From positions 22,061 to 86,060 of the forward strand of contig SKCR01023322.1 in assembly GCA_019454045.1 (NCBI GenBank): DNA of 64,000 nucleotides, written 5' to 3'. Origin of the DNA: Zanthoxylum bungeanum (taxonomy: Eukaryota > Streptophyta > Magnoliopsida > Sapindales > Rutaceae). The first letter of the stretch is position 1, and each line of letters begins with the position of its first letter. Position numbers and translations under genes: made by a program. This document shows, in pieces, positions 1 through 64,000 of this stretch. A model generated the notes under the pieces. It was not told the DNA's origin. It worked only from the letters and a program-made list of their open reading frames with translations, and ran no database searches.

Positions 1-1500
1 ACGGGTGAAAAGGTTTCACCGTAATCGATACCATGTCATTGACGATACTCTTTAGCTACAAGCCTAGTTTTGTACGTTTGTATGTTGCCTACCATGTCTC
101 TATTCCTTTTGAAGATCCATTTACAACCAATAGGCTTAATGCCTTCTGGTACATCAACCAGTGTCCAAAATTGGTTGGTATACATGGAATCCATTTTGAA
201 CTTCATGGCTTCTTGCCATAAAGTGGAGTCGATACCTTGTATCGCTTCCTCATACGTAGCCGGTTAATCTTCCTCAATAAGATTAATGTCTACATGAGGT
301 GATATCAGAAACCCATACCTCTCAAGTTGTTTTCAGACTCTCTCCGACTTACGCGGTTCTTGTGTATCAGAAGATTGTGGAACAGTCTCATCTCTGATGG
401 ACTGTTCGTGTTCCGTGAGGGGGTCAGTGCTAGGAATAGTATCACTCCGATTTTCATCGAGTTCTACTTTCCTCCCACTTACCATTGCATTCATGAATTC
501 ATTTTCTAGGAAAATCGCATGAATAACAACAAATATTTTGTTCTCTTGTAGGTTGTAGAAATAATATCCTTTCGTTTCCTTAGGATAACCTATAAATAGG
601 CACTTATTCGATTTTGGTTCTAGTTTAGTACTATCCAAACGTTTAACATATGCCCAGCATCCCCAAATATTCAGGAATAAGAAACTCGGTTTCTTTCCTG
701 CCCATATCTCATATGGAGTCTGTTCAACTGACTTTGACGGAACTTTATTCAAAATAAGTATTGCAATGTTTTTAATGCGTATTCCCAGAAGGAAATCGAT
801 AGCTCTGTGCGACTCATCATTGACCTTAACATGTCCAACAAAGTTCGATTTTTCTGTTCGGACACACCGTTCAATTGAGGTGTTCCGGGAGGAGTCCACT
901 GTGAAAGAATACCATATTCTTTCAAGTAATCTTGAAAAATCATTGATTAAGTATTCTCCACCACGGTCCGACCGCAATGTTTAATACTTTTGCCAGTCTG
1001 TTTTTCTACTTCGTGTCGAAACTCTTTGAATTTCTCAAAAGTTTCCGACTTGTGTTTCATAAGATACACATAACCATACGCGATGCATCATCCGTAAAGG
1101 TTATGAAGTATTCATATCCACCTCTAGCCTGGCTAGACATGGGCCCATATACGTCACTATGAACGAGGGCTAACAGCTCGGTGGCACGTACATTTTACCA
1201 CTAAAAGGTTTTAGGCATTTTTGCCTAATAAACAAGATTCCAGACATCATATGAATTAGGATCAAATCCGTCCAAGTATCCACTCTTCGAAAGTGTGGAT
1301 ATACGAGTTTTGTTAATATGTCTCAGACGACAATGCCGCAAATAAGTCTCATCCATTTTACTCAATTTGAGTTTTTTGTTTGTCATGTTATATGTTTGAG
1401 ATTCGTTTATATCAAAATATAAAGACCATTATTCACATCTGCTGTACATATCTCAATATCATCTTTATAAACAAAACACCCAGTGTTCCTGAATACAAAG
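1..1500 (-). pseudogene. Element A pol remnant (integrase to start of RT)
   Basis: Minus-strand pol fragment of a copia element. The integrase core is visible between about 333 and 1300, with the RSDRGGEY block and a GTPQLNGVSE block near the catalytic Glu, followed towards position 1 by the linker into reverse transcriptase. The reading frame is broken several times: at about 770 a T-rich stretch is longer than in copy B, and other single-base indels occur near 950 and 1205. Compared with the same stretch of B (8274-9790) it is the more damaged integrase, so it cannot make a working enzyme. The rest of pol lies beyond the window edge. Confidence 0.9.
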
Positions 1501-1689
1501 GTATACCCGCATCGGGTTAAACTAGACAGAGATAATACTCATAGTCAAACTAGGTACAAAATAACAGTCGCCTAATGTAAGTACATGCCCTGAGGGCAGA
1601 TTCAAAACATAGGTGTCAACGGCCAAAACAACGACTCTCGTCCCATTTTTGACTCATATGTCGATCTCCCCTGAAGCCAGTCTCCTGCT

Positions 1690-2636
1690 AATCTAAATAT
1701 CTTGCACATCAGTACATATGTGAGTACCACATCCAGTATCAAAAATCCAATTTTTAACACTAGTAATGAACATGTTTATTTCAATAACAAACATACGTGA
1801 AGCCGGAGCCTTGCCCGCCTTCGCTTCCTTCAAGTCCACCTTGAACTTCGGCATTCACGCTTCCAGTGACCCCATTTTCCACAGTGTAGGCAGACGTCTT
1901 GGGATTATCTTTGTCTTCCCAGAAGACTGTGATGAGTGAGCCTTGCCTTTTTCTTCTTCTTCTTCTTCACACCCCCAGAAATTCTTCGGCCAAGCCTTGG
2001 CCTTCTTGGATGTCGAAGTAAGATGCGCCTCGCGCTTCTTGCCTTCAGAAGCTCTGGCTCTGCCTCTTTCAGCATAGCCATTAACTCTCCAAGAGTTTTC
2101 TCTTGGTTCATCATATTATAGTTCATGATGAACCCGCCCCAACAGTCAGGCAGAGACTGTAAGATCAAATCTATGGAAGTCTCGTCCTCAAAGGTAATGC
2201 CCAGCTAACCCAGTTGTTCGATGTCAGCAATCATCTGCGACACATAGTGTTCGACATATGTACCATCTGACATACGAGAGCGAAAGAGCTTCTTCTGTAA
2301 ATCATACTTCTGAGATCTAAAATTAGATCTATGAAGATCCTTCAACTTCAACATCATCGCATAAGGATCCAATCCCTTGTTCTGACGACGAAACTGAGGA
2401 GTCATTGCGGCAAGCATAACGGATTGAGCAGTAAAGTTATCATCACGATGAGTCTTCCAAAGCTCATGCTCCATTGGCTGCTCAAGTCCGGGCTCAGGCC
2501 CGAGAGGTCTCTCTATTACATAGAGCAACTTCTCAGCTCCTAGGACTATCCTGAGGTTCATTTCCCAGTCTGGAAAATTTACGCCGTTAAAGACATTCTC
2601 ACCCTGATTATGTCCCTAACGCATCTTTCCAGCCAT
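1690..2636 (-). pseudogene. Element A gag and protease remnant
   Basis: Minus-strand gag of the copia family, starting at an ATG at 2634-2636 that matches the gag start of B at 10920. The N-terminal gag domain is open from 2561 to 2205 and the C-terminal lysine-rich part from 2168 to 1905. The zinc knuckle near 1850-1890 and the protease active-site stretch near 1740 are recognisable by alignment to B but are out of frame. Around 2170-2330 this copy keeps the ancestral gag sequence, whereas B has a scrambled patch there. Non-functional. Confidence 0.85.
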
Positions 2637-2966
2637 TTTGATTGCTATAGTCCAACTATCCAATCAAATATTCGGTACACTCAAATGCAATGGTTACTAT
2701 AGTCCAACTATATAACCAACTACAAATGGAGTAGTGTTGAGTACAGTCTAACTGTTCAAAGAAAACAATAAATGTATAATATTAGTCCAACTAATATATA
2801 TAATAACGAAAAATAATAATAATAGAGCGCGCATATTAGCGAGTATTAAACGAAATTACAAATTTAATACTAGCCTCCCACTAATTTTCGGCGAGCCTCT
2901 AACCTCCGTTGAGTACTCGGGAAACCTAGTTTCCTAGGGGCTAGGATCCCGTTAAATAATACACAA

Positions 2967-3325
2967 CCTTGACTTTGGCCAACAAGCTGTATAAAATTTA
3001 ACTAGGTAGATCTCTAAGATCAATTGGATCCCATCCAATTCCTAGATCCGGTAGGTGGACATCCAAGTCCGAAACATATATCTAATATATTTCCTAACCT
3101 GTTTCCTCTGAATCAACTAAGCCTTGGCTTTGGCTCAACAAGCTTAATGATTCCAGTTAAGCGTGACCTATTGACAGTGGGAAAACTTTGTAATCCACGT
3201 CGATGAACAAGAGTGACCTTGACTTTGGCCAACAAGTCACAACTGCCCAAGACATGCGATATTAACAAAGCTTTCATGGTTCAAACACATCCGCGATAGA
3301 CAATGATCTTGACTTTGGCCAACAA
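2967..3325 (-). repeat. Four spaced copies of an 18-20 bp leader repeat (A)
   Basis: The plus-strand word CTTGACTTTGGCCAACAA occurs at about 2967-2986, 3217-3236 and 3307-3325, with a diverged copy at 3121-3141. All are in the untranslated leader between primer-binding site and gag. The same four copies recur in element B at 11255-11274, 11410-11430, 11505-11524 and 11594-11612. Because both elements preserve them, they belong to the family and are not a local accident. The surrounding leader (2640-4975) is AT-rich and holds no gene. Confidence 0.85.
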
Positions 3326-3997
3326 ATCAAAGCCAATCTTGGATCTTGAGAGAGAACCACTCAATGGAAGGAAACACTTAATATTAAATGCGAGGGCGTT
3401 TTCGTAAATTGGCAACCAATTTATTATCTTTGATTAGGTCTCATCATACACCCTTAAACATGCATTCTAAAAGCACAATAAGGCGCGATAAATATAATAA
3501 TGATATGCGGATGGATATTCATATACATTTTGTTCCTAGAATAAATCTCTCTATTTTCTTTTCCTCTCTCCCGCTAGCACTTTACATTCTTCTATTTCCA
3601 AATTACATAACACTATAAGAAACCTCATTTACATTGAGGGGAATTGGTGAGAAGAGAAATACAATGAGAATAAGAGGTGATGTGCTGGACACGCAGGTCC
3701 AATTTCATATAAATACAATATTTACAACAATTTCTAAAATTACCCCCACCCATCTAATATTCATCCGATATACATTATTCAAACAAATACATCCAAGAAT
3801 TCACACATAACATGTTATCAATCAATATAATCTAATTAATTAATTCTTCAAATAATGACCATCCAATGTTCATACAACGAATTGATTTGCGCGAGTCCAA
3901 CTCGTTTAAAAATAAATACTCAAAGTAAGTATTCTTGAATTATATCAAACTACAATATTAAATCCAATTTAAATTGTATTCAATACTAATTCAAATT

Positions 3998-4178
3998 TAA
4001 TTCCAATTAAACAATTACACTTATTCTAATATAATAATGCCTTTTTAGACTTGGATTCCAAATCCAATCCAAATGGTCTCAAAGGCTTTAATTCCAAATT
4101 AAACAATTACACTTATTCTTTTATAATAATGTCTTTTTAGACTTGGATTCCAAATCCAATCCAAATGGTCTCAAAGGC
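3998..4178 (-). repeat. 90-bp direct tandem duplication in the A leader
   Basis: Two adjacent ~90-bp copies (3998-4087 and 4088-4178) share a block running from TTAATTCCA to GGTCTCAAAGGC. B has the same pair at 12282-12373 and 12374-12464, so the duplication predates the split of A and B. Confidence 0.85.
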
Positions 4179-4975
4179 CTATTTAGCATCCAATGCCAAT
4201 TCTATTAGGTCCAATGGGCTTTAATTAATTCTTTAGGCATGGACCTTTGACTAATATGGATCAAGCCCATAATGCATTGGCTCATTTAGGAATCACCCTA
4301 TGCCATAAATTAATTTTGGCCCATTAGGCCCAATTAGATTATTAAAGGCCCAAAAGTCATATTTTGGACTTTTATGGAAATAGTTTAGGCCCAATTGGAT
4401 CCAACCCAATTGTCCACAACCAAACTTGGCCCCAACCAAGCCCATTAATCCAAATATAACCAAATTAGCACATTTAGTATTTTAGGGACTAATTTACATT
4501 AATACAATATTCCAATATTACATTAATCCATTTAAGTGTAATTAACATAACTAATTAATTAATCTAACATTTCCAAAATATTAATTAATCTAATTAATCA
4601 TGCTTATCTTTCCAATCATGTCCAACACAAATTGAAGCAAAATCAAGTCTCCAACAAACATGCTAACTCACGGCAATGACAAGAAATTAATATCCAATTT
4701 GATTCCAATCCAATTAAATCAACATTCAACATATATATCATGTCATTAACACATCCAAGTGTCAAAATTTTAAAAATCACCATGAGTTATACTAGGGTAA
4801 GTTAAGGCCATGATAGGGAAATTTGATCCAATCAATTTTTAACAATCCAACAATGCACAACACCAAGTTACCATCATCTAACATCAACCAACAACTCAAT
4901 TTTGAATTTTCATGCCCAAGCAAAAATTCCTAATTAAGTTTATGAACCCTAGTTTTCAAAATCATATTTAGCAAG

Positions 4976-4988
4976 GCTCTAGATACCA
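4976..4988 (-). other. Primer-binding site of element A
   Basis: On the minus strand this reads TGGTATCTAGAGC, one base after the LTR end. It resembles the usual copia primer-binding site complementary to initiator tRNA-Met (TGGTATCAGAGC) with a small change in the middle. The identical site occurs in B at 13264-13276. Confidence 0.8.
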
Positions 4989-4989
4989 T

Positions 4990-6902
4990 TGTTAGTCTCT
5001 AAGACATGCCACAAGATCCTAAACATGATTTTATGTGTGAAAATTACAAGAAAAATGGCGGAATCATTTACTATGTAATTTGGAGAAATTTCAATTTTTC
5101 TTTTGGATGAAGCTCCAAGCTTGTTGTTTTGTTCTTGGGTGAGTTCCTATCACCTTATTTGACTCCTCCAAGTGCTAGCTTAGTGAAATTTTGAAGCAAA
5201 ATTTCATTCCAAATGAGAGAAGGATCGACAATGAGAGAAGAAAGAGAGTGAATAGTGTGTTGTTTCCAAAAACTTGGTAGTTGTGTGTTAAAGACAATTA
5301 ATTAATAAAACCAACTACTTCCATCATATTAGACATTTGATGTAAGTCATGTGGTCCCACCACACTTAAATTCAAATTTTGAGTTGGCTTATACAACACA
5401 CAACTTGACATGGGTCCACCAAAGTCAAAGATATTGTTTTCCCATAGCAACAAAAAGACACACGCTAAGTCACGGGAAATTTTATCGAGTTCGTTTAATC
5501 CAATTAAATGAATTTTCCATCGCGCCATAATTAAATCCAATTTAATTAAATAATTATGCCTCGCAAAAATATTACGATAGTCACTTTCAAATTAATTCTA
5601 AATTAATTCGTTTGTCCGAATTAAATACAATTTTAATTCGTATTGAAATCTGATTTCAATTAATATATCCAATATATTATTTTAGCCACAAATAAATAAA
5701 TTAAATAGAAAAATCTAATTTAACTATTAAATTTATTTTATCGATTAATTCTAAATTAATCGCGTTCTCTCTTCTATACGAATTTAATCCCAGATTAATT
5801 CTTGTCTCAATTAATCCCAGATTAATTTTCTCTCTCATAAATAATCTCAGATTAATTTTATTGAGTCAAATGTCATTGGTGAATCTTTAGGAAGCGACCC
5901 AAGAGATTTCTGGATATATTGGCAGTAAATACGGTTATCAGAATATCCAAACACATGCGTACCCTGTACCATGTTCTCACCGATTTACAATATATGGTAT
6001 GCTTCTAGAAAAGCATCGTGCCTACCCAATTCTCCAGAAATATTCACCGAGGAATATCATATGTATCAGGCGTAGTAATACTAATATTATGTAATACGTA
6101 ATACGATCCAGTATCGGATGTCACATGCTAGGCCTAGGGCTGGCTCTGTGTCTGCCCCATACGAAGCATATCCCGAGTAACTAATCTCTATAATCGGGAA
6201 GTCATGACCTAGTCATACTATCCCGATAACTGCAGCTTTTAAGAGTACTAGTTCTGTACCCTGTGTGACCATCATCTCTATATGACTAAAGTGATACTCT
6301 CATATTGACATCACATCCAATACACTATGATTCTCAGTAAACCCAATACAGGCGTACACAGAACCTGTTAAAGCTCCAGACGATCAATACTAAAGTAAAC
6401 TGATTGTCGCAAGTAATAGCGACGTAAGTCTCAGGTTAAAGATCACATACACCTACCCTGATTCGGATTCCCATAGACACATAGTCATACTACCAATGGG
6501 ATTCCGAGTGGGTCTATCTAGAGTGAACTTTACCCGGTCTAACGGCTAACAGAACCTCTTATTACACTTGCATAAATATCCAATACCTAAATATATGAGA
6601 ACTATGTTGTTAAGCTTCCATAACGCGCACAAGTGTAATACTAGTCTATTCTGCATATTCAATGTCCAGTCTCGATAATACTTCGACTAGCGATATTTAA
6701 TGATTAAACCGTTCGTGGATTAATATTGTCTCATATCTTATTAATCTGATTTAACCATATGGACTCTTATCATTAATATATATTCAAGTAATCTAATTAC
6801 AATAATGATAAAATAGCAATTTCCTTTGGTCACATAGTTAATTTGTACAAAAACACAATGTTCTTTACAAATAGTGATGTTATGGGTCATAATTGTCCAA
6901 CA
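4990..6902 (-). repeat. LTR shared by tandem elements A and B (1913 bp)
   Basis: This LTR is the 5' LTR of A (its plus-strand left edge meets A's PBS at 4976-4988) and also the 3' LTR of B (its right edge meets B's polypurine tract at 6903). It aligns along its whole length with 13278-15199, and more distantly with the solo LTR at 30480-32339. It is AT-rich and contains three spaced copies of a CAGATTAATT-type repeat near 5790-5860. Confidence 0.93.
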
Positions 6903-6913
6903 ATCTCCCACTT
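6903..6913 (-). other. Polypurine tract of element B
   Basis: The minus strand reads AAGTGGGAGAT directly before the LTR start TGTTGGACA. This purine run at the 3' LTR border is where plus-strand DNA synthesis is primed in LTR retrotransposons. Confidence 0.85.
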
Positions 6914-6969
6914 GGCCTATAGTCAATCACTCAAGTATCTAACACCTGAACTATGTACATGTCGCTCAA

Positions 6970-7488
6970 ATTTTACTGAGATATAGCATTCGTCATCGGA
7001 TCTGCAATGTTATCATCTGATGCGATCTTCTCGATCTTCACATCGCTACGATGTATGATCTCACGAATTAGATGAAATCGTCGAAGTACATGCTTGGATC
7101 GTTGATGAGACCGTGGTATGAAATCGTCGAAGTAAATGCTTGGATCGTTGATGAGACCGCAGTTCCTTAGCTTGTACGATAGCCCCATTATTGTCACAAT
7201 ACAAAGGTACGGGCTCAGTTGCTAAAGGAACTACTCCTAATCCAATTAGGAATTTACGGATCCAAACTACTTCTTTTGTTGCCTTAGCTGCAGCAATATA
7301 TTCTGCTTCTGTTGTTGAATCGGCAACAGTCTCTTGCTTGGAAGATTTACAGCTCACTTCTTTGTTGTTTAAACAAAATATGTACCCTAATTGCGATTTG
7401 TAGTCGTCTTTGTCATTTTGGAAACTTGCATCGGTGAACCCAGTTACCTCAAGTTCTCCTTCCCCATAGACTAAGAAAGCATCTTAGT
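6970..7488 (-). pseudogene. Element B RNase H domain, disrupted by a local duplication
   Basis: C-terminal RNase H part of copia pol. The sequence shows the SSKQETVADSTTEAEY block and a YCDNNGA block typical of copia RNase H. After the KELRSHQRSKH block the frame is lost, because a 42-bp segment is duplicated with a 46-bp offset (7072-7113 and 7118-7159). The domain's tail continues in another frame (6973-7100). The enzyme would be truncated. Confidence 0.88.
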
Positions 7489-8375
7489 TTATTTAAGATA
7501 CTTAAGGATGTTCTTTACAGTAATCCAGTGACCATCACCTGGATCGGCCTGATAGCGACTGCACATGCTCAAAGCATATGAGACATCAGGTCGCGTACAT
7601 ATCATGGCGTACATGATCGATCCGACTGCTGAAGCATACGGGATCCAAATCATTGCATCTCTCTCATCTTGAGTTTTAGGACACATATCCTTCGATAGAG
7701 AGACGCCATGTGACACCGGAAGCAGCCCCCTCTTGGACTGATCCATGTTGAATCTCTTCAACACTTTGTCAATGTACGAGCTCTGGGAGAGTGCCAACAA
7801 CTTTCTAGATCTATCCCGGTAGATCCTTATTCCTAGAATAAAGGCTGCCTCTCCCAGGTCTTTCATGGAGAATTTTAATGAAAGCCAAGCTTTCACCGAT
7901 TGTAGCATGGGAATGTCATTTCCAAGAAGCAATACATCATCAATGTATAGGACAATTAATGTCAGTGTGCTCCCATTAACCTTCTTATATACACAAGAAT
8001 CATCTTCGTTTTGAATGAAACCATATTCTTTTATGATCTCATCAAAACATTGGTTCCAAGAACGCGATGCTTGCTTTAATCCATAAATGGATCGGTTTAA
8101 CTTGCAAACCTTGTTTGCATGTTTTGGCAGGACAAAACCGTCAGGCTGTTGCATATAAACATCTTCCAAAAGGTTTCCGATAAGGAAATCGGTTTTGACA
8201 TCCATCTGCCATATTTCATAATCGAAATATGCAGCAATAACAAGCATTATCCGAATGGATTTAATCATGGCAACGGGTGAAAAGGTTTCACCGTAATCGA
8301 CACCATGTCGTTGACGATACCCTTTAGCTACAAGCCTAGCTTTGTACGTTTGTATGTTGCCTACCATGTCTCTCT
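7489..8375 (-). pseudogene. Element B reverse transcriptase
   Basis: Copia-type reverse transcriptase, open for 292 codons from 8367 to 7489. Visible blocks in order are YKARLVAKGYRQ, the METFSPVA-like GETFSPVA, WQMDVKT, YGLKQA and the catalytic YIDDVLLLGN. The usual AFLNG block reads DFLIG. Upstream, the RT start lies in another frame, with the frameshift near 8370-8375, so the domain is separated from integrase. It is followed by the damaged RNase H. This is the best preserved pol segment of the A/B family in the window, but it is not part of a complete polyprotein. Confidence 0.92.
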
Positions 8376-8837
8376 TCTTTTAAAGATCCATTTACAACCA
8401 ATAGGCTTAATGCCTTCTGGTACATCAACCAGTGTCCAAACTTGGTTGGTATACATGGAATCCATTTCGAACTTCATGGCTTCTTGCCATAAAGTGGAGT
8501 CGATACCTTGTATCGCTTCCTCATACGTAGGTGGTTCATCTTCCTCAATAAGATTAATGTCTACATGAGGTGAGATCAGAAACCCATACCTCTTAAGTTG
8601 TTTTCTGACTCTCTCCGACTTACGCGGTTCTTGTGTATCAGAAGATTATGGAACAGTCTCATCTCTGATGGACTGTTCGTGTTCCGTGAGGGGGTCGGTG
8701 CCAGGAACAGTATCACTCCAATTTTCATCGAGTTCTACTTTCCTCCCACTTACCACTGCATTCATGAATTCCTTTTCTAGGAAAATCGCATGAAGAGCAA
8801 CAAATATTTTGTTCTCTTGTGGGTTGTAGAAATAATA
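8376..8837 (-). pseudogene. Element B integrase-RT linker and RT N-terminus
   Basis: This stretch joins integrase to reverse transcriptase. Conceptual translation in one minus frame gives the start of RT with a LVDVPEGIKPIGCKWIFK block just right of 8376. The preceding linker is interrupted by stop codons around 8645 and 8838. It aligns with A at about 103-565. Confidence 0.75.
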
Positions 8838-9790
8838 TCATTTCGTTTCCTTAGGATAACCTACAAATAGGCACTTATCCGATTTGGGTTCTAGTTTGGT
8901 ACTATCCAAACGTTTAACATATGCCCAGCATCCCCAAATCTTCAGGAATAAGAAACCTGGTTTCTTTCCTGTCCATATCTCATATGGAGTCTGTTCAACA
9001 GACTTTGACGGAACCTTATTCAAAATAAGTATTGCATTATTTAATGCGTATCCCCAGAAGGAAATCGGTAGCTCTGTGCGACTCATCATTGACCTTACCA
9101 TGTCCAACAAAGTTCGGTTTCTCCGTTCGGACACACCGTTCAATTGAGGTGTTCCGGGAGGAGTCCACTGTGAAAGAATACCATATTCTTTCAAGTAATC
9201 TTGAAACTCATTGCTTAAGTATTCTCCACCACGGTCCGACCGCAATGTTTTAATACTTTTGCCAGTCTGTTTTTCTACTTCGTGTCGAAACTCTTTGAAT
9301 TTCTCAAAAGTTTCCGACTTGTGTTTCATAAGATACACATAACCATAACGCGATGCATCATCCGTAAAGGTTACGAAGTATTCATATCCACCTCTAGCCT
9401 GGCTAGACATGGGCCCGCATACGTCACTATGAACGAGGGCTAACAGCTCGGTGGCACGTACATCTTTACCACTAAAAGGTGTTTTAGGCATTTTGCCTAA
9501 CAAACAAGATTCGCAGACATCATATGAATTAGGATCAAATCCGTCCAAGTATCCATTCTTCGAAAGTGTGGATATACGAGTTTTGTTAATGTGTCCCAGA
9601 CGACAATGCCACAAATAAGTCTCATATGTTTTACTCAATTTGAGCTTTTTATTTGTCATGTTATATGTTTGAGATTCGTTTATATTCAAAATATAAAGAC
9701 CATTATTCACATTTGCTGTACATATCTCAATATCATCTTTATAAACAAAACACCCAGTGTTCCTGAATACAAAGGTATACCCGCATCAGG
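8838..9790 (-). pseudogene. Element B integrase
   Basis: Copia integrase, open for 290 codons (9710 to 8838). The HHCC zinc-binding domain is visible (LWHCRLGH, then CESC), followed by the catalytic core with [23 protein letters not shown] and GTPQLNGVSERRNR, which together supply the D,D,E residues. The ORF stops at 8838 before joining the linker to RT, and it is separated from protease upstream by stops near 9790-9965. The domain is well kept, but the polyprotein is not continuous. Confidence 0.93.
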
Positions 9791-9968
9791 TTAAACTAGA
9801 TACAGAGATAATATTCCTAGTCAAACTAGGTACAAAATAACAGTCGCCTAATGTAAGTACATGCCCTGAGGGCAGATTCAAAACATAGGTGCCAACGGCC
9901 AAAACAGCGACTCTCGTCCCATTTCTGACTCGTATGTCGATCTCCCCTGAAGCCAGTCTCCTGCTAAT

Positions 9969-10920
9969 CTACAGATCATGCACATCAGTACATATGTGAG
10001 TACCACATCCAGTATCAAAAATCCAATTTTTAAAACTAGTAGTGGACATGTTTATTTCAATAACAAACATACCTGAAGCCGGAGCCTTGCCCGCCTTCGC
10101 TTCCTTCAAGTCCGCCTTGAACTTACGGCAGTCACGCTTCCAGTGACCCCGTTTGCCACAGTGTAGGCAGACGTCTTGGGATTTGTCATTTGTCTTCCCA
10201 GAAGACTGTGATGATTGAGCCTTGCCCTTCTTCTTCTTCTTCTTCACACCCCCAGAAGTCTTCGGCCAAGCCTTGGCCTTCTTGGATGTCGAAGTAAGAT
10301 GCGCCTCGCGCTTCTTGCCTTTCAGAAGCTCTGGCTCTGCCTCTTTCAGCATAGCCATTAACTCTCCAAGAGTTTTCTCTTGGTTCATCATATTATAGTT
10401 CATGATGAACCCGCCCCAACAATCAGGCATAGACTATAAGATCAAATCTATGGAAGTCTCGGCCTCGAAGGTAATGCCAGCTGATCTTAGTGTTAGCAAT
10501 GCATATGTATGTAAATCATTTGACATAGTGTTTGAGCATATGTACCCTGTATTACTACGAGAGAGAAAGGCTTTTTCGTAAATCATACTTCTGAGATCTA
10601 AGATTAGATCTATGAAGATCCTTCAACTTCAACATCATCGCATAAGGATCCAATCCCTTGTTCTGACGACGAAACTGAGGAGTCATTACAGCAAGCATAA
10701 TGGATTGAGCAGTAAAGTTATCATCACGATGAGCCTTCCAAAGCTCATGCTCTACTGGTCGCTAAAGTCCGGGCTCAGGCCCGAGAGGTCTCTCTATTAC
10801 ATAGAGCAACTTCTCAGCTCCCAGGACTATCATGAGGTTCATTTCCCAGTCTAGAAAATTTACGCCGTTAAAGACATTCTCACTCATGATTATGTCCCTA
10901 ACGCTTATCTTTCCAGCCAT
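9969..10920 (-). pseudogene. Element B gag and protease
   Basis: gag starts at an ATG at 10918-10920, and the N-terminal domain is open to about 10760, where a stop breaks it. The C-terminal part is open from 10430 to 9969. It contains a lysine-rich stretch, one CCHC zinc knuckle (CLHCGKRGHWKRDC) and then the protease active-site block FDTGCGTHIC. Between 10440 and 10600 the sequence no longer matches copy A and gag is unreadable. The zinc knuckle and Asp-Thr-Gly motif are intact. Confidence 0.9.
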
Positions 10921-11254
10921 TTTGATTGCTATAGTCCAACTATCCAATCAAATATTTCGGGTACACTCAAATGCAATGGTTACTATAGTCCAACTATATA
11001 ACCAACTACAAATGGAGTAGTGTTGAGTACAGTCTAACTGTTCAAAGAAAACAATAAATGTATAATATTAGTCCAACTAATATATATAATAACGAGAAAT
11101 AATAATAATAGAGCGCGCATATTAGCGAGTATTAAACGAAATTACAAATTTAATACTAGCCTCCCACTAATTTTCGGCGAGCCTCTAACCCTCCGTTGAG
11201 TACTCGGGAAACCTAGTTTCCTAATGGGCTAGGATCCCGTTAAATAATACACAA

Positions 11255-11612
11255 CCTTGACTTTGGCCAACAAGCTGTATAAAATTTAACTAGGTAGATC
11301 TCTAAGATCAATTGGATCTCATCCAATTCCTAGATCCGGTAGGTGGACATCCAAGTCCTAAAAATATATCTAATATATTTCCTAACCTGTTTCCTCTGAA
11401 TCAACTAAGCCTTGGCTTTGGCTCAACAAGCTTAATGATTCCAGTTAAGCGCGACCCATTGACAGTGGGAAAGCTTCGTAATCCACGTCGATGAACAAGA
11501 GTGACCTTGACTTTGGCCAACAAGTCACAACTGCCCAAGACATGCGATATTAACAAAGCTTTCATGGTTCAAACACATCCACGATAGACAATGATCTTGA
11601 CTTTGGCCAACA
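11255..11612 (-). repeat. Four spaced leader repeats in element B
   Basis: CTTGACTTTGGCCAACAA at 11255-11274, 11505-11524 and 11594-11612, with a variant at 11410-11430. The order and spacing are the same as in A. They lie in the leader between gag and primer-binding site; the rest of 10921-13263 is AT-rich and non-coding. Confidence 0.85.
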
Positions 11613-12281
11613 AATCAAAGCCAATCTTGGATCTTGAGAGAGAACCACTCAATGGAAGGAAACGCTTAATATTAAATGCGAGGGTGTTTTCGTAAATTGG
11701 CAACCAATTTATTATCTTTGATTAGGTCTCATCATACACCCTTAAACATGCATTCTAAAAGCACAATAAGGCGCGATAAATATAATAATGATATGCGGAT
11801 GGATATTCATATACATTTTGTTCCTAAAAAAATCTCTTTTTTCTTTTCCTCTCTCCCGCTAGCACTTTACATTCTTCTATTTACCCAATTACATAACACT
11901 ATAAGAAACCTCATTTACATTGAGGGGAATTGGTGAGAAGAGAAATACAATGAGAATAAGAGGTGATGTGCTGGACACGCAGGTCCAATTTCAAATAAAT
12001 ACAATATTTACAACAATTTCTAAAATTACCCCCACCCATCTAATATCCATCCGATATACATTATTCAAACAAATACATCCAAGCATTCACACATAACATG
12101 TTGTCAATCAATATAATCTAATTAATTAATTCTTCAAATAATGACCATCCAATGTTCATACAACGATTTGATTTGCGCGAGTCCAACTCGTTTAAAAATA
12201 AATACTCAAAGTAAGTATTCTTGAATTATATCGAACTACAATATTAATCCAATTTAAATTGTATTCAATACTAATTCAAAT

Positions 12282-12464
12282 TTAATTCCAAATTAAACAA
12301 TTACACTTATTCTAATATAATAATGTCTTTTTAGACTTGGATTCCAAATCCAATCCAAATGGTCTCAAAGGCTTTAATTCCAAATTAAACAATTACACTT
12401 ATTCTTTTATAATAATGCCTTTTTAGCCTTGGATTCCAAATCCAATCCAAATGGTCTCAAAGGC
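12282..12464 (-). repeat. 90-bp tandem duplication in the B leader
   Basis: Copies at 12282-12373 and 12374-12464, orthologous to the pair at 3998-4178 in A. Confidence 0.85.
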
Positions 12465-13263
12465 CCATTTAGCATCCAATGCCAATTCTATTAGGTCCAA
12501 TGGGCTTTAATTAATTCTTTAGGCATGGACTTGGCCATTATGGATCAAGCCCATAATGCATTGGCCCATTTAGGAATCACCATATGCCATAAATTAATTT
12601 TGGCCCATTAGGCCCAATTAGATTATTAAAGGCCCAAAAGTCATATTTTGGACTTTTATGGAAATAGTTTAGGCCCAATTGGATCCAACCCAATTGTCCA
12701 CAACCAAACTTGGCCCAACCAAGCCCATTAATCCAAATATAACCAAATTAGCCCATTTAGTATTTTAGGGACTAATTTACATTAATACAATATTCCAAAT
12801 ATTACATTAATCCATTTTAAGTGTAATTAACATAACTAATTAATTAATCTAACATTTCCAAAATATTAATTAATCTAATTAATCATGCTTATCATTCCAA
12901 TTCATGTCCAACACAAATTGAAGCAAAATCAAGTCTCCAACAACATGCTAACTCACGGCAATGACAAGAAATTAATATCCAATTTGATTCCAATCCAATT
13001 AAATCAACATTCAACATATATATCATGCCATTAACACATCCAAGTGTCAAAATTTAAAAAATCACCATGAGTTATACTAGGGTAAGTTTCGGCCATGATA
13101 GGAAAATTAGGGAAATTTGATCCAATCAATTTTTAACAATGCACAACTCCAAGTTATCATCATCTAACATCAACCAACAACTCAATTTTGAATTTTCATG
13201 CTCCAAGCAAAAATTCCTAATTAAAGTTTATGAACCCTAGTTTTCAAAATCATATTTAGCAAG

Positions 13264-13276
13264 GCTCTAGATACCA
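13264..13276 (-). other. Primer-binding site of element B
   Basis: Minus-strand TGGTATCTAGAGC next to the inner end of the 5' LTR, identical to the site in A and close to the tRNA-iMet complement used by most plant copia elements. Confidence 0.8.
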
Positions 13277-13277
13277 T

Positions 13278-15199
13278 TGTTAATCTCTAAGACATGCCAC
13301 AAGATCCTAAACATGATTTTATGTGTGAAAATTACAAGAAAAATGGCGGAATCATTTACTATGTAATTTGGAGAAATTTCAATTTTTCTTTTGGATGAAG
13401 CTCCAAGCATGTTGTTTTGTTCATTGGGTGAGTTTCCCTATCACCTTATTTGACTCCTCCAAGTGCTAGCTTAGTTGAAATTTTGAAGCAAAATTTCATT
13501 CCAAAATGAGAGAGAGAAAGAGAAGAATAGAGTGAATAGTGTGTTGTTTCCAAAAACTTGGTAGTTGTGTGTTAAAGACAATTAATAAATAAAGCCAACT
13601 ACTTCCATCAATATTAGACATTTGATGTAAGTCATGTGGTCCCACCACACTTTAAATTCAAATTTTGAGTTGGCTTATACAACACACAACTTTACCTGGG
13701 TCCACCAAAGTCAAAGATATTTTGTTTTCCCAAAACACAAAAAGACAAACGCTAAGTCACGGGCAATTTTATCGGGTTCGTTTAATTCCAATTAAACGAA
13801 TTTTCCGTCGCGTCATAATTAAATCCAATTTAATTAAATAATTATGCCTCGTAAAAATATTACGATAGTCGCTTTCAAATTAATTCTAAATTAATTCGTT
13901 TGTCCGAATTAAAATCCAATTTTAATTTCGTATTGAAATCTGATTTCAATTAATATATCCAATATATTATTTTTTCCACAAATAAATAGATTAAATAGAA
14001 AAATCTAATTTAACTATTAAATTTATTTTATCGATTAATTCTAAATTAATCGCGTTCTCTCTTCTATACGAATTTAATCCCAGATTAATTCTTGCCTCAA
14101 TTAATCCCAGATTAATTTTCTATCTCATAAATAATCCCAGATTAATTTATCTGAGTCAAATGTCATTGGTGAATCTTTGGGAAGCGACCCAAGAGATTTC
14201 TGGATATGTTGGCAGTAAATACGGTTATCAGAATATCCAAACACATGCGTACCACGTACCATGTTCTCACCGATTTACAAGACATGGTTGGCTTTTAGAA
14301 AAGCACCGTGCCTACCCAATTCTCCAGAAATATTCACCGAGGATTATCATTTGTATCAGACATAGTAATAGTAATATTATGTAATACGTAATACGATCCA
14401 GTATCATATGTCACATGCTAGGCCTAGGGCTGGCTCTGTGTCTGCCCCGTACGAAGCATATATTGGATTCCGAGTAACTAATCTCTATAATCGGGAAGTC
14501 ATGACCTAGTCATACTATCCCGATAGCTGCAGCTTTTAAGAGTACTAGTTCTGTACCCTGTGTGACCATCATCTCTATATGACTAAAGTGATACTCTCAT
14601 ATTGACATCACATCCAATACACTATGATTCTCAGTAAACCCAATACAGGTGTACACGGAACCTGTTAAAGTTCCAGACGATCAATACTAAAGTAAACTGA
14701 TTGTCTCAAGTAATAGCGACGTAAATCTCAGGTTAAAGATCACATACATCTACCCTGATTCGGATTCCCATAGACACATAGTCATACTACCAATGGGATT
14801 CCGAGTGGGTCTATCTAGAGCAAACTTTTCCCAGTCTAACGGCTAACAGAACCTCTTATTACACTTGCATAAGTATCCAATACCTAAATATATGAGAACT
14901 ATGTTGTTAAGCTTTCATAACGCGCACAAGTGTAATACTAGTCTATTTTGCATTATCAATGGCCAGTCTCAATAATACTTCGACTATGGATATTTAATGA
15001 TTAAACCGTTCGTGGATTAATATTGTCTCATATCTTATTAATCTGATTTAACCATATGGACTTTTATCATTAATATATATCCAAGTAATCTAATTACAAT
15101 AATGATAAAATAGAATTTTCTTTTGTCACATAGTTAATTTGTACAAAAACACAATGTTATTTACAAATAGTGATGCTATGGGGTCATAATTGTCCAACA
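13278..15199 (-). repeat. 5' LTR of element B (1922 bp)
   Basis: Full-length match to 4990-6902. Its outer end (…TGTCCAACA at 15199) abuts Ty3/gypsy coding sequence that begins at 15200, so this is a true insertion border. The five bases after it, GTCCA, would be the target-site duplication; the partner lies outside the window. Confidence 0.93.
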
Positions 15200-15204
15200 G
15201 TCCA

Positions 15205-15780
15205 TACATGAGAAAGAACGAAAACACATTGAGAAGGAGAATGAACAATTTGCCTCGCATTCCAAAAAGGGTAGACGTCGTGTCTCATTCGAACCAGGTG
15301 ATTGGGTTTGGGTGCACATGCGAAAGGAGTGATTCCCTAAGCAACAACTGTCTAAACTCCAACCCAGAGGTGATGGCCCATTTCAGATTCTTGAAAAATA
15401 AATGACAATGCCTACAAAGTGGATTTTCCAGGTGATTATAATGTTTTTGCGTCATTTAATATTTCTGACCTTTCTTTGTTTGATGCAGATTCGAGATCGA
15501 ATCCTTTCGAGAAGATGGGGAATGATGAGGCCCAGGATGTAGCCCATGATGGACACGGACTGACCACCACCATACATGTTTCAGAAGGTCCAATCACGAG
15601 GTCTCAAGCTAATAAGATCCGGGAAGCAATGCATGGATTCATACAGAAGATTATATTTGATTATTCCTACCCCTCTACTACATTGAGTATGGGCTTGAAG
15701 CTGGATGAACCCATGATGGTGAACTTTATTCAGGCCGTGGAGCAACGAGATACTTCAGCCTATTTTATTATAGTTATTTG
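15205..15780 (+). pseudogene. Ty3/gypsy pol C-terminus (integrase tail)
   Basis: Plus-strand fragment with the typical plant gypsy integrase C-terminal region. A conceptual translation shows the FEPGDWVWVHMRKE block, then a LQPRGDGPFQILEK-like block, DNAYKVDFPGDYNV, FNISDLSLFD and the GPITRSQANKI tail. The first blocks and the rest are in different frames, with stops around 15330 and 15403, so it is decayed. Everything upstream is missing because copia array A/B was inserted here. The family also carries RT and RNase H further 5', which are not seen in this window. Confidence 0.88.
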
Positions 15781-16260
15781 ATAAGGCTTGATATTTATTT
15801 TAATTCGGCCCTTTATTTATTTTTGAGCGTATTACTTTAGATTATTATTTTATGTTTGGGAATTAGGTTAAGCGTGCAAGGGTTTGCACGTGAGGATAGC
15901 TTAGGTTAGTTTTAAAATACACGCTTGTTGGTGTGTGGGTAGTTTCGTCTTTTATCTTTTTTTGGGTTAGGATTTTTGGATAAAGCCTCCTTATAAAAGG
16001 CTAACTTTTGTTCAGTTTTAATCAACTCATCTTCAATAAAATTATATCAATTTCATGAACTTTGAGAAACTCTCAATTTGTTCTCACTAGTTTTTGCTTA
16101 TCAAATGTCTGCTAATCCTTTGTGGCGCCCCATTAGCATTCTAGGTTTTTGTTGCCTGTTCTTCAGAGGTTTAGAGTTTTTATCCAAACTGTCTTGGCTT
16201 TCTTGGAATGATTTGAGTCTTGTGTGGGTTTGCTTGGCTTGTTCCAGGCAAGTTCTCATC
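15779..16260 (+). repeat. Probable 3' LTR of the interrupted Ty3/gypsy element
   Basis: Directly after the pol tail comes an AT-rich stretch with a TATA-like CTTATAAAAG at about 15991, CT-rich leader-like sequence and no ORF. This fits the U3/R/U5 of the same gypsy element. The borders are approximate: no second LTR is in the window, and the right end is set where similarity to a different LTR begins (16262). Confidence 0.5.
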
Positions 16261-16261
16261 A

Positions 16262-17290
16262 CTCTAATTATGAGATACTCTTGAAGGGTCAATCTCTATG
16301 TAATGACTATATCGATGGACATTCGATGTAATTTGACTTATATAATATATCTATAGAGACAAGAGTACAACTTTAGGTTTTTAGTGAAATAACCTAAACT
16401 TAACAATTTGGAATATTTAATTAAAAAGTTTAATTAATATTCCTGAATTATTGGACCTCGGAACTATAGGTTCATTTGGTTCTCGTGCTAGCTCGATATA
16501 TTATAGCAAATTAGATATAATTGGATTATAAACTCACATATATTATTAATATGATTAATAATATATATGTAACGTTTGGAACTTATATTAATTTTAATAT
16601 ATGATTTTTTATTTCATATAAATGATTATGAGATAATCATTTAATTTAAAATATTATATTTATTAAATTATATTTTATATATAATTTAATATGTTCTATT
16701 TTGTAAGTGAATGAATTTAAAATGGTGATTTTAAATTCATCATTCAAAAATAGAAGTTAAAATTTAAAATGGTGATTATGTATTTATAAAGACAATTAAA
16801 AAAATTAATGTTCCCATTTACAAGACCATATGGCTGAATTTCACTAAGGAGAATGAGATGGTTTTGTGTTATGTTTTGATAACTTAAAATCCTAAGTATA
16901 AAAAGAAAAATAGTTTTCTTTTTATTGACACTCTCATTTTTAAAAAGCTACCCTCAGTTGTCTCTTGGTTTTCTCTCAAGAGTTGTAGAGAAAAAAAAAA
17001 ACTTTATGTGACAAATTCCAATTTCTAAATTATTTTAGGGATTATTGTGTGAGTGAAGCTCACTCTTCCTTTTTTTGGTAGCAAATCATAGCACAGAAGA
17101 TCGTTTTGATTGCAAAGCAAAATCTTTATTCTTATATTCTCTTGGACTCACGGCAGTGAGCAGAAATTTTGCTCATTGCTGCCACTGTTACTAGTTATTT
17201 ATGAATTGTTTGTGTTATGGTTTTGCACATAAAATTTAGGAACACAAATGAGTGTCTTGTGGACTATATGGGACCGTTTTGGAGTTATTA
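16262..17290 (+). repeat. LTR fragment, plus orientation, related to 18069-19623
   Basis: From CTCTAATTATGAGATAC (about 16262) through the block around the ACCTAAACTT / TTAATTAATATT stretch and GGTTCATTTGG (about 16480), this matches the reverse complement of the LTR at 18069-19623. After about 16550 the two diverge, so the copies belong to related but different subfamilies. No ORF or PBS is seen. The right border is uncertain. Confidence 0.55.
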
Positions 17291-18068
17291 TTTTGTCCAA
17301 AATAGTGGCAGAAAAATCAGTACACAATAGCTACCAAAACAGGGAGCTGTGCACGCGTGTAAGGAGATTTCAGTGTCCAAAACAGTGTATTTTTTTGGTT
17401 GCTATTTCATCAATCACTCATTCACATTCATCATTATGCATTAAAAAACATAAGCAAACATAAGGAAATAGGGTTGGACAGTTTCAGCCATAAGGAGAGA
17501 AAAGTAGAAAAATTTTCAAGATCGATCCCGGTGACTAACACGCTTCCACTGCACGGGAAATCTTTTCCTACATCAACTTGTTTCATCAATCACCCATTCA
17601 CATTCATCAATATGCACCCAACTCTCTTTCATTTCACTCAAACTCACAAGATTACACTAAGATCACAAGATGCAAACAAGCACATTCACGCAAATGTTAA
17701 GGTGAATGATGTCAATTCTGATTTTGCAAAGGTGGTATAAACAATACCTCTAAAAACAATACCTAATTGCATACATTCAACAAGTTCAACACAAGATATG
17801 CCAAAGATTCACACTTGGCCAAATCTGACCCATATTTTTTGTTTACACAAATAACTTACTAACAATGTTAATCAATACCTAACAACATATAATTAATAAC
17901 TAAACACTTTATTCAAACAAATAACACAAAAATCCTAAATTTGACCTAAAGGGTCAAAACTAAACATGATGAAATATGCATGATCAATCAAAACCATTTA
18001 AAGACATAATGTTATCCATTTTATATTTATCACAAATCAACAATAAACAACAAGAAAATTATAGGAGT
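17291..18068. other. Gene-free AT-rich stretch
   Basis: No gene is supported. A ~40-bp sequence containing CATCAATCAC and CATTCACATTCATCA occurs twice as a direct repeat near 17405-17440 and 17583-17615. The rest is AT-rich sequence of transposon-like composition. Confidence 0.5.
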
Positions 18069-19623
18069 TGATTCCTCATGTAGCGGAAGCGACTTTAGGC
18101 ACATGGTCGACCTTGAAAAAAATTTCTCTCTCATTTTTACAATGGCAAAAACAAACAGCTCCAAATTTTATTTAATTATTTACAAAAATCTGCCATTGAT
18201 TCCAGATCAAATTACATGTGATGACACGGTGTCTTTTAATCTCCCAAGCGCATGATATAAATTACAAAAATTAAATATGATATCAACTATCATTTAATTT
18301 GAAATTAAAATTTAAAATGTAATTTATATCATGATATAAATTACATATTTGATTTTGAATCAAATCAAATTTAATTCAAAATTCAAATATTATATTAAAT
18401 GATTATATAATAATAATTAATATAAAACTATATATTAGACATTTTAATATATAGTTACAAAGTGTGACATTATATAATTATTATTCTAATTAATAATTAT
18501 GATATTAAATAATTCTCAATTATTTAATATTTTTCAAGTGGGTTCATAACTGGACTATCCAATTATTCCATGCATCTCTATAGTGTAACAAGCTAACACA
18601 TGGACCAAATGGACCTACAATTCCGAGCTCCAATAATCCAGAAATATTAATTAAAACTCTTTAATTAAATATTCTGAATTAATAACTTTAGGTTATTCCA
18701 CTAAAAACCTAAAATTGCACTCTAGTTGCTGCATATATATTTTATACAGAAACTCATCGGTGTACACTGATATAATCACTGCATACATATTGACCTTCCA
18801 CAAGTATCTCATAATTAGAGCCGGGTCATAATGTCCATTATACTCCTCAAATTATTTTGTGCCATAAGTACCATTGATTCTCTAATGAACCATTTATTCA
18901 TAACTATTATGAATATTAATCTTTCTATACGTAATAGAAAGACTTGAGCATTCTAACCGTTCAAGTACCGAATCAACCCTTAAGGAAGATACTCATCAAC
19001 TTCTCGCAAGAATGAGTTGATTCCATATCTATATAAAACGTCATCAACAACACACCAAACGATTTCCCTAAAGTACGTAGCTATTGGTTGAGATTTCTTC
19101 ACCAACCTCACCTTTGTAAATCAAAGAACATAGCCTGTCATGCAGGAGTTCATAGTACACTCAGGATTCAGATCAACATATATATGATCTATCTATTAGA
19201 CAAATATGAATTTCTTTGATTAACAGATATTAAAATAAATTCATTTTTGTCTCCGTCCAATCCTATATGATCTCATCATATAAGGTTCCTTCATTCCCAT
19301 GTCATCACATGAATGAACCCGGATCAAAGTCTTCATACAATATGGAATGGACCGTACTTGTAGATAAACCACAAACACAGTGTCCATCTTTGTTTGGTCT
19401 CTACAGACTATTTAAGATTACTAATTCCATACTCAAATCCTCTTATGTATATCACTTATACACTAAACATTAAAGTATATTTAGTATCTAAGGGCATAGA
19501 AGATAATTTATAATATGGGACTTTAACGTCAACACTTTGATAAATGAATAATTTCATTGTTTATTACTTAAAATAAAATTTCATTTACATATTATATTAT
19601 GCTCTAGGGCATATATCCTAATA
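18069..19623 (-). repeat. Copia-type LTR, minus orientation, probably solo
   Basis: On the minus strand it starts TATTAGGATATATGCCCTAG, very close to the TGTTAGGATATATGCCCTAGAG start known from Angela/BARE-type copia LTRs, and ends near CGCTTCCGCTACATGAGGAATCA at about 18069. No PBS, polypurine tract or coding sequence flanks it, so it looks like a solo or truncated LTR. The flanking pentamers (GGAGT and AAAAA) do not match, so exact ends are uncertain. Confidence 0.6.
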
Positions 19624-20820
19624 AAAAACACAATATTTCAACAATGGCCGAAATGGGTGAGTCAAATACCCATGGCCGAAATCAATAATTAATGAAAACT
19701 AAATGACTCAATGAACAACAACATAAATGATGGGAAATTAGACCTTAGAATCATGAGCTCATGATACCAAATGATAATGAACCCACTTAATTATGTTAAA
19801 CCAAGCAAACCCCTAGTTTTGTTACAAGCTCTAAGAACATTGAACAATGATTTGTTGGAATAAATTTCTTCTAAGATTAGACCCTAAACCCACTAAGAAC
19901 AATTAAGAATTAAGACAAAATTCACTCTCATATACATTTGGTCTTAAATGCCAATGACTATTCTTTATTTAAAATTATGTATTGTATGAAAATCACAAGC
20001 TAAAGACACCTTTAAATAGGCCATTGTAAAATCCAAAGTTAACTTCAATAAAGAAAATTAATTAAACTAAAATACTTAAAAGAAATCTTAATCGAAATAA
20101 TAAAACTAAATCCTCAGATAAATATAACTTAAATTTTTCATGCATGAACTTTTAAAATAATATTAGAGTTTAGCCCAACATGTAAACATAACATAAAATT
20201 AAAACATATAACCTAAAAACTATAAGGATAATTACAACATCGTTTGTGACCAAGAAGAAATCTGAATTTATCTTTGACATAAACTAAAAAGTTATAGAGC
20301 TTTGAGTCCTTTTTCCAGCGCAACTTGAATCACTAAACTCGGACATTAGATGAGAAAGTTACAGCCAAAATACGAAGACTATGCAAATCCCGCCAAGACT
20401 AACTTAACCCATTGAGCCACACATCCAACCACTTACTTAAGCCCTAAACTAACATAAAACAATGACTCAACATTGGACTTGTACTAATAACTTAATATTT
20501 CAGCCCATGTTACATTAACACATGAATAGACTAACTAACTTACTGAATAATTTAAGCCCAATGAAAAGTAAGATATTTTGTACAGGCCAAGTACATTAAT
20601 CTCATGCACACACTTCTTGTCTTGTTGAACCAAGGTTGGTTTCTCTCCTTTGAAAACTATCTTTCAAGTTGATATTGGAGTCTTCTTGATCTTCATGAAT
20701 TTAGCTCAAGTATGTTGTAATGGGTCTTTGAATTCTATCCCGCCATGTTTGTCAAATATTCCACCATGATAGCTATCGGGCCTAATCTAGATCAGATCAT
20801 GAAAGAAGCCTAAATATCTT
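19624..20820 (-). repeat. Decayed copia LTR remnant with a PBS-like site
   Basis: At 19755-19769 the minus strand reads TGGTATCATGAGC, one insertion away from the tRNA-iMet PBS. The AT-rich gene-free sequence to its right (about 19772-20640) would then be the 5' LTR of a decayed minus-strand copia element whose internal region has been lost. No ORF is supported. Confidence 0.4.
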
Positions 20821-20823
20821 GCT

Positions 20824-22030
20824 ATGGATCTTATAAGAGTTGAGTTTAGGCAAGTGGCAGGGGAGATTATTGAAAACTTGGGAAAAACTAACATTTCTGA
20901 TCTTTTTCCTGCATTTGTTTGGCTTGATTTTCAAGGAATTGAATTGAAAACAAAGAAACTTGTGTTGTGATGTGATAGGATTTTTGAATTAGTAATAACT
21001 GAGCAGCAGATGACATGGTAAATCCAATGGGCAGAGCAGCAAGGACTTTCTGCAGTTCTTGTCGGGTCTTAAGTAGGAAGGAGATGATAAAACTTCATTG
21101 TCCATGACTCAGATCTAGGGAAGGCAGAACTATCCGGATCCGGAAGATCCGGAAAGATCTGGGTGCAGAAAGACTCGAATTTGTAATATATTTTTGTGAA
21201 TTCAGATCTTGATTTTAAAGATCTATGTGGATCCTGGTCCAAACCCAGGTTCACATAATTTCGGATTCAGATACTCAGATCCGATTAATTTTAGAGAAAA
21301 AAAGAAAATAAATGTTATTTAGGATATTTTATGAAGTTACTTGATAATTTTTACATGGATCCGATTAATTTTAATTATATTTTAATGAATTTCAGTTCTT
21401 ATATATTTTAGTGAATTTCAATTTGTGATAATTTAATATTTTTCATGATGTTAATTGATAAATTTAATTTTTTTTTATTTTTATACAAGTCTCGGATCCG
21501 AATCCGGGTATACCCGGACCCGCACCAGATATACCCGAGTCTGGATCCGGATAATTTTTCCCAGATCCGGATTTCGCCATCCCTACCAAGATCAAGGGTT
21601 TGCTCTTGGTACTTATCTTCCTTTTGCAAAATTTGGTTTCTTGAATTAGACCTCATAGTTTTATTCGATTAATATTATTAGACTTGAATTGTACTCATTT
21701 CTATCGACAGGACACAGTCCTTGTTGAACAGATCCACCATCCACTACTTTGGAATGGTCAATGGCAGAAATGATGCAACATCCTGAGATAATGAAAGAAG
21801 TCCAAGCAGAATTGGATCAAGTGGAAGGAAATTGGCAGCATTGATGAAGAGTCTCATATACCAAAACTGCATTATTTACAGGCAGTAGTAGTAAAAGAAA
21901 CCTTCAGGTTGCACCTACCTATACCACTCTTGGTATCGCACCGCCCTTCCGAATCCTGTACCCCGGGCGGATATACCATCCCGAAAGGGATCAAGTGTCC
22001 TGGTTAACTCTTGATCCCTGTCGATTTCTT
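20824..22030 (+). pseudogene. CYP76-like cytochrome P450 pseudogene
   Basis: Two P450 segments on the plus strand. The first (20824-21080) translates to a stretch with EFRQVAGEIIENLGK, ISDLFPAFVWLDFQGIE and, after a stop, DRIFE, plus a frameshifted DFLQFL block. This is the pre-I-helix region of CYP76-type enzymes. The second (about 21709-22025) gives [20 protein letters not shown], then after a frameshift [17 protein letters not shown] (the K-helix ExxR) and GGYTIPKG. The N-terminal half and the haem-binding Cys region are missing. At least two stops and two frameshifts are seen, and a hAT-like element (21116-21585) lies in the intervening stretch, which may include the original intron. CYP76 enzymes hydroxylate terpenoids and other small molecules at the ER; this copy cannot. 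Confidence 0.88.
21116..21585. mobile_element. Non-autonomous hAT-like element (470 bp)
   Basis: The left end TAGGGAAGGCAGAAC and the reverse complement of the right end, TAGGGATGGCGAAAT, form imperfect terminal inverted repeats, both running into CCGGATC-rich sequence. The flanks CTCAGATC (21108-21115) and CCAAGATC (21586-21593) match at 6 of 8 positions, as expected for an aged 8-bp hAT target-site duplication. The interior has CCGGATCC and GGGTATACCCG palindromes and no transposase. Confidence 0.7.
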
Positions 22031-23045
22031 TCATGTAGACTCTTTTATGTTATGTTTATACCATTCTCATTCGACGTTGCGCCTGACATCCTCGAATAAT
22101 AATAAAAAAAATAAATATTATATACCTTTGATATAGAGTTTAATATGTTTATAAGTTATTTTATATTTTCAGTGCAATACTTATGAACTAGTTTATACTT
22201 TCAATTAATACTTTCAATTAAAAGTGCATTAATATTTTGGAGGTGAGATTTCTCATCCCAAATCAAACCTTCTAAGTAAATAAACTAAAGTTAGTTTGTA
22301 AATGTCACCTAAATAAACATATATGTAAATCTAAAAACTATATATATATTTTTATCAATTGCTCATGAACAAAAACGTTATGATCTGAGGGGAAAAAACA
22401 GAGCAAGTTAACTTCAAAATACAAATTAAATTCGTATTGAGAAACAATACAAACATGGATTTAATAAATTTATCTAAACAAAAATCTCTCAGTTTTTTTT
22501 TTTTATTTTAATTGATGCCGGACTAACTTACACGTACTTCAACTAATCCTAGAAACTTATGCCGGTGCCGAAATCTCTCAATTCTTCAACACAAAATACA
22601 GAAACATGATAAAACAAGAAAATGAGAACATGTTTTACGAATTTTAACTTAACAAATACTTCGCAAAAGATTTTTACATAAAATCATATACCTCAACTAT
22701 AGCTTCTGCTTTCGCTTCATTCCTGTTCCTCGTCAAGAAATTTGGCAAACTTCAAAGTAGCAGATCCCACAACTAATAATAGAAAGAAGCCAAAATCAAA
22801 TAAGTTAGTTGAGTAAAAGATTAAAAAATATTAAATAAATTAAATGTTAATTAATTTTATACATGTATTGTGAGCACATATCCAAATTTGACTACAAATC
22901 AAAGCCTCCAAAATTATTGGGTGAATGAAGTCATGCGGTATGGCTTACAAGTTGGCACTCGTGCTGAAAGAAAATTCAGAAATGGGATTCAAAAAATATC
23001 TCTAACAATTCATGACAATACAAGATACTTATGGCATTTCACTCT
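22031..23045. other. Gene-free AT-rich flank left of element E
   Basis: No gene is supported. A short plus-strand ORF at 22870-23070 runs into the LTR of E and resembles nothing I recognise. This flank was contiguous with 48092 onward before element E inserted. Confidence 0.5.
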
Positions 23046-23146
23046 TGTGGGGGAACTTATAGTGTTATAAAAAAAGAATTCAACATGTATCATAATAAAT
23101 CCAAATCAGAAACAAACATCATACAATATTTGAATCATAAACCCTA
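23046..23146 (-). repeat. 3' LTR of element E, distal part
   Basis: The part of E's 3' LTR left of insertion C; it continues at 29943. It matches 47481-47585 (AATTCAACATG…ATGAATCATAAACCCTA). The last five bases, CCCTA (23142-23146), are C's target-site duplication. Confidence 0.8.
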
Positions 23147-24160
23147 TATTACAACTTATTTGTTTACTGTGTTCTTACAACGGACTTTGAACAGACAGTA
23201 AACTGAACACAAAAGTACAATTAACAAAAGTGATACAGTAATCAACAATACAAATAAAATAGAAGACAATTGCAGGCAGTGAGTTGAGAATAAGGCACGG
23301 ATCAGCAACAGGCAGAATTCCGAGGCTTGTTGATGTGGCAACAATCTCCTTAAAACAAATTCGTCCCCTACCGATCGGTGCAGTAGAGCGCGAGACGTCT
23401 GTTTCCCAGGATGCAACGGAAAAATAGACGAAATTGGGGACCACCAAGTCCGACTTCAACGAACAACTGAAGTGCTTGAACTCTCTCAAAAGATTTTCGT
23501 ATAACAATTTTCTCTTGTGTGTAATGTCTGTAATTCTAAAAAACGAAAACACTACTATATTAAAAGAAAATAACATGCCAATTAAGTTTCATCAATGAGA
23601 GGCTTTACACTTGTTGTAACCATCAAGTTGATTAATGTCATTAATCTCAAATTGTAACCACAAAGTTGATTAATTGTCATTGATTCAACTGTTATGGAAC
23701 ATAAAAAGGCTTGGAAAAAATAAAGAGACATCCAAAAATTGGCTGGGCCAGGCCCGCTCAATTTGGTCCGGCATTCGTGTACGCAGGACACGCGGGTGCA
23801 CACGAGCCAAGCTTGATTCGGATTTGATTTGCACCCCCCCCCCCCCCGCGCACGTAGAGAGAGCCTCTATCCTTATAACTCTTACCCATCTACATATGAG
23901 CAATCATATATAAGCATAATATTCACTCTATAGCTTTCCCATATGGGACAAGCTTACTTTTCTTTATTTTCCAACACCAATGGGTGAACTTTGAGCAACA
24001 ATTTCTCATTCACCCAAGCACCATTTTAAGCATATGAATATACCATTTCGAAGTACTCACGGAGGAGTATCCGAATCATTCAATAACAACCACTAACACG
24101 AAGTGGACCATGCTTAAAATTGAGCCTCAAAATGCTTACTCATAAGCATTTTTTCCAACA
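23147..24160 (-). repeat. 3' LTR of element C (1014 bp)
   Basis: Starts TGTTGGAAAAAATGC on the minus strand and ends GTTGTAATA, so the ends are TG…TA rather than TG…CA. It contains a 14-base C run at 23834-23847. The short ORFs inside are artefacts. Confidence 0.93.
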
Positions 24161-24170
24161 ATCCCCCACA
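24161..24170 (-). other. Polypurine tract of element C
   Basis: Minus-strand TGTGGGGGAT directly before the LTR start. The same kind of tract (ATGGGGGAT) borders E's LTR at 30421. Confidence 0.85.
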
Positions 24171-24769
24171 TGAATGAAATTGGCGAAAAACGTCGAATAA
24201 AATTATTTTATAAAACATTTTATTTTGACCTAGAAGAGTTCAACGGTTCAACACCTGCATAAGATAGGTAGGCCTCAGCCTTTGAACCTTCCCTTGTGAA
24301 AATATATCTCATTTACTGGCTGACAGTGGACGCGATGTCATTGAACTGTACTGCCGTTCATGTAAATGGAGAATATATATCACACAGATATTTAACCTAA
24401 CACATCTGAGTTCTCATTATTATGTTCATTTTGGCCATGAACATCAACCTGGTTCTGCAAGAGTTTCTAAGAATTGAGCCCCATACAATTCCCTTTGAAG
24501 CGGCCCCACTTCTCTCTCACATAGGTGATTTCTTATTTAAGAGCATCTCGTAATACTCTGCTCGGATTCCCGACGCATAAGAATCATTAAAAGCCTTTGC
24601 TTAACCTCAATCCATACGAGCATCACTATTTCATTTCACCATAGGAATGGACTAGAGGGTAAACCCCCCACAGTGAACCAATTATGTCTTTTACGAGTAG
24701 GTTGTCCCATTGAACCTAGATCTTGGGATCTCCAGTCAACAAGGTTGGGTTGTCCTTCGTAATAAACAT

Positions 24770-24920
24770 TTATCTAATGGGCTTTAGTCCCATTCCCCTC
24801 GATGATTTCACAACCAACTCTCTATTTAACCCTTTGGTTAGCGGATCCGCAATGTTATCCTTTGACTTTACATAGTCAATCGAAATAACTCCAGTAGAGA
24901 GTAACTGTCTAACGGTATTG

Positions 24921-24961
<41 letters not shown>

Positions 24962-25639
24962 GTTATGTGCCCTTCCAATTGCAGATTGACTATCGCAATG
25001 AATGCAAATTGCTGGCACTGGCTTAGGCCAACTTGGAATATCCTCTAGAAAATTTCGAAGCCATTCTGCTTCTTCAGCACACTTGTCTAATGCAATGAAT
25101 TCTGATTCCATTGTAGATCTGGCTATCACAGTCTGTTTGGAGGATTTCCACGATATAGCTGCACCTGCTAGTGTAAACACATAGCCACTGGTAGACTTTG
25201 AGTCTTTCATATCAGATATCCAATTAGCATCACTGTATCCTTCGACTACAGCTGGATATCTATGATAGTGCAACCCATAATTACGAGTAAAACGTAAGTA
25301 CCTAAGTACTCTCACTATTGCTTTCCAGTGATCAACCCCTGGATTACTCGTATATCTGCTGAGCTTGTTTACTGTACAGGCTATATCAGGCCTTGTACAA
25401 CTCGATAGGTACATCAAACTCCCGATAACTCTAGAGTATTCTACTTGAGATATACCATCTCCCCTATTCTTTGATAGGTGTAGACTCACATCTAAAGGAG
25501 TTCTAGCCACAGCAGAATCATCATTGTTGAATTTACCAAGAATCTTGTCCACATAGTGCGACTGATCAAGAATAAGTCCATCTGAACTTCTCGAGATCTT
25601 TATTCCTAGAATGACATCTGCTAGACCCATGTCTTTCAT
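24770..25639 (-). pseudogene. Element C RT C-terminus and RNase H
   Basis: An open 289-codon segment with the [15 protein letters not shown] block after the RT palm, then [28 protein letters not shown] and the RNase H part with [26 protein letters not shown] and the terminal [11 protein letters not shown]. It is complete to the natural stop of copia pol. It is cut from the upstream RT by a frameshift near 25640, so it belongs to a broken polyprotein. The 600 bases between it and the LTR are untranslated 3' sequence. Confidence 0.93.
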
Positions 25640-25923
25640 GTCAAACTTAGATTTAGCATATTCTTGGTAGATTTCACCATTTTAATATTACTCCCGACAA
25701 TCAATATGTCATCAACGTAGAGACATAAAATGACATAGCCAACTTCTGTCTCTCTGACATAAATGCATTTATCACATTCATTGATTTTGAAACCATTTGC
25801 CAACATGGTGTCATCAAACTTTTTATGCCACTGTTTCGGAGCTTGTTTCAATCCATACAAGGATTTAACTAACTTACAGACTTTCTTTCCTTGTCCTGGA
25901 GCTATAAAGCCTTCAGGTTGTTC

Positions 25924-25956
<33 letters not shown>

Positions 25957-26264
25957 AAAGGCTGTTTTCACATCCATCTGATGTACCTCAAGATTGCGCA
26001 AAGCTGCTGCAATGCTAGTATCATCCTTATGGAATTTATTCTCGTTACAGGAGAATAAGTATCAAAGTAATCAAGACCTTCACGTTGTCTGTAACCTTTA
26101 ATTACAAGTCTTGCTTTGTACTTGTCAATTGATCCATCTGCCTTCATTTTCTTTTTGAAAATCCACTTGGACCCTAACGGTTTACATCCTGAAGGAAGAT
26201 CCACTAACTCCCATGTGTGATTTTGTAAGATGGATTCAATTTCACTATTGATGGCATCTTTCAC
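25636..26264 (-). pseudogene. Element C reverse transcriptase N-terminal and palm part
   Basis: Two overlapping frames cover RT: 26264-25968 with LVDLPSGCKPLGSKWIFK, YKARLVIKGYRQ and DTYSPVTRI, and 26001-25636 with HQMDVKTAFLNG, SLYGLKQAPKQW and the catalytic YVDDILIVGS. The frame change falls near 25985. The catalytic Asp-Asp pair is intact. A single-base correction would be needed on each side to restore one reading frame, so the copy is probably inactive. Confidence 0.92.
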
Positions 26265-27691
26265 AAAGCACCATCAACTGACCTTACAGCTTCGTTATAG
26301 CTTTGAGGATCATTTTCTAGCAAAAATGTCAAAAAATCTGGACCAAATGATTTTTCGGTTCTAGCTCTTTTGCTACGTCTTGGTTCAAGTTCAACAACTT
26401 GTTGATCCTCTGGAACATTTATTTGTTCTCGGTCCTGACTATCTTCAATTATAGTCTCATGTGCCCGTTTGTACACATTTGAATTCGAATTAGTTTTACA
26501 AGGAAAAACGTATTCGAAAAAAGATGCATTTCTCGACTCCATTATCGTATTCTTGTGAATATCTGGTATATTAGACTCATGCACAAGAAATCGATAAGCA
26601 TTACTGTTATGTGCATATCCTATGAAAATGCAATCAACAGTTTTTGGTCCTATCTTCACTTTTTTAGGTGGTGGAGGAATGACTACCTTGGCAAGACACC
26701 CCCACACTCGTAGGAATTTATAGGAATGTACTCTTCCTTTCCACATTTCATAAGGAGTTTTTCCTGCTTCTTTCCGTGGTACCTTATTTAAAAGGTAATT
26801 AGCTGATAAAATAGCTTCTCCCCACATATTCTGAGGTAAGCCAGAGCTGATTAACATAGCGTTCATCATCTCTTTCAAGGTACGATTCTTACGTTCTGCA
26901 ATCCCATTGGATTGAGGTGAATAAGGAGCTGTGGTTTGATGTATGATTCCATTTTGTTCACAAAGTGATTCAAAAGGAAAAACATACTCACCACCACGAT
27001 CACTTCTTAACTCCTTAATTCTTTTATTCAGTTGGTTCTCAACTTCATTCTTATAGAGAATAAATTTCTCTATAGCTTCGTCCTTACTTTTCATCAAATA
27101 CACATAGCAAAATCTCGTGCAATCATCAATAAAGGTAATAAAATATTTATTACCACCTCTTGATTGTATTGAATTAAAATCACATACATCGGTATGTATT
27201 AGATCAAGTGGTTCAGAGTTTCTTTCAATACTATGAAAAGATGATCTAGTCAGTTTTGCCTCAACACAAGTATCACACTTATGTTTGTTATCAATTTTAA
27301 AATTGGGAATGTGATTCATGTTAATTAATTTCCGCAATGAATTAAAATTAACATGTCCTAATCTACCATGCCATAAATTAGAGTACTCAACAATATAAGC
27401 AGAAGAACTAGCTTTATTGATATTTTTGGGTTTAACAACCATTACATTGAGCTTAAAAAGCCCATCAGTTACATACCCTTTTCCCACATACAACCCATTT
27501 TTAGTCAAAACTACTTTATCAGACTCGAACACCATCCGAAATCCATGCTTGTTCAAAAGCGATCCAGACACAAGATTCTTCCGAATTTCTGGTACATACA
27601 GAACGTTGTTCAAAGTCAACTCTTTCCCAGAAGTCATCTTCAGAATCACCTTTCCTTGACCTTCAATCTCAGATGTTGCAGAATTTCCCAT
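26261..27691 (-). pseudogene. Element C integrase segment of pol
   Basis: A 476-codon open segment. It begins in the protease-integrase region (LNNVLYVPEI, a typical copia block), then has the zinc-binding domain LWHGRLGH…CDTC, and the catalytic core with [22 protein letters not shown] and PYSPQSNGIAERKNR. The linker to RT contains a RRSKRART basic block and FLLENDPQSY. The integrase domain itself is intact. The ORF is out of frame with protease on one side and RT on the other. Confidence 0.94.
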
Positions 27692-27707
27692 GTATATTTT
27701 TTCCCCA

Positions 27708-28889
27708 TTACCAACAGAGACTCAAATGAAGAAACATGCTCTTGTCCGAGCACACATGTCGAGTGGCACCAGTGTCAATCCACCACTCTCTTGGGTTAGA
27801 ACCCACAAGATTCACCTCAGAAACCACAGCTGAAAGGTTAATGTCTGAAACATCTTGAGTCACATTTTCCATCACATTAGCCTCTTGATTCTTTTCTTCT
27901 TCGGCAATCTGCACTCAGAAGATTTGTGACCCATTTTGTCACAGTTGAAGCATTTTCCTTGAAATTTGGATTTCTTGGAAACCCCTCCTTTGGGGCCCAT
28001 CTTTGACCCTTTGTTCTTAGGGTTCTTGTTCTTTTGGCCATGTTCAACAACATTTGCTTTGGCCTCATGAGTTATGCCTCTCTTGTCAGATACACGATTA
28101 TCTTCCTCAATTCTGAGCTTAAGAACCAAGTCTTCAATACTCATTTCTTTTCGCTTATGCTTTAGGTAATTCTTGAAATCTTTCCAACCAGGTGGTAGTT
28201 TTTCAATTATCGAGGCTACTTGAAAGGTTTCACTTAAAACCATCCCCTCAGCATGTATTTCTGCTAGAATAATTTGCAATTCTTGTACTTGACTTAACAC
28301 AGTTTTGGAATCAACCATCTTAAAATCTAGGAAACGGCCTACGACAAATTTCTTAGTACCGGCATCCTCAGTTTTATATTTTCGGTCTAAAGATTCCCAA
28401 AGCCCTTTTGCTGTTTTCATTCCGGCGTACACACTGTACAAGGAATCACTCAGCCCATTTAGCACATAATTCCTACATAGGAATTCAGAATGTTTCCAAG
28501 CATCGATCGCAGATGATCACTTGGATATCAATCTCACCCTCCGCGGGTACAGGAGCATCTTCCTTTAGAAACCTTGCTAGGTTCAACGTGGTCAAGTAGA
28601 AAAACATTTTCTGTTGCCACCGTTTAAAATTCTGTCCACTGAATTTTTCAGGTTTTTCCGCAGCAGGATTGACATGGCTCACATGTCCAACAGGTTGTCT
28701 AGCCATAGAGGCAGTGACACTTTGGCCAGCCACAGCAGCTGCCATATTAAGCCCAGAGGCTGAAGCAAGTTGGCCAGCCGAAGAGGCTGCCACTGCACTT
28801 TGGCTAACCACAGGGGCTGCCACAACATTCTGCCCAACCACAGGGGCTGCCAGAACATCTACTGTGTTTGGACTGTTTTCCATATCCAC
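27708..28889 (-). pseudogene. Element C gag and protease
   Basis: gag starts at 28889, only about 20 bases inside the 5' LTR border. The N-terminus is an unusual Ala/Val/Gln-rich low-complexity stretch of about 50 residues with repeated VVGQ / AGQ-like units, then the PEKFSGQNFKRWQQ block. A frameshift lies near 28475. The next frame (28465-27872) carries the gag core and a CCHC knuckle ([14 protein letters not shown]). Another frame (27914-27708) has the protease block WWIDTGATRHVC. The two frameshifts stop normal synthesis of gag. Confidence 0.92.
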
Positions 28890-28909
28890 AGAGCGAATTT
28901 TTTTAAGAC

Positions 28910-29937
28910 TATTACAACTTATTTGTTTACTGTGTTCTTACAACGAACTTTGAACAGACAGTAAACTGAACACAAAAGTACAATTAACAAAAGTGATACA
29001 GGAATCAACAATACAAATAAAATAGAAGACAATTGCAGGCAGTGAGTTGAGAATAAGGCACGGATCAGCAACAGGAAGAATTCCGAGGCTTGTTGATGTG
29101 GCAACAATCTCCTTAAAACAAATTCGTCCCCTACCGATCGGTGCAGTAGAGCGCGAGACGTCTGTTTCCCAGGATGCAACGGAAAAATAGACGAAATTGG
29201 ACGGATCACCAAGTCCGACTTCAACGAACAACTGAAGTGCTTGAACTCTCTCTCAAAAGATTTTCGTAATAACAATTTTCTCTTGTGTGTAATGTCTGTA
29301 ATTCTAAAAAACGAAAACACTACTATATTAAAAGAAAATAACATGCCAATTAAGTTTCATCAATGAGAGGCTTTACACTTGTTGTAGCCATCAAGTTGAT
29401 TAATGTCATTATCTCAAATTGTAACCACAAAGTTGATTAATTGTCATTGATTCAACTGTTATGGAACATAAAAAGGCTTGGAAAAAATAAAGAGACATCC
29501 AAAAATTGGCTGGGCCAGGCCCGCTCAATTTGGTCCGGCATTCGTGTACGCAGGACACGCGGGTGCACACGAGCCAAGCTTGATTCGGATTTGATTTGCC
29601 CCCCCCCCCCCCCCCCCCCCCCCCGCGCACGTAGAGAGAGCCTCTATCCTTATAACTCTTACCCATCTACATATGAGCAATCATATATAAGCATAATATT
29701 CACTCTATAGCTTTCCCATATGGGACAAGCTTACTTTTCTTTATTTTCCAACACCAATGGGTGAACTTCGAGCAACAATTTCTCATTCACCCAAGCACCA
29801 TTTTAAGCATATGAATATACCATTTCGAAGTACTCACGGAGGAGTATCCGAATCATTCAATAACAACCACTAACACGAAGTGGACCATGCTTAAAATTGA
29901 GCCTCAAAATGCTTACTCATAAGCATTTTTTCCAACA
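28910..29937 (-). repeat. 5' LTR of element C (1028 bp)
   Basis: Pairs with 23147-24160. It carries a 26-base C run (29599-29624) where the other LTR has 14. The short ORFs inside, several spanning the C run, are artefacts. Confidence 0.93.
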
Positions 29938-29942
29938 CCCTA

Positions 29943-30420
29943 AATCTTAGAGAATAAGAAAAATCTGGACAATGACGAAAATTTGTAGAACTTTAAGTCC
30001 AAGTCGAGTTGCCTCTGTGCTCTACGAATTTTGTGGCTAACGTCCTCCCAGGATAACTTGGATTCCTCTTATTAAGGGGCACTCCTTAACAAGATCTCGA
30101 ACTAGGACAATTGTGGAATCTCTTTCTTGACTCCAAAACACAAAGATGTGACACAGAACTTTATGAATTTTCTGGATCTATTGAATGAACATGAAGGCCT
30201 CTTCAAATAGACATGGAATGGTGCATTTGAGGACACCATTTGGTTTGGAGTGTAATCCTCCTAAGGGTTATACACATTCCTTAAACCCTTTTGGAGCTTA
30301 TAGGTGTGTTCTTTCAATTAAAGGACATGTCCCTACATGTTAGTGTCTCTCCCATAGGGCACTACCCAAGGGACATGACCCTCATTGCATCCATACTTTA
30401 TATTTAGAGAATTTACAACA
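29943..30420 (-). repeat. 3' LTR of element E, proximal part
   Basis: Continuation of 23046-23146 after insertion C. It ends with TTTACAACA against E's polypurine tract (minus-strand ATGGGGGAT, 30421-30429). It aligns with 47590-48086. Confidence 0.85.
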
Positions 30421-30479
30421 ATCCCCCATAATTCTCTAAATATTAATGCAGACATTTGAGAGAGTTTCCGTGAACTAAA

Positions 30480-32339
30480 TGTTAGTGTCCTAGACATGCC
30501 CAAGGTCTCTAAGTCAGGATATATGTGTGAATAAATCAAAGATAAGTTGCAGAAATTACTTACTTTGATTGGATGAGATTTCAAAAATTTTCTTTGTGTT
30601 TGTTGAAGCTCCAAGCTTTGTTGAATCTTTTCAACTCAATGGTGAGTTTCCCTATCACCTTCTTTGACTCCTTAAGTGCTAGCTTGGATGAAATTTTGCA
30701 ACAAAACTTCAAGAACAAGAGAGGGTGTGTTCGGCCAAGAGGGAGAGAAGAGGAGAGATGAAGTGTTTTCTTTGTGTTTTGTTTCTAAAAACAATTACAA
30801 AGTCAACTCACACAATTTGTGTATATGCTTTACCGAAAGCAAAAAGCAAAAGGTGTTGGAGGGAAAGTGGCATTAAATGCCCAACCACTTCTATCACTCA
30901 AGTGACTAGTGATGTAAGTTGATGGACCCCACCTCTTAAATTCAAAATTCAAGTGGCTTGCTCAACACACTTCAGGCTCGGGTTCGTTTAATCCGATTAA
31001 ATAAATTTTCCGTTGCGACGTAATTAAATCCAATTTAATTAAATAATAATGCCTAGTAAAATTATTACGAAAGTCATTCGCGAATTAAATCTAAATTAAT
31101 TCGTTCACCCGAATTAAAATCCAATTTTAATTCCGCTTTGAAATTCGATTTCAATTAATATATCTAATATATTATTTAATCGATTAATTCCAAATTAATC
31201 GTGTTTTTTCTTCTATTATAATTTTATCCCAGATAAATTCTTGCTGCAATTAATCCTAGATTAATTTTCTCTTTCGTAATTAATCTCAGATTAATTCTGT
31301 TCGAGTCAAATGTCATCGGTGAATCTTTGGGAAGAGACCCAAGAGATCCCTGGATATGTTGGCAGTAAATCTGATTGTCGGACTATCCGAACACGTGCGT
31401 ACCCCGTACCACGTTCTTACCGATTTACAAGACATGGTTGGCTTCTAGTAAAGCACTGTGCCTACCCAATTCTCCAGAAATATTCAACGAAGAATATATA
31501 ATATTTATCAAGCGTAGTATACATGTATTGCGTATTACGATCCAGTACCGGATGTCACATTCTAGGCCTGGGGCTGGAATTGTGTCTGCCCCATATGAAA
31601 TATATATAGGATCACTAGCAACTAGCCTCTTTAATCGGATAATCGTGACATTGTCATACTATCCCGATAGCTGCAACATTTAAGAGTACCAGTTATGTAT
31701 CATATGTGATCATCATCTTCATATGACTGAAGTGACACTTTCATCTTGACATCACACCCAACACACTACGATTCTCAATAAACCCATAAGAGGCGTACAC
31801 AGAACCTGTTAAAGCCCTGGACGACCAAAACCAAAGTGTACTGATTGTCGCAGGTATTAGCGATGCAAGTCTCAGGTTAAGACCAAATACACCTACCCTG
31901 ATTCAGATTCCCATAGACACATAGTCATACTACCAATGGGATTCCGAGAGGTATATCCAGAGCGAAGTTGTTCCTGATCCAACGGCTAAAAGAACCTCGT
32001 ATCACACTTGCATAAGCATCCAATACTTAAATATGTGAGAATTATGTCGTTAAGCTTCCATAACACGCACAAGTGTAATATTAGTCTATTCCGCATTATC
32101 GATGTCCAGTCTCGATAATACTACGACTAGGGATATTTAATGATTAAACCGTTCGTGGATTGATACTGTCTCATATCTTATTAATCCAGAACTAATAAGG
32201 ACTTTTATCATTTATATGTATTCAAGTAATTTAATTAAAAAATGATAAAATAGCAATTTCCTTTGTCATATAGTTAATTGGTACAAAAACCACAATGTCT
32301 TTTACAAATAGTGATGATATGGGTCATAATTGTCCAACA
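30480..32339 (-). mobile_element. Solo LTR D of the A/B copia family (1860 bp)
   Basis: Starts TGTTAGTGTCCTAGACATGCC on the plus strand and ends GGTCATAATTGTCCAACA, like the A/B LTRs, but is visibly diverged from them. It is flanked by a perfect 5-bp duplication CTAAA (30475-30479 and 32340-32344) with no internal sequence. It is therefore the product of LTR-LTR recombination within one inserted element. It sits 59 bp inside E's 3' LTR border. Confidence 0.95.
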
Positions 32340-32344
32340 CTAAA

Positions 32345-33640
32345 GCTGCATCGAAATAGGTAGCTTTCGTCTTGAACATTTCCTAGTGAATGACAATCGG
32401 ATTTACTTGGCAAACCAATGACCCATTGTCTTAAACTGTTCTGTCGTTGGTGTAAACCAAGACAATTGCCAACACACAGCTTTACTTCGACCATTTCCTG
32501 TTCTACGGTTGTGTTTATTTCGGCCATGAACATTGGTCCAATAGTCATCAAGCACTTTAGGGAAGTCAGCCTGTAAAATCTCATGGAAGTGGCCTCACTT
32601 CTTACTTGAAATATGTGATCTACTATTAAGAGGTAATTTATCTTTACCCCCATTAAGACTCATTTCCTAATATAGTGATCATTAAAAGCCTTAACTTAGC
32701 CTAGCCTTGACAGACAGCACTCTGCGTCATTATCGGAATGGGAAAGAGTACAAAACTCTACAGTGTTTGTTTTGAATTGCACAAAGTTTCAGTTGTCCTT
32801 TTTGAACCTACATCTTGGGATCTTCAGTCAGCTAGGTTGGGTTTCCACAGTGATAATTCTTAATTTATAGGCTTCAAGCCCATTCCCCTTGATGACTTCA
32901 CAATTTGCTCTCTAGGTAAACCTTTTGTAAATGGATCCGCTAGGTTTTCATTTGATTTCACATAATCGATCGATATTATGCCACTTGAGAGCAGTTGTCA
33001 TATGGTATTATGTCTGCGACGTATGTGTCAAGACTTACCATTATACATTGTATTTTGGGCTCTCCCAATAGCCGATTGACTATCACAATATATGCTTATC
33101 CCTAGCACCGGTTTGGGCTAATTTGGAATATCCTCCAGGAAATTTCGAAGCCATTCCGCTTCTTCTGTTGTTTTGTCTAATGCTATGAACTCTGATTACA
33201 TAGTAGACCGGGCAATACATGTTTGCCTCGAGGATTTCCATGACACGACTGCACCACCAAGTGTGAAAATAAATCCACTCGTAGATTTGGAATCCATTAT
33301 ATCAGATATCCAGTTAGCATTACTGTATCCCTCTAGAACAGTAGGATATCTCGTATAATAAAGACCATATTTTGAAGTTTCTCTCAGATACCTCAAAACT
33401 TTTACTATGGCTTTCCAGTGGTTATGTCCTGGATTGCTCATATATCTGCTAAGCATGTTTATAGCTTGAGTGATATCAGGTCGTGTGCAATTTGTGAGAT
33501 ACATCAAGCTTCCGATGATTCTCGAATACTCAAATTGCGATACGCTTGAGCCAGTATTCTTTGATAAATGAAGAGTTAGGTCTACAGGAGTTCTAGCCAC
33601 ATTTAGATCTCCTTTATTATATTTCTCAATAATCTTCTCA
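32345..33640 (-). pseudogene. Element E RNase H and RT C-terminus
   Basis: Minus-strand copia pol tail. 33600-33196 is open, with the [18 protein letters not shown] and [15 protein letters not shown] blocks. The remaining RNase H towards 32880 is recognisable by alignment with C (24800-25190) but carries stops. 32345-32870 corresponds to C's untranslated 3' region. Overall it is closely related to element C but far more decayed. Confidence 0.88.
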
Positions 33641-34565
33641 ACATAGTGAGTCTGAGATAATATATATCCTTCTTATGTTCTAGAAATCTTAATTCCTAAG
33701 ATCACATCAGCCTTAAATCTTTCATATCAAATTTGCTGGTCAATACTTTCTTGGTAGACCGAATTATCTCACAATTACTACCAATTATCAGCATATCGTC
33801 TATGTAGAGACACACAATGACATATCATTTATAAGTTGATTTGGTGTACACACACTTATCACACTCATTGATCGTGAAATCACTTGACAAAATATCTTTG
33901 TCAAATTTTTCATGCCATTGCTTGGGTGCCTGTTTTAATCCGTATAAGGATTTTAAGAGTTTGCACACCTTCTATTCTTGTCCAGAAACATTGAAACCTT
34001 CTGGTTTTTCTATGTAAATCTCTTCATCCAGTTCGCCATTTAAGAATGTCATCTTTACATCCATTTGATGTATTTCAAGACCAAATATAGTTGTTATGGC
34101 TATGAGCATTCTTATTGACATGATACGAGTCACTGGTGAATAGGTGACAAAGTAATCAAGACCTTCTTTCTGTCTATAACATTTTATGACAAGCCTTGCC
34201 TTGTACTTATATATTGATCCATCTGGTTTCATCTTCCGTTTGAATATACATTTGTAGCCTAGTGGCTTACAACCTGGAGGAAGATCAACCAACTCCGAAG
34301 TATGGTTTTGTATGATAGAATCAATCTCATTATTGATAGCCTCTTTCCACAAATGTGTCTTTGACAGAGACATTACTTCTTTATAACTTTGAGGCTCATT
34401 TTCTAACAAGTATGTCAAAAAATCGGGACCAAATGACTTAGACGTTCTAGCTCTTTTGCTACGTCTAGGTTCAATTGTTTCAATATTTTCACGTTGATCT
34501 GATTCTTGGTTAACCTGATCACTATCTTTGATAGTATCAATAGTTCTTTTGAGAGACTATATTCT
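33641..34565 (-). pseudogene. Element E reverse transcriptase remnant
   Basis: The segment open from 34418 to 33972 has FLLENEPQSY-like, LVDLPPGCKPLG, YKARLVIKCYRQ, TYSPVTRI and HQMDVKMTFLNG blocks. The part carrying the catalytic Asp-Asp, near 33800, is interrupted by stops and the tyrosine position is altered. Inactive. Confidence 0.88.
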
Positions 34566-35500
34566 TTATCTTTCCTTACAAGGAAACATCTCTTCAAAAA
34601 ATATCACGTTTCTTGACTCAATTATCATATTCGGATTGATGTCAGGAATCTCAGAATTATGTACTAAGAATTGATACGCACTACTGTTGCGAGCATATCC
34701 AATGAATATACAATCAACAGTTTTAGGTCCTATTTTAACATTCTTAGGTTTAAGAACCATTACTTTGGCAAGACACTCCCATACTTTCAGATATTTTTAG
34801 AAAGGTACGTGACCTTTCCACAACTCATATGGTGTCTTGTCCAATCTTCTGTGAGGAAGCTTGTTCAGAACGTAGTTCGTGGAAAGCAAGGCTTTCCCCC
34901 ACAAGTTTTGGGGTAAACTAGATATTGTCAACATGGCGTTCATCATTTCCTTCAATATTTGATTTTTTCGCTCAGCAATCTCGTTCTATTGAGGTGAATA
35001 AGAAGCAGTAGTTTCGTGAATAATTCCATGATTGGAACAATATTCACCAAATGGTTACACATATTCACCACCTCTATCACTCCTGATTCTTTTGATTTTC
35101 TTGCCAAGTTGATTTTCAACTTCAATCTTATCGTGTATAAAGCTCTCAATAGCTTCATCTTTGCTCCTCAACAAATACATATAACAGAATCTTGTGTTAT
35201 CATCGATAAAAGTGACAAAATACTTTTTACCGCCTCTTGTTTGCACAATATTCATATCACACACATCAGTGTGTACAAGTTCCAAGGGTTCAGAAATTCG
35301 TTCTATGGAATAAAATGATGCTCTATGCATTTTTGCTTCAACACATGCCTCACATTTATGTTGGTTGTCAATTGTAAATTAGGTATAAGGTCCATGTTAA
35401 TTAATTTACGCATTGTATCATAATTAACATGTCCTAACCTCTCATGTCATGTATTTTGTGACTCAATAATATAAGCGGAAGTTGTAGCTTTATTATTAGC
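34566..35500 (-). pseudogene. Element E integrase remnant
   Basis: Fragments of copia integrase in several minus frames. 35330-35055 has [16 protein letters not shown] and RSDRGGEYV, and 34760-34566 has the VKIGPKTVDCIFIGYA block also seen in C. Stops near 34800, 34990 and 35390 break it. Confidence 0.87.
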
Positions 35501-35554
35501 ACTGTGTCGATTGACAGTCATTACATTGAATTTGAAAAGGCCCTCTGTGGGGTA

Positions 35555-36768
35555 TCATTTTCCTACATAGACATCATTTTTGGTCAATACAAACTTGTTA
35601 GAAACAAATACAAGCTTAAAGTCATTCTTGCTAAGGAGAGAGCCCGAGACCAAGTTCTTCTGAATATCAGGAACATGCAAAATATTCTTCAATGTAAGCT
35701 CATTTACGGATGTCATCTTCAGAACCACTGTGCCTTGTCCAACCACTCTAGAGGTAGACGAGTTTCCCATTGTCAGATGATCACCACCATCGACCTTCTG
35801 ATACGAGGAAAATATCTTGCTATCAGCACATATATGACGAGTAACCCAGTGTCTACCCACCATTCTCCCGGATTCCCAACCAAGTTGGCTTCAGTTACCA
35901 CTGCTAAAAGGTTCATCTCTGAGATCTCATCAGTCAGCTACTCATTTTCAGTGACATGGGCCTCATTTTTCTTTTTCTTGCCTTTGTCCTGAGACTTCTT
36001 GTTTCTGCAGTCCTTTGCCATATGACCGTTTTTCCACAGTTGTAGCACTTCCCCTTGAACTTCTTGTTAGCTTGGGAAGAATCAGCTTCACTGTTCTTTA
36101 TCTTTTTGCTACCTTTTACACCTTCGACGATATTGGTCTTAGACTCCATAGTCTTGTAGCTGGCCTTCTCGGACTTCTTGTTGTCCTATTTGATCCTCAA
36201 TCGAACTTCAAGGTCTTCAAGGCTCATCTGCTTCTTTTTGCGTTTCAGATAGCTCCTAAAGTCCTTCCATGATGGAGGTAACTTTTCAATGATGGTGGCA
36301 ACTTGAAAAGTCTCACAGATTTTCATCCCTTCATCCTATATTTCATAAATGATCAATTATAGTTAACCCAACTAAGACATTTCCATTTTTGAATCTACCA
36401 TTTTGTAGTCCAGGAACCTACCCACGACAAATTTCTTTTGCCCGACATCCTCGATTTTGTACTTCTTCTCGAGAGATTCCCAGAGAATCTTCGCATAAAT
36501 CATGCCTTAGTACACATTGTATAGGGTATTATCAAGTCCTCCCAAAGTTAGTTCTTGCACAAGAAGTCGTCTGACGACCATGTCTATTCTCGCAGTTGCT
36601 TGGCTGTTTTCGTTTCTCCCTCCACAGGACTAGGAGGATCTTTGAGGTACTTAGCCAACTGGAGAGTTGTCAGGCAATATTTTGCTCTGCCACTGTTTAA
36701 AGTTTGCTCCACCAAACTTTTTCAGCTTTTCTCCATGAGCGACCGGTACCGAGATGTTTCCGCTAGCT
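35555..36768 (-). pseudogene. Element E gag and protease remnant, split by F
   Basis: Protease-proximal ORF 35863-35555, whose active-site block has lost its normal Asp-Thr-Gly frame (it reads WVTRHIC). The gag zinc knuckle is in 36149-35934 (CYNCGKT, damaged) and the gag core runs to 36768. The start codon lies on the other side of F, at 46318-46320, in frame with this end. F therefore inserted within the first three codons of gag. Confidence 0.87.
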
Positions 36769-38660
36769 TGATGAGCAGAAAATATATCAATATTTACCGC
36801 TTCTTTTACCTAATAGTTGGTTTAGTTTCTCGGATTTGATGAACGTTTTGATGTGTTTTTATGTGTTTTGTAGATAAATAAAGTATCGAGACTTAATGAA
36901 ATCAACTCGGGGCTAAAACGATGAAATCCGGAGCAAAAAATGGCGAAAACGGAAATTTACCATACGCGTCATGAAGTGTATTCCTAAATTCCAGTTTTGC
37001 GCAAGTTTGGTATTTTGGCCATAATGTTTTCATCCGATATCCGATTTAGCTGATTCAAGTTCCAGATTAAGGAAGACACGATGATCTACAACTTTAAATT
37101 TTTAAATATTTTCGAATTCGAAAATTTGCAAGACCGAAATTGATGAATAATCCAGTGTATTTTGTGTAATTACTATAGTCGTTTTCAAAATATAAAATAA
37201 AAATAATAAAATAATAATTTTTAAACTTCCACCAAAAATGGAGGATTTGGTTCCATGTTTGGTGTCATGTTTGATGTCATGTTTGGTGCCAGGTTTGATG
37301 GAGCAATTGGTGGAGAAATTGGTGGAAACCTTTAGATTTTCCTATAAATACCAAGCAAAACTTTGTAAATTTTCCATGCTTTATTTGGAGGAATTTCTCC
37401 ATGAAAACCTAAAGGAAAGTGTCTTATATATTTATTTAAGTTTCCTTATATTTTTTTTATTTAATTAATAACATTTTGTGTGTTTTCATTTACAGCATGA
37501 GTAGGTAATCTCATTCTGCTGGGGTGAAAAGATGAGACTTTTAATATAATGAATTAGATAATCTCCCTTATTTTAATTAGAATTTGGATTAATTAGTTAC
37601 CGCCTATATTGATGGTTTAGGTGACAACCTTATTTACCGCTTATATGGTCGGTTTTTCATTTCAGACATAGTTTCCACCTATATGGTCGGTTTAGGTAAT
37701 AAATTTGTTACCGCCTATATGGTCGGTTGGATTTAATTAAGACAAATGAAATTATTACCTTTATGGTCTGGTTAATTAATCGGTAAATATTGAGAATAAG
37801 GGAGATTTCTAATTTTGAAATATTAAAAGTGGATCCTCTAAACCCCAACATTTTCTTTTATTATACTTTTACATTTTTAATTTCCAGCATTTACTTTATG
37901 TCTTTTATTTTATTTAAGCTTTTATTAGCCTTAGATATGTGTCGTAACTAAGTCTGTTATCTGGGGTTGTGATGAATTCCAATATCACCGGGTTATAAGG
38001 GGTTATTTTATAGTTTGGGTAATATAAAGGTTTACTTATTAAGTCTTAAACTTAATGCTTCTTGTTAACTGGCCATTAATAAGATTGATCTAGTAAACTT
38101 AAAATAAACTTGACAAAGTAATTTTAGGTTTCAGCCTTAGACTTTATAGCCCACGATCTACCTTGAGGATAGATAACCCTTTAATAGATTTCCTTACATG
38201 ATAGACATATACCTGTCGGGCGTGGGTAACCACAATTGGAACTTAATCTTAATAAATTCAGGTAACTTTGTTGACATAGAAATTTGATTAATTGGGTTAC
38301 AGTGGGTATTTGCATCCGACCATCGACAGAGGCTTTTGCAGAGTTTCGTGTTCCAACTTAGTAAACCAATATATTACACAAACATAAAATAACCACTTAA
38401 TCTTTTAAAAGATATACGAAAGATTCACAACCATAGATAGTTTCCTAATATTGAATTTTCCTAAACCTACTTTCGCGTCATTTTATTTACTTGTTTTTAA
38501 ATTTAAAATCACCATTCAATCAATCAATCCATTAGATATTAATAAACATTTGACTTCATAAATTAATAGCTTAGGTATTAAGTCCTCATGGGATCGATAC
38601 TTTTTATTATACTTAAACGATACGTGCGCTTGCGTTATACACGTGTGACAACGCCGGTCA
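36769..38660 (+). repeat. 5' LTR of element F (1892 bp)
   Basis: Starts TGATGAGCAGAAAATATATC and ends ACAACGCCGGTCA. Around 37599-37760 it contains about five spaced copies of a CCTATATGGTCGGTT-like word. The same array is in the 3' LTR and, more diverged, in solo LTR G. Confidence 0.92.
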
Positions 38661-38666
38661 AGTTTT

Positions 38667-38684
38667 TGGCGCCATTATCGGGGA
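38667..38684 (+). other. Primer-binding site of element F
   Basis: TGGCGCCATTATCGGGGA, six bases after the LTR end, is a variant of the TGGCGCCGTTGCCGGGGA site typical of Athila/Tat-type plant gypsy elements. Confidence 0.85.
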
Positions 38685-38857
38685 CTTATTTATCTTTCAC
38701 TATTAGTTTTGAGGTTGGATACGTTATTTGTATCTAATTTCTTTTTACTTATTGTTTTTGTTTTCTTGTGTTTCAGGTTCTTAAACAATACATGTGACGA
38801 ACCAGAAGCTTTGAACTCCGACCGCTTGACCCAGAAATTGAAAGAACCATCAGACAG

Positions 38858-39748
38858 TTGAGAATGGAAAGACGTGAAGGCCAAGAAGTAATTTTCAATA
38901 TGGAACATGAACCTTTAGAAGTTGCACCACCAATTCCCATTCGAGACAGAACTATTCCGGTGGTTGACGGATTCATTTCCTATATTGTACTTCCTCCCTT
39001 ACCAGTAAATACGTGTGACATCAAAACATGCATTCAGATGATACAGGAGTCAGTTCAGTTTGGGGGGAATGCAACTGAAGATCCTAATGCCCACATCAGT
39101 AACTTCCTGGAAGTTTGCGTCACTTTCAATTACAACCAAGCAGCTGAAGAAGCAATGAGACTGCTTGTTTTTCCATACTCTTTGAAAGACATAGCAAAAG
39201 CTTGGCTACATTCATTACCAGCAGGTTCCATTATAACTTGGAACACTCTAGCCACCAAATTCCTTGCAAAGTACTTTCCACCAGCCATAACAGCAAAGTT
39301 GAGGAATGACATCACATCCTTTGTGCAACAAGATTCAGAATCCCTCTGTGAAGCTTGGGAAAGATTCAATGATTTGCTCCGGAAATGTCATCACCATGAG
39401 ATTGCAAAGTGGTTACAAGTCCAAACCTTCTACAATGGACTTTCTGGAATAATGAGAACCACAATTGATGCTGCTGCTGGAGGAGCTTTAATGGCAAAAG
39501 GAGAAGATCAAGCCTGGGACCTAATTGAAGAAATGGCCAACAACAACTCCTTGTGGCCAACAGAAAGGAGCTTGATCCAACGAATTGCTGGAATTTATGA
39601 AATTGGAGCCAACACCGCAGTTAATGCCAAGATGGATCAGATATGCAAATTCTTGGAAACTTTCGGCATGCAAGGTAATATTGGATCCAAAAGTTCACCA
39701 TATGGAGGAGCACCAGAACCAAACCAACATAAAGAAACAGTTAATTAG
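38858..39748 (+). CDS. Element F gag, N-terminal part (296 aa)
   Basis: Structural gag protein of an Athila-like retrotransposon, which forms the virus-like particle. The ORF is open from 38858, although upstream in-frame sequence (from about 38794, TRSFELRPLDPE) looks like lost N-terminus behind an ATG-TGA, so the natural start was probably disrupted. Visible blocks are AHISNFLEVC, the retrotransposon-gag core with RLLVFPYSLKDIAKAWLHSLP, TWNTLATKFLAKYFPP and EAWERFNDLLRKCPHH-like sequence, and a C-terminal MDQICKFLETF. The frame is lost at 39749 and continues one frame over. F is the only element in the window with a gag this well kept. Confidence 0.88.
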   Translation: MRMERREGQEVIFNMEHEPLEVAPPIPIRDRTIPVVDGFISYIVLPPLPVNTCDIKTCIQMIQESVQFGGNATEDPNAHISNFLEVCVTFNYNQAAEEAMRLLVFPYSLKDIAKAWLHSLPAGSIITWNTLATKFLAKYFPPAITAKLRNDITSFVQQDSESLCEAWERFNDLLRKCHHHEIAKWLQVQTFYNGLSGIMRTTIDAAAGGALMAKGEDQAWDLIEEMANNNSLWPTERSLIQRIAGIYEIGANTAVNAKMDQICKFLETFGMQGNIGSKSSPYGGAPEPNQHKETVN

Positions 39749-40266
39749 TCAACAATTTCAACAGACAGTGGAACAATCCATATTCCAACACCTACAACCC
39801 AGGGTGGAGGAATCATCCCAACTTCGTATGGAGCAACAATTCAGGGTAAATAAACAACCCACTACCCGGATTCCAATAGAAAAACAAAGGCCAGGAGCAT
39901 GCAAATGAAACAGAAATAGCAGAAGTGCTGACCCATTTGAAAAAGTTAGAAGCAAAATACGACTCTCAAGCAGCTATGTATGATGCTTTGTTTCAATCCC
40001 ATGCAACATTAATTCAAAGTCAATATGCTTCTATTAAAGCACTGGAGAATCAAATTGGACAACTAACCAATGCTCAGAGTTACAGACCGTCAGGTAACCT
40101 TCTTAGCAACACAGAACCAAATCCAATGAACATGGGGAATGAGCAATGTCATGACATCATGTTAAAAAGTGGTATTGAAATCAATAAAAATGTTGGAGTC
40201 AAGGCAACTGCTGAGGAAGTTCCAAAAGAAAACAGCAAAGCAGTTCCACAGATGGAGGAAAAATAA
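39749..40266 (+). pseudogene. Element F gag C-terminal part
   Basis: After the stop at 39748, gag-like sequence continues in two other frames: to 39908 (Gln-rich) and 39925-40266. The latter has a predicted coiled-coil stretch (LKKLEAKYDSQ, then IKALENQIGQLTNA) usual for the C-terminal part of Athila gag. It is separated from the protease ORF by a stop at 40264-40266. Confidence 0.75.
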
Positions 40267-41186
40267 GCAAAGGAAAAAGATCAAATCATTTTACCTCCAC
40301 ATTTACCACAACGTCTCCAGAAGAATAAACTAGACAAGAAGTATTCTCAGTTTCTAGAGATCTTCAAAAAGCTGCATATCAACATTCCATTTGCAGAAGC
40401 TTTGGAACAAAGGCCCAGCTATGTCAAGTTCATGAAAGACATTCTTTCACGAAAACGGAGATTGGGAGATTATGAGACAGTAGCATTATCAGAAGAATGC
40501 AGCGCCATCATTCAAAGGAAAATTCCCCCAATGTTAAAAGATCCTGGCAGTTTCATTGTTCCTTGCACCATAGGAGAACATGACTTCGATAAGGCTTTGT
40601 GTGATTTAGGTGCAAGTGTTAACTTGATGCCTTTTTCTATTTACGGGAAACTGCAGATTGGAGAAACAATGTCCACCTCAGTCTCTCTACAACTTGCTGA
40701 TAGAACGCTCGTATTTCCGAGAGGTGTAGTTAAAGATGTGCTGGTCAAAGTTGATAAATTATTTTCCCAGCAGATTTTATTGTCCTTGATATGGAGGAAG
40801 ACGAAGACGTGTCGATCATCCTCGGGAGACCATTATTGGCTACAGGTCGAACCATTATTGATGTACAAAAAGGAGAACTAACCATGAGCGTACAGGACCA
40901 AGTAGTAACATTCAATATTTTCAAAGCCATGAATTTCCCAAATGAAGAGAAGGAAGAATGTTTCAGAATTGATGTGATAAATAGTACCGTCCAGACCTAC
41001 GATGCGATACAAAGTTCTACTGACAAATTTAAAGCATGTCAATTACATGTGGAGCCTGAAGATAAAGCGTATTACGCACTGAAGAAGCCAAGTCTTGCCC
41101 TACAAGCAACAGAAGAGAAAAAGTTTCACCAGCTCAACGAATTGGAGAAATTTCACATTCAGCCTTTTGAGAATGCCAAATTGTAA
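40267..41186 (+). pseudogene. Element F protease and protease-RT spacer
   Basis: 40402-40881 carries the ALEQRPSYVKFMKDI block, IPPMLKDPGSF, CTIGEHDF and the aspartic-protease active site CDLGASVNLMP. A frameshift near 40775 moves the rest to 40791-41186, which has the ILGRPLLATGRTIIDV block. The active-site Asp is present (DLGA in place of DTGS, normal for this lineage). After 41186 the RT that should follow is missing. Confidence 0.88.
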
Positions 41187-41474
41187 AAAGAAAAGGTCAG
41201 GAAAAGACATGATGAGAAGTTAGTGCGCATACAACTGGAACCATGGTAGAAGGTGATGTTAAAAAAATCAAGGGTGAAACTCTTCCCATGGAAGCCAAAA
41301 TCAAAGTGGTCATGTCCATTCTTAATCACCAAGGTTTTACCAGATAGAGTCGTTGAGTTACATGATCCTGACTCCAACAAAACATTCAAGGTTAAAAATA
41401 AGCGTGTCAAGCATTACTGGAGAGAATCAATTGATCGACAAAAAGAAAGTGTCATACTTTCATATCCAGCCTAA
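41187..41474 (+). pseudogene. Element F integrase C-terminal stub
   Basis: About 95 codons of the extreme pol C-terminus (LFPWKPKSKWSCPFLITKVL, VELHDPDS, FKVKNKRVKHY), interrupted by stops at about 41185 and 41248. It is joined directly to the protease end, so a deletion removed RT, RNase H, the chief part of integrase and their linkers. Confidence 0.85.
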
Positions 41475-41500
41475 CGTTCGGGCAGTCATGTCTAGCTGAC

Positions 41501-41535
41501 GACATTAAACTTAGCGCTAGCTGGGAGGCAACCCA
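41501..41535 (+). promoter_or_regulatory. Conserved post-pol motif of Athila-like elements
   Basis: GACATTAAAC, TTAGCGCTAG and CTGGGAGGCAACCCA follow in order. I recall near-identical AGCGCT…TGGGAGGCAACCCA blocks just after pol in Athila-like elements of other plants. AGCGCT and TGGG/CCCA can each base-pair, so a small RNA hairpin is possible. Function unknown. Confidence 0.6.
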
Positions 41536-41805
41536 TGCAAATTTGTGTATATATTGTGATCTGGTGTATTTTATTTTTGTGTGTTTAATTTGTGTAGGAA
41601 AAGTCATATTTCATGATGGAAGAAGTTCTCGCAAATCTTCACAAGAAATTTCTTATCTCCCTTAAAATTCTCTGATGAAAGTCTACAAAGCTCGCTTGGA
41701 ACAGATGAGACTACTGATGATCAAGTGTATTTCTACCGACATTCGTTGGATTATTGAAGCACGAGTCCGATTAGCAGGTGAGTCTTCTGACCCTTTATTT
41801 CACAT

Positions 41806-42099
41806 ATGTCTGGTTTAGGAAGAAGCACATTTGCTAAAAAGAGAAGAGCTAAAAGAATGGGTGTTTGCTACAAATGTGCTCGTATGTTTTGTAATACTCG
41901 TTGTCGTTCTTTAGGAATAGTGTCTGATAACCGTGAAGATAAGATTAATTTCATTAGGGATGGTTTGAGTAAGAAGTCTTTGGATGGCATATCTAAAACT
42001 CTTGAGACGCATCCTAGTGGATGTGTGTATCATGAAATTCACATGTTATATACAAAATTCCGAAAAAAGAAAGACAACAGTATAGTCTCGGGAATCTGA
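41806..42099 (+). CDS. 97-aa basic Cys-containing accessory ORF of unknown function
   Basis: An open plus-strand ORF between pol and the LOG-like ORF. The N-terminus is strongly basic (FAKKRRAKRMG), followed by a cysteine cluster CYKCARMFCNTRC that could bind a metal ion, then a helix-like middle (FIRDGLSKKSLDGISKTLE) and a second Cys/His group (HPSGCVYHEIH). No family is recognised. It is not part of gag or pol. The clean frame, start codon and basic-plus-cysteine composition argue that it is a real accessory gene of the element, perhaps nucleic-acid binding, but that is inference. A chance ORF of this length is possible. Confidence 0.5.
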   Translation: MSGLGRSTFAKKRRAKRMGVCYKCARMFCNTRCRSLGIVSDNREDKINFIRDGLSKKSLDGISKTLETHPSGCVYHEIHMLYTKFRKKKDNSIVSGI

Positions 42100-42413
42100 C
42101 TCAAAAAGACCCTATTTGCCAATTTATAAGAAAATTGGATGGGAAGATTGTCTCTGACGCATAGACGTTAATCAAGCTGTTACTTTCCTGTAAATATTAT
42201 ATATCTTTGTCTTTTCCTAATAATTGTGATTTGTTTTGTTATTTTCTTTTATTTTCTCCGACAGGATCCAGACCTTTTTTACTATCACGATTTATTTTAC
42301 TGTTTAACTAATAATTTTCATTTGGCAGGTACTAGTGCTATTATTTTTACTCACCCTTTTTATGTATTATAAATTCAACTCATCATTGCACTTTTGAAGA
42401 CATCCAGATAAAA

Positions 42414-43067
42414 ATGGAAGCTACTTCAAGAAGACGAGTTGAAAACATTTGTGTGTTTTGCGGTACTAGTGTTGGTGTTAAACCAGAATATGTAATGGCA
42501 GCACATGAATTGGGTCGAGTCATTACTGTAGGGAATATGCACTTAGTATATGGCGGTGGCAATCTTGGACTAATGAGGATCGTTTCAAAGGCTATACAGG
42601 AATGAGTCAGTCAAGTTTTGGGAATCATCCCAAAATCTTTGGCGGAGGCGAATCTTATTGGACCATCAAACGGAGAGGAACTGATCATGCCAGGTATGTC
42701 TGAACGACTGGTAGAAATGATTAATCGTGCTGATGCTTTTATTGCTTTGCCAGGTGGCTTGGGCACAATAGAGGAAATTTTTACAGTACTATCTTGGGCG
42801 AACTTGAACATACACCAGAAACCGCTTGGACTATACAATGTTGATGGATTTTATGATTTTCTTTGTGTGTTTCTTGATGATGCCCGGAGAAATGGATTCG
42901 TGTCAAAACCTGTAAAAGAACTCCTCTTTACTGCCAGAACTGCCCTAGATTTAATTGACCAAATATTAGCCTTTGAACCACAGATTGACCCTATCCTTTC
43001 CAAAATAAACCGGTCCGAGAATGATTGTGGTAAGAGGCGTCGGATAAATCTAGATTTTAACCTGTAA
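42414..43067 (+). pseudogene. LONELY GUY (LOG)-family ORF captured by element F, one in-frame stop
   Basis: LOG enzymes release free-base cytokinin from cytokinin riboside 5'-monophosphate. The frame runs 217 codons, about the usual LOG length of ~215. Residues 12-18 CVFCGTS, the glycine loop VYGGGNLGLM (45-54), LGIIPKSL (69-76), Arg98 in the MSERLVEM segment, and the signature PGGLGTIEE (113-121) are present, then KPLGLYNVDGFYDFL. Plant LOG genes have several introns and this copy has none, which points to capture through RNA. Codon 64 is TGA. Aligned LOGs have Gly there, so one GGA to TGA change would explain it. The usual RK of the MxxRKxxM motif reads RL. It lies inside F, downstream of gag/pol and in the same direction as the LTR promoter. 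Activity is doubtful unless the stop is recent or read through. Confidence 0.88.
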
Positions 43068-43139
43068 CTTTGCATTTAGATGTAGAATTTCAGCTAACCA
43101 GATACGATTTTCTAAACTCTTCTTCTACTGTTTAAGACA

Positions 43140-43176
43140 TTGGGGACAATGTCTCATTTAAGTTTGGGGGAGGGGA
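43140..43176 (+). promoter_or_regulatory. Purine-rich internal motif after the LOG ORF
   Basis: TTGGGGACAATGTCTCATTT followed by AAGTTTGGGGGAGGGG. It is a second polypurine-tract-like sequence, about 1.25 kb before the real one. Similar GGGGACAATG…TTTGGGGG blocks are known to me from Athila-like elements. It may be an internal plus-strand primer. Confidence 0.5.
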
Positions 43177-43624
43177 ATAGTTAATTTGTATCTTGTTTTT
43201 ATTGTTTTATTTTTAGTATAAAATTTTTGAAAAAATCAAAAAAAAATAAAATTTTTACAAAAAATCAAAAAAAAATATTTTGTGTTTTTGTATTTTTAAC
43301 AAGACTAATCAAGTGAAATTGGTGTGAGATAGCTGTGTAAGGAATTTCCACTCCTGAGACGTATCTCAACCTATTTTGGAACAAGTTAATTTTTGTTTAT
43401 TTCCTTTTGAATTATTTAAATTGTGAATTCTCCATAATATTGACTAAAATGGATCTTCATATGCTCAGTTGACAGGTATTATCAACTTGCATGGTAATAT
43501 ACGGACATGAGAAGTAATTGACGAGTTTGTAATATTCAGTGCTCTAGTTTATTAGAGGAAGCATCTAAAAAAGCGATGGGATAAAAAAAGAAAAAAAGAA
43601 AAAAAATGTGTATAAAAAAAACGT

Positions 43625-43860
43625 TTGAGATCCGAGTTATTAAGTTTGTAAGAGTGTCTTAACACCTAGTGCCCTAAGACCAACTGGTTTGGGAGTCATT
43701 GACCCAAAGCTCGTTACATGGATCGAAGATGTTGACAAAAAAATATATATATCTGAAGTCTGAGTAATTAAGTCTGTATGGGTGTCTTAAACACTAGTGC
43801 CCTAAAGCCAACTGGTTTGGGAGTCATTGGCCCAAAGCTCGCTACATAGATGGAAGATAT
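43625..43860 (+). repeat. Two tandem ~120-bp repeats in element F
   Basis: Copies at about 43625-43738 and 43752-43860 share GAGTTATTAAGT-like starts, CACTAGTGCCCTAA, CCAACTGGTTTGGGAGTCAT and CCCAAAGCTCGTTACAT. The flanks (43180-44380) are AT- and A-rich and non-coding; the ORFs at 43827-44090 and 44053-44316 are not supported. Confidence 0.8.
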
Positions 43861-44388
43861 TGTATATAAATAAAAAAATAATAATAAAAGAAAAAAATCA
43901 GAAAAATCAGAAAAAAAAATATTCTATTTCTAAAAAAGGTGTGAATTCTGATAAAACTTTAGGACAAAAATATTACTCTCTTTTCAACTACACTTGTGAC
44001 TATTGTGGGCAAAATGAGTTGATTAATATTTTGTTGGCTGTGTATATGGAGAATGGTAAAAATAATCGGAGAAGTTTACTTATTCGGTAATTTAGAAAGA
44101 AAGAAAACAACTATTAACTTGGATAAGAGTTTCACATGTTTAGTCACTAACTTCTTTATTCTCCTTTCTCTTGTCTTTTTGCTTTTGTGTGAATTAATTT
44201 TACTATCTTTTTACTTTTATCAAACGTTTATGGGTATCGATTTTGTAAGCCCTCACGAGACTACAACTCGTCCACTAGGGATACCTAGGGGTTTAAAGGC
44301 TTATTGCATATGCTAAATGCAAATGTGATCCCTACGAAAGTGGCTTAGTTTAATTTTAATTATTTTTTGTATTTTATTTTATTGTTTT

Positions 44389-44423
44389 GCTCGAGGACTA
44401 GCAAAATGTTAGGTTTGGGGGTG
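44389..44423 (+). other. Polypurine tract region of element F
   Basis: GCTCGAGGACTAGCAAAATG then TTAGGTTTGGGGGTG directly before the 3' LTR at 44424. The GAGGAC…AGCAAA…GTTTGGGGG arrangement is typical of Athila-like elements. Confidence 0.8.
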
Positions 44424-46313
44424 TGATGAGCGGAAAATATATCAATATTTACCACCCCTTTTACCTAATATTTTGTTTAGTTTCTCGGGTTTGATGAACG
44501 TTTTGATGTGTTTTTATGTGTTTTGTAGATAAATAAAGTATCGGGACTTAATTAAATCAACTCGGGGCTAAAACGATGAAATCCGGAGCAAAAAATTGTG
44601 AAAACGGAATTTTACCATAGGCGTCACGAAGTGCAGTCCAAAATTCCAATTTTACGCAAGTTTGGTATTTGGCCATAACGTTTTCATCTGATATCTGATT
44701 GAGCTGATTCAAGTTTCAGATTAAAGAAGACACAAAGATCTACAACTTTGAAGTTTCAAATATTTTCGAATTCTGAAGTTTACAAGACCGAAATTGATGA
44801 ATAATCCAGTGTATTTTGTGTAATTACTATAGATATTTTCAAAATATAAAATAAAAATTGTCAAACTTCTACCAAACATGCTTGCATATTTGGTTGAGGA
44901 TTTGGTGCCATGTTTGGTGCCATGTTTGATGGAGCAATTGGTGGAGAATTTGTGGAAGCCTTTAGATTTTCCTATAAATATCAAGCTAAACTTTGTAAAA
45001 TTTTCATGCTTCTTTGGAGGAATTTCTCCATGAAAACCTAAAGGAAAGTGTCTTGTATATTTATTTAAGTTTTCTTGTATTTTCTTTTTATTTAATTAAT
45101 AAAATTTTGTGTGTTTTCATTTACAGCATGAGCATGTAATCTCATTCTGCTGGGGTGAAAATGTGAGACTTTTAATATAATGAATTAGATTAATCTCCCT
45201 TATTTTAATTAAAATTTGGATTAATTAGTTACCGCCTATATGGCCGGTTTAGGTGACAACCTTATTTACCGTCTATATGGTCGGTTTTTCATTTCAGACA
45301 TAGTTTCGCCTATATGGTCGGTTTAGGTAATAACCTTGTTACCGCCTATATGGTCGGTTGGATTTAATTGAGACAAATGAAATTACCGCCTTTATGGTCT
45401 GGTTAATTAATCGGTAAACATTGAGAATAAGAGAGATTTCTTATTTTGAAATATTTAAAGTGGATCCTCTAACCCCCAGCATTTTCTTTTATTGTACTTT
45501 TACATTTTTAATTTCAAGCATTTACTTTATTTAATTTCCAGTATTTACTTTATGTCTTTTATTTTATTTAAGCTTTTATTAGCCTTAGATATGTGTCGTA
45601 ACTAAGTCCGTTATCTGGGGTTGTGATGAATTCCAATATCACCGAGTTATAAGGGGTTATTTTATAGTTTGGGTAATATAAAGGTTTACTTATTAAGTCT
45701 TAAACTTAATGCTTCTTGTTAACTGGCCATTAATAAGATTGATCTGGTAAACTTAAAAAAACTTGACAAAGAAATTTTAGGTTTCAACCTTAGACTTAAT
45801 AGCCCACGATCTTCCTTGAGGATAGATAACCCTTTAATAGATTTCCTTACATGATAGACATATACCTGTCGGGCGGGGGTAAACACAATTGAAACTTAAT
45901 CTTAATGAATTTAGATAACTTGGTTGACATAGACATATGATTAATTGGGTTACATTGGGTATTTGCATCCGACCATCGACATAGGCTTTTGCAGAATTTC
46001 GTGTTCCATGTTAGTAAACTAATATATTACACAAACATTAAATAACCACTTCATCTTTTAAAGGATATTGGAAAGATTCACAACCCTAGATAGTTTCCTA
46101 ATATTGAATTTTCCTAAACCTACTTTCGCGTCATTTTATTTACTAGTTTTTAAATTTAAAATCATCATCCAATCAATCAATCCATTAGATACTCGTAAAT
46201 ATTTGACTTCATAAATTAATAGCTTATGTATTAAGTCCCCGTGGGATCGATACTTTTTATACTACTTGAATGATACGTGCGCTTGCGTTATACGCGTGTG
46301 ACAACACCGGTTA
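44424..46313 (+). repeat. 3' LTR of element F (1890 bp)
   Basis: Starts TGATGAGCGGAAAATATATC and ends ACAACACCGGTTA, so the terminal CA is changed to TA. It differs from the 5' LTR by scattered substitutions and small indels, which makes F clearly older than C. Confidence 0.92.
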
Positions 46314-46318
46314 TAGCC

Positions 46319-47480
46319 ATATGTAACTGGAAAAATCAATAGCTATCAATAAGTCTACAAAAGACAAATTGTATAACGATCAATAAATGATCTTGTTCAA
46401 GTGATATACCAAGTATCCACTCGTTGTTATATTGTACAGTAGTACCAATAAACACAAGTCCTTGAATTTACGACTAAGGTTTCTTATGATAAGTAAATAA
46501 ATATTCCCGGAGAGCCAGGGGGTCCGGAATAACCACTTAAATCTCTGACCAATTAGGCTCTTATCGTTTTTTTGACAGAATATCCTTTAAACACTTCCTC
46601 AATAGAATATCTTAGGCATTCAAACTTAGTATTACACTTTTAATTTCATAATACAATGTGTGTATATGTGTATAAATCAATCAAGCTTGGACGGAATTAC
46701 TTGTGTAAATTTAAACTTTTAATTCTCAACCAAGTATGCAACACACAATTAAATTTCAACTTTATCACTATGTGTATGCTTGTGATAATTGAACACCCTA
46801 ATATTAACTTAAATATACTACCAAGTTTATTATAATACATTGTATGATTTCACTAAGTTAATATTATGATAATTTAAGTTATTCTAAGTCTATTTCAATT
46901 TAGAAACAATTCCAGGATCAATTCATTAGTGTCGTGTTCGTAACTTCGTTCAAACGAAACTATCTAGTGAGTTCACGTTCGTGTAGCATTCGAAAATACG
47001 TTCGAACGAAGTGTTCTAGAGAGTTCACGTTTGTGTAGCATTCGAGAACGCGTTCGAACGAAATATTCCAGAAGGTTTACGTTCTTGTATCATTTAAACG
47101 AAATGTTCCAGAGGGTTTGCGTTCTTGTAGCGTTCGAACGAAATGTTCCAGAGGGTTTGCGTTCTTGTAGCGTTCAAACTAAATGTTCCAGAGGGTTTGC
47201 GTTCTTGTATCGTTCGAACGAAATATTCCAGAGGGTTTGCATTCATGATGCGTTTGAAGACGCGTTTGAACGTTCTTAGGCAGAAGACTTGCGTTCAAGT
47301 TGCGTTTGAATATGCATTCAAACGTTTTTACGAAAATTCAAAATTTTGCCTACGCATTTGTCGGGCGTTTGAACCCCCTTGCGTATTTTTCATGCACAGA
47401 AACTATTTTCCATAAATTTTTCTTATTAATACATGCGAATTTTCATCTAACAACACTAAAAATTAATAAGTTCTTAAGAT
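46319..47480 (-). other. 5' leader of element E
   Basis: Minus-strand untranslated sequence between E's 5' LTR and its gag start codon (46318-46320). It is AT-rich except for the minisatellite at 46930-47240. No canonical tRNA-iMet binding site is seen next to the LTR; instead the first bases read ATCTTAAGAAC, similar to GTCTTAAAAAA in the same place in C. Confidence 0.7.
46930..47240. repeat. 40-bp minisatellite in the leader of E
   Basis: Four contiguous 40-bp units at 47081-47120, 47121-47160, 47161-47200 and 47201-47240, each of the form GTTCTTGTAG-CGTTCGAACG-AAATGTTCCA-GAGGGTTTGC. They are preceded by longer ~52-bp units (46979-47030 and 47029-47080) and a degenerate first copy. Most units carry the palindrome CGTTCGAACG. 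The plus-strand ORFs across it are repeat artefacts. Confidence 0.93.
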
Positions 47481-48086
47481 TATTGGGGAATTAGAGTGTT
47501 ATTAAACAAATTCAACATGCATCATAACAAATCAAATCAGAACAGAAACATCATACAAATATTGAATCATAAACCCTAAACCTTAGAGAATAAGAAAAAC
47601 ATGGACAATGACGAAAATTTGTAGAACTTTAAACCCAAATCGAGTTGCCTCTGTCCTTAAGAACTTATTAGCCCCGCCTCGGTGCTCTAACGGATTTTGT
47701 GGCTAATGTCATCCCAATATAACTTGGAGTCCTCTTGTTCAAAGGGCACTCCTTAACAAGATCTAGAACTAGGACAATGATGGAATCTCTCTATTGACTC
47801 TAAAACACAAAGATGTGACACAAGACTTTATGAATTTTCTGGATCTATTGAATGAACGTGAAGGCCCCTTTAAATAGACATGGAAGGGTGCCTTTGAGGG
47901 CACCATTTGGTTTGGGGTGTAACCCTCCTAAGGGTTATACCCCTTCCTTAATCTCATTGGAACTTATAAGTGTGTTCTTTCAATTAGAGGACATGTCCCT
48001 ACATGTAAGTGCTTTTCTCATAGAGCACTACCCAAGAGACATGACCCTCCTTACATCCATACTCTATATTTAGAGAATTTAGGACA
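47481..48086 (-). repeat. 5' LTR of element E (606 bp)
   Basis: Aligns with the 3' LTR pieces 23046-23146 and 29943-30420. Here the sequence GAATCATAAACCCTAAACCTTAG (47563-47585) is uninterrupted and shows the ancestral site into which C inserted in the other LTR. Confidence 0.82.
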
Positions 48087-48240
48087 ATTCTTTAGCAAGC
48101 TAATATATCAAAGTTTTCTATAAATGGCAATATTTTCTCCTCCAAATAAGTATGAAGCTATCTTTAACTTTTCACTACTAACATTAAGAAAATTGGTGAA
48201 CACTGATATCCATTAAGTTAAACTCTAATGAAAACTTGAG

Positions 48241-49200
48241 TGATGAATGGTTAATATATTTATATTTATCGCTCATTTATCATATATTTTGTTGGTTAAA
48301 TTGAATATTGTGAATATTGTGAATTGTTTTCTATGTATTTTATAGGTTTGGATTCCAATCGAATGCATCCGATAAAGATTCAACAACTACGAGATTCATA
48401 TAGTGGCATGAAACAAATTTGTTGCCACAAAAGTATGGCACGACACACACCAGTTTGTGGCATGAAACAAACCCGTTTTCTGACACATTGAGAATTCTTC
48501 AATTTTAAAAAGGAAAGTCCCCAACAACCATTATAAAAAGGTTAATTCATCCATAACTTAATGGATCCGACTTTTGAGAATAGAAAATAAGAAAGAACAC
48601 TCAGAATAAGGTGAGAACATCAAATTCAATTGAGAATTGAAGATTAAAATGGAGAATTTTCATCACGAGTTTTTCTTCTATTTTACTCTTTTTAGTTATT
48701 AAGAATTATTATTGTGTAATAATGAATATTTTACTTATTAAGTATGATTAGAAACTAATTCGTGGAACTTTGTACGATTTTTAATTTTAAATACATCTTT
48801 GAATACATTGAGTTTTTATTATTATATTGTTTATTATTCTATATACTTAATGTTTTTTATTACTTGGCCAACAATTGGATAGTTGTGGTAAACCCTAAAA
48901 AACTTGTAAAATTGAGTTTTAGTTTATTCTTGAGAATTAATTACACGTGATTTTATTTGTGAAATAGATTTCTATACAGGATATGAATATGTCTGTAGGA
49001 CATGCATAATCATAAGTAGTACTTATTTTTAATGAGTTTGGCTCATATTAATTATTATAGAAATACAGGTAACTGAATTAAGTTAGACATTTCTAATTGA
49101 CCGTTGAAAGAGGTTTATAACTAAATATGTATTCTAAGTTAACATAGTTAATGCCTAAATTAGCATCATTGTGTCATCTATGTTAACGAGTATGAACCAA
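48241..49200 (+). repeat. Degenerate Athila-like LTR remnant
   Basis: From TGATGAATGGTTAATATATT the sequence parallels the start of F's LTR (TGATGAGCGGAAAATATATC, then TTTGTT…GG). It later has LTR-like stretches but no PBS, coding region or clear end. The rest of 48087-49540 is AT-rich with no gene. Right border approximate. Confidence 0.35.
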
Positions 49201-50500
49201 TTCATGTATAAACATTATTGGGTACTATCAATGATCAACAAGAAAGCCAAGATAATAAATGAAAAAGCGATAAGATGAATGAAGATAATAAATAGTCATT
49301 AGAATAAAATAATTTTTATGAAACTAAATTGCATTGCCTATATAACTTGAAAGAAAAAAATGTATTCCAGAACAATACATTATATCCATTAATTAGTAAG
49401 AATATATGTATTAAGAATGTAAACCATGCCACTATTAACATTAAATTTTAATGATTTCACTGTGGTTAAAATTCCACATAAAAACCATATAATTAAAATC
49501 TAACAAAAAATTTATCAGCTAAGTAACGAATAAATAATTAGGTTACCTCGCAAAAACACTCTATAATGCCAAGTGTCATTAATAAGTGTGCCGTGATGAT
49601 CAAATTATTGGGGTTTTCGCTGCGCAAGCGTGGTTTAGGCGAAATCACAATTTTAAAATTTTTAAACTTATTAAATAAATTATCCGATAATCGATATTAA
49701 TAATTTTTGCATATTTCATCAAACGTCAAATATATTCAAACCTATGAACAACTAATGGTTCTCGATCTCCACGCCCTATGAATCGTTTAAACATAATCCC
49801 ATGAACAAAATCCTTCCTACACTTTTAATCCTCAAAGATCAAACTACATAAGTGGTCAATAACAGTATGAATCTACCCTAATAACAAAATAAGGAAATGA
49901 AAAACAAGATCAGAGGCGAATGGGTACTTTGAAGATCGTTGAGAGCTCCTTCAACTGGCAAACACGATAGAGTTTTTGTGAATGAAGCAAATGAGCCTCT
50001 CAAACCTCACTTATGCCCGCTTCTCTATTTGGTGCCTCATTTTCCCGCCTAAAGCCACCTCGGAACACTCACTGAGGCTATAGTAGCGAGAAGATGTGGA
50101 CCCTAAACCTTTGAGGCCTATCTAGGGAAACCCAACTGGGTTTTACGCTTAAAGAGGGACTAACCCCATTGTCGCCTAGAGACAATCCACCTTCCAAAGA
50201 TACAACTATGTCGCTTGGGAAAGATTGAATTTCCATACTGGAACTATGGTCAAAGACGTCTGTGTTCTTCAAACGACAATGAGTGATACCAGTTTGGCTT
50301 AGACGACACGAGAAATAGTCTATCTCCCCAGTCGACGCGGTAACATACTACTTGACTTCCAATAATTCTAGGGGATCGAGAGGCACCCTCCGTTCGTACC
50401 ATCTCCTCCAAACTATATGAGATTTCTATCACTATTCCCCATCAACTCGAAAGGTTATTCGATGATATCAGAACTTTCTTCTAGTCCAAAAGCTTCGAAA
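49201..50500. other. No gene recognised
   Basis: AT-rich to about 49900, then mixed composition. Two short minus ORFs (50078-50272, 50250-50432) overlap in different frames and resemble no family I know. They may be inside the LTR that ends at 52199. Confidence 0.4.
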
Positions 50501-50519
50501 TGACCATCATGTATACTTC

Positions 50520-51185
50520 AGACAACATAGAAAACTCTCATGTACCTTTTTCAGGTCTAGTCGACTGAAGATTATCTTGGACCTTCATCTGGTGCAGTCG
50601 ATGGGAACGCCCCCTCGTCAGGTTAGGTTGCAGACCTGGACATTTATATAGTCCAGACGACATAGAAAACTCGTCTGGACCTTTTTCAAGTCTAATCGAC
50701 TGGAGGTTGTCATGGACCTTCATCTAATCAAGTCGACGAGAACATCCCCCACAGACCCTCATTGAGTCAGGTTGAAGACCTGGACCTTCATCTGGTACAG
50801 ATAACGTAGAAGACTCCATTTGACCTTCTTCAAGTCTAGTCGAATAAAGATTATCCTAGATCTTCATCTGGTCTAGTCGAAGAGAACATTCCCCACGGAC
50901 TCTCGTCAGGTTAAATTGAAGACTTGGACCTTCATCTGGTACAGACAACATAGAAGACTCCCCTGGACCTTCTTCAGGTCTAATCGACTGGAGATTGTCT
51001 TAGACCTTCATCTGGTTCAATCGTATGAGCATTCCTCACAGATCCTCGTTGGGTCAGGTTGAAGACTTGGACTTTCATCAGGACCAGAGGACAATGAATA
51101 CTCCCCTAGACCTTCTTCAGGTCTGGTCGACTAGAGATTATCCTGGAACTTCATCTGGTCTAGTCAACAGGACAATCTCTAAAAC
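50520..51185. repeat. Five ~143-bp tandem repeats
   Basis: The landmark GACAACATAGAAGACTC (variants) recurs at 50521, 50656, 50800, 50944 and 51087, that is, at 135, 144, 144 and 143 bases. Each unit also has CTGGACCTTCATCTGGT and CAGGTCTAGTCGACTGGAGA-like words. Lies inside an LTR-like region that continues to 52199. Confidence 0.9.
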
Positions 51186-52199
51186 CTTCATCAGATCAAA
51201 GGATCTAGCAAACTTTCATCAACCTTGAATACTCCTGGACTTTCGACCGGTCCAATCGATGTAGCATGACCTTCGTCAAGTCTAAGCACCATCAGTATTC
51301 CAAACATATTTGATCTCATATGACATACATGTAAAATACTCTCAAAGTCAAAGACTCATTGACTTAAAGAGTATACCCAATGGTCATTGTATCTCATTCC
51401 CTCATGCAATATTTGTATGGGAGTAAGCTTCGTGGCCTTCACCTAGCCCAGAGCAGCGTCATTGGTTGCCCAAAACAAGACTCAATTAGCATAAGGCTAC
51501 CAACATCCCTCAATCTACATACATGATTCCTCTGCAGAACCTGTGAGCCCATAAGCCCCAAATGACCTAAAGACTTCCAAGAGCCCATACGACTTATAAA
51601 GGTTTCAGCAGACTTCAATTATGATACTTTATGTCTCATTAAACATTATCGGGCCAGTCTATGCACTAGTTCAGCATTAATAAGGAAACTAAGTATTTGG
51701 ATCAAGACTTCACACCTACAAACACGATGGTATAATCTAAATACCAGAGAGATTACATATAATCTCGGATATCTAGGCACTCTTGATTGAACCATGATTC
51801 AACTATTTTTTTCTGAATAGGCTTGGGAAATGAATCTTCTAAAGAATCCAAATCCGACTTGAAGGCTACCTCACGACCTATAAAATGAGAGGGGGTCTAA
51901 GGGGATGAAACACACAAGCTTTGGCACTCATACTCGAGTTGTCAAAGTATTCAATACCTCATATAAACACTAGCCTACCACCCTCATAGTAATCTATGAA
52001 GATCAAAGTAACCCTAAATATTATTATTCCCTCTCTTTTTGCTCGTCTACATCACTGACTTGAGCGTCCGAGTGCCTTAGGCATCCATCATACCGGTGGG
52101 TAGAAACTTTGCACTCACTATACCTTTATTTTACAGGATAATTGGAGCCTCTAACATACAAATTCTCGATTGTAGACCGAAGGCAAAATTCATCGTCTA
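51186..52199 (+). repeat. 3' part of a Tat-like gypsy LTR, plus orientation
   Basis: A TATA box TATAAAA at 51879-51885 is followed by LTR-type leader words, including CATCACTGACTTGAGCGTC near 52053 (I recall this in gypsy LTRs), and an end at GTCTACA (52199). No PBS follows, so this is a solo or truncated LTR. Its left end was not found but it probably includes the 143-bp repeats. Bases 52200-52695 are AT-rich with no gene. Confidence 0.55.
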
Positions 52200-52702
52200 C
52201 AAAAAGAAATAATTTTTATAATTAAATAACATTAAAGATTGCATTTAATCTCCAAATCTTCTTTAATTTTCTTGGTTCTTGATTGTTTTTTTCGCAATGC
52301 TCTATTTGGTGTTCTGGGGCTGTTTGTGTTGTTGATAATGGCTAAGGATTTCAAGTTATTTGAATGAAATAAAATAATTTGCCTTAAATACTAAAATGAG
52401 CGTCACTTTAGGGATTTTTTGGTCATTTGATAATTTAGTTTTAATTCAATTAAAAAGTTTGACAAAAAGTATGACACATGACAAGTTATTTAACATATAT
52501 TACAACTAATATATATTAAATCATTAGCCATCACTTTACACATGTGTAAATTATAATAATGATAATAATCTCATTCATTAATTGAATCAGTCATTACTAA
52601 TTTTACAAATGTCAAGCTACCATTTGCTGATTAATGTGTATCTAATCTAATTATGTATCAAATATAAATACACATTTGCCCATTCTTCATTTTTAGGATG
52701 AG

Positions 52703-53373
52703 TCATGCCTTGCATCCTGGAGAACTAACTAACCCATAAACAAGCAGTTCCCATTTTTCTTCCCTCATTGCCATGACTTGAGACCCAGTAAATTCTGCCA
52801 CAAAGTCGGCCAGAGCTTGCCCCTTGATTAACACTCGGGGCTGGTGGGATACATCATACTCACTAAGCTTTATGGACCATTTTACAAGACAACCCGAGGT
52901 CTCTGGTCTATGCAATATTTGCGGGTGGTCGGTATATACCCCGATGGGTTGTGTCTGGAAGTACGAGAGCAACTTTCTTGCTACAATAAATAAGGACAAT
53001 GCCACCAGTTAATGGGTCGGGTATCAGGTTTCTGTATCTAACAGGGCATTGTTAGTGTAATACACCAACCTTTGAATTTTATCTACTTCTTGCACCAAAA
53101 TTGAACTTACAATATATTCAAAAACAACTAAGTACATAAATAACATCTCACCCGGAATTGGCTTTGTCATAAGTGGGGGTCAGGTCAGATATCCTTTAAG
53201 CTATTGGAATGTCTGCTCTCACTTGCTTGTCCAGCTGACTTCCTTCTTCGCTTTCTTGATCAGTTGGAAGAAGATATGAAACTTATCCGTGGCTTTGGAG
53301 ATAAACCGATTAAGCGTTGCCACTCAACTAGTCAAACTCTGCACCTCATTCACTGTTCTCGGTGGTTTCAGAT
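52703..53373 (-). pseudogene. Element H RNase H and RT C-terminal remnant
   Basis: Open from 53005 to 52703, with KLLSYFQTQPIGVYTDHPQ, LVKWSIKLSEYDV and GQALADFVAEF, the connection and start of RNase H of Tat-type gypsy elements. 53010-53373 carries earlier RT-connection sequence in broken frames. Continues at 55260 across insertion G. Confidence 0.85.
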
Positions 53374-53378
53374 CTAGC

Positions 53379-55254
53379 TGACCGGCGTGATCACACACGT
53401 ATAATGCAAGCGCACGTATCGCTCAAGTAGTATAAAATGTATCGATCCCACGAGGACTTAATACCTAAGCTATTAATTTGTAAAGCCAAATATTTACGAG
53501 TATCTAATAGATTGGTTGTTTGATTAGATGGTGGCTTTAAACTAAAACAAGTAAATAAAATAGCGCGAAAGTGAATTAAAGGTAAAATCAATATTATAAA
53601 ACTATCTAGAGTTGTGAATTCTTCCAATATCTTTTAAAGATGAAGTGATTATCTCATGTTTGTGCATTATATTGGTTTATTAACCTGGAACACGAATTTA
53701 TGCAAAAGCCTCTTCTGATGGTCAGATGAAAATACCCAGTATAACCCAATTAATCATATTCCTTTTGTCAACCAAGTTATCTGAATTCATTAAGATTAAG
53801 TTCCAATTATGGCTACCCCCGCCCGACAGGTATATTCCTATCCTGTAAGGAAATCTATTAAGGGTTATCTATCTTTAAAGGAGATCGTGGGCTATTGAGT
53901 CTAAGGCTGAAACCTAAAATCTATTTTCCAAGTTCATTTTAAGTTTACCAAATTAATCTTATTAATGGCCAGTTAACAAGAAGTATTAAGTTTAAGGCTC
54001 AATAAATAAACATTTACATTACCCAAACTGTAAAATAATCTCTTATAAACTGGTGATATTGGAATTCATCACAACCCCAGATAACTGGTTTAGTTACAAC
54101 ACATATCTAGGACTAGTAAAAGCTTAAATAAAGTAAATAACATAAAGTAAAAGCTGGAAATTAAAAAGTAAATAAAACAATAAAGAAAATATTGGGGTTA
54201 GATGATCCACTTTTATTACTTCTATTTTAGATATCTCCCTTATTATAATATATTAACTTTGCGTGATAATTACCAACCGATCATAAAAGCGGTATTCTGA
54301 TTAAGTCAAATTTATAATTCATTCTAACCGACCATAAATGTGGTATCCAATTTAGTCAGGTTAAAATCAATTTAATTAAGTCCAACCGACCATAAAGACG
54401 GTATCTCATTAAGTCAGGTTTTAAATAATTTATATATTATAATTAAGGGAGATTAATCTAAATACTAGTAATAAAAGCTTGACCTTTAACCCCAGCAGAG
54501 AGTAGTTACCTCCTCATGCTGAACAGTAAAAATAAACACTGAAAAGTAAAGAAAAGAAAGAACTATTAAATAAAATTAAATACAGAAAGCTGTAAATAAA
54601 CAAACAAGATACAATCTTTTTAGTATTCTTAAGGAATCCCCCAGAAGAATGTATGATTTTGCAAATGAAATTGTCCTGAATTTATAGGCACCAATGGGTC
54701 TCGCGCATCGCGACGCGCTGAAGATTTACGCCACGTGGCGCGAGCTTCACGGAGATAGTGACACGTGGCGTCGGCAGCGTCGGCATATGAATTATTGGAT
54801 CGGCATCACGACGCCGAATGCTCTGCGCGTCACGATGCTGATGTCAGCAATGACGTGTTCTGTCGACAGCATGGGATGATGACACGTGTTCGGCGTATAT
54901 TAGCACGATTGCTGTGATTGTGATACGTGGCAGACGCATGTTAGCAAGTGCGCATGTTAGCAAGTTTCTCTGATTTTGACACATGTCCGGCGCACGTTAG
55001 CGGCGTACGATAGCAGGCGGCGCATTTTAGCAACGGGGATTATAAAAAATGGCACAATTTAGCAGGAAATTTATATTTTTGCCATTTTTATCCGTTTTTC
55101 GATATTTTAGCCCCGAATTGCTTATAGAGAGTGCTGTTATTTTATTTATCTACAAAATAACACAAAACACATCAAAATATTAACAAAAATCAAGAAACTA
55201 TACAAAATATTAAGTCAAATGAGTGGGAAATAGTGATCTATTTACCACTCATCA
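53379..55254 (-). mobile_element. Solo LTR G of the F (Athila-like) family (1876 bp)
   Basis: The minus strand starts TGATGAGTGGTAAATAG and ends CACGCCGGTCA, like the LTRs of F. The flanks are a perfect 5-bp duplication CTAGC (53374-53378 and 55255-55259), with no internal sequence, so it is a clean solo LTR inserted in H. The array of CCGACCATAAA words near 54280-54400 is the counterpart of F's repeats. The segment 54690-55030 is GC-rich and has no counterpart in F's LTR. Confidence 0.95.
54690..55030. promoter_or_regulatory. GC-rich block with three CACGTG boxes inside solo LTR G
   Basis: CACGTG occurs at 54732-54737, 54762-54767 and 54883-54888, with further ACGTG cores near 54853 and 54925, and repeated GTTAGCAAGT / CGCATGTTAGCA words. 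CACGTG is the G-box bound by plant bZIP and bHLH factors. The ORF at 54694-54879 is not supported. Confidence 0.55.
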
Positions 55255-55259
55255 CTAGC

Positions 55260-55960
55260 ACGACCATGATCTTTTGCGAAAATACCTCGATGCCCCTTGC
55301 ACTGACCATATACCTTAAAAATTTCCCCCAAAGGCACATTTTACTGGGTTCAGCTTTATTTTTTACTTCCTTTAGAGCTCAAAGGTGCCTTTGAGGTCTT
55401 TCAAATGGTCTTCAGGTTTTATAGTCATTGTGATCATGTCATCGACATAAACCTGTATTGTCTTGCCGATGAGTGGCTTGAAGACCATATTTAACCTCTT
55501 ATACGTAGCCCCATCATTTTTCAATCCAAAGGACAACACCTTGTAGTAGTACAGCCCTTGGTCCGTGATGAAGGCATTTTTTTTCTCATCCACGGGATAC
55601 ATCCCGATCTGATTGTAACTTAAGAAGACGTCCATAAAACTGAGTAGCATATGGCAGGCCTTCGAATCCACCAGCTGGTCTACCTTAACGAGTGAGAAGC
55701 TATCTTTTGGGCAAGTTTTGTTTAGATCAGAGAAATCCACACACATCATACATTTGTCATTGGTCTTCTTCACCAAGATCACATTTGATTCCCATTCCAG
55801 GTACTTGACCTCTTTGATAAACCCAACCTTCATCAATTTTTCAACCTCCGCGTGGATAGCCTTATAACGCTCTTAGTTGAAAATCCTTCTCTTCTGCTTC
55901 ACCGACTTATGAGCACGATCTATAGCCAGACGGTGACTGAAAACACATGGATCAATCTCG
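55260..55960 (-). pseudogene. Element H reverse transcriptase
   Basis: Gypsy RT, open from 55836 to 55372: VGFIKEVKYLEWESNVILVKK, the MCVDFSDLNKTCPKDSF block (CVDFRDLN type), LLSFMDVFLSYNQI, ITDQGLYYYKVLSFGLKN and the catalytic YVDDM. SFMD has replaced the usual LD/MD catalytic context but the Asp remains. It is truncated on the C-terminal side by the frame change at 55372 and then by solo LTR G. Confidence 0.92.
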
Positions 55961-55968
55961 GGTATGTC

Positions 55969-56700
55969 CTAGTGACCCCATGTAAAAATATTTACGTACT
56001 TGTTCAAAAAACCCAATAGCCGCTCCTTTAGACTTGACTTCAGTCTGACCCCGACCTTAACTACCTTCCTGGGGCCAAAAAGCTCCACCGGCTTCAATTC
56101 CTCGCCTTGGGGGTCAATTAACTCAACTTCTTCTGCTTTTTCCTCTCTTTCCATGCTTTTCACCAGGACTTCTTCAATGTAGAATGTTTCTTTTGAAACA
56201 GTTGTAAAATAACTTATTGCCACCTTCTAGCTCCCACAGACTACCTCGACTCCTTCTCTAGTTGGGAACTTCAATTTCAAGTGATAACTTGACATAACAG
56301 CCCTTGACTTCATCATTAAAGGCCTTCCTAAAATCACCCGATAGCAGCTCAAGCAATCCACTACAATGAAAGCCAACATAATGATCCAAGTATATGGGAC
56401 TGTCCCAATGGTTATTGTAAGCTGCACCCGACCCAATGGAACAACAGTTGCCCCTCCAAACCAATACAATGGAGTTGCGTCCTGAAGCGAAGTGGTGAAC
56501 TCCAAGCCCAATCTATCCAAGGCTTCTATGGATATGATATTTATTGCTCTTTCGGGGTCCACTAAGATTACACACCCTGAGCGTCTTCTTCAGTAAACAT
56601 TATTGGCACCGGCCTTGTTTTTTGTATCCTCAAGCTCTCATCTGTAGCCATTACCTCGATACTGCTAATCCAACAATAATTCTTTCTTGCCCTGCTTGAA
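55969..56700 (-). pseudogene. Element H protease and protease-RT spacer
   Basis: 56562-56227 is the retropepsin-like region, with NIISIEALDRLGL, PLYWFGGATVVPLG and VILGRPLMMKSRAVMSSYHL. The active-site block, normally VDxGSSAD, reads VDPERAI, so the Ser/Gly positions are lost. 56223-55969 is the spacer leading to RT. Both are open, but in different frames. Confidence 0.85.
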
Positions 56701-58335
56701 TCTCTAGCCAACGTCATTCCCCCAGCTATTCTGAACATTGGTTTTGCTCTCTTTTATTGCCTGATCCTCATTGCATTGTGATCGATACTCCTTCAAGTAG
56801 TTATTCCTCACCAGGTCATCCACATATTCCTGCAAGTCTGTGCATCTCTCTATGGTATACCCTCATACATTATGATGCGTACGGTATGCCTTGTTGTCCT
56901 TCTTCTCAACCGAGAATCTCCTCGAATCGAGCTTAGTCAGTAGGCCTTTATCCTAAATCTCTCGAGCTATTTGTGTCAACGATCTATTAAAGACAGTGTA
57001 CGTCGTTCCTCCAGCAACATGAGCGACCTTGACCGGGTGCCCCCTCTCGGGCGTTGGATTACCCTGGGTTATTGGCCTAAACTCCATTTGCCTTGGGATT
57101 CATCCTCTCTAACTTCTGCCAACATCACGCCGATTCTCTTGCCTTAACATTTTTGGTACCGGAGCGGCCCCTCCTCGGGCTATCATCTCATACTCTTTCA
57201 GAAGCAAAAAATTCCTTGTCTATTCCAGGGTCGCGACATAGTTCGTTACCTCCCGGATCCTTAGGTGGGACGATAATTTCCCGACCATTAGAGCTTCTTT
57301 AAAATTCTCCACGCCTCTAAGGACTCATACGCCCCGCCTTCTAGTACCAAGTTGTGGTATCTGTCGATGAAGCTCTTCAGGGCTCGTCATCTCTCTGCTT
57401 CATCATCCTTAATGACCTAACCATTTTCATTGGTACGCAAGCTTCTTTAAAATGGCGCACGAATGATTTTCTCAACTGTGAAAAACTGCTGATGTTCCCT
57501 GGAGTTAGATTTCTGAACCACAAGCTGACCGACCCCCCCCCAAGTTAAAGGGAACACATTGCAGACGGCCTCTCCGACCATGCCTTGGATTTCCATGAGC
57601 AGAATAAATTTCTTGATATGGGACCTAGGGTCTGAGTTACCCTTGAAATGTCCATTGCAGGCAAAATGAATCTTCTTGTCAATTCCTCCCTCATTACTTC
57701 TTTAGTAAAGAGGGATGTCACCTCCGTATCTCACTTATCCTGAGTACCACCCTACGTGTTCTCCTCTTATTTCTTCATTTCTTTCTGAAACTGTTCCCTC
57801 ATATGGCTTTCTCCATTCCCCTCTTCTCGACCGAAGGATCATTCATACTCGTCTCTCCGAGCGTGATATCTCTCATTCTTGGCCGCTTTATGCCCTCGTT
57901 CCGTAAACTTCCTTAACTCATTTTCCCTAAGATACGAGCTGTTACCAGAAGACTCTGGGGTTTGTCTACCATCCTCCTCCTCTCATTGCTCTTCTGCAAG
58001 TGAGACATTGGCCCCACCGACCTTACCTTACGAGCATGTCTTCTCCCCATTTCTCAATTTCCCTCCATATCAGCTACCCTCTTTCCGTTAGAAATCGTTT
58101 TCCTCATATTAGGGCCTCATCGATCTTGTCCTGTTGTCCCCTTTTCCAAATTTTTGATTTTCTCCATCATAGCCCTCATAAGGGCTTGAATTGTCTCTCT
58201 TTCCTTTCGCGCATTCTCTCTTTCTACTCGCAGATTCTCTTCCATATTTTCCAACCACTCCACCGTTAAAAGACTCCAAAGCTCTATGGTTATTGTCCCA
58301 TGACATCGTCTTAGTGTGTTTGTTGCTTTTCGTAC
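56701..58335 (-). pseudogene. Element H gag remnant
   Basis: No long ORF remains, but minus-strand translation of pieces is recognisable. Near 57380-57560 lies the gag core (LWFRNLTPGNISSFSQLRKS), and near 56800-56960 a Tat-type TIERCTDLQEYVDDLVRN block with a degenerate zinc knuckle. The plus-strand ORFs listed in this stretch (57093-58269) are shadows. Confidence 0.75.
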
Positions 58336-58340
58336 TATAT

Positions 58341-58358
58341 CCTCACAACGGCGCCAAT
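58341..58358 (-). other. Primer-binding site of element H
   Basis: Minus-strand ATTGGCGCCGTTGTGAGG follows the LTR end GTCGTCAACA directly, a variant of the TGGCGCC-type site of Tat/Athila elements. Confidence 0.8.
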
Positions 58359-59375
58359 TGTTGACGACTGTTTTTCGTTCCAGGGGTAATTTGAGAAATT
58401 AACTCCTCGAACAAACCTCCCCCCAAGCAGTGAATTTGTTTGGTTAGTTGGGAACCAAAGCAAACTTAGCAAGCAAACAGAAAATCACAAAGAAAATAAG
58501 AGATTAACGTCGTTTGACGGAAAATGGCTCCAATCTACGTCCACGGGTGTAAAGAGGGGGAATTTTATTACTTGTTTGGGTCAAAACCGATCAACTTTCT
58601 CTCTTTATCACTAAACTTTTAGAGCTCTCTTTTTACAAGTAATGAAATATGAAGATTGCTAACCAAAGAGCCAACCTTTGAAACTGAATCTTCGATACAT
58701 TTATATAGGCTCACAAAACCACTGTTACACCAGCATATGATGTCAGCTCACGTCACCTTATCATCGTCGCTCATGCTCCTTTACCCCTACCACTTAGTAA
58801 ACAGTTGCTCTAAAGTGTGACTCAACCACCTACTGCTAGTAGAAACCATCACTCCAACCTTTTGGTCACTGACACACATTATGTAGACGTGACCTGCTCC
58901 GGGAGTGCTCCATTTGTCAGAGTCTTTTTCCCAAGAAGAGTCGTTGAACAACTCATGTCACATTAGCCTTTTAGAAGCTCAAACTTGCAAGTAAGGCATA
59001 CGTCATATGCTCTTAAGTGTAGAATATCATGTCTCAGCTCTGATCCTCGAGTCGGTGTGCCGAGGTGAATGATGATTGGCCATACATCTTCTAACTTCTT
59101 CAACTAGGTCGGGGCGGCAAGTTCGGATCACATAGGGTCGGCCTCCATAAACACTCAAATGCCATCAAATCCGGCATTTCTTAAGGTCGGGTCGGTATCC
59201 CAACCCCACTTCAGTAGACAGTGTTGTCATCGGTAACTCTCACGCTCAATGGGCTCTGGTCCTCCATATGACTTCGGTCTCTTTGAACTCTCTTCATTCT
59301 CCTGACCAAGTAAAAAACTCAAACTATCATTCCTCGATATCTGAACTTCCTCCGAAAAAGAAACCACCATCAACA
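58359..59375 (-). repeat. 5' LTR of element H (1017 bp)
   Basis: Minus strand starts TGTTGATGGTGGTTTC (at 59375) and ends GTCGTCAACA. No second copy is in the window, so the outer end rests on the TG…CA rule and the PBS at the inner end. The outer end is ~265 bp from the first promoter motif of the ribosomal gene. 59376-59640 holds no gene. Confidence 0.75.
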
Positions 59376-59640
59376 ATTATCTCCAGTTTTCCATTTTTTT
59401 TTTCTCTTTTCACTTTCAAATGATGACGAAATCCTACCTATGTAAAATTACAATAAATGAACACCGCATTATCATTCCCATTATTTTTTTTCTTCTCGGA
59501 ATGCTCCCACACAACTGAATCCAACCTACTTCCTTTACGTGGCAACCCACTGCGAGTAACTTTCATCATTTTTAGTTCGATTTGTATATATATTCAGCAC
59601 GTTTGTTCATTAAAGAAATTAGGTCCGTAGCGCTGAAATT

Positions 59641-59727
59641 TGGGCCAGGCTCAAAATCCACGTGTATGAAATCCGACCCGAACCGGCCCATATTGAACTG
59701 AAGCCCCTGAGATTGAATAAAACCCTA
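59641..59727 (+). promoter_or_regulatory. RPS20 promoter: two site II motifs and a telo-box
   Basis: TGGGCC at 59641-59646 and its reverse complement GGCCCA at 59685-59690 are site II elements; AAACCCTA at 59720-59727 is a telo-box. This combination is known from plant ribosomal-protein promoters, where TCP-type factors bind site II. The transcription start is probably just downstream, near 59740. Confidence 0.75.
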
Positions 59728-59734
59728 CGCCCAC

Positions 59735-60082
59735 ACATATTTAACATCCTGTTTCGTAGGAGAGGCAGCAGAAGCATCAACAGGAGCAGCTCCACTCCTC
59801 ACTTCTTTCAAAACCCTCCAGGTTTCTTCCTCGCCCTATTTCTATTTTGACATAACTAAGCGTTTGGATCGTTTTTTTTCATGATATTTTTTAAAATTAA
59901 AACTAAAGTATTAAACCCATTTGATTTAAATTTAATTTGGCTTTAGTTTCTGTTGCCTTGTAGTTGGTGTTTAAGTTGTTGAAATCGAGGGTTTTGTTCT
60001 AAAGTTATATTTTTAAAATGGGTTTTAATCAAATTGTTTGGGTTTTTATTTTTCAGGAAACCCGAAAAAGAAGCGTGAAACA
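59735..60082 (+). other. RPS20 5' UTR with an intron
   Basis: CT-rich and GCAGC-rich leader up to CCTCCAG (59821), then GTTTCTTCC, a plausible donor, and an acceptor TTTTTATTTTTCAG ending at 60056, leaving a second leader exon 60057-60082 before ATG. A leader intron is common in plant ribosomal-protein genes. Splice sites are predicted from sequence only. Confidence 0.6.
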
Positions 60083-62749
<2,667 letters not shown>

Positions 62750-63050
62750 ATGTCTGGCACTTTATTTTTGGCTCCATTTAGTTTTTAGTAAATCAGAAGT
62801 AATCTACCTCATGACACTGCTTGGAAGAACATGTTAAAGAATTTGAGGGCAAACAGTGGTTGTTGTAGGGTCAATGTTAATTTGTTTTTGGTCGATGTTA
62901 ATTTGTTCTAACCATAATATTCTGCAAGCTAAATTTTTCTTTTTATGTTGTGGAGAGGTTTTTGTTTATTGTCCATTGACTATTTCGATACTCTATTCGA
63001 TATCAAATATCATATGTTTTCACACAAGATTAGAAATATGTGTGATTCTA
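62750..63050 (+). other. RPS20 3' UTR region
   Basis: T-rich sequence after the stop, with a near-exact 21-bp tandem duplication at 62871-62912 (GTCAATGTTAATTTGTTTTTG, then GTCGATGTTAATTTGTTCT-like). No canonical AATAAA was found. The end of the transcript cannot be fixed by sequence alone. Confidence 0.45.
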
Positions 63051-64000
63051 CTGAATATTGAACTGTGACTGTTGCAACTTGTCATTTCTTTGTGAACTGA
63101 GAGAATGTTTTTGCTGGGAAGCATGTTAACTAACAGGGACAAACCGGTGTGATGAAACTCTATACATTTTTTCATTCTGGAAATGAGCACAGTTTTTTTA
63201 ACAGGTTTAAGCCGCTATCTCTTTTACCAGAGGAATATTTTCTGGGCAGTGTACGAGGCAGATGATATAACTTAAATGTAATTTCTCAAGGTAAATAAAT
63301 TATCAGTCAGGGATTACCAGGTGGAGCAAATCTCCCAGGTTTGCTGAGCTTGGCAGGTTGACGTTGCCCTGCTGGCTGCTACAGCTGCTTGAAACTTGAA
63401 CAGTAAAACTGCACAAGGCAGTCATGGCACAACATTTCTGAAATCTAAGGCAACATTAATAGTAACGTTTTGAAGAAGACGATCTTGCAGTGCAGTTTGA
63501 ATGGTCATAAGAGGTTCTGACGTTCTTCCACTCAAAAAGGTAAGCATATCATTTTTTTTTTGTTTTTCCTTATGGAGGAATTACAGACAAGCAGCAAGTG
63601 ATATACTTGGGGCTGTGGTGGAAGCAATCGCAATGTCTCCGAGTATTGGCATCCAGATAATGCAAGTTTGGCAATATGTTGCATGAAACAGAGGAATAGG
63701 CAACGGAGGACTTGCTATCTCCTTGCTGCTGCAGAAACAGAAGAAAGTCCTTAGTATATCAAACTGGCTTGTTATCTTTGTAACACTTTGGTCTTTTTAA
63801 AAGTATTAACTGTAAAAGACAGGGTTGCGATTCGGCTTGATATTGCGACTCCATATGGCTTTGCTTTGCTGACCTTGCTTCATTTGATATGCATCACTTT
63901 TAACATACATCATGATAATGATGATATCCCATATTCTTTTCTTAATTTTTCATAACTATCTACTGTCCTGTAGTTGTTATGTGTTGATTTTATAGCAAGA
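63051..64000. other. Gene-free or unresolved right end
   Basis: No gene is supported. On the minus strand a short stretch ending at 63308 translates to PAGQRQPAKLSKPGRFAPPG before a stop, directly after an acceptor-like CAG, and could be a terminal exon of a gene beyond the window. The plus-strand ORF at 63501-63686 is not recognised. Confidence 0.35.

Follow-up and report, generated by a model that had tools for sequence, protein, structure and literature searches.

LOG-family and carlavirus-NABP-like cargo remnants in a decayed LTR retrotransposon of Zanthoxylum bungeanum

Introduction

What is a LOG-family sequence doing between the LTRs of a plant retrotransposon, is it intact, and does it travel alone? 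The question was raised by a sequence-only reading of a 64,000-nucleotide stretch of Zanthoxylum bungeanum DNA (contig SKCR01023322.1; hereafter the window), which proposed that an intronless, full-length LOG gene is carried inside an Athila-like element and knew of no description of such a capture. We address it here from the host element inward, through the LOG sequence and the gene upstream of it, to their relatives in other genomes and to the reasons for which an element lineage might have kept them.

Results

One LTR element encloses the LOG sequence

A single LTR element spans positions 36769–46313 of the window, as delimited by an LTR pair, a primer site, a polypurine tract and short flanks:

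36764–36768, no strand: 5′ flank TAGCT, which agrees with the 3′ flank at 4 of 5 bases and likely belongs to a target-site duplication
36769–38660, plus strand: 5′ LTR, TG...CA, from LTR self-comparison
38667–38684, plus strand: primer-binding-site-like sequence, found by inspection, which we take to resemble the 3′ end of tRNA-Asp
38798–39745, plus strand: gag remnant (Retrotrans_gag, PF03732, 5e-22)
40267–41183, plus strand: protease-region remnant in two frames, without a Pfam match and presumably of this region by its motif
41031–41471, plus strand: integrase C-terminal remnant, from tblastx to the integrase ORF of contig L001 (see below) over 41031–41456
44411–44423, plus strand: polypurine-like tract abutting the 3′ LTR, found by inspection
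44424–46313, plus strand: 3′ LTR, TG...TA, from LTR self-comparison
46314–46318, no strand: 3′ flank TAGCC, likely the second copy of this duplication (4 of 5 bases equal to TAGCT)

By blastn the two LTRs pair at 90.35%; 134 of 1864 aligned sites carry a substitution (K2P 0.076), a divergence that we take to correspond to 2.9–5.4 Myr at two commonly used rates. At least four matches between the five-base flanks would occur by chance in about 1.6% of cases. Together with the primer site and the polypurine tract, these data uphold the earlier proposal that the LTRs belong to one element. Among element frames of at least 70 aa, no RT, RNase H or integrase core was seen, and pol, the LOG sequence and the second cargo gene described below are all broken; the window element is pol-deleted and dead. 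From its primer site and 3′ extra ORFs it is likely Athila-like, an assignment made on a copy that offers no RT for a lineage tree; according to the accessible text of PMC6317226, a tRNA-Asp-type primer site or a sense 3′ extra ORF also occurs in other non-chromovirus lineages.

Elsewhere in the window, the minus strand carries at 53379–55254 a solo LTR from a related family, flanked by exact copies of the 5-base duplication CTAGC. A 6.9-kb segment occurs twice in tandem order (1–6905 and 8273–15202, 95% identity) and contains copia-like minus-strand frames, and overlapping direct repeats of about 76–78% identity occupy 50512–51177.

The LOG sequence is an intronless pseudogene

The LOG sequence is found downstream of the integrase C-terminal remnant and upstream of the 3′ LTR, on the same strand as gag, and its features are as follows:

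42327–42328, plus strand: AG of a putative pyrimidine-rich acceptor-like site before LOG, from the sequence
42414–43067, plus strand: LOG-family pseudogene, from Pfam, tblastn and the tree
42603–42605, plus strand: in-frame TGA inside LOG, from the translation
43029–43064, plus strand: basic C-terminal tail with a degenerate LxLxL (GKRRRINLDFNL), from the translation

PF03641 (Lysine_decarbox) matches 42606–43064, after the stop, at 4.7e-32 (111.4 bits against a cut-off of 27), and tblastn aligns the sequence with P0046, an open relative of 217 aa, at 86% identity over 217 residues (E 7e-124). The identity, place and plus strand first proposed for LOG are confirmed by these matches, and its alignment to relatives without intron gaps agrees with the claim that it is intronless. 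The claim of a full-length reading frame fails, as the sequence falls in two pieces: a one-frame translation of 217 residues is broken by the TGA, and the longest frame that opens with ATG has 126 aa. Because of this in-frame stop we file it as a LOG-family pseudogene, and an intact cargo gene in the window copy is ruled out. The remnant nevertheless keeps the PGGxGTxxE motif, as PGGLGTIEE, together with the Arg and Glu that are the catalytic residues of LOG (PMC5379747). Its tail reads NLDFNL and misses the strict LxLxL.

A carlavirus-NABP-like gene precedes LOG

Directly upstream of LOG, and co-oriented with it, we found a second cargo gene, which the sequence-only reading of LOG does not mention, a cysteine-rich gene (CRP) with a core ORF at 41806–42099:

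41596–41597, plus strand: AG of a putative pyrimidine-rich acceptor-like site before CRP, from the sequence
41616–42119, plus strand: CRP, the carlavirus-NABP-like gene, its coding sequence split between frames, from Pfam and tblastn pieces in three frames

The window CRP matches both PF05515 (Viral_NABP; 2.3e-6, 28.2 against a cut-off of 23) and PF01623 (Carla_C4; 2.4e-6, 27.9 against 20.9). At E ≤ 1e-3 it has 45 relatives, 52–87% identical and mostly on short metagenome contigs; those with names come from Parasponia andersonii, Acer yangbiense and one Clostridioides difficile record. This last record, P0019, a CRP fragment named as a C. difficile protein, is probably plant contamination of that assembly. 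Each of the two Pfam families is matched by 32 of the 35 aligned CRP members, and none of nine shuffled CRP controls matches any Pfam family.

The window CRP and the intact CRPs that we looked at have a finger of the form C-X2-C-X4-C-X3-C, a spacing that we take to be near that of a zinc knuckle. For one carlavirus the finger is quoted as C-X2-C-X12-C-X4-C after a basic cluster (accessible text of PMC8839810). The element CRPs do not have that spacing, and because of this difference we call the gene NABP-like and do not file it as a family member. A structure model of CRP reached a mean pLDDT of 56, too poor for a fold search.

When the CRP alignment was used as a profile against bacterial and archaeal genomes, one locus came back, L001, a 3330-base contig (DAIEQH010000041.1) filed under a Candidatus Nomurabacteria MAG. 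Judged by its content, L001 is probably a plant-like Ty3/gypsy contig that contaminates this MAG: an integrase ORF (rve 2.4e-16) is followed by an intact 182-aa CRP and then by a tract in common with the window:

43137–43170, plus strand: tract common with L001 downstream of its CRP, from blastn (85% over 34 bases)

LOG queries gave no match to L001. Since the contig joins an integrase to an intact CRP without LOG, CRP is part of an element that bears pol; LOG was either gained in the branch of the window element or lost in that of L001. The L001 CRP reaches the PF05515 cut-off (34.2 against 23), with a match that covers about 88 residues beyond the finger, and misses that of Carla_C4 (19.8 against 20.9). 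Between the window and L001 CRPs, dN is 0.286 and dS 1.25 over 97 codons, including those at the end of the window ORF where the frame has shifted, a single pair with dS near saturation; the first 75 codons of this one pair give dN 0.196 and dS 1.27.

Could the resemblance to carlaviruses be convergent, with CRP an element-own zinc-knuckle-like protein? The cysteine spacing, the sub-threshold Carla_C4 score of L001 and the lack of a usable structure would fit such an origin. A PF05515 match that extends so far beyond the finger would not, and neither would the regularity with which CRP members, and none of the shuffles, match the two families. We regard convergence as unlikely, although by no means far-fetched.

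Relatives of LOG form a clade with its own signature

A protein search with LOG gave 3824 matches, the best 120 of which were listed; 94 of these 120 are 200–260 aa long. The database holds open frames only and therefore favours intact copies among the relatives. Full-length frames are common among them (212–221 aa, about 50–86% identity), and the catalytic Glu is almost invariant: in the 94 relatives from the best 120 of 3824, Glu is kept in 93 and Arg in 84. Most element-type LOGs end in a basic tail with LxLxL, a candidate EAR-type repressor motif, which was found in 74 of these 94 relatives and in none of 120 sampled host LOGs; of the 33 rows of element type in the tree, 11 miss the strict form, and the trait needs six changes on the tree. 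A pocket Lys beside the catalytic residues is lost in most of the element-type clade.

The tree was built from the 94 relatives, thinned to 33 at 88% identity, the window sequence, 25 of the 61 host LOGs left after thinning (113 of 120 had passed a length filter), two Arabidopsis structures and two bacterial LOGs. The window groups with the element-type rows in a clade supported at 100/98, apart from a clade of the host rows supported at 99/92, in a sample where host types beyond LOG1/3 are represented by AtLOG8 alone. The host-LOG tree called for by the sequence-only reading accordingly sets the window and the element-type LOGs apart from the sampled host LOGs.

A recent capture of LOG from a bacterium is disfavoured: bacterial plasmid LOGs are less than 60% identical in 170 of 170 records (36–45% in the five listed), and in the tree the element clade stands beside plant LOGs, with the two bacterial sequences outside. 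Profile scans of viral contigs for element DNA found none, bar 18 weak SLOG-like loci that were left out.

One might instead see in this clade a divergent host LOG subfamily, one member of which the element picked up or landed on. Some relatives are indeed annotated as plant genes, for example Populus LOGL10, and the host sample comprises LOG1/3 types and AtLOG8. Yet the window LOG sits deep between paired LTRs, and the Acer gene model P0037 joins a CRP (69% to P0012) with LOG parts (77% and 95% to P0078). Moreover, Reevesia pubescens accounts for 15 of the 120 clusters (best 120 of 3824; Xanthoceras, Populus and Diplodiscus are also among them), with 88 member sequences, and LOG-type domains have been published in Citrus and Populus LTR elements (accessible text of PMC9289625). 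A host subfamily is in our view highly improbable.

Location between LTRs was seen at the DNA level for the window copy only, and for most relatives element residence is assumed. For Acer, the predicted CRP–LOG merger in P0037 supports such residence; for Xanthoceras the suggestion is weakly supported by model P0053, in which a pol-like stretch lies between two LOG parts (a weak match, E 0.006). The many relatives make a one-off capture unlikely. The view of LOG as LTR-element cargo holds: the LTR pair, the position and the strand agree with it, and so does a clade of element-type LOGs drawn from several species.

Discussion

A retained pair of cargo genes or passengers

Our preferred account, which we hold to be evenly balanced between right and wrong, is that the window contains a decayed, pol-deleted element with CRP and LOG in series, whose lineage kept the pair for host permissiveness to transposition. 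Judging from the intact relatives, it is likely that the element family kept the CRP–LOG pair for a long time. CRP would have been present first in the lineage, with LOG added downstream by way of RNA; the LTR transcript would serve to express both, perhaps after splicing to the acceptor-like sites at 41597 and 42328. CRP may bind nucleic acid (RNA or DNA) and blunt silencing or alter transcription, as the carlavirus CRP does. The LOG protein may still cleave a nucleotide, perhaps a cytokinin precursor and perhaps, with its changed base pocket, with an altered preference; in most relatives the tail might render the protein nuclear, and co-repressors could there be recruited through LxLxL. Selection would then retain CRP and LOG in the relatives since their proteins aid transposition.

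Alternatively, LOG and CRP may be passengers, old captures copied without benefit and decaying like the rest of the element. Both are broken in the window, 10 of the 94 relatives from the best 120 of 3824 lack the catalytic Arg, L001 has no LOG, and a pol-deleted element could be moved only in trans. Passengers are harder to reconcile with the many full-length frames and their near-invariant Glu, even in a database that favours intact copies, with the derived Lys loss and tail common to most relatives, or with a CRP dN/dS well below 1, albeit in one pair with dS near saturation. We consider passengers a serious contender, if on balance an improbable one. A bolder extension of the retained pair is a two-gene host-manipulation cassette, in which a virus-shared regulator acts beside a LOG that became a nuclear effector by gaining the tail first and losing the Lys second; this we offer as a doubtful proposal.

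Relation to known systems

An abstract by Steinbauerova et al. (2011) reportedly describes two Athila-like elements with LOGL4-like extra ORFs, and we assume that the published Citrus and Populus elements resemble the window element in being Athila-like and in their LOGL4 similarity. The accessible text of PMC9289625, which cites Steinbauerova et al. 2011, places a LOG-type YgdH domain in Gypsy-type elements of Citrus and Populus. LOG as LTR-element cargo is already known, and the earlier suggestion that its capture was undescribed has to be given up. These elements share with ours a LOG-family domain inside a Gypsy-type LTR element; unlike them, the window copy is broken and pol-deleted, and the accessible text makes no mention of a virus-type neighbour, Lys loss, a tail or a clade analysis. 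In orchids, according to the same text, Gypsy-type elements have an RNA demethylase domain (PMC9289625). There too a Gypsy-type lineage has kept a host-like enzyme, but it is a different one and its activity was shown in vitro, whereas the window LOG is known from sequence.

With plant type-I LOGs (AtLOG3, AtLOG8) the element-type LOGs share the fold, PGGxGTxxE and the catalytic Arg and Glu, and P0046 is 48% identical to AtLOG3 and 41% to AtLOG8 by structural alignment; they differ in having no intron, a replaced pocket Lys and, in most relatives, an extra tail. Similarly, the window CRP resembles carlavirus NABPs, such as p12 of chrysanthemum virus B, in its PF05515 and PF01623 matches and in a basic cluster just before the cysteines, a likeness of sequence, and differs from them in being borne by an LTR element, in its long N-terminal region and in its cysteine spacing. 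In position and orientation the two cargo genes agree with the env-like ORFs of Athila, which lie in sense between pol and the 3′ LTR (accessible text of PMC7264820 and PMC6317226), but here there are two genes, each of a recognisable family. A search of the literature, most subscription journals lying outside its scope, found nothing on point about plant LTR elements with a carlavirus-type gene. As far as our literature searches reach, the CRP–LOG pair, the element-type LOG clade and its signature of Lys loss and tail are new.

Significance

Extra ORFs have been described in LTR elements in general (PMC11963269), and those of plant elements mostly have no known domains and roles that are still open (PMC7264820, PMC6317226, PMC11728184, as far as these texts are accessible). 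The window element has two cargo genes of recognisable families, which makes extra-ORF function directly testable: carlavirus members of the CRP family have been linked with suppression of silencing and with host transcription, and the LOG family with cytokinin activation. If both proteins work, this would be a retrotransposon with its own means to weaken silencing and to change the state of the host cell. An LTR element would then also share a gene with a family of positive-strand RNA viruses, and, were the bolder cassette proposal true, a hormone-activating enzyme would have become a nuclear effector of a mobile element.
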